Assembly: GCA_002049455.2 (NCBI GenBank)
Contig: KV918915.1
Coordinates: 62,001-126,000 of the forward strand
Source: Porphyra umbilicalis
Taxonomy: Eukaryota > Rhodophyta > Bangiophyceae > Bangiales > Bangiaceae
DNA: 64,000 bases
Direction of reading: 5' to 3'
The position numbers and the translations under genes were made by a program. The stretch's first letter is position 1. Each line of letters begins with the position of its first letter. Below, in pieces: positions 1 to 64,000 of this stretch. The notes beneath the pieces are model-generated. The model worked only from the letters and a program-made list of their open reading frames with translations. It had not been told where the DNA came from and ran no database searches.

Positions 1-608
1 CGTATCCGGATACGATTATTGGACCCGAGTATAATCCCCCAATTCCGACGGACAGCTCAATTAGAGCCCAAGAAGATCGCCATCCAGTCGTTAATCGAGT
101 GCTAAATGGACGTCAGTAGGACTTGAGATCTACACTTGATTTCAACGCCCCAACGGGCGCCGTCGAGGCGGTTTCCCGCCGTTTGTGTAAACGGACGTCA
201 GAATGACCGTTCTGAATCTCGTGTTACGCTCTGACAACAACGCAATCGAATCGAGTCCCGTGGTTGAACGGTTCCACCCGGGTCGGGCTGGATCGCCTCT
301 TGTCGCTGCCAAAATGTTCGGACGTTAGTCCCCAGATTGTCGGCACGCGAAAACAGAGGTCGACTGTGTTTATCCAGTATTATCCTGACGCGGGAAGCCT
401 CCTAACCGTATATATCCCTGTATCCTGAATCTCATATCTGGGATACGGATACGATATAATCTCGCAGTTTCTGTCGGACACGATAGATATATCCTCTCCT
501 CCTTTTTTCATACTGCATTTTGGATATGCGTTCCCGGCTCGTATCCGAAGTGGATACGGATGTAATGCACGGATACAATCCTCGTGGATATATCCATGAT
601 AACCCCTG
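1..608 (-). mobile_element. hAT-like MITE, copy 1 (cut by window edge)
   Basis: This AT-richer segment is the inverted counterpart of 12624-13378. Both carry the same blocks in the same order, including a long shared stretch around 150-330 here and 12900-13090 there. It ends in the terminal motif AACCCCTG, the complement of the CAGGGGTT that opens the other copy. Subterminal GGATAC/GTATCC motifs are dense at its ends, as is usual in hAT-derived MITEs. It has no coding capacity. It stops directly against a copia pol fragment, so it inserted into that retroelement. The left end lies outside the window, so no target duplication can be tested. Confidence 0.7.
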
Positions 609-2243
609 CTGTCGAGTACTAACGCACGGTGAGCCTTGTTGCTCACCAGGCGCTCACGACGTACGTGCAAGCCGATCAAGGGCAAGAATCGGCTAAGTTG
701 CAGATTGCCATGGAAGAGGAGATGGAGGCCATCCGCAAGAACAAGACTTGGCGCTTGACAGATCGCCCGGCCAGTCGACGCGTGCTGAAGGTCAAGCGGG
801 TTTACAAGGTCAAAAGCGAGGTTGGAATGAACGGAAAAAACACCACGCGGCACAAGGCGCGCCTGTGCTTCATGGGGAACCGGCAGATTAAGGGCTCGAA
901 TTTATCGAGACGTTCGCGGCGGTGGCCAGGTTCACTACCATCCGATGCATCCTGGCGATGACGGCGGCGAACGAGTGGGAGCTACATCAAATGAACGTCA
1001 AGACGGCCTTCCTCAACGGAGACCTTGACGAGGAGGTCTACATGGAGCAGCCAGACGGCTATGTCGATCCGACATATCTTGATAAAGTGTGTCCTCTCCT
1101 TTAAGCGCTGTATGGGCTGAAGCAAGCCCCCAAGATGTGGTACGCCAAGCTCGACGACTTCCTCAAGTCGCAGGCGCTTCACAACATTGACCCGGATGCA
1201 TCCCTCTACCTCCTTATGGATCACGTCGAAATCATCATCGTCCTGGTGTACGTCGACGATCTCCTGTTGGTGGCATCAATCCTGGCGGCAATCTACAAGA
1301 TTAAGGACGCTCTGCACAAGCGTTTGAGGATGAAGGACCTGGGCGAGGCGAAGGTCATCCTCGGGCTAGAGATTAGGCGTGACAAGGCGTTGGAAACCCT
1401 CAAGCTGTCGCAGGGAAAGTACGCGGCGCAAGCGTTGGAGAAGTTCGGGATGGCGGAGTGCAACCCGATCGGAACGCCGCTGGAGGTCGGCCTGCAGCTG
1501 GTAAAGGCCGACGAGAGCGACGACGCGCTGCCCTTCCGCGAAGCCGTCGGCAGTGTAATGTACCTGATGGTCGGGACGCGTCCTGACCTCGCCTTAGACA
1601 TCGGAAAGCTGAGTCGGTTTGTGTCGCGCTACGGCAAGGATATTTGGGCGGCGATCAAGCGCGTTCTACGGTATGTCAAGGGTTCGATGAACAAGGGGCA
1701 GGTCTTCGACAAGAACTCTTCTTGTGTTCTACAAGGCTTTAGTGATGCCGACTGGGCGGGTGACCACGAGACGCGACGTTCTACGACGGGCTTCACCTTC
1801 ATCTTCGGCGGAGCAGCCGTCAGCTGGGGTTCTAAGTTGCAGAAGACGGTGGCGCTGTCGACGATGGAAGCCGAGTACATGGCTCCATGTGAGTCCAGCA
1901 AGGAAGCTGTTTTGCGCAACAAGGTCGTGCAAAGCGTGGCATCTCAAGGGCTGCGGACAGCGATCTCGGGCGAGCCGATCAACGTCAAGGTCGACAACAG
2001 CAAGTGCATTGACTTCTCCAAGAACCCAGTCGAGCACAAGCGCACGAAGCACATCGACAATCGCTACCACTTCGTGCGAGAGGCCATCACGACGGACAAT
2101 GTGACACTGGAGCATTGTGCAACGGACGACATAGTGGCGGACCCGATGACGAAGGAGCTCGGCAAGACCAAGCACGACAAGCATGTCGAGGCCATGGGGC
2201 TTCGCAAATTACAAGAACCGCCGCGGCAACAAGCAAGGAGGAG
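609..2243 (+). mobile_element. Ty1/copia Pol relic (reverse transcriptase and RNase H)
   Basis: The segment encodes the C-terminal half of a Ty1/copia polyprotein. The N-terminal part of the reverse transcriptase is recognisable by the block around VKTAFLNGDL. The palm motif YVDDLLLV follows at about 1249-1272, and then the copia RNase H with its SDADWAGD and STMEAEY blocks. It runs to about 2210, just before a purine-rich tract. Gag, protease and integrase are absent; the 5' side is occupied by a MITE. The element is broken, with a small number of breaks in the part kept. The RNase H half is well preserved, which suggests middling age. Confidence 0.9.
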
Positions 2244-2650
2244 TGTAGAACTGTGATGATTGTCGCCAACTCCACTGGCGGTTCGCGGATGGATGATGGT
2301 CGGTAACCCCTATGGTACCGCAGATGGTACATTTGCAAGACGTGGTCAAGCTGCACACTTTTGTGTTGGGTCATCTTGGGGCGTTACTTTTGGCGTATTT
2401 TGGATTTGATCTTCGCTTTGCTCTAGTGGCTTTTGATTTGGTGAGTGATTCGATTTAGTGCGAGGGCGTGGGCGTCGCTGTGGGCGCTGGAGGGGGGAGC
2501 ACTAGGGCCGGTGAACACTATTTGAGAGGTGCTCTCGGTTGGAAGGGTCGGGGAACCAGAGGACAACCAAAAAAGTACGTTCGCACACACACACACAAGC
2601 TCAAGCCACTCAACCACTTGACCGTGGTCCCCCAACCCCAATCCACACTG
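2244..2650 (+). repeat. Probable 3' LTR of the copia relic
   Basis: Immediately after the RNase H region comes a purine tract (AAGGAGGAG) and then TGTAGAAC, a plausible polypurine-tract/LTR-start junction. The following 400 bases have no coding pattern and include a short CA microsatellite near 2585-2601. The outer end is not defined because the matching 5' LTR is not in the window. The call rests on position only. Confidence 0.4.
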
Positions 2651-2788
2651 CGCTTCAACAAGCTCCGCATCACACGCATGCACGGCCAAGCGTGGCGGCG
2701 ATCTCGTTATGCCGTAAGGCACGGCGCAACAGTCTTGTTACTGTGCGATTTCGTGTTCCGCCGGGCAACCCCAAGTCGGGCACCCTGC

Positions 2789-4435
2789 TTAGGCGTTTTT
2801 CGAGTCGTCGACGGCGTCGGCCGGATGTTCGATCTCGTCTTCTTCGACGTCACCGTCGGCAATTGCATGAACGCAGATAGGCAGTTGGCGACGCTCGCGA
2901 GGGCAATATGGTTCGGCACACTGTGCGGCGAAGTGCCCCGGCTTGTTACAATTGTAACAAATATCAGCCCGATTGGATTGAGGCGCAGCCGCCCGCGGGG
3001 GCGGCGGGGCGCGAACCGGTGTGAACGGTCGTTCCGTCGTTGTCCGCTGGTCCTGTGTCGCGTAAGCGACTTTGATTGCCGTTGGGCGAGTCATCTCGAG
3101 CTGCAAGCGCAGCTTGTTGGTGCCGTCCCAATACATCTGGGCGGTAGCAACAGTCTCGGAAAGAGTCCGATCCGGGAATTGGTCATTCAAGACCCGCACG
3201 TGCGCTTGCACAAGGTCCGAAAGACCAGTGATGAAGACGTCCTTAACATCTTGGATGTTGAACAAACCGTTCAGGAGGTCGCATTGCGTTTTCACGTGGT
3301 GACCAAAGGCCGTGGGCGCCTCGTTGTCTTGTTGCTTCATCGTAATGATGTCTTCGTAGGCGTTAGCCATAGTCGCGTGTGTCGCATACTTCGAAAGAAG
3401 CCAGTTGGCGGCATCTCCGTATGTACGGATGTCATAACGCTTACGTCCGAGGGTGCTGTTAAGCGCGCTGGAGAAGGCCATTTTGGCGTTGCCGGCTAGT
3501 CGAAAGACAATGAGCGGAAAGGCTTGACCGTGCGTCAGCCGAGCCGCGTCGCACGCGCGGCGAAAGGTCGTTAAGAACGTGAAGATGCCCAGGGGCAGGG
3601 CTCCCGTGAATGGCTGTTGCCCATGGAACGCTCCGTCTAAACTTTTGTTGAGACGATGCGACCTTCGTGCCAACTTAGGCGTGTACGTCAGTTGACAGCG
3701 GATCATGAAGTACGTCCTGTAGTCCAGGAGTGTCTTGAAGCGGCTATTAGCCGGCCGGATCACTTTGATCCTATGGGCTTTTTCAACTCGCTCCTTTCGT
3801 TTGGTGGCGGTCGCGGGGCGCTTGCGCGCGGCCGCGTCCGACTCGCTCGAGCTGTCGCTCGGTGAGGACCCACTTGGGGGCGACGGCGGGCCTGGCGGCC
3901 CGTGGCCATCGTCCGAAGAGGACGTGTCCGTCGCGTTGGAGTTGTCGTCGTCTGACGACGTCGGGCTTGACCCAGAGGCAGAATCATCTGAAGATGAGGA
4001 AGGCGCGGCGTAAGCCGGATCGTCCTTGCGGACGGACTTGTCTTTAGTAACCTTGCTTGTTTTCTTGACATTCTTGGTCTTGTCGCCCGACTGGCGGCGA
4101 GACTTAGCAACACGGCGTTCCTCCTCGTGGGAGTCGACGTTGCGCAGGGCCTCGACGTCGTCGACCAACTTGTCGTTGGCTCGCGCAAGAGACTCGTTAG
4201 TCTGTTCTTGGGCCGTTAGGCGTCGCTGAAGTGCTTCAACGGCCGCCTTCAGGCTCTCCACCACCTGCATCTGCCCGGAGACGGCTTGATCAGCAGGGAT
4301 GGGAGGAGTAGGAGCACCGTCCGTTGGGGCGGCGGAAGCGCCAGGAGTGCTATGTCCCCTGCCCGGCGGCCGGTAGCCAGCTGGCAACTTTCCGTCTCTG
4401 GCTCGCCGAGTGCCGCCGGTACCACCAGTAGACAT
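2789..4435 (-). mobile_element. Retrotransposon Gag-like ORF with zinc knuckle
   Basis: An open frame of 548 codons on the minus strand looks whole. Its N-terminal third is low complexity: a coiled-coil-like stretch rich in Gln/Glu/Ala near residues 55-100, then an acidic Ser/Asp-rich tract. The middle third resembles an LTR-retrotransposon capsid region. A CCHC zinc knuckle (CYNCNKPGHFAAQC) lies near the C terminus, followed by a short acidic tail. No protease, integrase or RT follows before the opposing copia relic, so only the Gag part of the element is left, or it is a Gag-only non-autonomous element. It lies tail-to-tail with the copia relic. Copia versus gypsy affiliation was not settled. 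Confidence 0.75.
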
Positions 4436-5000
4436 ACTGGGACCTGAACAATGTGTTCCGACTTGGCTAACGCCCTGCGCGCCAACGTCGAAGATCTCAA
4501 CCGTGATGCCCCCGGCACCACGCCCACAAATCGATGGCGTACGCCTCGCGCGCCAAGCTACCGTATCGACACCATCACAATGCCACGAGGCAGCGAGAGA
4601 GATCTCGGGAAAACCGTGCCGCCGGCCACAATGAAGTCGAGGGTATCCCCTACTGCTCCACCAAATGTGGTATTAATAACGTTGGTGCAATTACCAGTGT
4701 ACTGAGACCCACCGTAGCCAAGCAATAAAGCGAGTTCTATCGCCATCGCGGCGAGGAAGAAAGACCTTTTGTTGAAGGGCATCCGATGGGGAGCCGGGTG
4801 GTGCCCACGACGGCGACCTCCGACCCACGGTGATGTAATACAATTGAGGGCACCGGTGGATCGACCGTCCGATCACAAGCGATCGTAATGAGTGGCGGCA
4901 GACAGATAAGACAGGCAAGCAAACAAACAATAAAAAAAGAACAATACGGAAGTAACCCTCCGAAGGGCGTGCCACAGGCCAATTCCCTCAATACATGGGC
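4436..5000 (-). other. Leader of the Gag element, possible LTR
   Basis: No gene. Read on the minus strand this lies just upstream of the Gag ORF. An ACCACA / TTTGGTGG junction near 4660-4675 could be an LTR end followed by a primer-binding site, and the next 300 bases toward 4980 could be the LTR itself. No second copy is present to compare, so this is a positional guess. Confidence 0.25.
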
Positions 5001-5100
5001 TTTGGCTCTTCAGGGAGGCTACTTCTGGTCAATTGCCAAGTGGAAGCAGGGTCATGCTACACACAGTGTGGGTGTCACTTGAAGCACCTTGTGAAATCTG

Positions 5101-5180
5101 AGGGTGCTACTTGGGGCGTCGCAAGGGCGTTTTGGCTGCCTAGTGGGGCGTCAGAAGGGCGTCTTATCCGCCGTGCGCCC
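5101..5180 (+). repeat. Dispersed 80-bp repeat, copy 1
   Basis: The segment starting AGGGTGCTACTTGGGGCGTC is closely similar, in inverted orientation, to 25208-25292. Both share CTACTTGGGGCGTC, GGCTGCCTA and GGGGCGTCA-GGGCGTCTTATCC-type blocks at about the same spacing. The second copy sits in a longer stretch rich in GACGCCC motifs. This is probably the terminal part of an unnamed MITE family. No target duplication was identified. Confidence 0.6.
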
Positions 5181-5464
5181 CTCACGCCAGGGACGTTAGT
5201 CGATAATCATCACACGATAATGATCGTCATAATTATCGCGAAGTCATCGAAATTATGCCAGCACGAGCTGATAATGATCGTCTGTGGGCCACGTGTTCAT
5301 ACTCAATTTGAAAATCATACATGCCATGCAGCACGTGGACCAAGCTGTCACCGCCACAGGCTCTTTCCTAGCTGCGGCTTCGTTCGTGTGACGGTTCAAG
5401 TGACGGTGTGGGGCGGCCAGCTATTGGTTGCAACACGAAAAAATGTGATCACATGTGATCACAC

Positions 5465-5501
5465 GAAGCAACGTCGGAAAAGATCTTTCCGACGTTGCTT
5501 C
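5465..5501. repeat. Perfect 16-bp inverted repeat (hairpin)
   Basis: Arms GAAGCAACGTCGGAAA (5465-5480) and its exact complement (5486-5501) enclose a 5-base loop. The hairpin is flanked on both sides by the palindrome GTGATCAC, twice on the left (near 5445-5462) and once on the right (near 5504-5511). It is not in a recognised gene. It could be the core of a small hairpin MITE. Confidence 0.85.
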
Positions 5502-5511
5502 AGGTGATCAC

Positions 5512-7389
5512 GTCGACCTTGCCACGTGCTGGTCTTGTGGAACGGTTTCCAGTGCGAACTTGGAAAAAAATCAATTCCAACTTGACTGGTTTGATGAGCA
5601 TTCGAGTCTGTCGGCTCCTACTGGCTGCAGTCGAAAGCGACGCCACAGTCGAGTCGGGCCCCGTCTTCCCCCATCATCGGCTACTCCCCAAGCCCCTCAG
5701 CCTTGTCCCAAAGACAAGCTGGTCCCTTACGTTGCCCTGTGGCAGATAGCCGCCTCTCCGTCCCCGTTTCTGTACGACATCATAAATTCAAGGATTCCTC
5801 AGCATGCCCTCAGCGCGATACGAGCGTACGCTGTGGGTATCATGGCGAGCCAAAGCTGCCCCCCCAGAGGAGTTCTTCCCTGGCTCTGCACAGCCTGCTG
5901 CGTGGACGATCCAGCGAGGCGTTCCTGGTGTGGCGATCGTGGCGCAAAGGGTTCAATTTCAGGCTCTCTGGCACGGTAACGAGGCGCCGGCAACGAGGCG
6001 AGGGAAATAAAGGCGTCGCCCTCATGGCATGTGTTGAACCACGGAGTTCTACTGCATCGGTGTGCGCCCGTGCCGTGCCCAGCATCCGAGCACTCGAAGA
6101 CAGCCCTTAGACCGACAAGCACTTACGTTAAATTCATCAGAAACATTCCGCTTCACACTGTCAAACGAACGGACGACCCACTGCGACATTTCCAAGCTGA
6201 GAGCTCGTCACACGTAGCGTCAAATGAACGAAGGAATTGCTAAGAAAGGGCCTCAGGCCCGTTCTCATTCGCGCTTCGTGTGACGCCACATTCATGTGTT
6301 GGCGCTGTGATGTGAGACTGCAGCGCGCAGACAAGAACGACACTTTCGAGGTGATGTTACAAATACATGTCCAAGTCCAAATCAATTCGAAGCGAAAAAG
6401 ATCTAACAGGCTGTCAGACACGAATTAGGTCGCCATTAAATTAACTACACAAACAGTTGGGCTGATGGTTTCTATAACATGGAACGACATTTATTGAGAA
6501 CTATTGATAAAGGAAACCATCGATGATGATTTCGTCGAAATCTTACAACCCTGCCTCACGCCCAGTCAAGATACCCCCGAGTCGGACATTAGGATGACCG
6601 GCCATTCATTGGCCAGATTCTCATGTGTCAGACACTTTTCTCTTGTCCAGCGGTTGGAACCAGCTTTCTGAGGACGTGTCACAACCGTAGCTGGCAGCAG
6701 GCGCATGAGGGCGTCTCGGGGCGTTCACAGCGCACGTGTTTTTTCCAATGTGAGACAAATGGAGAGTCTACCTGCTGAACCGTGCGAATCGAGTCGATCT
6801 GGAGCAAGCCGGGTCGCCATCACGCTCGTTGCAGACCGGGCCATATTGAGCACTATGATGACTCCGGATGGTCTTCGTTTTTTGGATGAGCCATTGATCG
6901 AAGGACGAGGGGAGTAGTAGCTTGGGTTCTACGATACATATCGGGAACGAGATGACATCAGTGCGTCAAGGTGGAACAATCTTTTCATCAGAGGTAGCGT
7001 GAGAAGAGCAGCAGCTTCAAGAAAACTAGTACGTCAAAAGTGGGCAAACCAAGCAGCATTATTCACCTCGAGCTTCGATATCATTGTGCGTCACCATTAG
7101 AAACAGAAATATATGCTTTTTCCCTGCTTTTTTGCGCTTCTTATGTGTACGCCACTTGGAACCGTGGGGACGGTATGAGTTTCACGTGTACGCTGCAATG
7201 ATGCAACGTGTCCGCATCCGAATGTCCGCCCTCAACCGGGCGTGTAGCGCAAAGGGCAACGAACAAACAGCCCCGGCGTTTGCAGGACAAGGGAAGACCA
7301 CCTGGACAAGATTCAGTGTCACCTGCACCCAGGGTGGCGCCGACCACACCACCGCTACCTTGTTCTCCGGGGCCCCGGGACCCCAAGGA
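5512..7389. other. Intergenic region, no gene recognised
   Basis: About 1.9 kb of near-balanced composition. Open frames are short and overlap on both strands, and none has a recognisable motif. I see no LTR, TIR or RNA gene. Confidence 0.6.
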
Positions 7390-8296
7390 GGATGAGGAGG
7401 AGGCAAGTGCCGGGGACCCCGAAGGTTCCGATGCCTACCCCCGCGGCTTCTCCGCGTTGACCCTTGCGGGCAGCGCCGAGTGGGAACAGCGCGCGGCGGT
7501 CCGCGCGGACGGGGCCGGCGCGGCTTACGACGAGCGCTGGGACGCCACGTGGCGCGGTGCCCACGCCGGCACTGCCGGTGACGGGCCCGGTCGCTGATGG
7601 GCGTCCGAGTCGGGCGGTGGCGCCGCTGCCCCCCGTCGCGACCGCGAGGATCGCTGGGAGGGCGGGCCCGGCCGCCGTGCCGATGTGTCGGACGACCGCG
7701 TGTGGCCGGCGGCCGGCCCGAGCGATGGTCACAGCTTTATGGCCGCCGGCCGTGAGGGGCCCGCGTGGCCCTCCAACGGCGGCCAGGGCCGCGATGGCGG
7801 CGCTAGCGGCGGGTGCTACGGGCGGTCGGAGTACCTCCCTACCGGCGACGCCGCGGCGCCCGCCGGTCCGCGACCCGCGCGCTGGGATGCCGCCCGCGAC
7901 AACGACGGTCCCGCAATGGCGCCGATGGAGCTGACGGTTGCCGGCCCCGTCGTGACCCCCATTCCGGGGCAACCGGACGTCGCCTATGGTTGGTGATGGT
8001 CCACGTCGTGGACGCCCCCTACTCCGGTGACGGCCACGGAGTGACAGGCCTCGCTGACGTCCGGGCAGGTCGTCGCCTTGTTCGGGTACGACCCGTCCGT
8101 CAACTGGTCCGAGGTGGGGCCCCGCGAGATCACCGCCGCTATGATCGAGTACGCCCGCATCGGGCTCGCTGCCGACATTTCCCCCTGCCAGGAGTCCCCG
8201 CGGACGCGGGCGAAGCGGTTCCACGCCGCTCTGCGGCGCGTCCTACGCAAGATGGGCCGCCGCGTTCACGTATGCGCGTATCGTCGTCACGACTGA
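7390..8296 (+). pseudogene. Degenerate GC-rich coding-like fragment
   Basis: The sequence switches abruptly to very GC-rich DNA with codon-like periodicity on the plus strand. Recognisable protein-like stretches change frame along the way. They include an acidic start near 7390 and, near 8080-8280, a stretch containing FGYDPSVNWSEVGPREITAA. The last stretch looks like real protein, but I do not recognise the family. It abuts the 3' end of the gypsy relic in the opposite orientation. It is probably a decayed fragment of a retroelement or captured gene, with several breaks. Confidence 0.35.
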
Positions 8297-8699
8297 GGGC
8301 ATCGCCCTGGCCCCGTAGGTGTGGCGCTTGGTCCGACGGCGTTAGGCCGTCGTCCGCCGTATGATGAAGCCGCGAGCGTTCTCTTCGTACCACTTAGGTT
8401 GTCCGCTGCCCGTCGTGGCCCCGCCGTTTCTTGGCCGCTGGTCTGCATCCCCCCCGCGGCGGCCCCAAGACCCCAAAAAACCCCACGACCGCCCCTGCCG
8501 GGCCCGGCCGCCGCGCCGACCCAGGGGGTCAGGCACGGATGGCCGGGGGCGGCGCCGCGGCGCCGCCCGAGGCGGCGCCGCCTTCGGGAGCCGCGTCTTG
8601 CGGGACCGCCGGCGGCGGGTCGGCGGACGTGTGGGGCAGCCCCAAGCGCGCGGCGCGGCGCAGGTAAACGCGCAGTGTCTCGCGCGGGGCGTCCGCGGC

Positions 8700-10278
8700 G
8701 TCCATTCAGGTGGGCCGCGGGTACCCGGTCCAGTAGACTTGAATCCGGAGAGTGCCGTCGGGCAGCGTCGCGTGGTCCGCGGTGCGGTCCACGGCGTACC
8801 GCTGGCCGTAGGCCTCCGCCCCATGGAAGGAGCGCGCTGCCCGCAGCGCGGGGTGTTGAGCAGGGTACTCGGGCCCGCTTAAAGCGCCCCTGCGTCACCT
8901 TCAGCGTTGCCCGCATCTGCGGAATGAGCTGCACGAGGCGGGTCAGGAGGGCGGCTTGGCCCCGCTTCTCGGCGGCGGTGCCGCGCTGGGCCGTGATGGG
9001 GTACGCCCAGGACTTGGGGATGTTTTTGAATGCCCAGCTGGATACCCCCATGGGGTTGCCCAGTTTTAGCGGGGTAACCCAGGTGGTACGGTGGGGGCGA
9101 CTGTTATACGCCAGCGTCAGAGCCCCAAGGAGTTGGTCCCACGACCGCGGGTGCTCCGCCACGTAGTGGTTGAGGATCGTATGCATCGTGCGGTTGAACC
9201 GCTCCGTCTGCCCGTTCGTCTGCGGGTGTGACGGTGACGTCACCTTAGGCTCAATGTCGAGCAGGTTGCAAACCTGGCCCCAGAAGTGCCTAGTGAGCTG
9301 GGGTCCCCCAACCTAGAGGAGCCGGTCCGGCGGACCATAAGCGCCCACCCAGTAGTCCAGGACGACCGAGGCGCAGTCCCCCGCCGACATACCGTCCATA
9401 GGGATGGCGCGCACCAGCTTGGTGAACCGATCGGTGATCACCAGGATGAACCGGTGGCCGGCGGCCGTCCGCTCGAGGGGCCCGTAGAGGTCCGCCGCAA
9501 TGTCCTGGAAGGGCATGGTGGCGGGAAACAGAGTGAGGGTCGAGCGCCGCGCCAGTGTGCGCACGCGGTGCCGGGCACAGCTGTCGCAATTCCTCACGTA
9601 GGAAACGACGTCGGCCGACATGCCCACCCAGTAGTAATACCGCCGCATCGCCGCATACGACCGGGACTCCCCGGGGTGCCCAGCGAGGGTCGCGTCGTGC
9701 TCCAGGTGAAGGACCCTCTTCTGAAAGGAGGCCGGGACCACCAACTGGTGTGCGCCGTCGGGTGCCGCGCGTCGGCGGAAGATCTCATCGGGGTCCTCAA
9801 AGAACGGGATGTGCCGCCAGGCGTTCAGGGCCTTCACGATCTCCTTGCAGTACCCGTCGTCGGCTTGGGACGAGAGCACCGCGTCCCAATCAATGTCACG
9901 GACCGTAGGGCCGCCGACGTAGCTGGCCTCATCGAGCCCCCGGACCGTGTTGGTCCGCACGGTAAAGATGGGGACCGCGTCGTCGAACGCAGTCTCGTCG
10001 CTGGCCCCGGACTTCAGGCGGGAGATGCTGTCGGCCATGAAGTGCGTCATTCCCGGCTTGTAGGCGACGTCGAACTCCAACCCGCTTAGGCATAGGCGCC
10101 AACGTTCCAGGCAGGGATTCCCCGAGCCCTCGATGTTGAGGATCCACCGCAGGCAGTCGTGGTCTGTGCGCACGAGGAAACAGTCACACTCGAGGTAGGG
10201 GCGGAGCTTGAGCGACGCCCAGACGACCGCCAAGCACCTCTTCTCCGTGACCCCGTTGGGGAGCTCGTTCGTTACCAT
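8700..10278 (-). other. Gypsy relic part: RNase H tail and integrase
   Basis: This part carries the end of RNase H and then an integrase. The zinc-binding region near 9580-9700 has paired His residues followed by CDSCARH. The catalytic core near 9300-9550 includes the ADLYGPL and DRFTKLVRA blocks, and the core end near 9190-9243 carries PQTNGQTERFNRT, a hallmark of gypsy integrases. A Pro/Arg-rich C-terminal extension follows. It belongs to the element at 8287-16434. Confidence 0.85.
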
Positions 10279-11585
10279 CCGCCGGCTGATATACGCGACC
10301 GGCTGGAGCTTCCGTCGTCTTGCTCCTGCAGCACGGCGGCGCCTACTTGCGTCCCGCAGGCGTCCACGTCGAGGACGTACTTCCGCCCGCGCCGCGGGAG
10401 TGCGAGGATCGGTGGGGTCGTGAGGGCCCCCTTGAGCCGGTCGAACGCCTGCTGCTGCAATGGCGTGGCGGGGGGCACTAGGACAGGGGCCGTGGACCCC
10501 ATGTGGTCCGTCAATGGCGCCGCCATCCGTGCGAAGTTCGGCACGAACCGGCGGAAGACGTTACACATCCCCACGAAGCTTCGTACTTGCGTGCGGGTCG
10601 TGGGGAAGTGCGCCTGGCGCAGGGCGCGCGTGTGCGCGTCCATCACGCCGAGCTGTCCCGGGTTGATTTCGTGCCCGAGGTACTTCACGGTCTTACGAAA
10701 GAACCGGCACTTGGGCAGGCGGAGTGTCACTTCCGCGTCGCGAAGCAGGCGCAGAACGCGGTCGACGTGGCCGACATGTTTCTCTTCCGTCTTGGAGTAC
10801 ACGATGACATTGTCGAGGTAGATATGGCAGCTTTGCCACTTCACCCCGGAGAGGATGATGTCCAGCGCCCGCTGGAACGTCGCCGGGGCGTTTGTTGAGC
10901 CGAACAGCATCCGTTTGTACTGGTACGCGCCCTCGTGGCACACGAAAGCCGTCTTCTCCCGATCTTCGGGCGCGATGGCAACCTGCCAGTACCCGGCGTT
11001 GCAATCCAACGTCAAGAAGATGGTCGCCTCGCCGAGGCTGTCGATGCACTCGTCCATCCGGGGCCGCGGGTACGAGTCCTTCTTGGTGACGACGTTCAGC
11101 AGTCGATAATCGATGCAGAAGCGGAGGGTGCCATCATTCTTGGGGACGAGCACGACCGAGAAGCCCCATTCCGACGACGTCGGTTCGATGACGTCCGCGA
11201 CCAGGTGCCGCTTGACCTCGGCCGTCTCGGCCTCCTGCGCCGTGTGCCCCGCGCGGCTCGGCGCGAAGCGGACGGGCCGGGCGCCGGCGTGGAGGTCGAT
11301 GCGGTGCTGGGTGGCCTTGATGACGCCCAGCGCCTGGCCCGTCCACATTGCCTTGTGCTGGTCCAGCATGCGGCGGATCCGGGTGTGCAGCGCCAGGTAG
11401 ACATCCGGTAGGTCGACGTCCTCCACTTGCGGAGGGGACGCGGGCGGCGCTGCGGCTGCCACGGCGCCGCCTTCGCCCGGGTCCCGGGGTCGCGCGAGGA
11501 TTGCGGGCCCACTTCCCGCTGCCGTCGCCGGGTCCGAGCTCCGCCCGGACGCCGGGTCGTCCCGGGTGCTTGACTTCGCCGCCAC
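10272..11585 (-). other. Gypsy relic part: reverse transcriptase and RNase H
   Basis: The frame contains the gypsy RT blocks in order: SEWGFSVVLVPKNDGTLRFC, IDYRLLN, the palm region YLD.VIVYSK near 10785-10810, KCRFF and the YLGHEI block, and the connection region RSFVGMCNVFRRFVPNFA. The RNase H start (YVLDVDACGTQVGAAVLQ) follows near 10350. An Ala/Pro-rich linker precedes RT near 11440-11585. This is the best-preserved part of the element. Confidence 0.9.
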
Positions 11586-11591
11586 GACGTC

Positions 11592-12620
11592 TTAGGCGGC
11601 CGTGGCAGACGTGAAGGCAGTGGCGGGCGGTCCACCGGGGGGTGCCCCGGGGAGCACCTGTACGACGCCCGTCGTGAGCAGCTCGACGTAGCCGACGTTG
11701 GCCCTCTGCCGGAGGATGACCTCGCGCGCGCCAAAGTTGGTCACGATGACCGGGAAAGATAGCCCCGGCACAAGGTCGTGCACGCCGTTGGCGATGGTGA
11801 CACCAGCCGTCGTGAAAAGGCGCGAGGCGTCGAACACCTGGCCCAGGCCCTTCCGGATAGTCCGCACCCAGAAGACCGTGGCCGCCGACGGCGGAAGCCG
11901 CGTCTTGTGCGTCGCGCGGAGAACGCAGGAGACGCCGATCGAGCGGTCAACATCGTCCATCGGCCCCCGTAGGATCGCCGTGACGGACCCGTCCGTCCAA
12001 CGGATGGACCCACTTTAAGGCAAGATGGCGTGGGCGTTGTCGTCGATGGACGTGGAGCCCAACATGACTGGGACGGACAGGTCGTCGACGACGAGGAAGG
12101 AAACCGGGACGATCCGTGCGCCCGTCTGGAGCCACAGCGTGACGGGACCGCCAGTGCGTAACCGCGCGTTGTTGGCGTCTCGCAGACGTACCTGTTCCTC
12201 CTCCTAGGAGATGACAACCTGGGGAAGCCAGTCGGGGGCGAGGGCGTTCCGGCGGACCCAGTTGGGGCCCACCCCCGTGTCGACGACGACGCCGAACGCA
12301 AGGAGGGACAGATCGTCCAGCCCCAGCGAGGCCACGATGCGGTAGTTGTGCAGGCTGAAAAGCAGCACATCCTTGCCCCCGGACGGGGTGCCTGGCGCCC
12401 GCGTGGTGTCCGCGACGGCAGTGGCGTGGCGGCGAAAGCGGGTTCGCTCGCGCCGGGCGCGTCCCCGGAGGCGCCGCCGGAGCCCCTGCCCGATGCACGC
12501 CCCGTTGGCGGGTGAGTCCGCCTGGATGCCATCCCCGCCACCACACGGCCGGAGGTCGGAGTGGCCAAGGGCCAGTACCGATGTGGCGACCGGCGGCGAC
12601 GGAGGGACGACCTCGGTGGT
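11592..12620 (-). other. Gypsy relic part: protease-like region
   Basis: The region between the MITE and RT has coding-like GC periodicity, with beta-strand-rich stretches such as FPVIVTNFGAREVIL near 11700-11760. Its position upstream of RT is where gypsy elements keep their aspartic protease, and strand-rich stretches suit that fold. I could not point with confidence to a DTG/DSG motif. The assignment is mainly positional. Confidence 0.5.
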
Positions 12621-12623
12621 TAC

Positions 12624-13378
12624 CAGGGGTTGTCAAGGATATATTCATCAGGATTATATCCGTACATTATATCCGAATCCACTTCGGATACGAGCCGGGG
12701 ACGCACATCCAAATTGCATTATGAGAAAAGGAGGAGAGGATATATGTATCCTGTCCGACAGAAATTGCGAGATTATTATATCGGATCCGTATCCCAGATA
12801 TGAGAGTCAGGATACAGAGATATATACTGTTACAAGACTTGCCGCGCCTGGATAATTCTGATTAACCACAGTCGAACTCTCTTTTCGCGTGCCAACAATC
12901 AGGGAATCACTGTCCGAACATTTGGCAGCGACAAGCGGCGATGCAGCCCGACCCGGATGAAACCGTTCTATCACGAAACTCGACCCGATTGCGTTGTTTT
13001 CAGAGTGTAACACGAGATTCAGAACGGTCTTTCTGACGTCCGTTTACTCAAACGGCGTGGAACCGCCTCGACGGCGCCCGTTGGGGTGTTGAAATCAAAT
13101 GTGGATTTCAAGTCGTACGGACGTCCATTTAGCACTCAAATAACGGCTGGATGGCGATCTTCTTGGGCTCTAATTGTGCTGCCCGTCGGACTTGGGGAAT
13201 TATATTCGCATCCAATAATCGTATCCGGATACAATTATAATCTACTCAAATATCCGAATCCGGAGGCAGATATCCTGATCCGGATCTCAGGTGAGGCAGT
13301 TATCCGTAATCAGATACGAAGGATCGGCGTGTATCCGTATCCTATTACGCCCCAAAACCCATATCCTGACAACCCCTG
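12624..13378 (+). mobile_element. hAT-like MITE, copy 2, nested in the gypsy relic
   Basis: A 755-bp AT-richer insertion in very GC-rich DNA. It begins CAGGGGTTGTCA and ends TGACAACCCCTG, so the termini are 12-bp inverted repeats starting with the CAGGG typical of hAT elements. GGATAT/GGATAC motifs are dense near both ends. Its interior matches 1-608 in inverted orientation. The 8 bases on each side (GTGGTTAC and ATCATCAG) do not match, so no target duplication survives. It encodes nothing and would need a transposase in trans. Confidence 0.85.
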
Positions 13379-13429
13379 ATCATCAGTGACCTCCTTCGTC
13401 ACAGCACCGCCAGTTCACGCAGACACTGG

Positions 13430-15010
13430 TTACCGGCGTCGCCGGGACGGGGCGGCGGTCCGGCACGTCCGCCGTCGTGTGGCTGACCCCCCCGCGCCGC
13501 GCGAGGATGCGTGGGCAGAAGGCGGGCGCTGGCGGAAACCCCGCTGAGGCCCGCCGCTTGCGGACCTGGCGCAGGCGGGTCGCCGTGATGTAGCAGTGCC
13601 GGTGTGCCTTGAGACGGACAACGTCCGTGGGCAGCCCACTAAGGGGGCCGCCCAATACTCGTTTCCCCGTGCGTAGCAGGTGCGGCCGTCCCCAAGACCC
13701 GCGCCGTCGGCGCCCGCGGCCGACTCCTCGGAGGAACTCTCCCCCTCGTCGCCTGCTGCGTCCGGGTACGCCCGGTCATCCGTCTCCACGGCGTGGACGA
13801 AAGCGGCCGCGCCCGGCGGGACGGTCCCATTGGTGGCGACGGCCGGCGCTACCGGTGGAACCGGCGGTCCCGCACCCAGGGGCAGGGGTGCCGGCGGCGC
13901 TGGTCCCCGCCCGTTGCGGTGTGGCGCGACTGCCTCGCGCAGCGCGCGTCCGTGGGCCCGCACCTCGGGGGACTGGGCGGGGCACTCCCACACCCAGAGC
14001 CCAAGATAGCCACAGAACGAGCAGGCCCCCCGCCGATGGGGCGGGGGCCCCGCCTTGTGTACCCCGCCCCATCCGCCGCCGCGCGGTGGAGGCGCCCCGC
14101 CGCAGGGAAATTGCGGAGGGCGGTCCGAGTGCGGGAAGACGGTTCCCGCCCGTGAAGGCACCTGAGTGCCCGGCGCCAGGGTACCGTGCCCGCGCCCCGC
14201 CCCCGTGTGAACGGGGTACAACTCCGGGCGCCCGCCCCGCGCGGTCTGCTGTTGCCAGCCCGACGCGTGCGGCAGACTGCCCACCGGTAACACCGGGACG
14301 TCGCCCGGGGGCCCGTACTCAACGGGCGCCGCCGACGCGGCCAACACCGCGGCCCACTCGGCCCGCTCCGCCTTGGTACCGTAGTCCGTCACGGACAGAG
14401 CAGCTGCGGCCGAGGCGGCTCCCACCGGGAGGGCGACGGACGACGCCGGCCGGGTCCGACGGGGCTCCTGTTCTTCGCCGCCGACCGACCGGGAGGTGCT
14501 CCCTTTGGGCTTGGCCTGGAGCCTGACCCCCCGGGCCTCACGGGTGGCTGCTCCCGTCTTGGCAAGGAACATGCGCAGCATGGGGAAGGTCCGGCCCAGG
14601 GTGTTGAAGTTCCGCCCCAGGGCCCTGACTTCCCGTCCGACGCCCTTGAGTAGGATACTCTTCAGCTCGGCCTCGTGTAGGACCGTGCCCAAGGCACGGT
14701 TAGCATCGAGGATGCGGTTCGCAAACTCGTGCTCGTCTTCCCAGTTCTCTTGGGATGCTTGCATGAGGGACTGGAAATGGTTCACCAGGTCGTCCCCGTC
14801 GAGGTACTCGTTGAGCAGGGCAAGGACCGCGCGCTTGTACTTGAGCTGGCGCGAGACGTGGGTGTCCTTAACGCGCTGGAGCACCCCGAGCACCTCGCTC
14901 GTGACGAAGTACTGTAGCAGTGTCACTGCCGTACCCTCTTTCAGCCCGCTGCCGTCGCATGCCGTCTGGAAGCTCTCAAAGAACGCCACCAACCCCAACG
15001 GGGTGTCCAC
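13430..15010 (-). other. Gypsy relic part: Gag
   Basis: A 526-codon frame whose first 170 residues resemble a retrotransposon capsid/Gag domain. It is alpha-helical in look, with LGLVAFFESFQTACDGSGL at the start and a charged region around 14700-14900. The rest is Pro/Gly/Arg-rich with scattered Cys and no clean zinc knuckle. It lies upstream of the protease/RT region, separated from it by the MITE. Confidence 0.7.
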
Positions 15011-15099
15011 CGCAAGACTACCACAACGTGTGCATCAAGGCCTTGACGTCCGCGCGGATGCCGCGGATGGAGTCGCCTTGCGGGAGGTGTAGGCGGCCT

Positions 15100-16431
15100 C
15101 CTATTTGTGCAAGCCGGTACCGTTCCGGCGACAAGAGCCCCTTGAAGCGGCGGTCGACCACCGCGTCTTCCCGCTGCTCCTGCCGGAAGGCGCGCAGCGC
15201 CTCTTGTACCAGGACCCGTTGTGGCCGCTTGTCGGCCGCCCGTGCCCGCCGTCGGCGGCATGTCGCCGCGGGGTCACTTCCAGTGGCGGAGGAGGAGGTC
15301 GAGCCGTCGCTGCTGTCCGTCGACTCCGCCCCCTCTGGGGGCGGAGGACGAGTTCGACGGACTCTCGTAACTCTCGGTCGACGAGAGGGGCCCCGAAGAT
15401 GGGGGTGACGCGGCCCGTCGGGCGTTCCGACGCCGGCGGTGGCCCTTAGAGGGAACCGCCTTAGGGTGTCGACGCTCGGCGCCCCTCCGGGACCGCGGCC
15501 GCGCAGGACGCGCGGCCGGCGAGGCAGTCACCGTCAGGGCGGACCCCGTCTAGGTATCGCCCCCCGTTTGAGGGCGCTCCCCGGACGAGCCCGACCCGGG
15601 TTCCGGGGGTGCCGGTCCGCCCGCGCTCGCGGTCCCAAGGGAAGGTCCCTGGGACGCCGCGAGGGCCAGGGCAACGGCCGCGCCGCGCCCCGGGACCGGG
15701 GTCCCGTCCGATGCCGCGGTCGACGCCTCCTCCGCGGCGTCACGGAACACATGAGCCAAGTGGCGCAGGTGCCCGGGGTCGGCCGCCGCCAGAGGTAGTC
15801 CTGGAGCCGCGGCTCCGTCGACCCCCTGCAAGCTGGGCCCCGACCCGCCCGTCACGGACGGCGCGTCCAGTGACCAGTGGTCCCGGGTGGTCCTCTGCCA
15901 CCGGGCCCGGGCCACCTCTACCGGGGTGACGCCGAACGCTTGCTGTGATTCCCGGCGCTGCCGCTCGTCCTCCTCCGGCGACAGCGCGTCCATTGGTCAA
16001 CGCGGCCCCCGGCCCGCGGGGGTCCCGCCATCTAAGGTTCCCGATGAACTGCCCACCGCGTCCACGCGGGGAGGGCCAAAGGGCGGCACCCCTTCCAGGC
16101 GCTGCCCGTCCAGGGGAGAAGGGTGAACCCCCGCGCCCCCTGCCTGGGGCTCCATCAGCGTGGACGTCCGTCCCGCGCCGGGAGGAGGACGGGCCCTGGT
16201 GGTCGGCGTGCGGCTGGGGTCCTCGGGCGTGGAGTTCGACTCACATGCCACCGTACCGCCGCCGCCAACCGGGACCGCCCTTACACCCCCAACGGGGGCC
16301 ACGGCGCCCAAGGCCGGTATTGCCCCGGGGTCTCCCGCCGGTGGCGCGTCCGTCACCTGGCTAGTGCCGGGCATCTCAAACGGAGGAGCGCCCCCGTCAA
16401 GCGAGGAAGACAAGGAAGATCCACAAACCAT
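15100..16431 (-). other. Gypsy relic part: Pro/Gly-rich N-terminal region
   Basis: This very GC-rich stretch is open on the minus strand in overlapping frames. It gives Pro/Gly/Ala-rich low-complexity protein, with one more ordinary piece starting MDALSPEEDERQRRESQQAF at 15993. It is upstream of the Gag core and probably forms the N-terminal part of that ORF region. No domain is recognised. Confidence 0.4.
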
Positions 16432-16449
16432 GGAAGCGGGGCCCGCGTA

Positions 16450-17377
16450 TTGATCAGATGTCCTCCGTCACCGCACCGCAATACAACCAACGAGATTCCC
16501 CCGACTCTTGGTACCGAAAGAGGTGTCGATCCGCGACACGCACGGCGTGCGTACAACGGGTCTCACCCGGAGCGCACAATGAAGTACCACAATCTAGGGG
16601 GTGACCTCAGAGGGAGGGAAGTAACGGCCGTGCTAGCCGCTCGCGCGACACCCGCTATGGGACTCGAGGTCCGGGAAGTCGGGCCGATCCAAACGCCAAG
16701 ACATCGAAACAAGGTTTACTTGCCGGCGACGACGGTGCCTCCCTTTTGGCCGACATCACAGCAAGCCCGCTACCATTCGATTGGGCCCACGGCGCCCTGC
16801 CTCAAGTAGCCCGACCAACAGCCCCCCTGCCGACCGGGCGGTCTGGCGGCGACGCCGTGCCCGCACACGCCTACTTAAGTGGCTCTTTTGGATTTGAAAA
16901 ACAAGATGCCCTACAGAAGCTGCCTGAATGCGACGCAATTCTGGTGTGGCCTCCGATGGCTTTGGTCGTCACTCTCGTGTCGGAGCGGCAATTTGACAGG
17001 ACGTCTTGCTCGCCGCCACGTCCGCCTGTCGACGGATCATGCCGCACCGTGCTCTTGATCGCTGTGCCGCCATCCTGCCGCCTCTCCGTTCGCCCCTTTC
17101 GATTCCAAGCACCTTGAGGGCCGGCCCTGGACGTCAACAACTATATGTTAAATCAGGGTCTGCATAAAACCATGGTGTTCGGTCAGCAGGACCGGACGAC
17201 ACGAGCTCTGCTGTTAACGAAGGCAGTCCAATTCCTCCGGGTTCTTTTATTGATAGTCTTGGGTGGACTGTATGTTTTTGGCATCATCGTGATCAACGCT
17301 CTGAGCTGAACCCAATGGTATGACTTCTCATGAGATCGACAAAATTCTTTTGATTTCTTGACATCCAAGGTGCGGTT
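16450..17377. other. Flank of the gypsy relic, no gene recognised
   Basis: Balanced-composition sequence. If a 5' LTR of the gypsy element survived it would be here, but no match was found near 7-8.3 kb. A sequence at 16451-16485 weakly resembles 13378-13410. No open frame has a recognisable domain. Confidence 0.5.
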
Positions 17378-19074
17378 CTAGTGTCTATTATACCGCAATA
17401 TCGCATCAAAAGATGCGAGGTCGAGCATAAAATGATGCGGTGTCCTAATCGCGGTTTCCGGGGCACCTGAGTGGGACACCAATGAATGCACGTTGATGCT
17501 CTTCTCATTTGTACGATGAGACTGGGCTACGGTCGTGACGGTCCATCACGAAGAAAATACGTACAGCAGTACCCCTGTAGAAAAATATTGCGGAAAAAGT
17601 ACTCAGAAGGCCTCTCCAGGAGGGGTCGAACACCGGCCCCCCCCTACTCCTCCGCCCCCAGAACCTCCAAAATGGGCGATACGTACTGGCCACGTTCAGC
17701 ATGCTGGCCGGGCGCCGCGGCCATCCTGAGTGGCACCATGGACGGGGACCGGTGCGACTCCGACTTGGAGGCCGGCGAAGAGCGTTGCGCGTCGTCGGCC
17801 GCGTCGACGGTCGCGGCGGTGGCAGAGGCAGTTGTGGCGGCGGCGGCTGCGTCATATCCCCCAATCTCCCCACTACCGCTGAATAGCACTATGCATTGTC
17901 GCCGTGGACAGGAGGCGCTGGAATGGGGCGGCGTCTGCCGCAGGTGGCGGGTGTGCCGTAGGGAAAGGGGCGACGCAGGTTACCAACGGTCTGAAGCCGG
18001 GAGGTGGGGGGGGGCGAGGCGGTTGGTTGGTTTGGGAAAGGGGGGGTGGGCCGGCGAGGAGAAAGAAGAAGAAGAAGCCCGGAACGTTGCTCTACGTTGT
18101 CCCTACTCGTTCAAGCTCACTCCCGCCGCATACCGTACCCTCCACCTGCCGGTCTGCCTGATGCCTCCTTTCCTCGCAGCGCAACCGACCCCCCTGCCGC
18201 CACCACCCCGCCAACTCACCTTGCCACGCCGTGCCCCGCCCCGCCCGCTGCTCAGTGTCGACGGAAAATCCACACAAAGTCTCGCCCCGCAACCCCACCG
18301 AACCCACCCCACCGTCAGGCACTGCCGCTAGTCCCAGGGGGTGCGAGCTCACGCAGACGGGGTAGAGCCCGGCGGGTGTCGCAGCAGCACGAACGCACTG
18401 AGTACCTTGTGGGTGGCTAACTATTTTTTAGAAGAGTCTATAGGTACCGAGAAGCCAGGAGGCAACCTATGCGCCGGAAACGGGGGGGGGAGGGGGTGGA
18501 AGAGGAAGGTGGGCAGGGGGACGTGCAGATACACAAGGGCGGTTTAGTGACTCAGTTGGGTAGTGAGGTGGTGGTGCGGTGTGGCCAGGTCTCACAGTAC
18601 GTTGATGAAGGGTCGGCGACGTACAAGAGGCACGTAAAAAGAGAGAGAGGGGCCGGGACGATGGGGAAGCGGCTCGCGGGAAGCTCTGACGCGGGGAGTG
18701 AGGCGACAAAAGGCGGTCGGGGGTGTAGCGGGGGGGGCGCAACAGCGTCCTCGCAAGCCCAGAGATCTGAGAGCATGTCACTACCCTCCAGAAAGGCCGC
18801 TGGGGGTCCGCGCGGGCCGTGGTTGACCACGGCGCCGCTTCTGTGAGAGCCCGTTGCAGGGCGTGAATGCGCTACGGAAGCGCAGATACTCGCGCCAAAT
18901 CCCAACCTTTTCTCGGAACAACATGCCCCCGAGTTCCCCCAAGACCCTTCCAAGTCCGCCTCTGTTGTCGGAATGAGCACCAGAGGTCGAGAAGCGCAAG
19001 AAAAACCGTGCCAAAAAACCGCATGAATTGATGCGAGTCGCATCAAATGATGCGGTCAGTAGAATAGACACTAG
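17378..19074. mobile_element. 1.7-kb TIR element with GC-rich cargo
   Basis: The ends are inverted repeats. CTAGTGTCTATT opens the segment at 17378 and its complement AATAGACACTAG closes it at 19074. Both are followed inward by GCATCA/TGATGC palindromes (CGCATCAAAAGATGCG on the left, GATGCGAGTCGCATC on the right). A TA lies at each extreme end, which would fit a TA target duplication of the Tc1/mariner kind. The interior from about 17590 to 18870 is GC-rich, unlike the TIRs, with an ATG at 17738 opening a frame of about 198 codons to 18331. That frame starts MDGDRCDSDLEAGEERC and turns Gly/Arg/Pro-rich. No transposase is recognised. The element could be a non-autonomous transposon that has captured host DNA. 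Confidence 0.55.
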
Positions 19075-19994
19075 GCCGTAGAGCTACATGGGGAGACTCT
19101 GTAATGCACTCAGATGAAAGGAACCCATCCGACCGCTATCGGCTCAAGCAGCAGACTGCATCTTGTTCGAACTGGGCTCGTCGGATCTGATCTCCTTCGC
19201 ATGAGAGCCGAAGACAGATGAGAGACCGGCCTCCCACTCCCAGTGGACTCGAGGGCTTCTCGTCTGTTAAGTAGGTGTCATGCGCTGATTGGCCCACATC
19301 CAATTTCGCAGGAAGAACTGGGGACGTGAAGGCAGCATGTGCGATGTTTTCCAACCCTACTGCCGGCCACCGCAACCGCCAATACAAAGCCAAAACTGTT
19401 GGACCGATCCAGTGAGGTGGCTTCCTGGGCCCTGAAATCCGAAAGAGCCGCTGGAAGCGGTCTTAACCAAAGGTCGTTTTCACGCATTAAGGCGCATGAG
19501 CGCGACTCATACTGGCGCGCACAGAACTCGGCAATGGAACTAGCGCTGGCGCTCCGTATGGACGCATCCTGGAGCCTACGTCATCAGCTTCTTTATGACA
19601 CACTTTCAGGCGGCTACGACGATGGGCTTGAGAGATAGACGTTTTCCTTGCATCCCACAGTTGTCTTGACCGCCTTTTTGTTGAATAAATGGCCCGCTGA
19701 TGACGCTGCAGGCGGTAACTCGACGTGGCTAGGCAACAAAATGCATGTCATCGGTGCTGCGGGGAAGTCTGGACGATATTTGTGGCCGTTGGTCGACATG
19801 GGCGGTGGTGGTGGGGGGCAGGTGATGGTCGTAGCCGGCCGAGAGAAAGTGCAGTTCCATGGGATGCCAGATCGGATCAATAATCATGCACAAAGATGCA
19901 GAAGAGAAGGAACGTCCCGCAGAGGGGAGAGATGCTCGTGTCAGACGTGTTGCACACAAACACAGAACGTACGCACACCGCCCTCCACAGTAAA
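19075..19994. other. Intergenic region, no gene recognised
   Basis: Balanced composition and only short overlapping frames. No repeat or RNA gene seen. Confidence 0.5.
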
Positions 19995-19997
19995 TGA

Positions 19998-20140
19998 CTC
20001 TACTCATCCACTGACTCCTCTGACTTTCCAACTGACTCCACTGACTCCACTGACTCGGCAAATGACTCCACTGACTCCCCAACTGACTCCACTGACTCTC
20101 CAGCTGACTCCACTGACTCCAATGACTCCACTGACTCAGA
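19998..20140. repeat. 9-bp tandem repeat (CTGACTCCA)n
   Basis: About 15 imperfect copies of CTGACTCCA/ACTGACTCC. Because 9 is divisible by 3, both strands give open repeats (LTP on plus, WSQ on minus). These look like simple-repeat translation rather than a gene. The unit contains TGACTC, close to a bZIP half-site, but there is no evidence of regulation. Confidence 0.85.
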
Positions 20141-22590
20141 TCCTTCCGTGGTCCACTTGCTAGTTGAAAACCTGGTTCCAATTGGGCATCCCTAAATTCA
20201 CACCCCAACCACACCGCACACATCGTCGGGAAATTGTACCACTGTACTTGGGCGTACTGACGAGTATTGCTGATCCCCGAATTTTGTGCGGGTGGACAGA
20301 GACTGAGTTGCGGACCGACTCTCTCCACCAATCAGATGCGCCCCTGGGACTTACTTGGTGCTCCTGATTGCTTACATGTGCCCATGCAGCCTGGAAATCA
20401 ATGTCAGCTCCTCTTATTTTCTGCACTTCTGGCGAGGAGACAGTAGAAAATCTCAAGATCTCGCGTGGGCAACTTGCTCCGTGCCAAAAAAAGCGAATCA
20501 AGCGGCAACAAACAGCGAGTTCTGCTCGATGCAAGGTCCTGGCACAGAATGCGGGCTTTCTAGTGGCTTCGATGCCTTCTTACTGTTGTTTCAAACCAAT
20601 AGAGTGCTCTTATTCAGAGTCAGTCTCTGTCTCTGTCCATTAGGACAAAACTCAGAGATCAGCAATACAGCGCGTCGCATTTCAGATTGAGGTGAAAGGG
20701 GCCCAGTACATATATTCGCGGGGTTACTTGCCTCGTTTCCCCACAGTGTTCTTCCGAACAAGTGCACCAGCCATTATTCGCGTTTTAAGACGTGCATGTA
20801 CTGTGACACTGGCCAATAATGTCTCTGCGAGGGGGGGTGGTTATTAAACAACCCCCCCCTCAAGGGCTCTGTGGGGACCCTGTCCAGACGGAATGCAATT
20901 GCACAAGACTTGAAGCGTAGCCGACCATTCCATTGAAGCGTATCGCGCGCCGACAACGGTACGTGTCTCGCAGAGATGCGTCCTGCCGAATTTGTGGGCG
21001 CTACGCTTCGGGCCTGCCGGCAGTCGTTCAAGAGGATTGCTGACTATGCGTCCGGGCTTTTTTTTCCTACGCTTCATCAGTCCTACTGCCCACACCTACA
21101 TACACGCCGAGACTACCACTATTGCAGGCAGGCATACTCCTGCGCACCACCCAGGACGCCAAGAAAACGGACAACAGGCAGAAAGACAGAAGAAACAACC
21201 AGAGCAGAGGGCAGAGAGCGGAGGCGGAACGCGAACACGATAAGAAGCAGGCCCTCCAAGCCACCACCAACGCGAGCAAAACATGACACCAGGCAGCAGA
21301 TCACAGTGACACCAGGACAAGCAGACGAGAGGCGATCACAAAGTCCAAGGCAGGCACGAGAGGAGCCGGGAAAAAGAGAATAGGTCAGCACTCTCTCTGT
21401 CGGCAGCGCACGGTATTCCAAGGAAGTGAACCACTCGAGCGCAGGCAGTTGATGGTATTCTCGTATGTCACCTACGCACCAAAAAGAGAAACACACGCGA
21501 AAGAGGCGCAATGCCTAGCACGTATAAGTGCCAACCGTGACCCGTGCAGTGCACTGCACCGTTCACGTCAAAAGAGATCTCGTGCGTTCGCATGCCTGGA
21601 AACTATAAGAGAAGAGCCGGGGCGCCCATGGGCGAGTCGGCGAGGAGGGAGGCTGGAGGATGTGGGGGTGAGGAAGACGGTGGGTCCGATTGCAATGTCG
21701 CATGGCACGGGAGCCGTCATGTTCCGACTTTGTTGTCGGCGCGTGCTCGCGAAGGTCGCGCCCGTGGATCAGGCTTGCCGTCGCCTCGATCCACAGCGTC
21801 GGACTGCCACGTAACTATCCTGGGATCACCCCCAGCCGGTAGGAGCCTCCGCGTGAGATTGAACGGGACGCGATTCGCTCGAAGTCTGCAAGGCGGTGTT
21901 TTCGTGCGGCCGTGTCGTGCCACCGAAAAACAACCCAGGCACGAAGATGGCATGACATACGTATTGGTGCGGACCATCACAGCTGACAGCGTGTGAGCCC
22001 GTGTCATTTGGCACGTCCCAGCACGACGTTGATGCTTCAGCACGTCTTATTTTGGCTCCTCCATCTGAGTCGGCTGACAAAGGAACCACTCACTGTACAC
22101 CAGGCATGATGTGTGACATTTGGCAGCCACGAATCAGTCAGCTACCCACGTGTTTAGTGAAGGGGCCGCCGGGCATTCCAGCGACGCTGATCATCTCTGA
22201 CTTGTGACCCGGAGCCGCCTTCCCGCGCCAAGCTGCCCAGCGGTTGCTGAAAGTGGGCCGAATCGGTCCATTTGTAGCCTGCTTTCAGGCGGGCCACAAG
22301 TCGTAGAACTTGGGAGCCGTCTGGGAATGACGAACGTGTGCAGAGTGCCGATGAAATGGCCCCTGAGGCCTTGATTTGCCTGGGTTTTGATCGACTTGTA
22401 GCCTGCTTCAGAGGTGGGCTACAAGACTCGGAATCCAGTCGTCGTCTCGAGCCGTCTCGAGCCGTCTCGAGTACGTGACATGTAGACTGGTAGCCCACGT
22501 CTCGGGCGCCCTGGCACAGGCCGGGCTGCGGCCGGGCTTCATTTTGGGCTCCGGGCCTCCGTTTCGGCCCCACAGTACCAGGGTTGAGAG
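20141..22590. other. Intergenic region with small repeats
   Basis: No recognised gene. It contains a perfect stem (CTTGTAGCC at 22395-22403 with its complement at 22417-22425) and a related imperfect copy near 22268-22295. A run of GTCTCGAGCC repeats lies at 22440-22473. A purine-rich stretch near 21150-21290 could encode a charged Gln/Lys/Arg-rich peptide, but nothing supports it as a gene. Confidence 0.5.
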
Positions 22591-23497
22591 CAGGCCTCAC
22601 CAAGAGTATTTCGGGAAGGGTATCACTCGAGTATATTTTTCGGGTATGTACTCATACTCGCGGGATTTTTCGGTCCTTCCCCAATACCCATACTCGGTGA
22701 ATGAGCAGGGGTCAGATACCCGCAAAACCTGACGTCCAAGGGTATCAAGAGTGTTACTCGTACTCTCGATTCTGGATAATTCGACACTTTTGACGGTGAA
22801 TTGACCGGATACTCCCACATCAAATCGATGCCTGGCAATCTGAGCAGAGGCAGAGCGTGCGATTCGAGCCAACATCACGCATCTGCATGCGTGCGAAGCG
22901 AGTGACAGCCCACCATCCACCCTCTTGCGCTCTTAGGCGTCCGTCATCCTTCTCTGCTCTCCCCGTTCCTCCGCCCCGATCTTCATCCTCGCCCACCACG
23001 CGGCGCGGCGGCGGTCACCTTCCCAACCCTCCCGTTCGTCTCGCCTTTCGCGAGCCTCTCGCTCGCTCCTTGCACTTCCATCGAAATTTCCAATCGGTCC
23101 TTGGGGTGGACGCATTCGACAGGGCCTGTAGCCCTGATCGCCGCCCGTTCGGACCCAGTGACAATGCTCGTTCGGGCCGAGGAGCCAACGGGGGTCCGGC
23201 ACCACGACGACATCAGCCGCATCACGAATAAATTGGTATCAAAACTACAAAGTTAGCTGCACGAAAGAAATATGCATTCCTGTGAAAGGTATACGCATAC
23301 CCGCGCCTCGGAACGACATTGGATACCGACGTCCCAAAACTTCAAGGGTATGTACTCTTGATACCCGCTCTGTCAGTTTTGAGCGATACTCATACTCGGA
23401 CGTCTAAAATCCGGCTCAATGTCAGCCAATACTCGGTGGCTGGATCCGAGCCACATACCGTACTCGTGGCTGACACTGATACCCTTGGTGAGGCCTG
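22591..23497. mobile_element. Non-autonomous hAT element with intact TSD
   Basis: A 907-bp element. It starts CAGGCCTCACCAAGAGTAT and ends in the near-exact complement (ATACCCTTGGTGAGGCCTG). It is flanked by a perfect 8-bp direct duplication GTTGAGAG at 22583-22590 and 23498-23505, the hAT signature. Subterminal GGGTAT/ATACTC motifs are dense for about 200 bases at each end. The centre (about 22860-23230) is GC-rich and noncoding. The intact duplication indicates a fairly recent insertion. It lies 120 bases from a truncated hAT transposase, but the two are separate by position of the duplication. Confidence 0.95.
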
Positions 23498-23625
23498 GTT
23501 GAGAGGGGATAATTCTAGTCGGATTAATACACCTGAAATTTTCACTGTATTAATGCAAACCATGGATCGGCAGACTATTAGTATGCAACGTGTGCACCAC
23601 GTGTTGGTTGTTGGTTTCCATTTAC

Positions 23626-24459
23626 TCATGGAAAATTGCATTTAAGTACTGTAACTAAAATTGGCGCACATACGCTTCTCTTGCCCAGCGCCTCGATGCG
23701 CTTCATGAAGAACGCCGCCGTGTTGTCGGCCGTGTGCCGCTGCTCGGGCCACATGCCCGTCTCCACGTACAGCGGCTCGGGGGTGAAGAGCATGACGTTG
23801 CAGATGCTGTTGCGCTGCCGGTCTGTCCAGCCGTCACCGCCAATGATGATGTCCCCAGCGGCCATACTGCGCGCCACAAATGCGTCCACCAGCACCGACT
23901 GCGCTGCAAACTCCCGGTCGAGTAGGGGACCGGCCAAGGAGAAGCGCGTCGGCGGCTTGTAGGCCGCGTTGAGCCCCTTGCAGAAGGCCTGAAAGGCAAG
24001 AGCCTCAGTCGTGCGCATGGGGAGCGCACTGCGATACAGCCACCGTGCACACCGGGCGTCGAGGTCGGTGCACTCCCTGCTGGACAGCGACCGCACATAC
24101 GGCGACAGAGGGCCACCGCCGATACCAACACCAGCACCACTACCGCCCGCCCGTCCAGTGCTCTCCGTGTGCATGGACGGCCCCCCCGCAGACGCGTCAT
24201 GCACCCAGTCGCGCGTCAAGTCGACCAGCTGCTCCCGGCGACGGCTGGAGCCCAGGGTGTCCTTGCGCTGGTTGCCGACGAGCCGCTCCAGGAGGATGCG
24301 GTACACGTCGGCCGGTGGGGTGCACACCGTGCAGACCACGTGCTTCTTGAGCATCGTCGGATTGCCAAAGAGGGTTTTGGTGCAAAACTTGCACACAAAG
24401 CGCCGCGGGTCGTCGGTGGCAGTGAATTAGGCCCAGACGGGGTCCTTGGCAGCCCCCAT
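23626..24459 (-). pseudogene. Truncated hAT transposase (BED finger and DUF659)
   Basis: The product starts MGAAKDPVWA at 24459, hits an in-frame TAA at codon 11 (24427-24429), and continues in frame. A BED-type zinc finger (CKFC...LKKHVVC) lies at about 24340-24395. A Gly/Ser linker follows, then a DUF659/hAT region with PPTRFSLAGPLLDREFA and the block GGDGWTDRQRNSICNVMLFTP near 23770-23850. The Asp of DGWTD is the first catalytic residue of hAT transposases. Homology stops near 23680, so the second Asp, the Glu and the C-terminal dimerisation domain are missing and the last 17 residues look like read-out. Plain DNA transposon relic. The closest relatives are plant/protist DUF659 hAT proteins. 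Confidence 0.85.
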
Positions 24460-24960
24460 GGCACGCGGGGGGGGGGGGGGCGGGAGGGGGGGCGCGGGGG
24501 GGGGGGTGGGCGTGGCGCTGGGGGAGGGGGGGGGCGGGGGCGTCGGGGGTGGGAGTGGTCCGGGTGTGGCGGGATGAGTGGCCTGGACGTGGGGGGGAGT
24601 GGGCCCCTGTTGTGCCCCCCGCTCTTATGTGGAGTGGGGGGTAGGCGGTGGGCGACGGCCGCGCATGAGCACTGTGCACCTGGGAGGGGGGCTCGGGCAG
24701 GCGGTGGGCAGTGTGGCGTGCGGGGCAGGCACGGGCGCCCGGCGGGAGCTGTGGCCGCAGGCCCCCCCAGTGCTCCAGCCACAACGCGCTCTGGCGACAC
24801 AGCCAGTGCCGCCGCCCCCCGCGAAATGGCTGCCTGGCATTGCCCTCAGCGCCGCCCCCCCCAGCGTAACGGCTGCCTGGCATTGCCCAGCTCCCCCCCC
24901 CCCGCGAAACGGCTGCCTGGCATTGCCCGCAGCGCCACCGTAAGCTCGCGCCATTGCCGG
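24460..24960. repeat. G-rich block and 3-copy AACGGCTGCCTGGCATTGCC repeat
   Basis: 24468-24560 is a strongly G-rich stretch with many runs of four or more G (potential G-quadruplex, and assembly-prone). 24822-24945 carries three copies of a unit around (A)ACGGCTGCCTGGCATTGCC, each preceded by a C-rich run. It lies upstream of the hAT transposase and may be its subterminal region. Confidence 0.6.
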
Positions 24961-26078
24961 TGACAAGGTAGATCGCCAGGCGAAACGGTCGGAATAAATT
25001 TTGATATATATTGGAACGTGGAGCCCATAAGTCTTCCACAAATTCTTACTATAACTATACTGTCAGCCTTTCTATAATTATACTGAAATGAAACCTTCAG
25101 CGGATGAGTACACCGTAAACTTGCGACCCTGCACAGTACGGACATCGGGCCCCAGTACGCGCCAGTACCCCCCTAGGGTTGCACACGACGCCCCTATTTG
25201 GGGGGCGCCAGGGGCGCGCGACGGATAAGACGCCTTACTGACGCCCCATTAGGCAGCCTAAACGCCCCAACGACGCCCCAAGTAGCACCCTACGTATTCA
25301 TCATAAGATCAAAGTGGCACCCACACTGTGCACTCATATGTCATTTTCTGTTTCAAGACTGGGTGCCTGTCCCCAACCAAGGTGCACAGCCGCCACCTGC
25401 TGAATCTTGTAGACCCCCGGAAGTCTTTCTCTTCGCGACGCCTTCCTGACTCCCTTTTGAGTTGGGGCGTTAGGGGCGCACGACGCCCAAATGACGCCCT
25501 GGTGACGCCCTTAATGACGCCCTTAACGACGCCCTGGGCGTTCTGAGCATCCCTACCCCCCAAGTAGGGTGGTACACATTCCCGGCGATGTCGTGCGTGT
25601 CTTGCATCAGAAATTGGTCAGAGCCAGTTCCGGATCGGCAGAGACGGCGCGATTCTTGTAGGACAGAGAAACACCGAGGTATATCTCAGCGCTACAAGAT
25701 ACTTTGGGCGCCTACTTGTTTCCCCTTGAGTACCCATGCCACGGAGACCAGTTCTGTTTACTTCTCATGGTTAAAAAAAAAGTCTAGAACAGCAGGAAGA
25801 ACCCTTTCCTCATGCGCCTAAATGCATGGAATAGACCTTTAGACGTGCGCACGTCTGCTTGTTGGGCGGCTGTGGGTGCCCGCCACGGCGTCGCCGTGTG
25901 TCGGGAGCAACCAAGTTGAGGCACAGCACTTCACCAGGCCGCCGCGACGCGGGCTGTGCTTGCTTGGTCAGGATGCCGGCGTGATGGTCCCTCGAGCAAC
26001 GGGATGGATGGTAACGACCAGCGGCCATGTAAAACAAGCGCCCGAAAGCGTCGCCCTCGACAACGGATCGCCACCACA
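24961..26078. other. Intergenic region, no gene recognised
   Basis: It holds the dispersed repeat at 25208-25292 and a second GACGCCC-rich block at 25465-25560. No coding region is recognised. Confidence 0.5.
25208..25292 (-). repeat. Dispersed 80-bp repeat, copy 2
   Basis: Inverted counterpart of 5101-5180. The surrounding 25180-25560 region repeats GACGCCC/GGGCGTC many times and ends with CCCCCCAAGTAGGG at about 25560. That end may pair with TTTGGGGGGCG near 25200 as imperfect terminal repeats of a roughly 380-bp MITE. Confidence 0.55.
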
Positions 26079-26160
26079 CACAATGTTGAAACACACAAAA
26101 CAATGTTGAAACAAACAACATTGCAACACACAAACAATGTTGAAACACACAAACATAGAG
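26079..26160. repeat. Short tandem repeat downstream of UTP10
   Basis: Four imperfect copies of ACAATGTTGAAACACACAA with interleaved CA repeats, 70-150 bases beyond the UTP10 stop. They may fall in the 3' UTR. Confidence 0.8.
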
Positions 26161-26232
26161 TCACACACCACACACACGGTCGGGATGAAGAGGGAGCAGG
26201 ACCCACCCCGTCCCCCCCCCCACACCCTCACC

Positions 26233-29200
26233 TCACTTGAGCAGCTCGGGCATGATCGGCTCGCCAACAATCCGCTCCCACACGGCAACGATCGCGCGCC
26301 CCGCCGTCTCCACCCCTTCATCCCCGTCGACCACCACCTCGGCGAGCGCCTGCATACTCTCGGGCAACAGCGGCAGCGCCTCTTCGGCCGCAGCGGTAAC
26401 CACCCGCGCAGCCGCGTAGGCAGCGCCGCGGCGCACCGCCGCACCCGCGCCGCCCTCGCCCGTGGCGAGCGCGAGCGTCGAATGCAGGGCGGCCGCCAGC
26501 CGCGACCGCCCGACGGCCGCGGGGACGCCGAGGGAGGAGACGCAGCCCCGAACGTCCGCGACCAGCGTGCGGCGGACGAGGGCGACAAGCGCGTCGGTAG
26601 CGGCAGACCGCGAGTCGACGGCGGGCGGCGTGCCCTCGGCCGGCGCCGCTGACGGCGCGACCGCCTTGTGGCCGAGCGCCCCCGTGAGGGTGATGAGGAT
26701 GTTGCGGAAGGTGGCGTCGGTCAGCGACGCGACCGCGGGGAGGGCGAGCCACGCGGTCAAGCCAGCGGCGGCCGCAAAGTAGCGGTCGCGGGCGGCCGCG
26801 CGGAGGTGGTCGGCGCGCGTGGCGGGCGGCGCTGAGGAGGCTGCCGACGAGCCGCCGTCGCGCCCGCGCTTGCGGCTGCGGCCCGCCGCCGTGGCGGGGG
26901 TGGCCGCCGGTGGCGGCGGCGGCGGCGGCACGGACAGCCCGTCAAGCGTGCCGTCGAGGGTCATCGCAAAGGAGGGCGCGTACAAGTCGCGCAGCGTGCC
27001 GAGGAGCGTCACGTCGACGCGCGCGAGCGCCGCCGACCGCAGCAGCATCAACGTGGCGGCGGCGGCTCGCTCGTCATCCCCAACGTCGTCAGCGCCATAC
27101 GAGTCTGCGTCGCTGCCGCTCTCCTCCCCGTCACTGCCGCTCTCCTCCATCTCCTCCGACCCGCTGCCGTCGTCGTCACCGTCGCTGCCCCCGCCTTGGC
27201 CGCCTTGTTCGTCGCTGTCGCCGTTGTCCCTTGTGTTGCCGTCGCTGTCACTGTCGCTGCCCCCGCCTTGGCCGCCTTGTTCGTCGCTGTCACCGTTGTC
27301 CCTTTCGTTGCCGTCGCTGTCGTCGTTGTCCCCTTTGTTGCTGCCGCTGTCGCTCGAGTCCTCCCCCTCCTCTTCCGCCGTGTGCCCCCGCCACGTGACC
27401 AGGCGCTCGTGCAGCGTCACAAACTCGGCTTCGGGCATCCGCAGGGCGACGGCGGTGAAGAGGTTCGACGCGGCCACCTCGGCCGCCACCACGTCTGCCG
27501 TCAGCGCGGGCGTCGCGGGAGGCCCGTCGCCGTCCCCGACTGTGGCGGCGCCTCGCGCCGCCGCCGCCACCGGCGCGGCCGCCGCCGCCGCCGCCGCCGC
27601 CATCGCGGCCTCTGCCCGCGCGTCGAGAGTGGCGAGCGCGAGCGTCACCGCCGGCACACGCACCATCCGGGTGTCACGGCGGCCGGCAGTGCTCACGGCA
27701 ATCGCCGCAGCCGTCGCTGCGAGCGTCAACCCGCGAGGCCCCACCGCCCCGCCCCCGCCCGTCGTCGCGCCGAGCGCGGTCATGAGCGTCTTCGGCGGCA
27801 GCGCGTCGGCCACGTCGACGAGTAGGTCCGCGACAGACGTATCTCTGGCGGTGGCGGCGCCGCCCGGGGCACCCACAGCCGCGTCGGCTTGCGCAATGGC
27901 CGCACCGGCGAGAGCCACCACCACATCGGCGGGCACAAACGCTCCGAGCTTGACCACCACCCCGCGCACCACCGATGCCCCCGCCGCTCGCACCGTCAGC
28001 GGCGCGTCGACCGACGCGACGCACCGCACCGCCGCATCCGAGGCGGCAGCGACGAGCGGCATCGCCGCGCCGCCGAGCACGTCGACCGCCGTCACGAGGC
28101 CGAGCAGCGCCGACGCGACCGCGGTGGCAGCGTCCGCGTCAGTGGCGGCCCAAGGGTAGTCGACGCCGGCGGGTGGCACCGCAGCCGCGAGAGGCAGCAG
28201 CGCGTCGGCTGCGGCGAGCGCGCCGCCGGGGTCGTACCGGCCGACCGCGCGGAGGAGCATGTCGAGCGTCGTCACCGCCTGGTGGCGGAGGTCTGCGAGG
28301 CGACCTCGGCGGCGGTCACCGCCAGAGAAGTTGCCATGCGACTCGGCGCAGTCAGACGAAGTGTCGGACGGGCCAGAGTCGTCGACGGCAATCACCCCAT
28401 CCTCGTGGTACTTGGCAGCGCCGTCGTCGGCAGCCCCGGCGGCCGCCTCCGACATTTCCGCCACCGCCGCCGCCGCGTCGAGGTGCGGCAGCCGGTCGAG
28501 CGCGGCCCCAACGTCCACCACCACACCCGCCACGGCCGGCAGGAGCGCGCTCGCAAAGCGGCGGCGCACCGCCCGGTCGCCATCCCCCCCCTCCCCCCCC
28601 CCCCTGAGCGCCGCCGAGTGACCAGCCGCGCGTTGAGCGCTTCGAGCGCTTGGCCGCCGACCCCCGCCGCCGTCGCCACGGCCGCCGCCGACGGCACGCC
28701 CTTAAGGGCGGCCATGGCGCGCCCGAGGCACCGCCCGAGGGCGGCAGCGAGGAGCCCCGCCGGGAGGAGGGCGACGAGCGTGCCGACGGCTGACTCGGCG
28801 GCGCCACCGCCGGCCGAGCCGCCCGCCGCCGAGCGGAGGAGGGCATCGAGGAGGGCGTCGACGGCGGCCGCGTTGGCGGCCGCGTCGGGGAGCCACGCCA
28901 CGGCCCCGCCGTCGCCCGTTGAGACCACCGGCGCCGCGTCGCCGTTGTCAACGTCAGACCCGTCTGCGGCATTGGCGCCGTCACCGCCCGCGCCCGGCCG
29001 CCCCACGTCGACGAGCGCAGCGACAAACGCGTCGGATGCCATATGCACCGACGCGAGCGCCACGGCCGACGAATCGTACGGCTCGGCGAGGAGAGAGGCG
29101 AGGCACCACATGGCCGCCGCCGGCGCGACGGCGGCGGTGAGGAGGTCACTCGCCTCGGCCGCGCCGTCACGGCCGTCTGCTTGCGACGCCAGCACCGCCG

Positions 29201-31708
29201 CCGCCGCAGCCGCAACCGCCCCCGCCACCGACCCCGCGTCGACCGTCGCGACGCCGTCGGGGCCGACGCTGCAGCCGCTGAGGTGAGCGACCGCCCGCAC
29301 CGCCGTCGGGCGGTCCAATACGGGCGGCCGCAAGTTGCGCCCCGGTGCCGTCCCGTCAACGGCCGCCATCAGGGCGCCCACAATCCCGCGCACCGCCGCC
29401 GACGCCGCGTCCAGGCGCGCGCCGACTGCCTTGTGCGCCCCGATGGCCGCAATGGTGGCTGACGTGGCGGCGGCGCGGGGCGTCGCGCCCCCCCCCGCGA
29501 GCGCGGCGGGGAGGACAGCGGCGAGCGTCGCGCGCCGCGCGGCCGCCGCCGGCACCGCCGCGGCGGCGCGGATGGCGGGGAGGGCCGTCTTGGGGGGGAG
29601 GGCGCCCGCGGCCGCGTGGCGGACGAGGAGATGGAGGCCCGCGCGGCGCATCGCGTCGGCAACGTCGGGGTCAGCGTCGACGCGCAGCGCGGCGGCGGCA
29701 GTCGGGGGTTCGGCCTCGGGGCGGGGCCGCTTGGTGCGTCCGCGGCGGCGGCGGTCGTCCATGGACTCGTCGCCTTCCTCCTCATCATCGTTGTCCTCCT
29801 CCTCATCGTCGTTGTCCTCCTCCTCATCGTCGTTGTCCTCCTCCTCATCGTCGTTGTCCTCCTCCTCATCGTCGTTGTCCTCCTCCTCATCGTCGTTGTC
29901 TTCCTCCTTATCGTCGTTGTCCTTCTCATGGTCCCCTGCGTCGCTGCCACCGCTGCTCTCGCCGCCATCGTCGACGTTGCCATCGTCAGCGTCTGCCTCC
30001 TCCTCGTCGGGCGAAAGGAGGGCGAGCGTCATCTCGACGTGACGCTCCCGCGCCGTCTCGACCGCGGCAGCGTCCCGATGCCCGGCCGAGTCATCGCCCG
30101 TCGCCCCGACGGCTTCCCCCCCCGGCAGCCGCCGCGCAATCGCGCCCGCCGCCAGCTGCACAGCCAAGGCGCGGGACGGGGCTGGCATGCCCGACGCGGC
30201 GCGCGCGCGCGACGCCGCCAACACGTCGTAGAGGGTGTCGGTGAGCGCGCCGCCGCCGACCGCGTCGAGCACGGGGCCCGCGAGGAGGGCGAGGGTGGCG
30301 AGCGCAGCGGCCGCCGTGGTCGCCTCGTTGTCACCGCCGCCGCCGCCGCCGTCGGTGCTGCCACGCCCATTGGTGCTGCCGGCGGCGGCGCCGTCGGCAC
30401 GCGCGCGCTTGCGGGAGCCCCGGTGCGAGGCGCCCCCCACCCCGTGGCCGCCCGCCTCGGCCGCCGCCGCTGCCGCCGGCAGCAGCGGGCCGAGGAGGCC
30501 GACCACCTCGGCCGCCCCCGCGACGCGGCCCATCGCCTCGACGGCGACAGGGACACCCCCCTTGGACGCGGCGGTCGCCAGCCCCGCCAACAGCGCCCGC
30601 CGCCCGCCACCCGCGGGCGTCAAGCCGCCCGGCGCAAGCATCGCGGCCGCCGCCGCCACGGCCGGCTTCCACCCGCCCGCTGCCAGGCGCGCCACGGCCG
30701 CCGCGGCCGCGGCAGAGGCGGCCACCGACGGGGCGGCGGGCGGCGCCCCCGCGCGCGCGTCGGGCGACGCCCAGGCGGCGAGCGCGCCTGCCGCCGCCGC
30801 CGCGGACGTGGCCGCCACCGTCGCCGTGTCACCCGCCAGCGGCGACCGCGTATCGGCACCCCCGCCGCGGCCGCCGCTGCCGCCGCCGCTGCCGTCGCGC
30901 GCCCGCCGGCCCGCCGCGTAGGCGTCGAGCACCGCGGCGGCAGCGGCCACGCCCGCGTCGTCCACCGACGCCCGCGCAAGCACCGGCCACAGGCGGGAGG
31001 AGGCGCGCCACGCGACAGCGACGGCCGCCGCGTCGGCGGTCGCGTCAGTGGCGCCGGCCGCCGCGCGGCGGGCGGCGGCGGCAAACGCGGCGGTGACGGC
31101 GCCGCGCAGATGGACGGGCGCCAGTGCGGCAGTGCGGGCGGCCTTGGCCGCCTTTCCCCCACCGCCGGCGGCGGCAAACGATGCCAGCGCCACCAGCGGC
31201 GCCCGCCACGCGCGGTCCATGGGCAGCCACACGCGCCGGGCGGTGAGCGCCGCCGCAACGGCCGTCGCGGCACGCCGGTCGCCCGCGTCGCGGGCGCCTG
31301 CCGCGACAATCGTCGCCACGACAAGCGCTTCACCGGCGGCCGTGTCGGCATTCGCCGGGGAGGGGGGCAGCGCCCCCACCACTGCCGCGGCGGCGGCCAG
31401 GTGAAAGGCCACGCCGCCGCTGTAGCTGCCGCTGTCGCTGCCGCCGACACCGCCGCTGCCGCCGCCGCCACCACCACCGCCGCCACCACCGCCTGCCGGG
31501 GCGGCGCCGATCGACGACCGCGCCAAGTCGCCCACCACCCCCGCTACCGCGAGCCCGCGGGCGGCAGCGACAAAGCGGACGACCGCAACCGTCGGTGTGA
31601 CCGTCGCGGCGGGCAGGCGCCCACTCCGCCGCACGAACCGCCGCGTGGCAGACGCGACCGCGACCAACGATCGGTCGGCCAACTCCCCGGCGACAGCCGC
31701 AAAGGCCA

Positions 31709-31739
<31 letters not shown>

Positions 31740-34321
31740 CGCGTTCGCCGACGTGCCCGACGGCGCCTGCGGCACTGGCGGCGCCAGCGAGGTCGCCGCC
31801 GCCCCCGCGGCGGCTTCGAGCCCAGCCAGCGCCGCGACCGCCGCCGCCACGCGCGCAGCCGCCGGCTCGTCGCGTTTCGCCGCCCGCCACCGACCGTCGG
31901 CGGCGGCCGCCGTCGACGCGCGCCCCGACAGCTCCTCGCCCGTGGCCGTTGACGACGCCACACCCGCGGCGAGCGCGTCGACCAGCGCCGCGCACGGGGG
32001 CACGCCCTCCTCGGCCGCCACGGTGGCGAGGAGTAACTGCTGCCACGCGGCCGCGTCGGTCGCCACTGCCACCCCGCCGTCGCCCCCAGCGTCTCGATCC
32101 CCACTGGCGGCGGGCGCAATGCGCGTCAGCACCCCCACAAACCGGTCGGCGGCGGCCGGCTCGCGGGCTGCCTCGCGCCACGCGGCGCCGACTGCCGCGG
32201 CGAGCAACAACGGCCAGTCCTTGACCTCCTCTTCCACTTGGCGGCCGACGGCGGCCACCTCGTCCGAGCCACCCCCCGACGCCCCATCGACGGCCGGCAG
32301 CAGGCGCTCACACGCCCGCAACGCCGCAACAACCGCCCCGAGGGCGCCCCCGTCGTCGGCCGGCCGCGCCGCCACAAGGGCCTTGACTGCCGCTTGCCGC
32401 ACCTCCACCTCCGATGCCTTCCGGCGCTTGGCGGGGGGCGCGGCGCCGGCGGTGCGCAGGAGCGCCGCGACCGACGCGTCCGCCACAGACGGCACGCTGA
32501 CGAGGCGGCCGAGGAGAGCAATGGTGGCCGCGGCGGTCGCCGCCGCCGCCTCGACGGCGGGCGCCGCCGCGCCCGCCGACGACGCGGGGGTGGTGCTCGC
32601 GAACGAGACAGCGGCGGCAGCCGCCACGAGCACCACGCGACGCGCGAGCTCAGGGTCAGACGACGCAGCGACGAGCAACTCGGGGTCGGCCGCCGCCGCC
32701 GTTTTCGCCTCGACCGGCGCATCGCCCGCCGCCAGGGTGGCCAGCAACGCCTCGGCGGCAGCGTTGCCGACGCGGTCCTCCTCAAAGCCGTCGCTGCCGT
32801 CGCCGCCGTCGCCGCCACCGTCACCGTCTTGATCACCGTCCTCGTCGCTCTTGCCGTCTTGGGCGCCGCCCACCGCCGCCGCCGCCGCCGACGCCTCTGC
32901 CCGCCGCCCGCGGGCGGCGGCGCGGCGGCCCGACGCGCTCCCCCCCCCCCCTCACCCCGCAACGCCGCCGCCGCGGCAGCAAGGGTTGTCAGATCCGCCG
33001 CCGGGTCGGACGGGCACAAGACCCGCGCGACCGGCGAGGAGCCGTCTGCCCCCCGCCCCGCGGCCGTGGCCAGCACTGCCACGGCCGCGGCGGCGGCGGC
33101 GCACGCCGCCGGCACGTCGGCCATGGTCGCCGCCCACACTGGGAGCCCACGCAGCACCGCCGGCTCGGTCAGTGCGGCGGCCGTCGACGGGGGCAGTAGC
33201 GCCACGCCGCTGGCGACCGTATCCCCCTCCCCGTCGCCGCCGCCGAGGAGAACGGCGACGCACGCCCACGCGGCGCCCGTCACGCCACAGTCGTTGTCGG
33301 CGCGGCGCGTCGCATAAGCGGCGAGCAGGTTCCCGACAGACGCCACGGCGGCGGGCCGCAGCGCCCCCTCGTCGAGGCCCGACGACGGCTCGTGGGCGGC
33401 GGTGGCGAGGATGACGACCGACGCGATCGCCAAGTCGTCGACCGGTAGCGCCGCCGATGAAGACGACGGCACCGCCGTCGGTGGCCGCGGAGGCCGCGAC
33501 GCCGACACCAGCCCAACGACGCTCGCGATCGAGGCGAGGGCGGCGGCGAGCACCTCACGCCGCGTCGCCACGTCCTCGGCCGGCGCCTCCCGCACGGCAG
33601 AGGCGGCGGCGGCGAGGCGACCGCCCGCGAGCGCGGCGTAGAGCCCCGACAGTGGCCCCGACAAGATGCCCCGCGCCGCCGCCACGCCCACCGCGCCTGC
33701 CACAGCCGCGTGGACGGAGCGCGGGGCGGTCGCGACGAACGTCTCGCGCGGCACGGGCCGCGACTCGGCGGCGGAGCGAGCGAGGAAGCGCCACGACAAT
33801 GCCGACGGGCGGGTGCCGCCGGGGACCTTGGCCGCCGCCGGCGCCCACACCAGCGCGTGCAGCAGGCGCCCGAAGGCGGGGGTAGCCGACCACGGGGCGG
33901 CCGACACGAGGAGCGCGTCGACGTCGGCGGCGACCCCGTACACGTCGACGCGGAGGCCGCGGAGCGTCCACTCGAGCACCTGCTGCGTTGCGTCGATGAG
34001 AAAGTAGGGGCACACGAGGGCGGCGAGCTGCCGCACCGCCCGCGTGACCGCCGCCGCGGCAGGGGGGGTGAGCAGCGATCGGTCGACGGGCACGTCGCGC
34101 TGGTGGGGAGCCAAGTAGAGGCCGTCGGCGAGGCCCCCAATGCGCTCGTCGAGGACGGCCAGCTGCTCGAGGCCGCCGGCGGCCAGCTCTGCGACGTCCC
34201 GCAGAGACTGCGACGCGGCGATGCGGGCGCTGAACAAGAGGCTGGGGGGTGCCGTCGGCCGCCCGGCGGTGAGGCCGCCGCCGCCGTCTCGGACGCGCGC
34301 AAGCTCCGCCGATAAAGACAT
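26233..34321 (-). CDS. UTP10: UTP10/HEATR1, U3 snoRNP small-subunit processome protein
   Basis: Large HEAT-repeat scaffold of the nucleolar small-subunit processome, needed for 18S pre-rRNA processing and, in other eukaryotes, rDNA transcription. The start at 34321 (CCCACC before ATG) gives MSLSAELARVRDG, like the family N terminus. The block VLEWTLRGLRVDVYGVAADV near residue 125 matches the conserved UTP10 segment. The C terminus carries the BP28CT region and ends LLPESMQALAEVVVDGDEGV...GEPIMPELLK, as in the family. Exon 1 is 34321-32956. A 59-nt intron follows, then a long exon to about 28620 and a last exon to 26233. The product is about 2650 residues against 1769 in yeast and 2144 in human; the excess is Ala-rich and acidic low-complexity insertions. 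A frame change at 28580-28625 is unresolved. Composition is extremely GC-rich. Identity is near certain; exact exon edges are not. Confidence 0.93.
28584..28625 (-). other. Frame change in UTP10 at a G run
   Basis: Read on the minus strand, the frame ending ...EALNARL gives way here to the frame beginning RRRFASALLPAV. Between them lie runs of twelve and eight G split by one A. No clean GT-AG pair of ordinary length keeps phase. A 32-nt GT-AG interval (28622-28591) does keep phase but would be exceptionally short. The alternative is a homopolymer length error or a true one-base shift. Confidence 0.6.
29775..29925 (-). repeat. 21-bp tandem repeat coding DDEEEDN in UTP10
   Basis: Seven to eight near-perfect copies of a 21-bp unit encode an acidic tract (DDEEEDN repeated) in the middle of UTP10. 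Length is a multiple of 3, so copy-number change keeps frame. A second acidic repeat, with two copies around DNGDSDEQGGQGGGSD, lies at 27185-27310 in the last exon. Acidic linkers are common in nucleolar proteins. Confidence 0.9.
32897..32955 (-). other. 59-nt spliceosomal intron in UTP10
   Basis: The donor GTGAGG follows exon 1 and the acceptor GGGCAG precedes AGGCGTC. Exon 1 ends in phase 1 (1366 nt) and exon 2 supplies two bases, rebuilding a GAG codon and joining the two long open frames exactly. The intron is almost all G and C and begins with a run of ten or more G. Confidence 0.8.
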
Positions 34322-34588
34322 GGTGGGGCCGGGGGGGGGGGGGGTGGGAGGGCGGAAAGGGAGAACGGCGCCTTTCAACGGTGTGAGAGCCGCGCCGCAG
34401 CGACGGACGCCGGTCCGGGCCGCTGAGTGCCCCAAACGGGGCACACACGCGGAAACGTCGGGTGCGGGAACGAGCAGGTGCGGCGAGAAGCAAAACAGGA
34501 GGGTTGAAAAATGGTGCACGCGGCCCCGCGGTGCGCCGATCTCGGCGGCTGCGCGAGGCCAGCGGCGGAGGTGCCCGCACAGTGCCAA

Positions 34589-34624
<36 letters not shown>

Positions 34625-34850
34625 CGCCGCCGCCGCACCGTGCCAGCTGTGTGGCCGCCGTGCGCTCCGAGACGCGCAAACGGGTCACCGGCGCCGACGG
34701 ATATGCCGACGATCAATTTCTCTGTTCTCGCAGCCGCCGGCCGACGGGAACATGACAAAAGACCCGGACCTCAATCATTTCACCGTGTTCGTTTGCAAAG
34801 TGTATAAACTTCATAGCGAACTAGCAACAGCATCTCCTTAACTATTCATT
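34322..34850 (-). promoter_or_regulatory. UTP10 upstream region
   Basis: This holds the 5' leader and presumably the promoter of UTP10. It includes a run of about 14 G at 34330-34343, a (GGC)n trinucleotide run at 34588-34625, and a TATA-like TTTATACA near 34800-34810 on the minus strand. An upstream ATG near 34755 could open a short uORF. Composition falls sharply from GC-rich to balanced near 34740. The transcription start is not known. Confidence 0.4.
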
Positions 34851-35654
34851 GTCACAACAAAGTTTTGTGCAGTTTGTGATTCACGTCACCTGCCCGGGGT
34901 GCGCCCGTTCGGGCACACCTCCGTTCGGACCACAGTGCCCCCTGCCGGGAGTCGCGCGGCCGTTGGTCGACCACGTGGCAAGCGTAGATGTGGGTTCGAT
35001 GTCCACCGCGGCGTCCCTGCCAAAAACTACGTTCACCACTGTCCGCAAGGGTCACGTCACGCGCGGTCTGACAGGACGCAGTTGAGTCACGGTCATCTTT
35101 CATCCCGGGCAAAGCTACGACAAGTCAGGTCTCTAAAGTACGCTCAAGAGGAGGCGTCCGTCCTACGCACTCGGCTCCTCCCCGCACATACTCGCACAGC
35201 TGGCGCGTGTCTTTCGTCTGCCCGAGCGCCAATGGCCCCCAGCCTAGCGGCCCCACGTTGGGGCTCCCGCCCGATGAGTTCCCTCAAATGCCAGCGCGCC
35301 AGCGTCTCCTGTCGTGTCGCCTTGTGGGTACACGCGCGCTGCCCGACACCCGCGGCTGTCAGTCCTTGCCGGCAGGATCCGCAGGAGAGAGCCTCCCCCG
35401 CAGCCATCCCGGTGGGCGGTGGCGTCCCGTCACGTTCGGCCAGCCACACATGTGGCCGCGCTCGTGCAGCAGCCGAGTGGAGGCGCATCCACAGGACCCC
35501 TACATGCTCTTCCAAATCAACGCTCTTGCACGGGCGCCTCCTTCATTGAGGTCTTGTCATCCGTCCCCATGGCGGCTGCCAACTTGAGGAATCCAACGGT
35601 ACGCAGAGGCAAAGTGAGCGTTTCGGCTGTCTACTGACCCGTGTCCAAGAAAGT
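34851..35654. other. Intergenic region, no gene recognised
   Basis: Between UTP10 and the third copia relic. A GGTTCGAT at about 34993 suggested a tRNA T-arm but no acceptor or D-arm fits. Open frames are short. Confidence 0.5.
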
Positions 35655-37560
35655 AATCTACATGATGCCGTTCAGTACGTGCTCACGCACAAAGTGGTGA
35701 CAGATGTCGATGTGCTTGATCCTTACCCTGCTCACAAGGTTGTGGTTCATGGATGGTGCCGACTGTTTGTCGGAAGGGATGGTCGCGAGTGGCACGCATC
35801 CCGTCAGGAATCGGCAAATCCGGCGCATATCACGCTGCCACATTAGATGCGGTGTACTCCACCTCAGTCGTCGAGGCCGCCACGGTCGGCTGCACCGTGC
35901 TGCCCCAGACGACGGTGACCGCATCGCAGGGAGCACGTGGGCAGAGGTCGACCGACGCATGTTCACTCGAGCTTCGAAGTTCGCGTCGCAATATCCGCGC
36001 AGCTCGCCGTTCGCCTGATATCAGAAGCTCAAGGAGGTCGTCTTCTTGAGGTACCGCAGGAGCACGTGCGCCGCGGCAAGACAGTCCACGGTCGGCACCG
36101 ACACGTATCGCGTCAGCCGCCCAACCGTGTTAGCAACATCCGGAATGGTCCCCGTGCACAGGTAAAGGAGGACGCCCACGAGCTCCTGGTACACCTTTCG
36201 AGCTCCGCCGTGGGCGGCGTTCCCGCCTTCTGAAGCTTGACAGCGACGCCCATGGGCAGGCGCACAGCGTGGCCATCCACCATCCCGTACAGATGCAGCA
36301 GGGTCAAGACGTACTGGCGATGATCCACTCTCAGTGCCCTCGCCGTCTCGTCGCAGTGAATGTGCAGCCCAATGCAGATCGCCGAGGCGTCAGGCTCACG
36401 GTCCTTGAACGCATCACCAATCACCTGTATGCCGCTCTTTGTATCGCGCTCTGGCTTTGAGACAATGAGGAGATCCTCGACTTGGAAGAGGATGAGGCGC
36501 AGCGTCTCCCACGCGCCACCGACGAAGAGGAACGGGTCCTCGGCGCACGCCGAAGTCCCGGCGCGGAGAAATGTTGCCTTCAGCTTGTGACGTCAGGCCC
36601 GCGCGGCCTGCAGCAGGCCGCACAGCGCCTTTTTCAGCTTTTACAAATTCCCTGGCGCTCCCCGCTTGTAGCCGCGGGTTTGAAGAACGTAGTTCTCCTC
36701 CGTAGTGTCCCATTTTGATATTACGGTCGCCATGTCCATCTGCTGCATGGCCAAGACACGGCACGAACAAAGCAAAAGGAATACCCGCAGGGTTCTTCAC
36801 CGCGATGCACGGGTCGCATGACGCACCCTTCAGCTCCTCCAACGACGATCAGGTCAGGTCCATGCCGTCCACCGCGCAGATAGTGCGCACAATGAAATCG
36901 CATCCTGTGTGGTAGAACAGCGAGCGTCACACGGCGGCGCCCACAGGCGCTGCGGCAGCACCCTTGACCGTCCCAGCTAGGTGATACAGCACCGTTACTG
37001 CTGCCGCTGCAGCGTGGCAGTCGTCGTCGCCACCCGTCAAGAACGTGTGAACACCTCCAGTGGCGTAGGAGGTCATCAAGACCTTGCCCGCTTCGTCCTC
37101 GACGAGCACGCTGTCGGCCTTGACCACTATGCGAAAACCACGGAGCGCCTCATTCTACACCATAAAGAGGGACATCGCCATCCCCGGTAGTACTAATACG
37201 TCGTGGATCGTCAACTGCGTCGCCCCACGGGGCCCTTGGACGGTCAGTACGGCTGCGCCGTGGTTGAAGGTCCGCTTTATTGTCCCGTCCGCAATCGTGA
37301 CGGACACCGCGTTTGTCTCTGGCACGTTGAGGATTATGTTGGCGTCGCCGCATATATCGCGAAGCACGCTACTGTCGACAATCTGATCGCCTGTCTTTCT
37401 CTGGTAGTACGCGTTGGCCATAGTGCCCAGCGCCCTCATAGCCAGGCCCACGTTGACGCCTTCGTCGTCCGTTGCTGCCTTGGCCTGCTGAGGTTTGTGC
37501 TTTTTTGGGCAGAAGCACTTGATGTGCCTCTTCTTCTGGCACTTCTACTTCGCATGGTCC
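35655..37560 (-). mobile_element. Ty1/copia relic, internally deleted
   Basis: Read on the minus strand, a protease-like block comes first (near 37160-37450, ending IHDVLVLPGMAMSLFMV). A gag-pre-integrase-like stretch follows near 36927-37130. Then comes the C-terminal part of a copia reverse transcriptase (near 36113-36424, with the LPMGVAVKLQK block) and RNase H fragments near 35660-35970 ending HFVREHVLNGIM. The integrase and the RT core are missing or unrecognisable. The element is broken with many breaks and looks old. No LTRs were identified. It is only distantly like the relic at 609-2243. Confidence 0.75.
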
Positions 37561-38619
37561 CTTTACCACCACTCCCGCGCCTTCGCGCTCATCTTGAAAC
37601 GCTTACGAGTGTGTAGGACTACGCCAGGGGAGTTTCTCTGGTAGCGGCGGGCGCTGGTGCGAAGACGCCGGGTGGCCGGTGGTTCGTTGTCTTTGTGGCG
37701 CGACGCTGCGGCTCGTGAGCGCCTGCGGCGCCCGTGTTTGGGCCAACGCGTCGGAAAGTCATGTGCTGTCAGCGGGGCTGGTCAACCGACGTCGGGTAGT
37801 GTCATGCATTGGAGGGAAGTATCTGCATCCTAGGTCTTTGGCAGCGCGGGACCGGGCCAACTAGTAGCCCCGGTCCCCGCGCAGTGGCTTCAGCCTTTCA
37901 TGGACGAAGGGCGACGACGGTTGGAGGCACCATAGTCGCCGTCAATTAAGCCGTTCCTAGACGTCTTGGCGACTCATTCGGCTCGACTTCGCGGACCTCG
38001 AGTCTTGTAGTGGGTGACGCACCAGCTGCCAGGACGGCCCGTACTTTCCTCCTCTCCGAGGTGATTGTCATTATTTGTACACCAGAGTGGGATTCTCTTC
38101 CGCGGGCGCCACCACGGCGAGCGTCATGCCGTCCTGTGCCGCCGCGCTGCTGCTCTTGCGCATACTCCTCGCCCGCTCGAGCGCAAGGCGGTCGTTTGTC
38201 GCCTACACGTCCTCGGACGCATTGTGGAGTTTCAGAGTCCGGTCGTTCTGCATGACGGTCGAGGTTAACTCTAAACGCGAGAAGAGCCCCGAAGCAGCGC
38301 CGACAGATTGTGATGATCGTAGATGAAAATTTTCATCTCTCGTCGCTGCCCCACGAGCTCCCACACCCGAATAAAGAGGCGTACGGGGGACTCACTGTCG
38401 TCCATCGCGATTCAGTCGAGCTGACCGCGGAGCACGACAGCCCACACGCACCCATTCGGCTACAGCTCTTCTGCCGGCGTCGTGAACAGATCCCGCGCGT
38501 TCGTGAAACGCCGGAAGTTGGTCCCATGATGCACCTTGGCGCTCGTCATGACACTACACGTGCCTTCTCCGAGCGGGCACACTGCGCGGCTGCCACCATC
38601 GAAGCGGTTTGGTCCATTG
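37561..38619. other. Intergenic region, no gene recognised
   Basis: Balanced composition; short overlapping frames only. Confidence 0.5.
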
Positions 38620-39366
38620 CTAGCTACACACTCCGAGTTCTTGGCGCCGCATGGCTTGGCTCAAAGCCACGTTACGCCACATTGTGGCGCCAAAAACTCG
38701 GCGCCACGTACTCAGAGCGCTTCTCGGACCGGGGCTGAGAGTCAACGAGTTCTTGGAAATGCAATACAACAAACGCCCAGTTCCACTTAAACATGAATAC
38801 AAGTGGGCTGCACGGCCTGAAACTTTGGGACTCATGACCCATATTCTCTTGTAAATGAGGCTCTGACAAGGAGTACGCAATGTGTCACAAAGGGAAAGTG
38901 GTCTGAAATGGACACTTTCTATCGATTCGGATCCGAGCATATCATGCTCAAGGTATCTCAAGTGTCCAGTACGCTTCAACAATATCCGAAAAAAACAGTC
39001 GATCTCAAGACGTGTGGAATCTGCCTCTTGATTGGATAAGAGCCCCTTCCAGATGGCCGCCTTGGATCCACAGAAGTCCGCACCATGGAGACGCATCGAT
39101 CCGCTGCAGCGATGGTGCGCCTCCACCTGGAGGGGCACTTGCGGCTCGCTCTCTGCGCACAGCACGTTGTCAAATTGGGTCACGGAGAACTTAAAATATA
39201 TGCGAACCGTGAGAGGTCGTGAGAGAAATGTTTTTCCATGCAGCAAACCTCGTGACGCCATCCTCGCAAATGTCGCTGTGTCGATCTCTAAAAGGCTCTG
39301 TCTGAGAAGGCTTTCTGACACCCCCAGAGACCTTCTTACCCCACCCACCTGGTCACCCCTACCCAT
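38620..39366 (-). CDS. Orphan 248-aa ORF, function unknown
   Basis: An ATG at 39366 opens 248 codons without a stop in DNA of roughly balanced base composition, where neighbouring frames rarely exceed 140. The product starts MGRGDQVGGVRRSLGVSESL, has mixed ordinary composition (Leu, Ser, Arg, Cys), and shows no signal peptide, clear membrane segment or recognisable domain. Near its 3' end the DNA contains an imperfect inverted repeat built on CCGAGTT and GGCGCC (about 38634-38705). No homologous family is recognised. It may be a chance ORF, a lineage-specific gene or part of an unrecognised element. Confidence 0.3.
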   Translation of the reverse strand: MGRGDQVGGVRRSLGVSESLLRQSLLEIDTATFARMASRGLLHGKTFLSRPLTVRIYFKFSVTQFDNVLCAESEPQVPLQVEAHHRCSGSMRLHGADFCGSKAAIWKGLLSNQEADSTRLEIDCFFRILLKRTGHLRYLEHDMLGSESIESVHFRPLSLCDTLRTPCQSLIYKRIWVMSPKVSGRAAHLYSCLSGTGRLLYCISKNSLTLSPGPRSALSTWRRVFGATMWRNVALSQAMRRQELGVCS

Positions 39367-42300
39367 GTGCGTACTCGTCTACTCCCAATAGCTGCGGGCA
39401 CCGCCCAACCACGGACACTTGTGCTTGCCTCCTTTCCTGTCCTCTCCCACTCCTTTCTCCTGCTGGCAGGGGGGGGGGGGCGAGGGGGGCTGCACATACA
39501 TGCCGAGGGGGTCGGGGAGGATGGGGGCGCAAACGGTGTCGCTAGAGTGGGACGGCTGCTGGCATTGCCGTGCAGAGCTCTGGCAGGGTCATGGGGCAGG
39601 TCCTCCTTGCGCGATCAAACGGCACCCTTCACACCCAGTTCAAGGCAGACTTGGCGTACACAGTATGCATTCTTGCGGGCACATGGAGACCTCTGCTCGG
39701 ACGCCTCACCGTCGTAGCTTGTGTCAGCCAGACTTTGTTCAGTACCTGTTGGCATGATAGTCTGCTACCAATGGGGACCCAGGATGCGCCCCCGGTCAAC
39801 CGGGCAGCCAACCAGCGGGCTGGAAAACGTCAAGCCTTGTGCTTGGGGATAGCGGGGCGATTAATAATAATTCGAAGTGCTGGGCGGCGCCAATGCGCGC
39901 CCTCGGCATGTGTGCAGGTGACTGCCATGCTGCCCCCAGCCCCGCTCCTGGCTGCCGCCCAAGTGCACAAGTGCTGCCAACATCCCCGCTCGCTCTCCTG
40001 GCCGACCGCTCGGCCCACCCTCCTGGCGGACCGCCCCGCCCACCCTCTGGTCGACCGCCCCACCCACCCTCCTGGCCGGAAGCCCCGGCCACCCTCTGTT
40101 CGATCGCCCCGCCCACCCTCCTGCCGACCGCCCTCGTTCCTGTCGTATTCTTATCTGCATCCCCTCCATCCCACGCATTCTCTCCAGCTCGCACGGGGGC
40201 GGGGGGGAGTCACTCTACGACGGGCCGGACGACGTTTGCAGTCGCTGGACTAGTGGTGGTGGCGATTGGGTGGGGATCCACACTGGCGCAGTGTGGATAG
40301 TGTGACGCGCGCGGTGGGTGGGTGGTGGATGGGTTGGATGAACTGACCACGTACTTCTTTTTCGTGTTCGCTCGCCCGTCCCCCATGTATCCTTACCATG
40401 CATATGTGCGATGGCTTCCTCTTTCTTGGCTTCTGTTTCTTTGCAAACCAATGGGTGTTGCTGACATCGAAGTCGAGTAACTTGTGTCATACGCACATGC
40501 ATGCGTGGTGTCCGCGAGTCGCTGACATGGTGAGCTTGCTGTTGTCCGGTGGCCTGTAGCTCTGTCAGAGTTTGCGGCTGTGTGCAGTTAGCTACATGTC
40601 TGCGTGACTCTGTAGCACACCGTGGCTTTCTTATCGATTTCGTGTCTGCTCTGCCACCCGTGCCCGCGCCGAGCAACAATAAAGCGACCGTGTCTTTCAA
40701 TGCATCTTTGGCATGTATCCTCAATGCTGGCCGGTGTCACATCCTTTCCTCCGTCAGGGTCTTGCTCCACTTCTTCCCCGAGACCTCCGAGGGATCATTG
40801 CGGCGAGTCTCGCAACATATGTCTCGAAGGATGTGAACTTCTCCTTAAAGATTGGGCAAAGAGGAGTTATGTACTCATTTTCGATCTCTCTCTGAACGCA
40901 AAGGGGTCGAGCAGCAATACGGTTCGGCCTTGTTGCAGATACCTTGGAACCTGACACGAGATTTCATCAACGCGCTGTGCGGTAGTCTCGTGCTCGCGGA
41001 TTCCTCAGCGGGATCATTGGGATCCGATCTCTTGTTCAAGCGATGATCTCATAAATCCGAAAAGGTGGGCCGAGATAACTGAGGCTCTGTCTTGACGGCG
41101 TGCGTTCTCGCCAATGGGAACGCGACGTTCCAATCACGCCCCAATCACGTCGACCGGTTTCGACTGTATTGGAGTGATCGCGTCACTCGAACGGACTTAC
41201 GGTTCCAAACGGGCCCACCTTCCCGATTCAAGACGGTTCGGGCCGAGCACGTGCACGTGCGCAACAATTCTGGAAACTCTCACTCACGTGAGCGTGCTCG
41301 CAACAGACATAGCCTGTTGGGCGGCCCTGCATCTGGCACGCACGATTAGACGAGAGCACTCTTCGGATCGTGTCGTGCGGACACGCGACTGCAACGAGGC
41401 GGATCCTCATCGGCGGGGCCCGCTTGTGTGGTCGCGGCAACGTAGCAGACGGGCTATGTCCGAAACTTCCTGGCGATCGCTGTGAGGTGCGATCTGCCCT
41501 TTCCAGATGCGTCGTTTGAAGGAATCTAATTACGACAGTTCTGGTGGCTCGTCAAGACAACGGTGGTGAAATCACGCGTGCGCAACAGACTTCTAAACAT
41601 ATTTGGACCCAATCAAGTCCACGTGCTCGCGCCGTTAAGACACAGCCTGAATCAAAAACTACGGACAGCTCGGGACATTATGAGATTGCGAAAACACTTG
41701 ACGGCTGACCACAACAATTACTGGGCATTTGGGACCGTTCGTAACATTTGAAAGAAAAGGAAGCCCTCCAGCCGGAATGCTTCGTACAGATCTGCCTGGC
41801 CATGAGTGCGGGTTGCTGACAGAAATAGCGCGGTCGTGGATCTTCCCTTGGGAATATTGCTGACCTCCATGCCTTAGCCAGCGGCTCAAAAATCTCAGAA
41901 AATCTCATTGTGGGTTGCAGTGGCTCTGCGAGACGCTGGCAATACACGGTGATTTGCTTGCAAGATTACTAGCGGCAGCTCTCAGCCACAAATTCGATCC
42001 TGGCTTGACGAGCAGCCAATCCAACTTCATTTTTACGCCCCGTCCGTGACTTTGCCTCCCTTGTCTCTGCGACCAAGAGATTTTGAAGGTTCGCACTATC
42101 AGAACTAAATTGGTGAGTGCACGTCTGTCGGTGCGCCTAATGCGATCGTCACATGTCGCAGGTGACATAGAGTCCAAAGTAAATATGTGCTGGACGGTAC
42201 GGAGATACCCGAGATTGAAATTGATCAGTTGAAAAGACGCTAAGATCCGAGGCAACATACTGAGCCCATGACAAACTGCCTTAATGCCCGGAAATGGCAC

Positions 42301-44199
42301 CGCCGCGCCACACCCACGCGCCTAGTTAGGCAAAGTCTATTGGCGCGCCATATCGCCATTTTGCGACGGCGGATGGCGAAGGGCATTTCTACCAGTGCGC
42401 CATTTCTTCATATTCCTCGCCATTGCGCCGTCGCTTTCGACAAATGTGCGCAGAATTGCGAGAAGGATAGCGAAAGATACCCTGTTCGCTAAATGCGTGG
42501 GCCAACGGCATGATGGGATGACGGATGTCTTGTGTCCACCAAGATTGAAGTTGTCAACGGCCCCATCCCACAGCGAACCCATGTGAGGACTTCATACAGT
42601 GCAAGGCGATCCCTTGCGCTGGGTGGCTTCCCTTATTCCATTCAGGAGGCATGGGGCATCGAAGTGCGTGATGAGGCTCCACTTCTGCGTACTCAAAAAA
42701 ATTGACCGATAGAGATGCGCTGTGCTATTGTCAAAACATATGGCTAAATGGCGAACGCGCAATGGTGCACGACTAGACTTGCTCTTAGAGAACGTCTATC
42801 GGTGCCCAGAACCGCCGTATTGCAGCTACGGACATATGTCTCGGGACGCCATTGAGCCATATCGGAGGGCATCGAGACATAGCCGTCGCTGTCTTTGCTC
42901 GAGATGCCTCTCTGTTTGGCGATCGTTGAAGCGATAGCCATACGCGAGAACCAATCATATGCCTTCCATGTCACGAGATCCCGGGAGTTCTCATGTGATT
43001 GGGTCAGAATTGTCAGGAAGCGTATCTTTCTGTGGTAAGTATTGAACTCAGGGATCAGTGTTCTCGGAGAAACCATCCATGATTAGCATGAATGCGGTGT
43101 ATTATAAATAATTCGCCTCGAAAATTATCAAAACCATCGTAAGCCGTGAGGCGCCACATCAAGGGGGTCCGCTGGTGCGCCCTGCAGGTCAGGCGTTGTT
43201 GAGGCGCTGCCGACGTGCTGACCCCAGCAGACGGCGACCTCTCCGTGTAACATATACCATCAAGGGCGAGGCTCTCGTCTTGCCCGAGGTGACAGCAATG
43301 TGTGCCTCTACCAGGTGCACTAGGGGACAGGATCGAGGGACCCATCCTGTGCCACTTGTGCCCCCTTGCCCTGTGCCCGAGTGTGCGATGTTGCCTGCTG
43401 GCGGTTCATTAGCGGCCGACAATGGCGGCCGGGTTGGTCGCACGCGTAGACTGATCATGCACTGTGCTCTGCAGCTGCTGTCCCTTGCCGCTGTCATCCT
43501 CGCGCCACAGTTAACCGGCGTCCCCACGACCGTGCCGGATGGGGAGGAGGCCCGGGGGACGAGGGAGGTGCGCATTAGTCCACCCCCTACAGTAGTGGAT
43601 TGGCCAACCACGTGGGCGTGAGGGAGCCACGTGGTGATGATATCATCCCACAGATAGGATGATCAGGATGATTTCTTCACTTTTATCGTCCAAACCATGA
43701 CATGATAATTATTCCCTCTCATCCCTGATTGAACTGTCGCCGTCGATGCCACCGCACGGTGCTAAGAGGCCCACCACGCGTATCCCAAGCCATACAGTTC
43801 ACAAAGACCCAGTGCGCAACATCATTCGTCCTATCACCCCCGTTAGTCTCGTTGGTCGGGCGCCAACAGCGGCGGGCTATGCATTGGAGGCGACTTATGG
43901 AAGATCCCTTTTCTTTGGACCCCCCTCCGTTTCCAGATCGGACCGAAAGTAAACGTGTTCAAACGTGCTGTCAACACCTGACACGGCCAGCCGCCCAATC
44001 GCAGGCGCGGCTTCGTGGACCGGTTGAATTCATGTATTGGTCACGGAAGCCTCGTCCTATCTCTCGAAAATGTCCCGGAACGCACGGAGTTGGCGTCGAT
44101 TGGGGCGGAATCATGCGGGGAAACTCTGGCGACCTCTGACATGCGGCCCGACGCCGCATGTTCCTGTCTTGTCGACTTGGCCACGGTGAGGCAGTGGTG
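39367..44199. other. Long intergenic region
   Basis: About 4.8 kb with no recognised gene. It includes a G run near 39471-39490, the 27-bp repeats at 39987-40130, and scattered short inverted repeats such as the TGGCGA/TCGCCA-rich stretch at 42330-42500. Neither TIRs nor an LTR could be paired. Confidence 0.5.
39987..40130. repeat. About 27-bp GC-rich tandem repeat
   Basis: Five degenerate copies of a unit containing CACCCTCCTGG and GACCGCCC. Both strands are open across it, which is a composition effect. Confidence 0.75.
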
Positions 44200-45945
44200 A
44201 GGTGGAGGCAGAACTCGCGGGAGGTGTACGACTGCATGGAAGTTGCCGCTTGCTGTAGGCGTGCAGTTTGTGCTTTTTGCCGGCGTGGCGGTGGCGGACG
44301 TGGAGCTGGACGTGGTGTCGGGGTCGGTGCAGCTTGTCGTCTGGCACGGCTCGCACGCTGCCGCTTGCGTTCCGCGTGCCATTGGTTCTTAATGGTGGCG
44401 TGGCTGCGGCGGACGTGGTGGAGGGGGTGGTGCTGCTTGTCGAGTGGGACTGTGTGCAAGTTGCCGCATGCGCGCCGCGTGCAGTCGGTACTTTTTGTCG
44501 GAGTGACGGCGGCCGACGATGCCGCGGACGACGAGCTGGACGTGCAGGCGGGGGTGGTGCGGCTTGTCGTGTAAGACGGCGGGCACGTTGCAGCTTGCGT
44601 GGGGCGTGCACTTTTTTCTTCTGGTCAGCGTGGCTGTGGCCGACGTGGCGCTGGACATGATGGCGGGGTTGGTGCGGTTTGTCGTGCGGGATGGCGTGTT
44701 CGTTGCGCTTGCGTGGGGCATGCAGCTGGTGCTTCTTGCCGGCGTGGCTGAGGCGGACTGTGAGCTGGACGTGGTGGCGAAGGTGATGGGCCTTGTCGTG
44801 TACGATGGCGTGCACGTTGCTGCTTGCGTGGGGTGTGCAGCTGGTGCTTCTTGCCGTCGTGGCTGAGGTGGACGTGAAGCTTGAAGTGGTGGCGGAGGTG
44901 ATGGGGCTTGTCGTGTACGACGGCGTGCACGTTGCTGCTTGCGTAGGGCGTGCACTGTGTGCTTCTTGTCGGTGTTGCTGTGACCGACGTGGAGCTGGAC
45001 GCTGTGTAGTGGGTGGTGCGGCTTGTCATGTGGGACGGCGTGCACGTTGGCGCTTGCGTGGGGTGTGCAGCTGGTGCTCTTTGTCGGCCTGGCGATGGCG
45101 GGGGTAGTGCGGCTTGTCGTGTACGACGTCGTGCACGTCGGCGCTTGCGTGGGATGTGGAGCTTTTGCTTTGAGTCCACCTGGCGATGGCGGGAGTGGTG
45201 CGGATTGTCATGTGGGAAGGCGTGCACGTTGCCGCTTTCGTGGGGTGTGCAGCTGGTGCTTTTTGTAGGCCTGGCGATGGCGGGGGTGAAGCGGCCTGTC
45301 ATGTGAGACGGCGTGCACGTTGCCGCTTGCATGGGATGTGCAGCTGGTGCTTCCTGCCGGCGTGGCTGTGGCGGACGTGGAGCTGGGCGCGGCGGCGGGG
45401 GTGGTGCGGTTTGAAATGTGGGACGTCGTGCTCGTTGGCGCTTGCGTGGCGTGTGCAGCTTGTGCTTCTTGCCGGCGTGGCTGAGGCGGACGTGGGGCTG
45501 GACGTGGTGGCGAAGGTTATGGGGCTTGTCGTGTACGACGGCGTGCACGTTGCTGCTTGCGTAGGGCGTGCAGCTGGTTCTTCTTTCTGGCGTGGCTGAG
45601 GCGGTCGTGGATCTGGATGTGGAGGCAGAGGTGATGGGGCTTATCGTGTGCGACGGCGTGCACGTTGCCGCTTGCGTTGCGTGTGCAGCTGGTTCTTCTT
45701 GACGGTGTGGCTGTGGCCGACGTGGAGCTGGACGCGGTGGCGGGGGTGGTGCGGATTGTCGTGTACGACGGCGTGCACGTTGGCGCCTTCATTTGGTGTG
45801 CAGCTGGTGCTTTTTGTCGGCCTGGCGGTGGCGGTTGTGGTGCGGCTTGTCGTTTGGGACGTCTTGCAAAATGCCGCTCGCATGGCGTGGGGCGTGCAGT
45901 TGGTATCGAAGTGGGAATATCTGCCTGGGTTGGTGTATATATATT
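44200..45945. repeat. Array A: 115-bp tandem repeat with 91-bp variant
   Basis: About 16 units. An anchor (GACGGCGTGCACGTTG, degenerate) recurs at 44804, 44919, 45034, 45125, 45216, 45307, 45422, 45537, 45652, 45767 and 45858. The spacings are exactly 115 or exactly 91, so a variant lacks 24 bp. Older, more diverged units lie to the left. On the minus strand the unit has almost no stops in any frame and gives His/Arg/Pro-rich protein such as HDKPHHPRHHVQLHV. Since 115 is not a multiple of 3 the frame rotates each unit. Same family and orientation as 49138-50410. Confidence 0.92.
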
Positions 45946-46059
45946 GATTGCGTACATGGTCGTTGGAAGAGTGGCACATCGATCAATAGTTGAAGTAAAA
46001 CGTAGCGGCTCAAGACAAGCAAATACAGGTGTACCACAGCAAAGCAGCGCACTACCTCC

Positions 46060-46953
46060 TCACTCAGCACGGCCCTTTCTCTTCCCCTTGTACGGCTGGC
46101 ACACATGCGCCACGTAGTCGTCGCAAGAGCGGTAGTGGCAGCCGCACCGCGGACACTGAAACCAAACGCGGGCGCCGGGTGGGACCACTACCGCCACCGG
46201 GACGCGGCCAGCCCCAGACGTCGGTGACGCCGACGCGCCGCCCGGTCTCGTGCGTGCCGAATAACCATCCACCCAAGCGTTATCGCCCACACCAGTCGAC
46301 TGCGGAGAAGCGCCGGACGAGCCAGATTCATCAGACGAGGTCGGCAGCCGTCCCCTCCCCGCGTGAGCAGCGTCCGCGAGCTTCTATGAACCCGATGCAT
46401 ACGCGTCGTCGTCGCGTCGGCGCTTGTGTCGGCGGGCGTCAGCAGGAGGTGGCTCGGCCACAGCTCCACCAGCACCCCCACCAGCGCCAGAAGACCCGCC
46501 GTGGCCGGCCGCGAACGCGCGAACGTGGGAATGAGCGGTGCGACCCGCTTCGCGAGCGGCGGCCGCAGGCGCAAGGAAGCCGGCGTCGTGTTCAGCTTCA
46601 CGCAGCACGTCTGCAAAACGAGCATCGTCGTCTCCAGCGCGCCTGACTTCTCTCACCGCTGCATGCAGGCGAGGCAACAGAACATGGAGCTCGGCGCGCC
46701 GCCCGCTGTCCTTCAGACCAGCCACGGCGCGTCGGTGGCCAGCGCCACTCAAGTGACTGATGAGACTTGTCGGGGCGTCGCTTCTCGCCAGGCACGTCGG
46801 GCACGTCCAACGAGTAGAGTGGCTGGCGTTGCCGGGCTTGTGCGTCGCGGCGGCGCGGAACGCCCTCTTCTTGCGTGGAGCCCCGCGGACGTGCTCATTC
46901 CAGCTTGCGCGGCGGCGGGGGTGGTGCGGTTTGAAATGTGGGACGTCGCACAC
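46060..46953 (-). pseudogene. Two-zinc-finger ORF with one in-frame TAG
   Basis: A frame of about 297 codons. Finger 1 (CPTCLARSDAPTSLISHLSG.GH) fits a C2H2 finger (C-x2-C-x12-H with a later His). Finger 2, near the C terminus, has CPRCGCHYRSCDDYVAH, also C-x2-C-x12-H, and ends in a basic tail. Between them are an acidic/Ala region and a basic DARRHKRRRDDD stretch that could be a nuclear signal. A single TAG (near 46384) splits the frame into 189- and about 107-residue parts. It could be a nonsense mutation, or part of a TTCATAG acceptor if an intron is present. The N-terminal 45 bases match an array unit. No ATG is evident at the start. The family is unknown; a DNA-binding role is inferred only from the fingers. 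Confidence 0.55.
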
Positions 46954-46955
46954 TT
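46910..46955. repeat. Solo partial 115-bp unit at the zinc-finger ORF
   Basis: About 45 bases (GGGGGTGGTGCGGTTTGAAA and flanks) match array A near 45385-45430 almost exactly, then diverge. It overlaps the start of the zinc-finger ORF, in the same orientation as arrays A and B. Confidence 0.8.
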
Positions 46956-46956
46956 G

Positions 46957-49137
46957 TTAAAGCCAGAAGGCTCAGGCCGCTGGGGTAGGAAGGGCGGGGG
47001 TGGTGCGGCGGCCATGTTGTGAAAAAACACAGAAAGGGCGGGCAAGGTGAAGCAGCGCAGCAAGCGGCTGCAACACCAGGAAGGAAGACCACCGACGAGA
47101 TGTGCGACGGAGACAGGGCCACAGGCATTGCTGGAAACGCATCTGACAGAAAGTCGTGATCCTCGGCGGCCGCGCCATTGCCGGTGTTGCACACTGTGAC
47201 CCATTTTGTGGCCCGAAACGATTCCGTCTCAAATTGGGAGATACTTTGATTTTCTGCATTCTGAGGACAGAAATGATGCATTACACAGCGTCTTTCTCCG
47301 GGGCTGGCCAATGAGGCGATGACGTCAGGAGCGAGTGTTGTAAGTATGATACTCAGGACCCCGGCGTCCCAGTGTAGTCCGCGACTGCGTCTCCAGTACA
47401 TCAGACGTGCCAAGCCAATGCGTCCAAGTCGACGCGCGATGCCGCCGTCGGCGAAGCGGAGAAACAATCCGCGGCACCACGGCTATGGCATGGTGCCGTC
47501 CTTAGTCGCCGGACGCATCGCATCCGAGTGCAGCTCTGTTGTTGCGTCCGACGCATTTCACCCCTACGACGATCGTCCGAGGCCCGTTCGAGAGCGGCCG
47601 CCGCAGCGGCGCCCCGCAGGAACGAGAAAGAGTACGGCACGTTCGTCATGACCGTCTAGAGGGGTTCCGGCTCCATTACACGTACCGCCATCAAATACCA
47701 CTCACATATGTACTCTGCCGATCCGACTGCTGTCAAGTAATGATGCTCGACTGTTTCATCCTCCATCGTGCACGGCCAATGATCGATCGGATGTGCGCCA
47801 CGACCGAGCGCGTCAAGTGTGAAACCCCCTGCTATGGCGTGTGGGCTGTCGCGCGAGAAAGGCACGCCAGGCTGTGCTTGTCGCCATATTCTGGTTGTCG
47901 TATCTCAGCTTCGCAGTCCGCTGTGCACCGCTGGCAAAGAACGACGTGAGGCAGATCTCATTTTCTTTCTCGCTCCACAGTGGAGCGACATCGTCAAAGA
48001 GCGGGACATGAAAGCCGCATCAAGTGGAGCGAGAAGACGACTGGCGGACGTACCCCTGTCCAGTTCGGACTGTGGTTCATTTCGTCTGCGTTATGAAGCT
48101 TCGTCGTCGACGGGCCGGACGACAATCTGTCGCCAAGTCGAATAAGTGCGTGTGCGGAGAATTGTCACAGGACTTCTCAGTGGGGTTTCACGTTCCTAAC
48201 GCTGATCTACAGCTCGGGCGCCTCCGTCGCCCGCAGTGTCGGCGTGTTTGGCTGCCAGAGCGTCTCATCAATCGGCGTTTGGTAAAACTCTGTTAACTTT
48301 TCTGAGGGAGGTAGCCTGTGAAGCAGGGAGATCGACTTCCAGCAGACGAGCGAGTGGCCAGCAGAGTGTCTTTCGTGGAAGCGCTCTACTGATTGGTCTC
48401 TACACAAACCGATAGTAGTCCGCGCAGGTTGGGGTGGCGAACGGCGCTACCGTCGGGCTGTCGTCCCCACCACCGTCGAGCGCTTCGTCACCGTCGTGAC
48501 CCGCTTCACATCCCCGGTCACCATGACCGTCCCTCTTACCGGCTTCCCGGACTCCTACGTCGTGTGCTTGCAAGCGCTATGCGGTACGCCTCAGAATATG
48601 GGTCTATTCGATACTTTACCTGTACTCAGCGGGTCATGTCTCTCTTCGCTTTTTCGTCTAGCCGTGTGCTGCAGAATCTCTATGGTCTTCTTTATACGCC
48701 GTCGTGGGATGCATGCGGCACATGTTGTTGTCGTGGGCGACGCGGCCTTCTCGACTGCGAGCCACCTCACTTCATTCACGTTGTGTTACCCGTGTGTCGC
48801 TCCCCATTCATCATGCAGCCTCTCATGTCGCTACTGTGTCTGGGTGCTGACAGGGCCATTCCGCATTGTCCCGCGCATCCTTAAGATGACCGCCCGACGT
48901 CTCATTTTAGTGTAAAATCCGTGCTTTATTTTTTGTCGTGACGATTTATATACGGCGGCAGGAGGCAAGCGCCTCATCAAGGCCTTCTCCCATTGTTGTG
49001 GCGGTGCCGATGTTCGCCGAGGCCAGTTGTGCACGATGCCGACGGCATACAGCGTGCAGTTCGTCGTCATTCTTGTTGTGCCAGTGGCCGTCGTGAGGGT
49101 GGCCTGAGTATCGGAAGAAGTGAAGTCTGATCAGTGG
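46957..49137. other. Region between the zinc-finger ORF and array B
   Basis: Balanced composition with no recognised gene and no frame above about 165 codons. Together with 45946-46956 it is the core flanked by arrays A and B. Confidence 0.5.
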
Positions 49138-50410
49138 GGCGCCGTCCAAGTCGCAGCCTGCGTGGGGCGTGCCGCTGATGCTTTGTGGTGGCGTGACGGC
49201 AGCGGACGTGGAGCCGGACGTGGTGCCGAGGGCGGTGCGGCTTGTAGTGAGGGACGGTGTCCACGTTGCCGTTTGCGCGCGGCGCGCAGCTGGTTCTTTA
49301 TGCCGGCGTGGTTTCGGGGGACGTAGGGCTCGACGTGGTGGCGGGGGCAGTGCGGTTCGCGGTGAGGGACGGTGTTCAAGTTGCTACTCGGTTTTGCGTG
49401 CAGTTTGCCCTTCTTATCGGCGTCGCTGCGGCGATCGTGGGGCCGGACGCGGCGGCGAGGGCGGTGCAGCATGTCGTGTGGAACAGTGCGCAAGTTGCAC
49501 CTTGCGTAAGGTGTGCAGCTGGTGCACCTTCTCGGCGTGGTGGTGGCGGAAGCTGCGGCGGACGACGAGCTGGAAGCGGTGGCGGGGGTGGTGTGGCTTG
49601 TCGTGTGGGACGGCGTGCATGTTGCCGCTTGCGTGAGGCGTGCATTTTGTGCTTCTTGACCGCGTGGCGGTGGCTGACGGGGAGCTGGACGTGGTGGCGG
49701 GGGTGGTGTGGTTTGTTTCGCGGGACGTCTTGCAAGATGCCGCTTGCGTGGGGTGTGTAGCTGGTGCTTTTTGTCGGCGTGGCAGCGACGGACGTGGAGC
49801 TGGATATGGTTGCAAGGGTGGTGCGGTTTATCGTGCGGGACCGCTTGCAGGTTGCCTCTTGCGTGGGGCGTACACCGACGTTTTTTTGTCGGCGTGACTG
49901 GGGCTGTCGGGGAGCTGGGCGTGGTGGCGGGGGTGGTGCGGTTTGTTTCGCGGGACGTGGTGCAAGATGCCGCTTGCGTGGTGCGTGCAGTTTGTGCTTC
50001 TTGTCTGCGTGGCAAAGGCGGACGTGGAGCTTGACATGGTTGCAAGGGTGGTGCGGTTTATCGTGCGGGACCGCTGGCAGGATTCCTCTTGCGTCGGGCG
50101 TACACTGACGTTTTTTTGTCGGCGTCGCTGCGGCTGATGGGGAGCTGGACGTGGTGGCGGGGGTGGTGCGGTTTGTTTCGCGGGATGTGCTGCAAGATGC
50201 CGCTTGCGTGGTGCGTGCAGTTTGTGCTTCTTGTCTGCGTGGCGGTGGCGGACGTGGAGCTGGACATGGTTGCAAGGGTGGTGCGGTTCGTCGTGCGGGA
50301 CCGCTCGCAGGTTTCCTCTTGCGTCGGGCGTACACCGACGTTTTTTTGTCGGCGTGGCTGCGGCGGTCGTGGAGGTGGACTTGGTGGCGGGGGTGGTGCG
50401 GTGTGGCCCA
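49138..50410. repeat. Array B: 115-bp repeat with dimer organisation
   Basis: About 11 units. The anchor recurs at 49253, 49368, 49481, 49609, 49724, 49839, 49954, 50069, 50184 and 50299. The last six are spaced exactly 115. In that stretch two subtypes alternate: GACGT/GATGT...CAAGATGCCGC and GACCGCT.GCAGG...CCTCTTGC. This gives a 230-bp higher-order unit. The minus strand is stop-free in overlapping frames for hundreds of codons. Sequence and orientation are as in array A. Confidence 0.93.
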
Positions 50411-52146
50411 CGGGACAGCTCACCAGGGCCGACGCGTCTTGCGTCTGGGGCGCGGTGGCGGCGCTCAGAGTGGGGACGCCTCGCCGGACTTGGCACGTGA
50501 CGACGATATCTAGCTGCTGAGATGCAGTCGCTTCGCAGGTCGCGGAGTGAGTGAGGGCCGCTTTGCCTTGGAGGACGGGCAAGCATCCGTTGTTGAACAG
50601 AAGGGTTTCGGTGACGCTGTGATGAAGGACTCGGATGTAGCCGTGGTTGAAAAAGAAAATGCCAAGGACTGTACTCGACTACCAGCGCCATGTCATGCTG
50701 GAACAGTGAAGCAACGAACGAGGGTGGTATGGCGTGAGTACGACGAGCAATGTCGCTTTATGAGACAGGCGGTTCAGGCATGAAAAGGTGAGCGGGACAA
50801 AGCAAAGTCATTGGCGTCCAGCGGACGTTGAGGGCGAGAAGCGATCACATGTCCATTTCGCAGGTCCCACCGACCAGTTCGGGGTACCTGAAAGCACGGC
50901 TCGCGGCCGACCACCTTGCATACTGAGCAAATCCTGTTACACACACCCCCGCCGTTAAGATCACCATGGAAATGAACAGATAGAGGAAGATAAAACGCAT
51001 CATCGACAGGAAGAGTATGGCGACAAGTAAAATCGTTGTGCGGGCACGTAGATGCGTTGTGATGCTGGTGGCCGATGGGCAGCACCCCCCAGCAGGTTTG
51101 GCATGTCGTCATGTCTGAATTGGAGGAGTCTGGGTGACTGAAAGGGACGTGGACATCAGCGAAGAACGGCAGAACGATAGTCGTCAACACCCATTCCATC
51201 ATGTCATGCACGCTGCACCCAGCGACAAAGACGATTTACCGCGCTGCAGCAATCCACGGGATAAACAAAAAACAGAACTTCAAACAATACTCGACATCCA
51301 AAACCATTGGCAATCGAGCCTCCCGCACAAAAACATACCATGACGCCCGGAAGACTGTGAGACAGAATGAGCGACCACACCAGACAGTAGAGCACGCGTG
51401 GTGAGCGCATAAATGGGGGGCTGTCTCTTGTCGTGCAGGATGGGGCTTGGCACCAACTCACAGATCGCGTGCTCCGAATGGTGATTCTCAACACCGCAGG
51501 AGGGGATGGCGCAGTCCCTGGCAACGGCAGGGGGCACGTGCGATTCGATCGGCAGCAGGGATGGTAATCCTCGACGGTGACGGCGGTGGTGTCGACGACG
51601 GTGACGGCTGACCCGGCCCGAAGTCGACAGCGAGATCCAGCAGATTGACGGATTCTGTGGTCTACTTTTTCAATTTTTTTATTCAACCAGGCGAACCGCC
51701 TCTGTGGACGTTCGATGCAGTCGAGATCTGTAGGTTCGACACGAACGTGTCCATCCATGACCACCGACCACCAATCCCAACGCGTTGGTATGCTGCCGGG
51801 AGCACCGTCTGCGAACGGAGTGCAGCGAGACTTGAAAGAAACGTAATTCGCTGTCTGAGCCTGGAGCAGTGAAGTGCCCTCAGCACCGGACTCGGGCCCA
51901 GTGCGCCCGCATCACTTCGTGTTCCGGACTAATGCGCTTCACGTCATCGATACTCGTACGTCGGCATCGCGGAACAAACGTTCTTCTGCACCGCAATGCG
52001 CCAGCAGCCGCACATGCCGCCCTCTCCGGCTCCTCGCCACAGTGCCTGAGTGCCAGACATCTTTCCAACCGATTGCATGCCCGTCCGTTGCCGACCGACA
52101 GGGTTGGACAGATGGCGCATCCAGCATGGCTACGCCTGATGCTCGT
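50411..52146. other. Intergenic region, no gene recognised
   Basis: Balanced composition. A 186-codon minus-strand frame at 51204-51764 has no domain. The far end may hold the 3' flank and terminal repeat of the transposase unit at 52147, but no TIR was found. Confidence 0.5.
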
Positions 52147-53280
52147 CTAAGGCGTGGAGAGCAAGGGTCGTGGCGGGAGGCACTTCAATGTCTGACGCTC
52201 TTCCCTATAGCAAAAGATCGAATCAGATTGAAGACAATGTGAGATGTATTCGGCGATGATCGACTCAATGACCTTGCGAACCCGATCGAACTGCCCGATG
52301 ATCTGGCGTCGAGAGAGCTTGCTTGCCGCTGTCGCCTGCAACAAATGTGGGTCGTCCAACAAGTCCGGCATCACATACACCAAGTTCCGGATCACAATTT
52401 TCAAGTCATTGCAGACGCCCTTGATTGGTTGCAGGTCGGGACTGTACGGTGTTAGACGCAAAAAGGGGACGCCGTTGTTTCCGAGGAATGTCTCCCCACC
52501 AGCGTTGTGGATGGGCGCATTGTCGAACAGAACGACGCAGTTGTTCGACTGCTGGCTCCACGGGCGCCCCGGAACACACACACCCAGTTTTGGGATGAGC
52601 AGTTGCAGGAACAGTCGGCAGTCCGCCGACGTCAGCGCGCCTCTCCCCACCACCACGGACTGGAAGCCCAAGATGCGGCCATCACTCGACACAGCCATCG
52701 TCGTGCTTGTCCGCGGAACCGACCGGGGGTCCCGGCCGTGGACGTCGTCGCGCTCACGAGCCAACGCCCGCCCGTACAATCGGAAGACATCGCCACCGTC
52801 TGTGTGTGCCTCGTCGACTGACACGATGCAGCGCTCGGGGATGTTGTCCTGGACGAGGACGTGGACGCGCCGCACGGCGGCCGACGCCTCACAAAAGAGA
52901 CGAAGCGAGCGCTTGCGTGTGAAACCCACCTCGTGCAAGTGCCGGTCGATTATACTCTTCGATGCACGCAGAGAAATACACTCGCCGCTGGGGTGGTTGC
53001 GCATCAGCTTGAGCATCTCGGAGTGCTCCCGTAACAGAGCCCGCGGATGCTCTCGCACCAGGTGCACCATGCAGGTCATGAGCGTTTTTTCAAACCAGAC
53101 GCTGTTGTGGTGCTGGTTCTGCCGCAACGGGTCCCTCCATACTGATCCGTGCTCCCGGTAGTACTTGGAACAGCGCCTGTCAATTGACCGCTTGACGCCA
53201 ATGTTCTTATACAGCACGCTCTGGCGCACCCCATTCCACAACATCGTCACAGCTACAAGACGCATGTCGACGCTGTACAT
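52147..53280 (-). CDS. IS630/Tc1-mariner-like DDE transposase, probably inactive
   Basis: The ATG at 53280 starts MYSVDMRLVAVTMLWNGVRQ, giving 377 residues. That suits a helix-turn-helix region (SVLYKNIGVKRSIDRRCSKY) followed by a DDE domain. The first acidic block is CIVSVDEAHTD, the second VVLFDNAPIHN, and the third LRLTPYSPDLQPIKGVCNDL. In this superfamily the third block normally reads PxE, so the catalytic Glu is replaced by Lys (AAG at 52420-52422). The frame is otherwise intact to the stop at 52147. The open frame extends upstream into the 149-bp array, but the family N terminus fits 53280. No TIRs or TA duplication were located. It could be a recently dead copy or a domesticated non-catalytic derivative. 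Confidence 0.85.
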   Translation of the reverse strand: MYSVDMRLVAVTMLWNGVRQSVLYKNIGVKRSIDRRCSKYYREHGSVWRDPLRQNQHHNSVWFEKTLMTCMVHLVREHPRALLREHSEMLKLMRNHPSGECISLRASKSIIDRHLHEVGFTRKRSLRLFCEASAAVRRVHVLVQDNIPERCIVSVDEAHTDGGDVFRLYGRALARERDDVHGRDPRSVPRTSTTMAVSSDGRILGFQSVVVGRGALTSADCRLFLQLLIPKLGVCVPGRPWSQQSNNCVVLFDNAPIHNAGGETFLGNNGVPFLRLTPYSPDLQPIKGVCNDLKIVIRNLVYVMPDLLDDPHLLQATAASKLSRRQIIGQFDRVRKVIESIIAEYISHCLQSDSIFCYREERQTLKCLPPRPLLSTP

Positions 53281-53439
53281 TTCAGCCAGTCGGGATAGCA
53301 CAGTAACTAGCTCCCCAACCACCAAGCCCTGCACAGCAACGTGCTCGAACAGCCACAGCAGCGCGCCAACGCGCACTTGCACGACGAGCAAGAGCACCCC
53401 GCCAGACGGCACTTGGACACGCAGCAGCACCACCAGCAG

Positions 53440-55150
53440 CACCACGTGCACGGCCACAACAGCCGTGCCAAGATTTACACCAGGCGCACCGCGTCCGCCG
53501 CCGCCACCACAAGCTCCACTGCAACGTGCACAACGCGCAAGAGCACCACTCCAGCCAGCACTCGCACCCGCAGCAGCACCGCCAGCAGCTCCACGTGCAC
53601 GACCACAACAGCCGTGCCAAGATTTCCACCAGGCGCACCGCGTCCGCTGCCGCCACCACAAGCTCCACTGCAACGTACACGACGCGCAAGAGCACCACAA
53701 CAGCCGGCACGTGCACCCGCTGAGGTACCGCTAGCAGCACCGCGTGCATGGCCACAACAGCCGTGCCCAGATGTCCTTCAGGCCCACCGCCTCCTTCAGG
53801 CCCTCCGCCTCCTCCGCCGCCACCATAAGCTCCACTGCAACGTGCACGACGCGCAACAGCACCACGACAGCCGGAACTTTCACCCGCAGCAGCACCGCCA
53901 GCAGCACCGCGTGCACGGCCAAAACAGATGTGCCAAGATGATCACCAGGCGCACCGCGTCCGCTGCCGCCACCACAAGCACCACTGAAATGTGCACGACG
54001 CGCAAGAGCACCACTCCAGCCAGCACTCGCACCCGCAGCAGCACCGCCAGCAGCTCCGCGTGTACGACCACAACAACAGTGCCAAGAGTTCCACCAGGCG
54101 CACCGCGTCCGCTGCCGCCACCACACGCTCCACTGCAACGTGCACGACGCGCAAGAGCACCACAACAGCCGGCACTTGCACCCGCAGCAGCACCGCCAGC
54201 AGCTCCGCGTGCACGACCACAACCGCCGTGCCAAGATTTTCACCAGGCGCACCGCGTCCGCTGCCGCCTGCACAAGCTCCACTGCAACGTGCACGACGCG
54301 CAAGAGCACCACAACAGCCGGCACTTGCACCCGCACAGGCACCGCTAGCAGCACCGCGTGCATGGCCACAACAGCCGTGCCAAGATGTCCATCAGGCCCA
54401 CCGCCTCCTCCGCCGCCACCACACGCTCCACTGCAACGTGCACGACGCGCAAGAGCACCACAACAGCAGGAACTTGCACCCGCAGCAGCACCGCCAGCAG
54501 CACCGCGTGCACGGCCACAACAGCCGTGCCAAGATGATCACCAGGCGCACCGCGTCCGCTGCCGCCACCACAAGCACCACTGAAATGTGCATGACGCGCA
54601 AGAGCAACACGACAGCCGGCACTTGCACCTGCAAGGGCCCCACGAGCAGCACCGCGTGCACGGCCTCAACAACTGTGCCAAAAAATGTCCACCAGGCGCA
54701 CCGCGTCCGCCGCCGGCACCTCAAGCTTCATTTCAACGTGCACGACGCGCAAGAGCACCACAACAGCCGGATCTTGCACCCGCAGCAGCACCGCCAGCAG
54801 CTCCGCGTGCACGACCACAACAGGCGTGCCAAGATTTTCATCAGGCGCACCGCGTCCGCCGCCGCCACTACAAGCTCCACTGCAACGTGCACGACGCGCA
54901 AGAGCACCACAACAGCCGGTACTCGCACCCGCAGCAGCACCGCCAGCACCACCGCGTGCACGACCACAACAGCCGTGCCAAGATTATCACCAGGCGCACC
55001 GCGTCCGCGGCCGCCACTACACGCTTTACTGCAGCTTGCACGGCGCGCAAGAGCACCACGCCAGCCGGCTCTTGTACCTGCAGCAGCACCGCCAGCAGCA
55101 TCGCGTGCACCGGCTCAACAGCCGTGCTAAGATGTCCATCAAACCCACCG
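53440..55150. repeat. Array C: 149-bp tandem repeat
   Basis: About 12 units. The anchor CACCGCGTCCG recurs at about 53492, 53641, 53957, 54106, 54255, 54553, 54704, 54853 and 55002. Spacings are 149 (occasionally 151) or multiples of it, and two variant units with CCACCGCCTCCT sit in the gaps. Each unit carries GCAACGTGCACGACGCGCAA. Frames are open on the plus strand (His/Gln/Ser/Thr-rich) and on the minus strand (Val/Leu-rich or Cys-rich). Since 149 is not a multiple of 3, frames rotate. It abuts the transposase start. Confidence 0.93.
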
Positions 55151-55199
55151 TCTCCGCTCTCGCCTCCGCGAGCGCCAGAAGACGAGCACAAAGCACACT

Positions 55200-56160
55200 A
55201 GGTCCGCGTCCTCGGCCACGGCTTCGTCGTGTCGCTCAGCACGTTGGGCTGCGCGCACTACGCGCGCCTTGGCCACCCCCCCCCCGAGATGCGAACCGAG
55301 GCAACCACGTCCGCGTCGCCGTCGGCGCGCGTCCCTGTCGCCGACGGCGGCCGGGTCGAGATGCAAAAGATGATCCGCCACGCAATTCCTGCGCGCCTCC
55401 GCCACCCCCCCCCGACATGAAAATCAAGCCGACCACGTCCGCGTCGGCGACAGCGCCCGTGTCGTAGCGCGATGCCGGTTGCGCTACGCGCTCACCGCGC
55501 GGCTCCGCCACAGCCCCCCGGAGCCTTAAAACGGCTCTCCCGACAGCGCCAGTGTGGTGCCGCCGTTAATGCACAGAAACACGCTGCGCGTGCGCACGCT
55601 CTTCAACTTCAGGCGGCACGACGGCGCCCGGCACCAGCAGGCAAACAAACGCAACGTGAGCACCGCGCGTGTGCGTCTCCGACCGCCAACTTCTTCGTGC
55701 GACTGCACTTGCGCGTGTTCGAGATACTGCTCTCACGGTGAAATGGCGCGCGATCATCGGATGACAGCTGTCAGCAAAATTACGGAGATCCCTTCCACCG
55801 CCCCCATCTGTGGCGCACAAATCCACCAGACTTTGTCTTTCTCGAACGTAATACGAACACAAGAAAGGCTCGTGTTGTGCACGCAATAGGAGCCATATTC
55901 GAATTAGCGTCGACTCTCGGGCGCACACGCTGGGCTCAGAAAAAAGAGGCGCGTCGTATGGTCGTCATTGCACAACAAGTTCAGCTGCGTTTCCAATGGC
56001 ACAAACGACGCGCTCAATGCACCGCAGAAATGAAAGCCTTTCCAAGGACAAAGAACGGGGCACAACGCGAAGCGCGCATGAGGTTCTCATTGATGCACCT
56101 TCCCGGCGGCCGACAGCACCGCGTCCTGTAGGTCCGTGAGAAGCAGCACACGCACACTTC
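55200..56160. other. GC-rich flank with a two-copy repeat
   Basis: Two diverged copies (about 55255-55400 and 55400-55500) share GCCACCCCCCCCCCGA and ACCACGTCCGCGTCG blocks, about 145 bases apart, perhaps an eroded continuation of array C. The rest, to 56160, shows no gene. Confidence 0.5.
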
Positions 56161-56185
56161 ACTCAACCCACCCTGGAACCTCGTA

Positions 56186-58774
56186 TCAATAATCAAAGAA
56201 CAACTCCTCTCCAGCACACAGCGGCGCCTTGGCAAACAGCCCGACTCTAATCTCGCCACACACGCTCAACAGCTTCGCCTCGACGTTGGAATGCTCCGTT
56301 GTGCGGTGGTTCATGAATTTCATTCAGTTGCGAACCCGTGTAGCGTCTATGTTCACCGTCTTGGTGATGGAGTACAGAACGCTCACCCCGTTGGCGTCAT
56401 ACACGCGCACATAGAAGACAACGACTGCCGCTGCCAGACGTCATCGACTCGTGCGATTTCCACATCCTCCGCATGAGTGGTTGGAGGCCGAGGAGCATCG
56501 GCGTCGCCCTTCGCCGAGGAGGGACCAGCTACAACGGCCTCACCATCGCCAACAGAAGCGCCGACAGCGTTGCTAAAAGCGGGTGACGCAGTCCCGCCCG
56601 CAGTGGCGCGCCTGGTGCCACGCACGAAACGCCCGGCGACGTCGCCATCGCGTTGGGCAACAGCAACGCTTTTAGCCACAAGAGTGGAAACCGGCGGGCG
56701 GCCGCGGCACCCTGCATTTGGCCCAACGTCTGTTCGCCGCGCGTCGGCGACGGCCGAGCCACCACGTAACTCGACAGTCGGTCCAACATGCAGACACGTC
56801 GCCTCCGCCCAGTCGAAGCAAGCCGAGATCCGTGCGCCTGCGCCGGCGCGTGGGACAACTGGGGCGACTGCCGAGTCGCCCGAAGCGCGGCGGGGAGACC
56901 ACTCTAGCCCGTCCGCGTCCGCACCGTCGGCGCCACGAGGAAGCCCAACCGGGCGAGGGGGAAGCGGCTCAGCCAGCGGGTCGCCGTCACGTGCGTCGTG
57001 CAGCCGACAAGCATACCGCAGACAGACACGGCACAGGAGAATACTCAAATGTCCCCTTTGCGGCAGCTGGAGTTAGCCCGCCACCGCTATAGCGGGTCCG
57101 GCAACACTGGCGCCGGTTGGCGCCGCGTGGCCAGCACCGAGCAGAGTGCCGACAGACGGCAGGTGCGCGGCAGCATCAGCGCCGCCATGAGCTCGAACGA
57201 CAGTGCGTAGCATCCGAACAGCAGCGGCGTCGTTGCGCATCGCGTCGCTCCCCGTGTGCGACTGCCGAACTAGCTCGGCTTGCCGCAGAGCTCACACACG
57301 ACTCAAATGAGGGAGGCGAGCGGCTGCGACGTCGGCCGCTGACGCCGCAGCCGCAGATGTGGAGGCCCCGAAGGCGACTGGTGCGTCTTGCACTCGGGGC
57401 TCGGGGGGCGCCGCTCCCGCGGCTTGAAAACGCAGAACCAGCCTCACGGCCGCCCTGCTCCCGTACAGCGCCGCTAGCGAGCACCACTGCGAGGCTGCCG
57501 CCACCCGTCAACTGCTCCAGAGCGGCTTGGCGGGTGGCCTGCGCCTCGCGCTCTGACGCGGCGCGGCGGTGGTCGTCCCCCCTCCGCTGGACGAGCTTAA
57601 CCACGTGCGTCATGTGAGGCAGCGTCTCCCCCAGCACCTCGGTCAAAGTGTGCACCACCGCCGGCGAGTCACCAAGCGCTTGAACAACTGCGTACACGCC
57701 AGCGCGCTGCGCCATTCGGACGGTCCGCTCTCCAAGCGAATGGTATCGATTTTCGAGGTGGGTAGGCTCATCGTCTGACGCGTCACTGCCGTCACTGTTG
57801 CAGTCGGAGGCCGTCCACCCGTTCTTGCGCATGATGGTCGCCGCCGCAGCATGCTCGTCGTCGGTGTCTCCGAGGTAAGGAGTGTGCTTGAAGGAGGCAA
57901 CGCCCTCGACCCGTCGCCACGACCGCCACATCGACGTTTACGCTGACGCCGTCGGGAGACGCTCAACCGCGGGCAGTATCACAACTGGCACCGCCCGCTC
58001 TGGGGCGTCAGGTGCGGGAGTGGTCGCCCCGCTTGTCGACCAAGAAGCAACACGAGCAGCATCAGCGGTGTCAATGCCACCAGCTTCACGCGCGGCAGCA
58101 GCAGAGCCGAGGCCGTGTGCGGTAGGAAGGGTAGGAGGCGACGAGCGAGACAGTTGGGGGACGCCGTGGCAACCCGCTCTCACACCGCGCGGGACAAGCG
58201 GCGAGGCTCGTGACACTCGCATGAACTCTAATATCGTTCGCTGCCTCTTGCGGGGGGGGTTGCTCTGCCTGGCATCCAGCTCCACGACGGCTGCTCCAAC
58301 CACTCCATCGTTCCCAGCAGGACATACCCCGCCAGCAGTGCCACTACACCAGTTGCCACGGCCACTCGGGCAGCCTCGTGACACTCCTTTCGCCTCCACC
58401 AGCAATATGTCGCCATCGCGAAGAACGACCGAGGCGTCCGACCTCACATCACACGGATCAATCGCAGCTTCAATGGGTGCCGGGCGGACGTCGGCGCCCG
58501 CGCCCGACGCCGCCACATACCGTGCACGCCTCAATACCTTTTGACGGTTCACAAAAATAGCAATACGAAATTCCGCGCTGCGGCGCTGACGCGCGCGGCG
58601 CCCTGCTCGCCCGTACAGACGATAAGCAACACGATGGATGCTGCGTGCATCGCCGGCGATAGCAGCAACGCGCTCAGGTTCTTCAGCGTCCGAGTCCACA
58701 TCAGACAGGGCTCCTACCGCGTTTGGCCACTCGTCCACGAATGCCTCGTCAGAGCCACGACGCGCTGCATCCAT
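56186..58774 (-). pseudogene. Decayed Enhancer-of-zeste (E(z)/EZH-type) gene
   Basis: E(z) is the H3K27 methyltransferase of Polycomb complex PRC2. From the ATG at 58774 the relic shows, in order: FVNRQKVLRRA near 58540 (compare SSNRQKILER in EZH2); FKHTPYLGDTD near 57875 (compare LHNIPYMGDE); LCRVCLRYACRLHDA near 57000 (compare FCRRCFKYDCFLHP); and the SET C-terminal half at 56466-56186, with VNIDATRVRN, MKFMNH and GEIRVGLFAKAPLCAGEELF followed by FDY. Segments lie in different frames, with shifts near 57935, 57500 and 57150, some possibly unrecognised introns. The cysteine-rich CXC domain and the first half of SET are absent. TGA codons occur at 56324-56326 and 56186-56188, each where relatives carry Lys/Arg or Arg. 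Identity is strong from four ordered motifs; function as a methyltransferase is unlikely. Confidence 0.8.
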
Positions 58775-58849
58775 CGTGCGGACCCCAGAAAACCACGAGG
58801 CAGCGACTAATGGCACGTACTCGCGACCGCTGACGGCTAACAACGACCG

Positions 58850-59366
58850 ACAATGATGGCACGCCGATCAAAGCACGCCCGCTTGCTCGAGGTGCTTCGG
58901 AACTAACACAGCAGCGGGGTGTCTGGTGCTTCTACTCAGATCAGACCAATCAGAATGTGACATGAGACATGAGCGGCGTATTTGCGACCTCAAATCCGAT
59001 ATTTGTCCCATTCACATTGATCAATCGTGCATTCAATTTGGGCCCTCCGGACGCATCCGTCCAAGACGCAATCACCGCGCCTCTTGCACTGCTCGAAGCC
59101 AATTTCGTTCCACTTGGTCCGGCCCGACGCCCAACTCCGGCCGTCACGCCTCTGACTGAACGCCAGTGGCGTTCACTGCCGCTGGCACCGTTGTCGTTTG
59201 CAGGCCGTCACTGCCCAATCATCACCCCCTCCGGACGCCCGGCCATCCACACAACCCCATAACCGCGAAAGCCACACCCTGTCGACGACAGCAACACCTT
59301 CGTGTTACGAACTTCCGCCCATCTCGACAGCCGCCACACGCCCGCCTCGCCCGACAACCAGCGCGA
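58850..59366. other. Intergenic region, no gene recognised
   Basis: Balanced composition upstream of the E(z) relic. No motif seen. Confidence 0.45.
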
Positions 59367-59830
59367 CGCGCTCCCTGTTCCGCGTCCGCAGCGGCAACGC
59401 CATCACGCGGAACGTCGCAACCTGCATCTGTACCACCTGCACGACGGTCGTGACGCCCGAAGCAGTCGCCAACGACGGGACGTGCACCAACTGGCTCGTC
59501 GTTTCAACGACGTACACAACTGCCGCCACGACCAACGGCTTGCGCGAAGCGCTCCTTCCTCCGCGTCGGCACGAGCAACGCCGCGACCAACAGCTCGCGC
59601 TACGCGCTCCCTGCTCCGCGTCGGCGCCGGCGACGCCACAACCAACCGCTTGCGCGGCGCGCTCCCTGCTCTGCGTTGGCACCTGCAACGCCGTCACGCG
59701 CAATGTCCCCACCTGCATCTGCACCAACTGCGCAACGGTCGTGATACCCGACGCCGTGTCCGACGACGGGACGTGCACCAACTGGCTCGTCGATTCAACG
59801 ACGTATGCAACAGCGGACACGACCAGGCGG
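59367..59830. repeat. 291-bp duplication with 55-bp subrepeats
   Basis: GGGACGTGCACCAACTGGCT recurs at about 59478 and 59769, 291 bases (97 codons) apart, with about 110 bases of similarity upstream. Between the copies, CTCC(C/T)T-initiated units recur at 59552, 59607 and 59662, every 55 bases. On the plus strand the duplicated part reads as a Cys/Thr-rich peptide (CICT.C, DGTCTNWLV), and many differences fall at third positions of that frame. The minus strand is open too. A gene here is possible but unproven. Confidence 0.7.
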
Positions 59831-61010
59831 ATGACCCGCCCGCCGCCGCGGCTGCCGCAAGTGAGGGGGTGGGACGGGATGGCGAAGGTGTTGCTGCGGC
59901 TGCCGGGCGGGGCGAATACGACCAGGCGGAGGCGGCTAGAGCACCACCCGCCGGCGGTCGGCGCTGGCGGCGAGCGCGCGCGTCGTCCACGGCGCACGTG
60001 GGCCCGGCACCGGTGGGCAACGAGGCCCATTCAGATGGCTCTGGGTGCGGGGCGGGAGGCGCACACCAACCACGCAGTGCAGCTGGTGGCTGAATCCACC
60101 TCCAGCCCCGTTTTTCCCAAAATGGCTCAAACAAGAACTTGCACGACCCCTGGTAAGCACCTGTACGAGGCTTTTTTTTTCCAAACACATGTTGAGGCGT
60201 GCATACGTTGCAAGACTTCATACGTAGTCCGCGGCCACGTCAGCGCGGCCGGACGCGCCAGCGCAGGTACTGGTATCCGTGGGTGGAAGGGCGGTAGCTG
60301 CATGGGGGGAACCGCACTGCACTGCACGTTCCGACCTGGGGCCCATGACTTCCGACCACCGTCGCGGGCACCGTATTCTGACGCCTGTGCATCTTCCTGT
60401 CCATCGCTGGGCCGGTGCTCGATGGACCGCGAGGCGGCAGCCGACGAGCTCGACCTGACTGTGTTGCTGAAGTCTCGAGCGCATCTCGACGTCCGCCGCA
60501 CCCTGCTGGCCGTACGTCAGGGCCGTGTACCCAAGCGCGCAGAAGGCTCCCGGCCAGGTCGCCGACCTAACCGGCCGCGAGATTTCGACCTCGGTGCACG
60601 TGCCACAAAGGAGTCCCCTACACACATATGCCTTTGACTCCTTCGGAGCTTCTGTCTGAAAGAAGGGCAATGGAAACCACGGTACAACGTTGAAGGAAAA
60701 AAATTGGGAGTGGAAAAAATAATCATGATGTTCTTCTACGCGGCGGTCATTGAAGCAGCAGCACAAGCTGCTCATCGTAGCAGCACAAGTCCGAAAAAGG
60801 AAGCATTATCACACACACTACTGGCACTGTACAAGCAGAGAGTTAATCATTCAAGTTTGCCACGTACGTGGCCATCGCAAAGACAACAACGCCACTGGTG
60901 TGGCGTTGTCGTGCGCCCGTCTGTCCTTTGTTCTTGGCCAATATGTCATGGCCTTTCAGTCATTGTTCTTCTTCATCAGCACTTTCCTCGTCGTAGTCAG
61001 TCTCCGTATC
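59831..61010. other. Intergenic region, no gene recognised
   Basis: A GC-rich start (59831-60070) and then balanced sequence with A-runs near 60690-60730. No domain is recognised in any frame. Confidence 0.45.
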
Positions 61011-61013
61011 CCA

Positions 61014-62439
61014 CTACATGCAGTCGACGATGCGCGCGTCGAGGTTGATGCCGCCACGATGAGCCATGTCCTCGAAGCGCCGTCGCTTGGAAAAGAGAGA
61101 GGCGCGGCCAAGACTCATGGCCCCAGGGTGATGGGGTGGCAGCGTCGAACGGGAGTAACTGACGCCCTGAGGCGTGACGCGGGAGGAGCTACCAAGCTCG
61201 TGTCTACCAGAGTTGTCTGTCACTGCCGGGCCCGCGTGCGTGTCTTGGGTGTCGCCTGTCGCCTCCTCCTTGTCCGCACCGTCGCTCAGGCCACTGTCGC
61301 CAGACGGTTGGGATGCTATATGCGCCGCGGCCGCCGTGGCAGCCTCCTCAATCGAGCTGGCTGGTGCCGGCCCAGTTGCTGACGGCAGGGGGGGACGGCG
61401 TACGTTGCGCAGAAGAAGCCGCATACTCTTCTGCATGCGCAGAGCCAGGAGGAGTGAAGGCATTGGCTGCGTCCGCGTTAGACACCGACTCCTCTTCTGA
61501 GGATGAAGACCATCCACCTCGGCGCGCTCCCTGCAGTCAATTGCCGCGGCAACGCGCGTGTACAAGACCAGAACCTCGTCCATTGACATGGGCACGGGCA
61601 CATCTGCCGCCACGGCCGCTCCCACGTCCACGCCCGCGGTTTCCGGCGCGCATACCACTACGCCGACCGCCGCGGGCAGCGCCTCGGCGACATGGTGGAA
61701 AGGCGGCCGCCATTGCGGCAGCGGCCACGTCCAACTGGTCCTGCATGTGAGCTTCCTCTTGTGCGTCTGGCACGATGACATTGGCCGTGGCCTGGCTATT
61801 TGTGTCCTCTTGTAGGCGACGGCGCATCTCTCGCTGCCACCAAAGGCGCCCTTGCGACAAGTACGTCGCCATGGTTGTCGACCTAAAGGCGATGGTGGCA
61901 CGCTGCGCAGCCGACCGGGCAATCGAGTTGAGCGCCGCCATGTTGGTAATCGACTGGCGTTTCAGCGTCACCTCCATGCTGGCGGACGCCATGCCGCGGC
62001 ACAGAACCTCGCGCTCGTCTGGCATCCATAATACGCCGCGGGTACCCTCCCCGCCATTGTTCTCGGAAGGCGGGGTACCCCGGTGCGGTTCCTCCTCGGC
62101 CTGGCCGGAACCGTCATTGCCGGACGGCGCGGCAGCCGAACGTCCTGCCGCTGAGCTTAGCCGGAGAGGCGAGCTGCTCCCAGAAGTCGGGTCCTCCAAT
62201 CCTTCGTCCAGGAGGTTATCGCGGTGAGGAGGCGGGGTGGGTGGATGGTTGCGATTGGCGGTCGGGCCGTGGTCATCGCTGGAAGCGGGGGGGTGGTTGC
62301 GGTCTGGGCCGGGAGGGTGGTCGTCGGAGGTGCCTTAGTCGCCCATGTTCTGGCCGCCATGGTGTTGGTGTTGCATTGGCTGATATTCTTGCGTTTGTTG
62401 CGGCAAGGGAGCCATGGGGACAATCTCATCAATGTCCAT
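61014..62439 (-). CDS. Unrecognised gene, probably multi-exon
   Basis: An ATG at 62439 begins MDIDEIVPMAPLPQQTQEYQ. An in-frame TAA at 62335-62337 follows, then the same frame runs on through an acidic, Ser/Pro-rich stretch. It reaches an ordinary-looking helical region near 61830-62000 (TLKRQSITNMAALNSIARSA, then YLSQGRLWWQREMRRRLQED). Near 61750 the protein-like signal changes frame. Further stretches follow: VPMSMDEVLVLYTRVAAAID near 61570, an acidic SSSSEEES near 61500, and a C-terminal piece SLFSKRRRFEDMAHRGGINL ending at 61014. Frame changes suggest short introns, and the TAA could lie beside a CTAAG acceptor. No domain was recognised and no function is proposed. Confidence 0.45.
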
Positions 62440-62617
62440 GTTCTGCGGCCTTGGTTTTGAGCATCGTACGCGATGTTGATGAACGATTAAGGAGCCGAAG
62501 GACACGAGGTTGCGCTTGGGGAAGACGGAAACAGCGGAAGGAAGGACAGCCGTGAGCACGGCCGAAGTCAAACGAGGGAAGGCTAAGAACGACGGCGGGG
62601 TGGCAGCGGCCCCAAAG

Positions 62618-63725
62618 TCACAGGCTCCCACCACTCGGGAGGCTGGTGTTTGCTCGCGTCCACTCACCGCAATCCGCGCACACCGTCAGCATCAGGCTAC
62701 GTTGGCACTTGAATCCACCGCGGCGGCACCTTGGCCTCAGCGGCCTCGCGCCGCTCGTTCTCGAGGCGCACGTAGACCTCCCGATTCTCGTGGTGGACCC
62801 AGCCGATCTTGTCAGGGGGAGGCTCCACAATGGACGGCGACGCTTACGGACAAGTGCACCACGGTGGGCGGGTAGGAAGGTCAGTTCTGACAGTAACGGC
62901 GAGGCGGCACACATAACACACGCGCCGATGCGCCCGCCGCTCCGCCGTACGGCTCAAGTATCTACGGAAGCTACCAATCCAGCGCTACCTCCAGCCCGGA
63001 TGTGCGGAGGACCGGCGCGCCCAACGGCACGCGGACGTCTCAGGGAAAATCCAAACGCTCCTCGTCTCAGCGCGCTTGCACTCAGTGCAATTGCTTCGCA
63101 GGCCCCGCTGCAGCTAGGCCTTCGAAATAGGCCGAGCAGGGGGGCTATGAGCCGTCTGCGGTGTGTATGCGATGGTGCTGCGCTGGCCACTAGTCCCGTC
63201 TGGCCCCGTCGGCCCCGCTTGAGGGCCGGAAGTGGGAGGTGTAGATGTCTCTGGTATCGAGTCGCCTGGTGACGAGGGCGACGAGGTAGTTAGCAGCATG
63301 TGCGAAGGGATGCTCGAAGGCGTTGATGTAGAGCTCGCAGGCGGTGCAGACGACGTCTTGGCCGGCGCCGTCGATGAAGCAGTGACAGGCGGTGTGGGCA
63401 AGGTGTGCGAGGGTTGTGCGAGTGAGGAAGGCGAGCCCTCCATGGCAGTGATGGAAGGTACATGTGTGCCCCGACACGCCCCGTGTCGCTCGCTCGCTGG
63501 ATGAAAGTGTTGATGGAGGGGTCGGAAAAAGTTCACGTTGGTGGCAACCTGGCTGCCACGCGGTCCGAGAAACTCGTCGACGGAGCTGGCGCCTGAGGGG
63601 CAGCCACGATCGTCGGAATTGCCGAACGCGAAGTGATGGCAGCAAAAGTGAGAATAGGGCGGGACGGGGAGTGTGGGATAGAGCGGTCGCAATGCCGAAG
63701 GCGATTGCAGCGCGGGAGCGGCCAT
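62618..63725 (-). CDS. Possible upstream exons of the unrecognised gene
   Basis: Near 62720-62835 the minus strand reads a convincing charged segment (PPPDKIGWVHHENREVYVRL and then ENERREAAEAKVPPRWIQV), bounded by stops on both sides, which would suit an internal exon. Further upstream, 63114-63725 is open as a Ser/Thr/Pro-rich frame and, overlapping, as a frame with Cys/His clusters (CTFHHCHGG...HLAHTACHC). Only one can be real and I cannot choose. All would lie upstream of the gene at 61014-62439 on the same strand. Confidence 0.3.
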
Positions 63726-64000
63726 GCACGCACATAACCCAGCACTTGGCCCACCAGGCCCAGAGGGGTCGCGCCGCGCCCATCCGTCTTTCTAGCTGCG
63801 CGGAGGGCCCCGGGACTCAGAAAGCGCGGCCAAAGGCACCTTTCTGACGGGCCCAGGTAACTGTCAGTTCTGCAAGAGGGAGCCGTTTCTGCAAGTCGGG
63901 AGACTCACGCCGCAGCTTGCGCCAAACCTTGAGTCAGAGGGCCCGCAAAAAGAAGCCTTTCTGACCATTAAAATTGGCCTGATGCTGCCGCGGAGAGCCC
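63726..64000. other. Window end, no gene recognised
   Basis: It contains two similar short segments (CTTTCTGACGGGCC near 63840 and CCTTTCTGACC near 63957, each preceded by GGGCCC/GCCCGC-type sequence), perhaps a degenerate repeat about 115 bases apart. Nothing else seen. Confidence 0.3.

What the first reader, a model, noticed from the sequence alone, without database searches (positions are those of the whole stretch)
44200..50410. Two same-orientation 115-bp arrays flank a zinc-finger ORF
Arrays A and B share one unit in one orientation and enclose about 3.2 kb that holds the two-finger ORF; a solo partial unit lies exactly at that ORF's start. This is not an LTR, TIR or satellite layout I recognise. 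It could be a mobile unit whose own protein binds the repeat, or segmental expansion around a gene.
Basis: partly seen in the sequence, partly recalled or inferred. Interest (0 to 1): 0.8.

Follow-up and report, generated by a model that had tools for sequence, protein, structure and literature searches.

The report
Giant jumping gene carrying Polycomb enzyme
The two repeat arrays are internal parts of a roughly 20-kb cut-and-paste transposon of a red alga that also carries zinc-finger and Polycomb-like histone-methylation genes, hinting that the element handles its own chromatin.

Summary
In detail: two same-orientation 115-bp arrays flank a zinc-finger gene. But they are not the ends of the mobile unit. 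In this red-alga genome the pair recurs inside a larger DNA transposon: on 11 contigs TA-flanked inverted ends (28-bp TIR) face each other 14.5-32.8 kb apart (two may be assembly overlaps), and one copy has an empty site with a single TA. The transposase is DDE_3 (IS630/Tc1/mariner) type. Copies with open frames also encode a three-finger protein and an E(z)/EZH2-like CXC-SET methyltransferase. The window copy is dead: finger 1 overwritten by a 42-bp array-like patch (the 'solo unit'), CXC and half of SET deleted, a catalytic residue changed, right end lost.

Related genes cluster genome-wide: 61 of 85 SET hits lie within 20 kb of a related transposase (about 5 expected); 23 of 26 SUZ12-type VEFS-box hits lie near SET/CXC genes. 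Four of four diverged finger genes sampled (three families) have a different tandem repeat within 1.5 kb of the 3' end.

Best reading: the finger protein binds the arrays and, with Polycomb-like subunits, sets the element's own chromatin. Anatomy is shown; function is inferred. SET genes in DNA transposons have precedent.

The parts
43896..59825 (+). Window copy of the giant transposon, truncated at its right end (facing ends elsewhere 14.5-32.8 kb apart)
   Evidence: Shared left boundary with different flanks in window and nine other copies; right-hand matches stop at 59825 while other copies continue
43898..43925 (+). Left terminal inverted repeat (28 bp, two mismatches to the commonest form), preceded by TA at 43896-43897
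   Evidence: pattern search with 35 hits, 0 in the control
44224..45905 (+). Array A, 115-bp units (16 profile matches)
46063..47016 (-). Zinc-finger gene, broken in this copy; three fingers in other copies
46907..46948 (+). Solo 42-bp patch identical to array A 45387-45428, in place of finger-1 coding sequence; not in the nine other copies aligned
49150..50402 (+). Array B, 115-bp units (11 profile matches), same orientation as A but a distinct unit lineage
52252..53289 (-). Transposase (HTH_23 + DDE_3), third acidic residue changed in this copy
53378..55138 (+). Array C, 149-bp units, no significant similarity to the 115-bp unit
56189..56365 (-). Remnant C-terminal half of the SET domain of the E(z)-like gene
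56402..56411 (.). Junction of a ~1.12-kb deletion that removed CXC and the N-half of SET, present in at least ten other copies
56412..58843 (-). Remaining upstream part of the E(z)-like gene, frame broken; MCSS-like motif near 56989-57042
   Evidence: the same motif lies upstream of CXC in one open frame of locus C1
59343..59825 (+). Stretch that is multiplied in other copies (array D); window copy ends here

Best explanation
Shown: the two arrays are internal repeats of a giant cut-and-paste DNA transposon with an IS630/Tc1/mariner-type (DDE_3) transposase, 28-bp terminal inverted repeats and TA target duplication, in a red alga. Copies with open frames also encode a three-finger C2H2-like protein, an E(z)/EZH2-like CXC-SET protein and a long right-end ORF of unknown function. 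Related transposase, zinc-finger and SET genes cluster genome-wide, and in other families a SUZ12-type VEFS-box gene lies beside the SET gene. Inferred: the finger protein binds the tandem units next to its own gene and brings E(z)-like (and, in some families, SUZ12-like) subunits to the element, or blocks the host complex there, so the element controls its own silencing between jumps. The arrays would be landing pads whose sequence turns over along with the finger protein. The window copy is a decayed remnant that lacks its right end and so cannot move by itself.
For: Ends, TIR, TA and empty site. Both arrays in 14 of 17 left-end places; the 18 listed array-bearing contigs all carry other element parts. 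Arrays in one orientation in 10 of 10 copies, and the nearest neighbour of 255 of 255 full units is of the same array type. Transposase DDE_3 1.3e-9 and HTH_23 3.1e-7. SET 4.2e-15, CXC 6.9e-6, best PDB match EZH2 3.1e-34 against 3.4e-15 for the best non-EZH enzyme. CXC-SET between families: dN/dS 0.12-0.18 in the four pairs with dS under 1.5. Clustering: 61 of 85 SET hits within 20 kb of a transposase relative, 4.7 expected; outside the window's own family 47 of 69. VEFS: 23 of 26 within 20 kb of SET/CXC. Tandem repeats 3' of diverged finger genes, 4 of 4 (3 families), none the 115-bp unit. Precedent for a TE protein whose targets form tandem repeats in the element: VANC (PMC5735166, abstract and one section read).
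Against: No binding, expression or chromatin data. Among copies of the family the frames drift near-neutrally (pN/pS: finger gene 0.98 and 0.91, transposase 0.77, upstream E(z)-like pieces 1.11, 0.68, 0.59), expected for dead copies but no evidence of function. No VEFS hit was listed in the window's own family. Ends were mapped only for this family; for the others the link rests on clustering, and only 11 of 26 VEFS hits are within 20 kb of a transposase. 24 of 85 SET hits have no transposase relative within 20 kb. Most between-family dN/dS values rest on saturated sites (9 of 36 pairs without a finite dS). The array criterion was set after the first two flanks were seen; two of the four flanks are one family; the repeats there have only 2.0-3.4 copies and in three flanks lie some 600-900 bp from the gene. 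The mechanism is inference.
Confidence: 0.7

Rival explanations
1. The arrays are passive minisatellites: internal tandem repeats that arose in a large transposon and expand and shrink by slippage or unequal exchange, with no function; the cargo genes act alone.
For: Unit numbers vary freely between copies (profile matches A 16-78, B 10-22); other internal arrays (C and D) have other units; the genome has other minisatellites.
Against: Both arrays are kept in the same orientation in 10 of 10 copies, and a tandem repeat 3' of the finger gene recurs in three further families with different units although only 17 of 399 overlapping control stretches have one.
Confidence: 0.4
2. Host genes (SET, VEFS, zinc finger) were picked up passively as cargo and are maintained only by hitch-hiking.
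For: Gene order and orientation differ between families; copies drift near-neutrally within the family.
Against: The same gene set recurs beside transposases that are roughly 50-75% identical, and CXC-SET shows purifying selection between families.
Confidence: 0.15
3. Segmental expansion around a host zinc-finger gene, with no mobility.
For: Arrays flank the gene in the window.
Against: Different flanks at a fixed boundary in 10 copies, inverted TIRs, TA on both sides, and an empty site.
Confidence: 0.01
4. An endogenous large DNA virus or virus-like element rather than a transposon.
For: Size of about 20 kb with several genes.
Against: Of 16 frames scanned in Pfam (two of them outside the element) none gave a capsid, polymerase or packaging hit (not every frame of the element was scanned); a scan of viral contigs with the transposase gave no relative; the ends are those of a TA-target transposon.
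Confidence: 0.03

Closest known systems
IS630/Tc1/mariner superfamily DNA transposons
   Same: DDE_3 transposase with helix-turn-helix, short TIRs, TA target duplication
   Different: 14.5-32.8 kb instead of the usual few kb (recalled; a 4.4-kb autonomous Tc1/mariner element is named in a passage of PMC12477816); carries finger, E(z)-like and unknown genes and long tandem arrays; 33 residues between second and third acidic residues
HarbingerS and MuDR elements of Phytophthora that encode a SET methyltransferase (Kojima and Jurka 2014, seen only as cited in PMC12730594)
   Same: DNA transposons carrying a SET histone methyltransferase gene
   Different: Other transposase superfamilies and host; whether theirs is E(z)-type with CXC or comes with VEFS was not seen
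TET/JBP-encoding fungal DNA transposons (PMC12730594, abstract and passages)
   Same: Transposons of several lineages carrying an epigenetic enzyme, proposed to escape silencing
   Different: DNA demethylation enzyme, not a Polycomb-type methyltransferase
VANDAL elements with VANC anti-silencing protein (PMC5735166, abstract and one section)
   Same: Element-encoded protein whose targets lie in fast-changing tandem repeats of the element
   Different: MULE transposons of Arabidopsis (class recalled); VANC is not a C2H2 finger (recalled); binding there is shown, here inferred
SETMAR/Metnase (PMC9062482, PMC4593633, listings only)
   Same: SET domain joined to a mariner transposase
   Different: A single fused host gene, not a mobile element with separate genes
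PRC2 core (EZH2, SUZ12)
   Same: CXC-SET and VEFS-box domains
   Different: Here the genes lie in or beside transposons; complex formation unknown

Membership tests
IS630/Tc1/mariner superfamily | TA target site duplicated on insertion | tested here: met
   Empty site C81 with a single TA against C5 with TA on both sides; TA at left in 10 of 10 and at right in 10 of 10 examined ends, two of which (C5, C482) share one flank
IS630/Tc1/mariner superfamily | Terminal inverted repeats | tested here: met
   28-bp TIR
IS630/Tc1/mariner superfamily | DDE_3-type transposase with HTH | tested here: met
   Both above Pfam cut-off; all three acidic residues kept in 8 of 9 other copies, the second changed in C2
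IS630/Tc1/mariner superfamily | Small size, single gene (recalled; typical, not strictly defining) | tested here: not met
   14.5-32.8 kb, several genes
HarbingerS | Harbinger transposase and 3-bp target duplication (recalled) | tested here: not met
   DDE_3 transposase, TA duplication
E(z)/EZH family | CXC domain followed by SET | tested here: met
E(z)/EZH family | MCSS and SANT2 upstream | tested here: inconclusive
   MCSS profile E 0.07 on the window protein; weak alignment to the EZH2 SANT2 region (5 bits)
E(z)/EZH family | H3K27 methyltransferase activity | not testable with these tools
   Needs an assay
PRC2 | SUZ12-type VEFS-box partner | tested here: inconclusive
   23 of 26 VEFS hits within 20 kb of SET/CXC genes, none listed in the window's own family
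VANC/VANDAL-like system | Element protein binds its own tandem repeats | not testable with these tools
   Only co-occurrence of finger gene and arrays
Ordinary satellite DNA | Genome-wide arrays with no link to a gene | tested here: not met
   18 of 18 listed array-bearing contigs carry other element parts; the list is capped

The most novel reading that the evidence does not exclude
A superfamily of giant TA-target transposons in a red alga carries its own partial Polycomb machine: E(z)-like and, in several families, SUZ12-like subunits, guided by an element-encoded multi-finger protein to family-specific tandem arrays in the element, which lets the transposon write or withhold its own repressive chromatin. 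Polycomb subunits would then be mobile genes, and host Polycomb silencing of transposons would have a selfish counterpart.
Probability: 0.35. Interest if true: 0.92.

Novelty: new variant of a known kind. Interest (0 to 1): 0.8.

Why it matters
PRC2 has been proposed to have begun as a silencer of transposons (passages of PMC10638273 and PMC8788455). Transposons that carry E(z)-type genes, with SUZ12-type genes next to them in many families, would turn that idea around and make it testable in one genome with dozens of copies. Tandem repeats beside the finger gene, different in each family looked at, suggest a fast-evolving protein-target pair like VANC in plants, in a far-off lineage and with a different enzyme.

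Tried and rejected
Arrays A/B as terminal repeats of the mobile unit: rejected, the ends lie outside. Array C as an inverted relative of the 115-bp unit: best score 32 against a shuffle mean of 22.9 and maximum of 41, rejected. Protein-coding arrays: 115 is not a multiple of three, dropped without a test. C352 SET as the host E(z): no CXC hit beside it and a post-SET-like tail (recalled motif), so not taken as E(z). A host E(z) outside elements was not identified. Viral contigs with the transposase: no relative. PDB by sequence with the transposase: only weak matches, Sleeping Beauty E 0.13. Species: a plastid contig with phycobiliproteins points to a red alga; species not resolved. Genome-wide search for the right-end ORF: machine error, then the cap, so not done. 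Structure prediction and fold search were not run. Literature on SET or Polycomb genes in DNA transposons of algae: searches; in their listings (some capped: 15 of 20, 10 of 661, 8 of 25, 12 of 22) I saw no report of a Tc1/mariner-type or red-algal case; only open-licence PMC papers are held.
Full report
Check of the observation. Tandem Repeats Finder gives overlapping ~115-bp arrays with rows at 44308-45834 and 49445-50402. A profile built from the unit gives 16 matches in A and 11 in B at E 1e-5, all on the + strand, none elsewhere in 43501-51000. The space between holds zinc-finger coding sequence on the minus strand (46063-47016).

The arrays in the genome. The window is G000:C155:62001-126000 of an 83.8-Mb, 665-contig assembly. 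All 18 carry other parts of the same element: left end, transposase, finger gene or right-hand part. Of 17 places with the left end (an 18th row is the second piece of the C2 copy), 14 have both arrays and three do not (C101 and C106 show one array, C15 is a 183-bp fragment), judged. So the unit is not a free satellite.

Borders. Against nine other copies, similarity begins at window 43892-43896 in every one and the sequence before it differs. The right end lies far beyond the window's copy: matches run to window 59825 and go on in other copies, ending in an inverted copy of the left end. The TIR is 28 bp, flanked by TA. A pattern search (26 letters, up to 3 mismatches) finds 35 ends (20 forward, 15 reverse; control 0); on 11 contigs two ends face each other 14.5-32.8 kb apart: C2, C5, C25, C92, C101, C113, C144, C177, C187, C313, C482. 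C482 and C313 share their right flank with C5 at 100% and end there, probably a contig-end overlap, so nine pairs are safely independent. C59 has its right end in the other orientation.

Empty site. Contig C81 holds the left flank of C5 (97 bp, 89%) and the right flank of C5 (448 bp, 87.5%) joined by one TA; C5 has TA on both sides of the element. It came from a hit; flanks of the other copies were compared with this one stretch only, and no other empty site was sought.

Genes. Minus-strand transposase: DDE_3 1.3e-9, HTH_23 3.1e-7, both above cut-off, with 33 residues between the second and third acidic residues (counted in the sequence). In the window copy the third acidic residue is changed, and in copy C2 the second is. 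Finger protein: zf-met 9.5e-5, above cut-off; three cysteine-histidine fingers are visible by eye in other copies. E(z)-like protein: SET 4.2e-15 and CXC 6.9e-6, both above cut-off; best PDB match EZH2 at 3.1e-34, best non-EZH enzyme 3.4e-15 (60 of 110 matches shown). In C482 the gene lies in two neighbouring frames of 647 and 624 codons; in C187 the SET hit lies in an open frame of 1091. An MCSS profile match is weak (0.07), but the motif also precedes CXC in one frame of locus C1. A right-end ORF of 809 codons has no Pfam family above cut-off. Its last 520 codons were looked for in 10 other right ends and found in 10; 4 have no stop, one of these covering only half, and C313 matches at 59% with gaps and 7 stops.

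The window copy is dead. The solo unit is a patch not present in the nine other copies aligned that stands in place of native finger-1 sequence, read in full against C313. An in-frame stop splits fingers 2 and 3. About 1.12 kb with CXC and half of SET is missing at 56402-56411 but present in at least ten other copies; half a SET domain remains at 56189-56365. The right end is gone.

A wider family. Relatives listed: transposase 117, finger protein 92 rows (91 used, one overlapping row on C131 dropped), SET 85, CXC 78, VEFS-box 26; these are lower bounds. Of 85 SET hits 61 lie within 20 kb of a transposase relative, 54 near a finger relative, 46 near both; about 4.7 expected near a transposase under a uniform model. 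Without the 16 SET hits of the window's own family, 47 of 69 lie near a transposase (counted). Of 78 CXC hits 61 lie near a transposase. Of 26 VEFS hits 23 lie near SET/CXC and 11 near a transposase; three lie near no SET/CXC gene. One VEFS sequence was read. Gene order and orientation vary between families. Ends of the other families were not mapped. In pairwise comparison of CXC-SET between nine sequences, 9 of 36 pairs have no finite dS; the other 27 give dN/dS 0.11-0.25, and the four with dS under 1.5 give 0.12-0.18. Finger proteins are less alike than transposases in some loci (C404, C1, C409: 39-40% against 74%) and less clearly in others (C41, C21, C138: 44-45% against 57-58%).

Arrays as a recurrent feature. 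In 10 copies A has 16-78 profile matches and B 10-22, always in one orientation; for 255 of 255 full units the nearest neighbour is of the same array type, and 75 of 82 B units have it in another copy; of 173 A units 95 do (67 of the 173 are from the expanded array of C2). Thus A and B are ancestral and distinct, and B has hardly been homogenised since the copies parted. In flanks fetched 3' of four diverged finger genes all four hold a tandem repeat: 78 bp (C41, 2.2 copies twice), 164 bp (C409 and C378, one family, 3.1-3.4 copies), 202 bp (C416, 2.0 copies); none matches the 115-bp profile. In control sequence outside the element 17 of 399 overlapping 1.4-kb stretches have such a repeat (period at least 50, score at least 180; three arrays in all). 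The criterion was set after the first two flanks were seen, and only three families are independent.

How it likely works. Mobility by a TA-target transposase is shown by anatomy. I infer that the finger protein binds the arrays and that the E(z)-like protein, with a SUZ12-like partner in some families, changes chromatin there. Precedents are VANC, whose targets often form tandem repeats (PMC5735166, abstract and one section), TET-carrying fungal transposons, and SET-carrying HarbingerS and MuDR elements (PMC12730594, abstract and passages). Whether the SET protein silences rivals, tunes the element's own expression, or competes with host PRC2 is open. PRC2 as a silencer of transposons in unicellular lineages is discussed in PMC8788455 and PMC10638273 (passages). 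Rhodophyte E(z) proteins form a clade of their own in PMC9018016; the passages shown there for the terms I searched do not speak of transposon-borne copies.

Novelty. DNA transposons with a SET gene are known, so this is a new variant: a different transposase superfamily, E(z)-type enzyme, VEFS neighbours in other families, finger protein with adjacent arrays, red-algal host. The searches listed under Tried and rejected showed no such report in their listings.

Noticed in passing
window 60231-64000: Another repeat family: matches C97, C34 and C108 at 83-87%, parts on C243 and C9.
   Followed up: no
C482, C313, C5 right of the element (L040): Nearly identical flank of about 5 kb on three contigs whose left flanks differ; two contigs end there, so probably a contig-end overlap.
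   Followed up: partly
G000:C59:119574-157856: Copy with its right end in the other orientation; 153000-157856 reads as 149-bp array and the next known element part starts only at 140496.
   Followed up: no
G000:C2:148272-154249: About 6 kb inserted 244 bp from the left end of the C2 copy.
   Followed up: no
window 1135-2256 and 2789-11585: Open frames resembling Ty1/copia reverse transcriptase and Ty3/gypsy gag-pol by eye, not tested.
   Followed up: no
window 29776-29927 and 28392-32873: Very large GC-rich open frame with a 21-bp acidic repeat, perhaps a host gene, not identified.
   Followed up: no
G000:C478:12126-12476, C6:429693-430049: VEFS-box hits with no SET/CXC gene within 20 kb; candidates for the host SUZ12.
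   Followed up: no
G000:C15:73229-73411: Isolated 183-bp left end of the element, perhaps a fragment or a short derivative.
   Followed up: no
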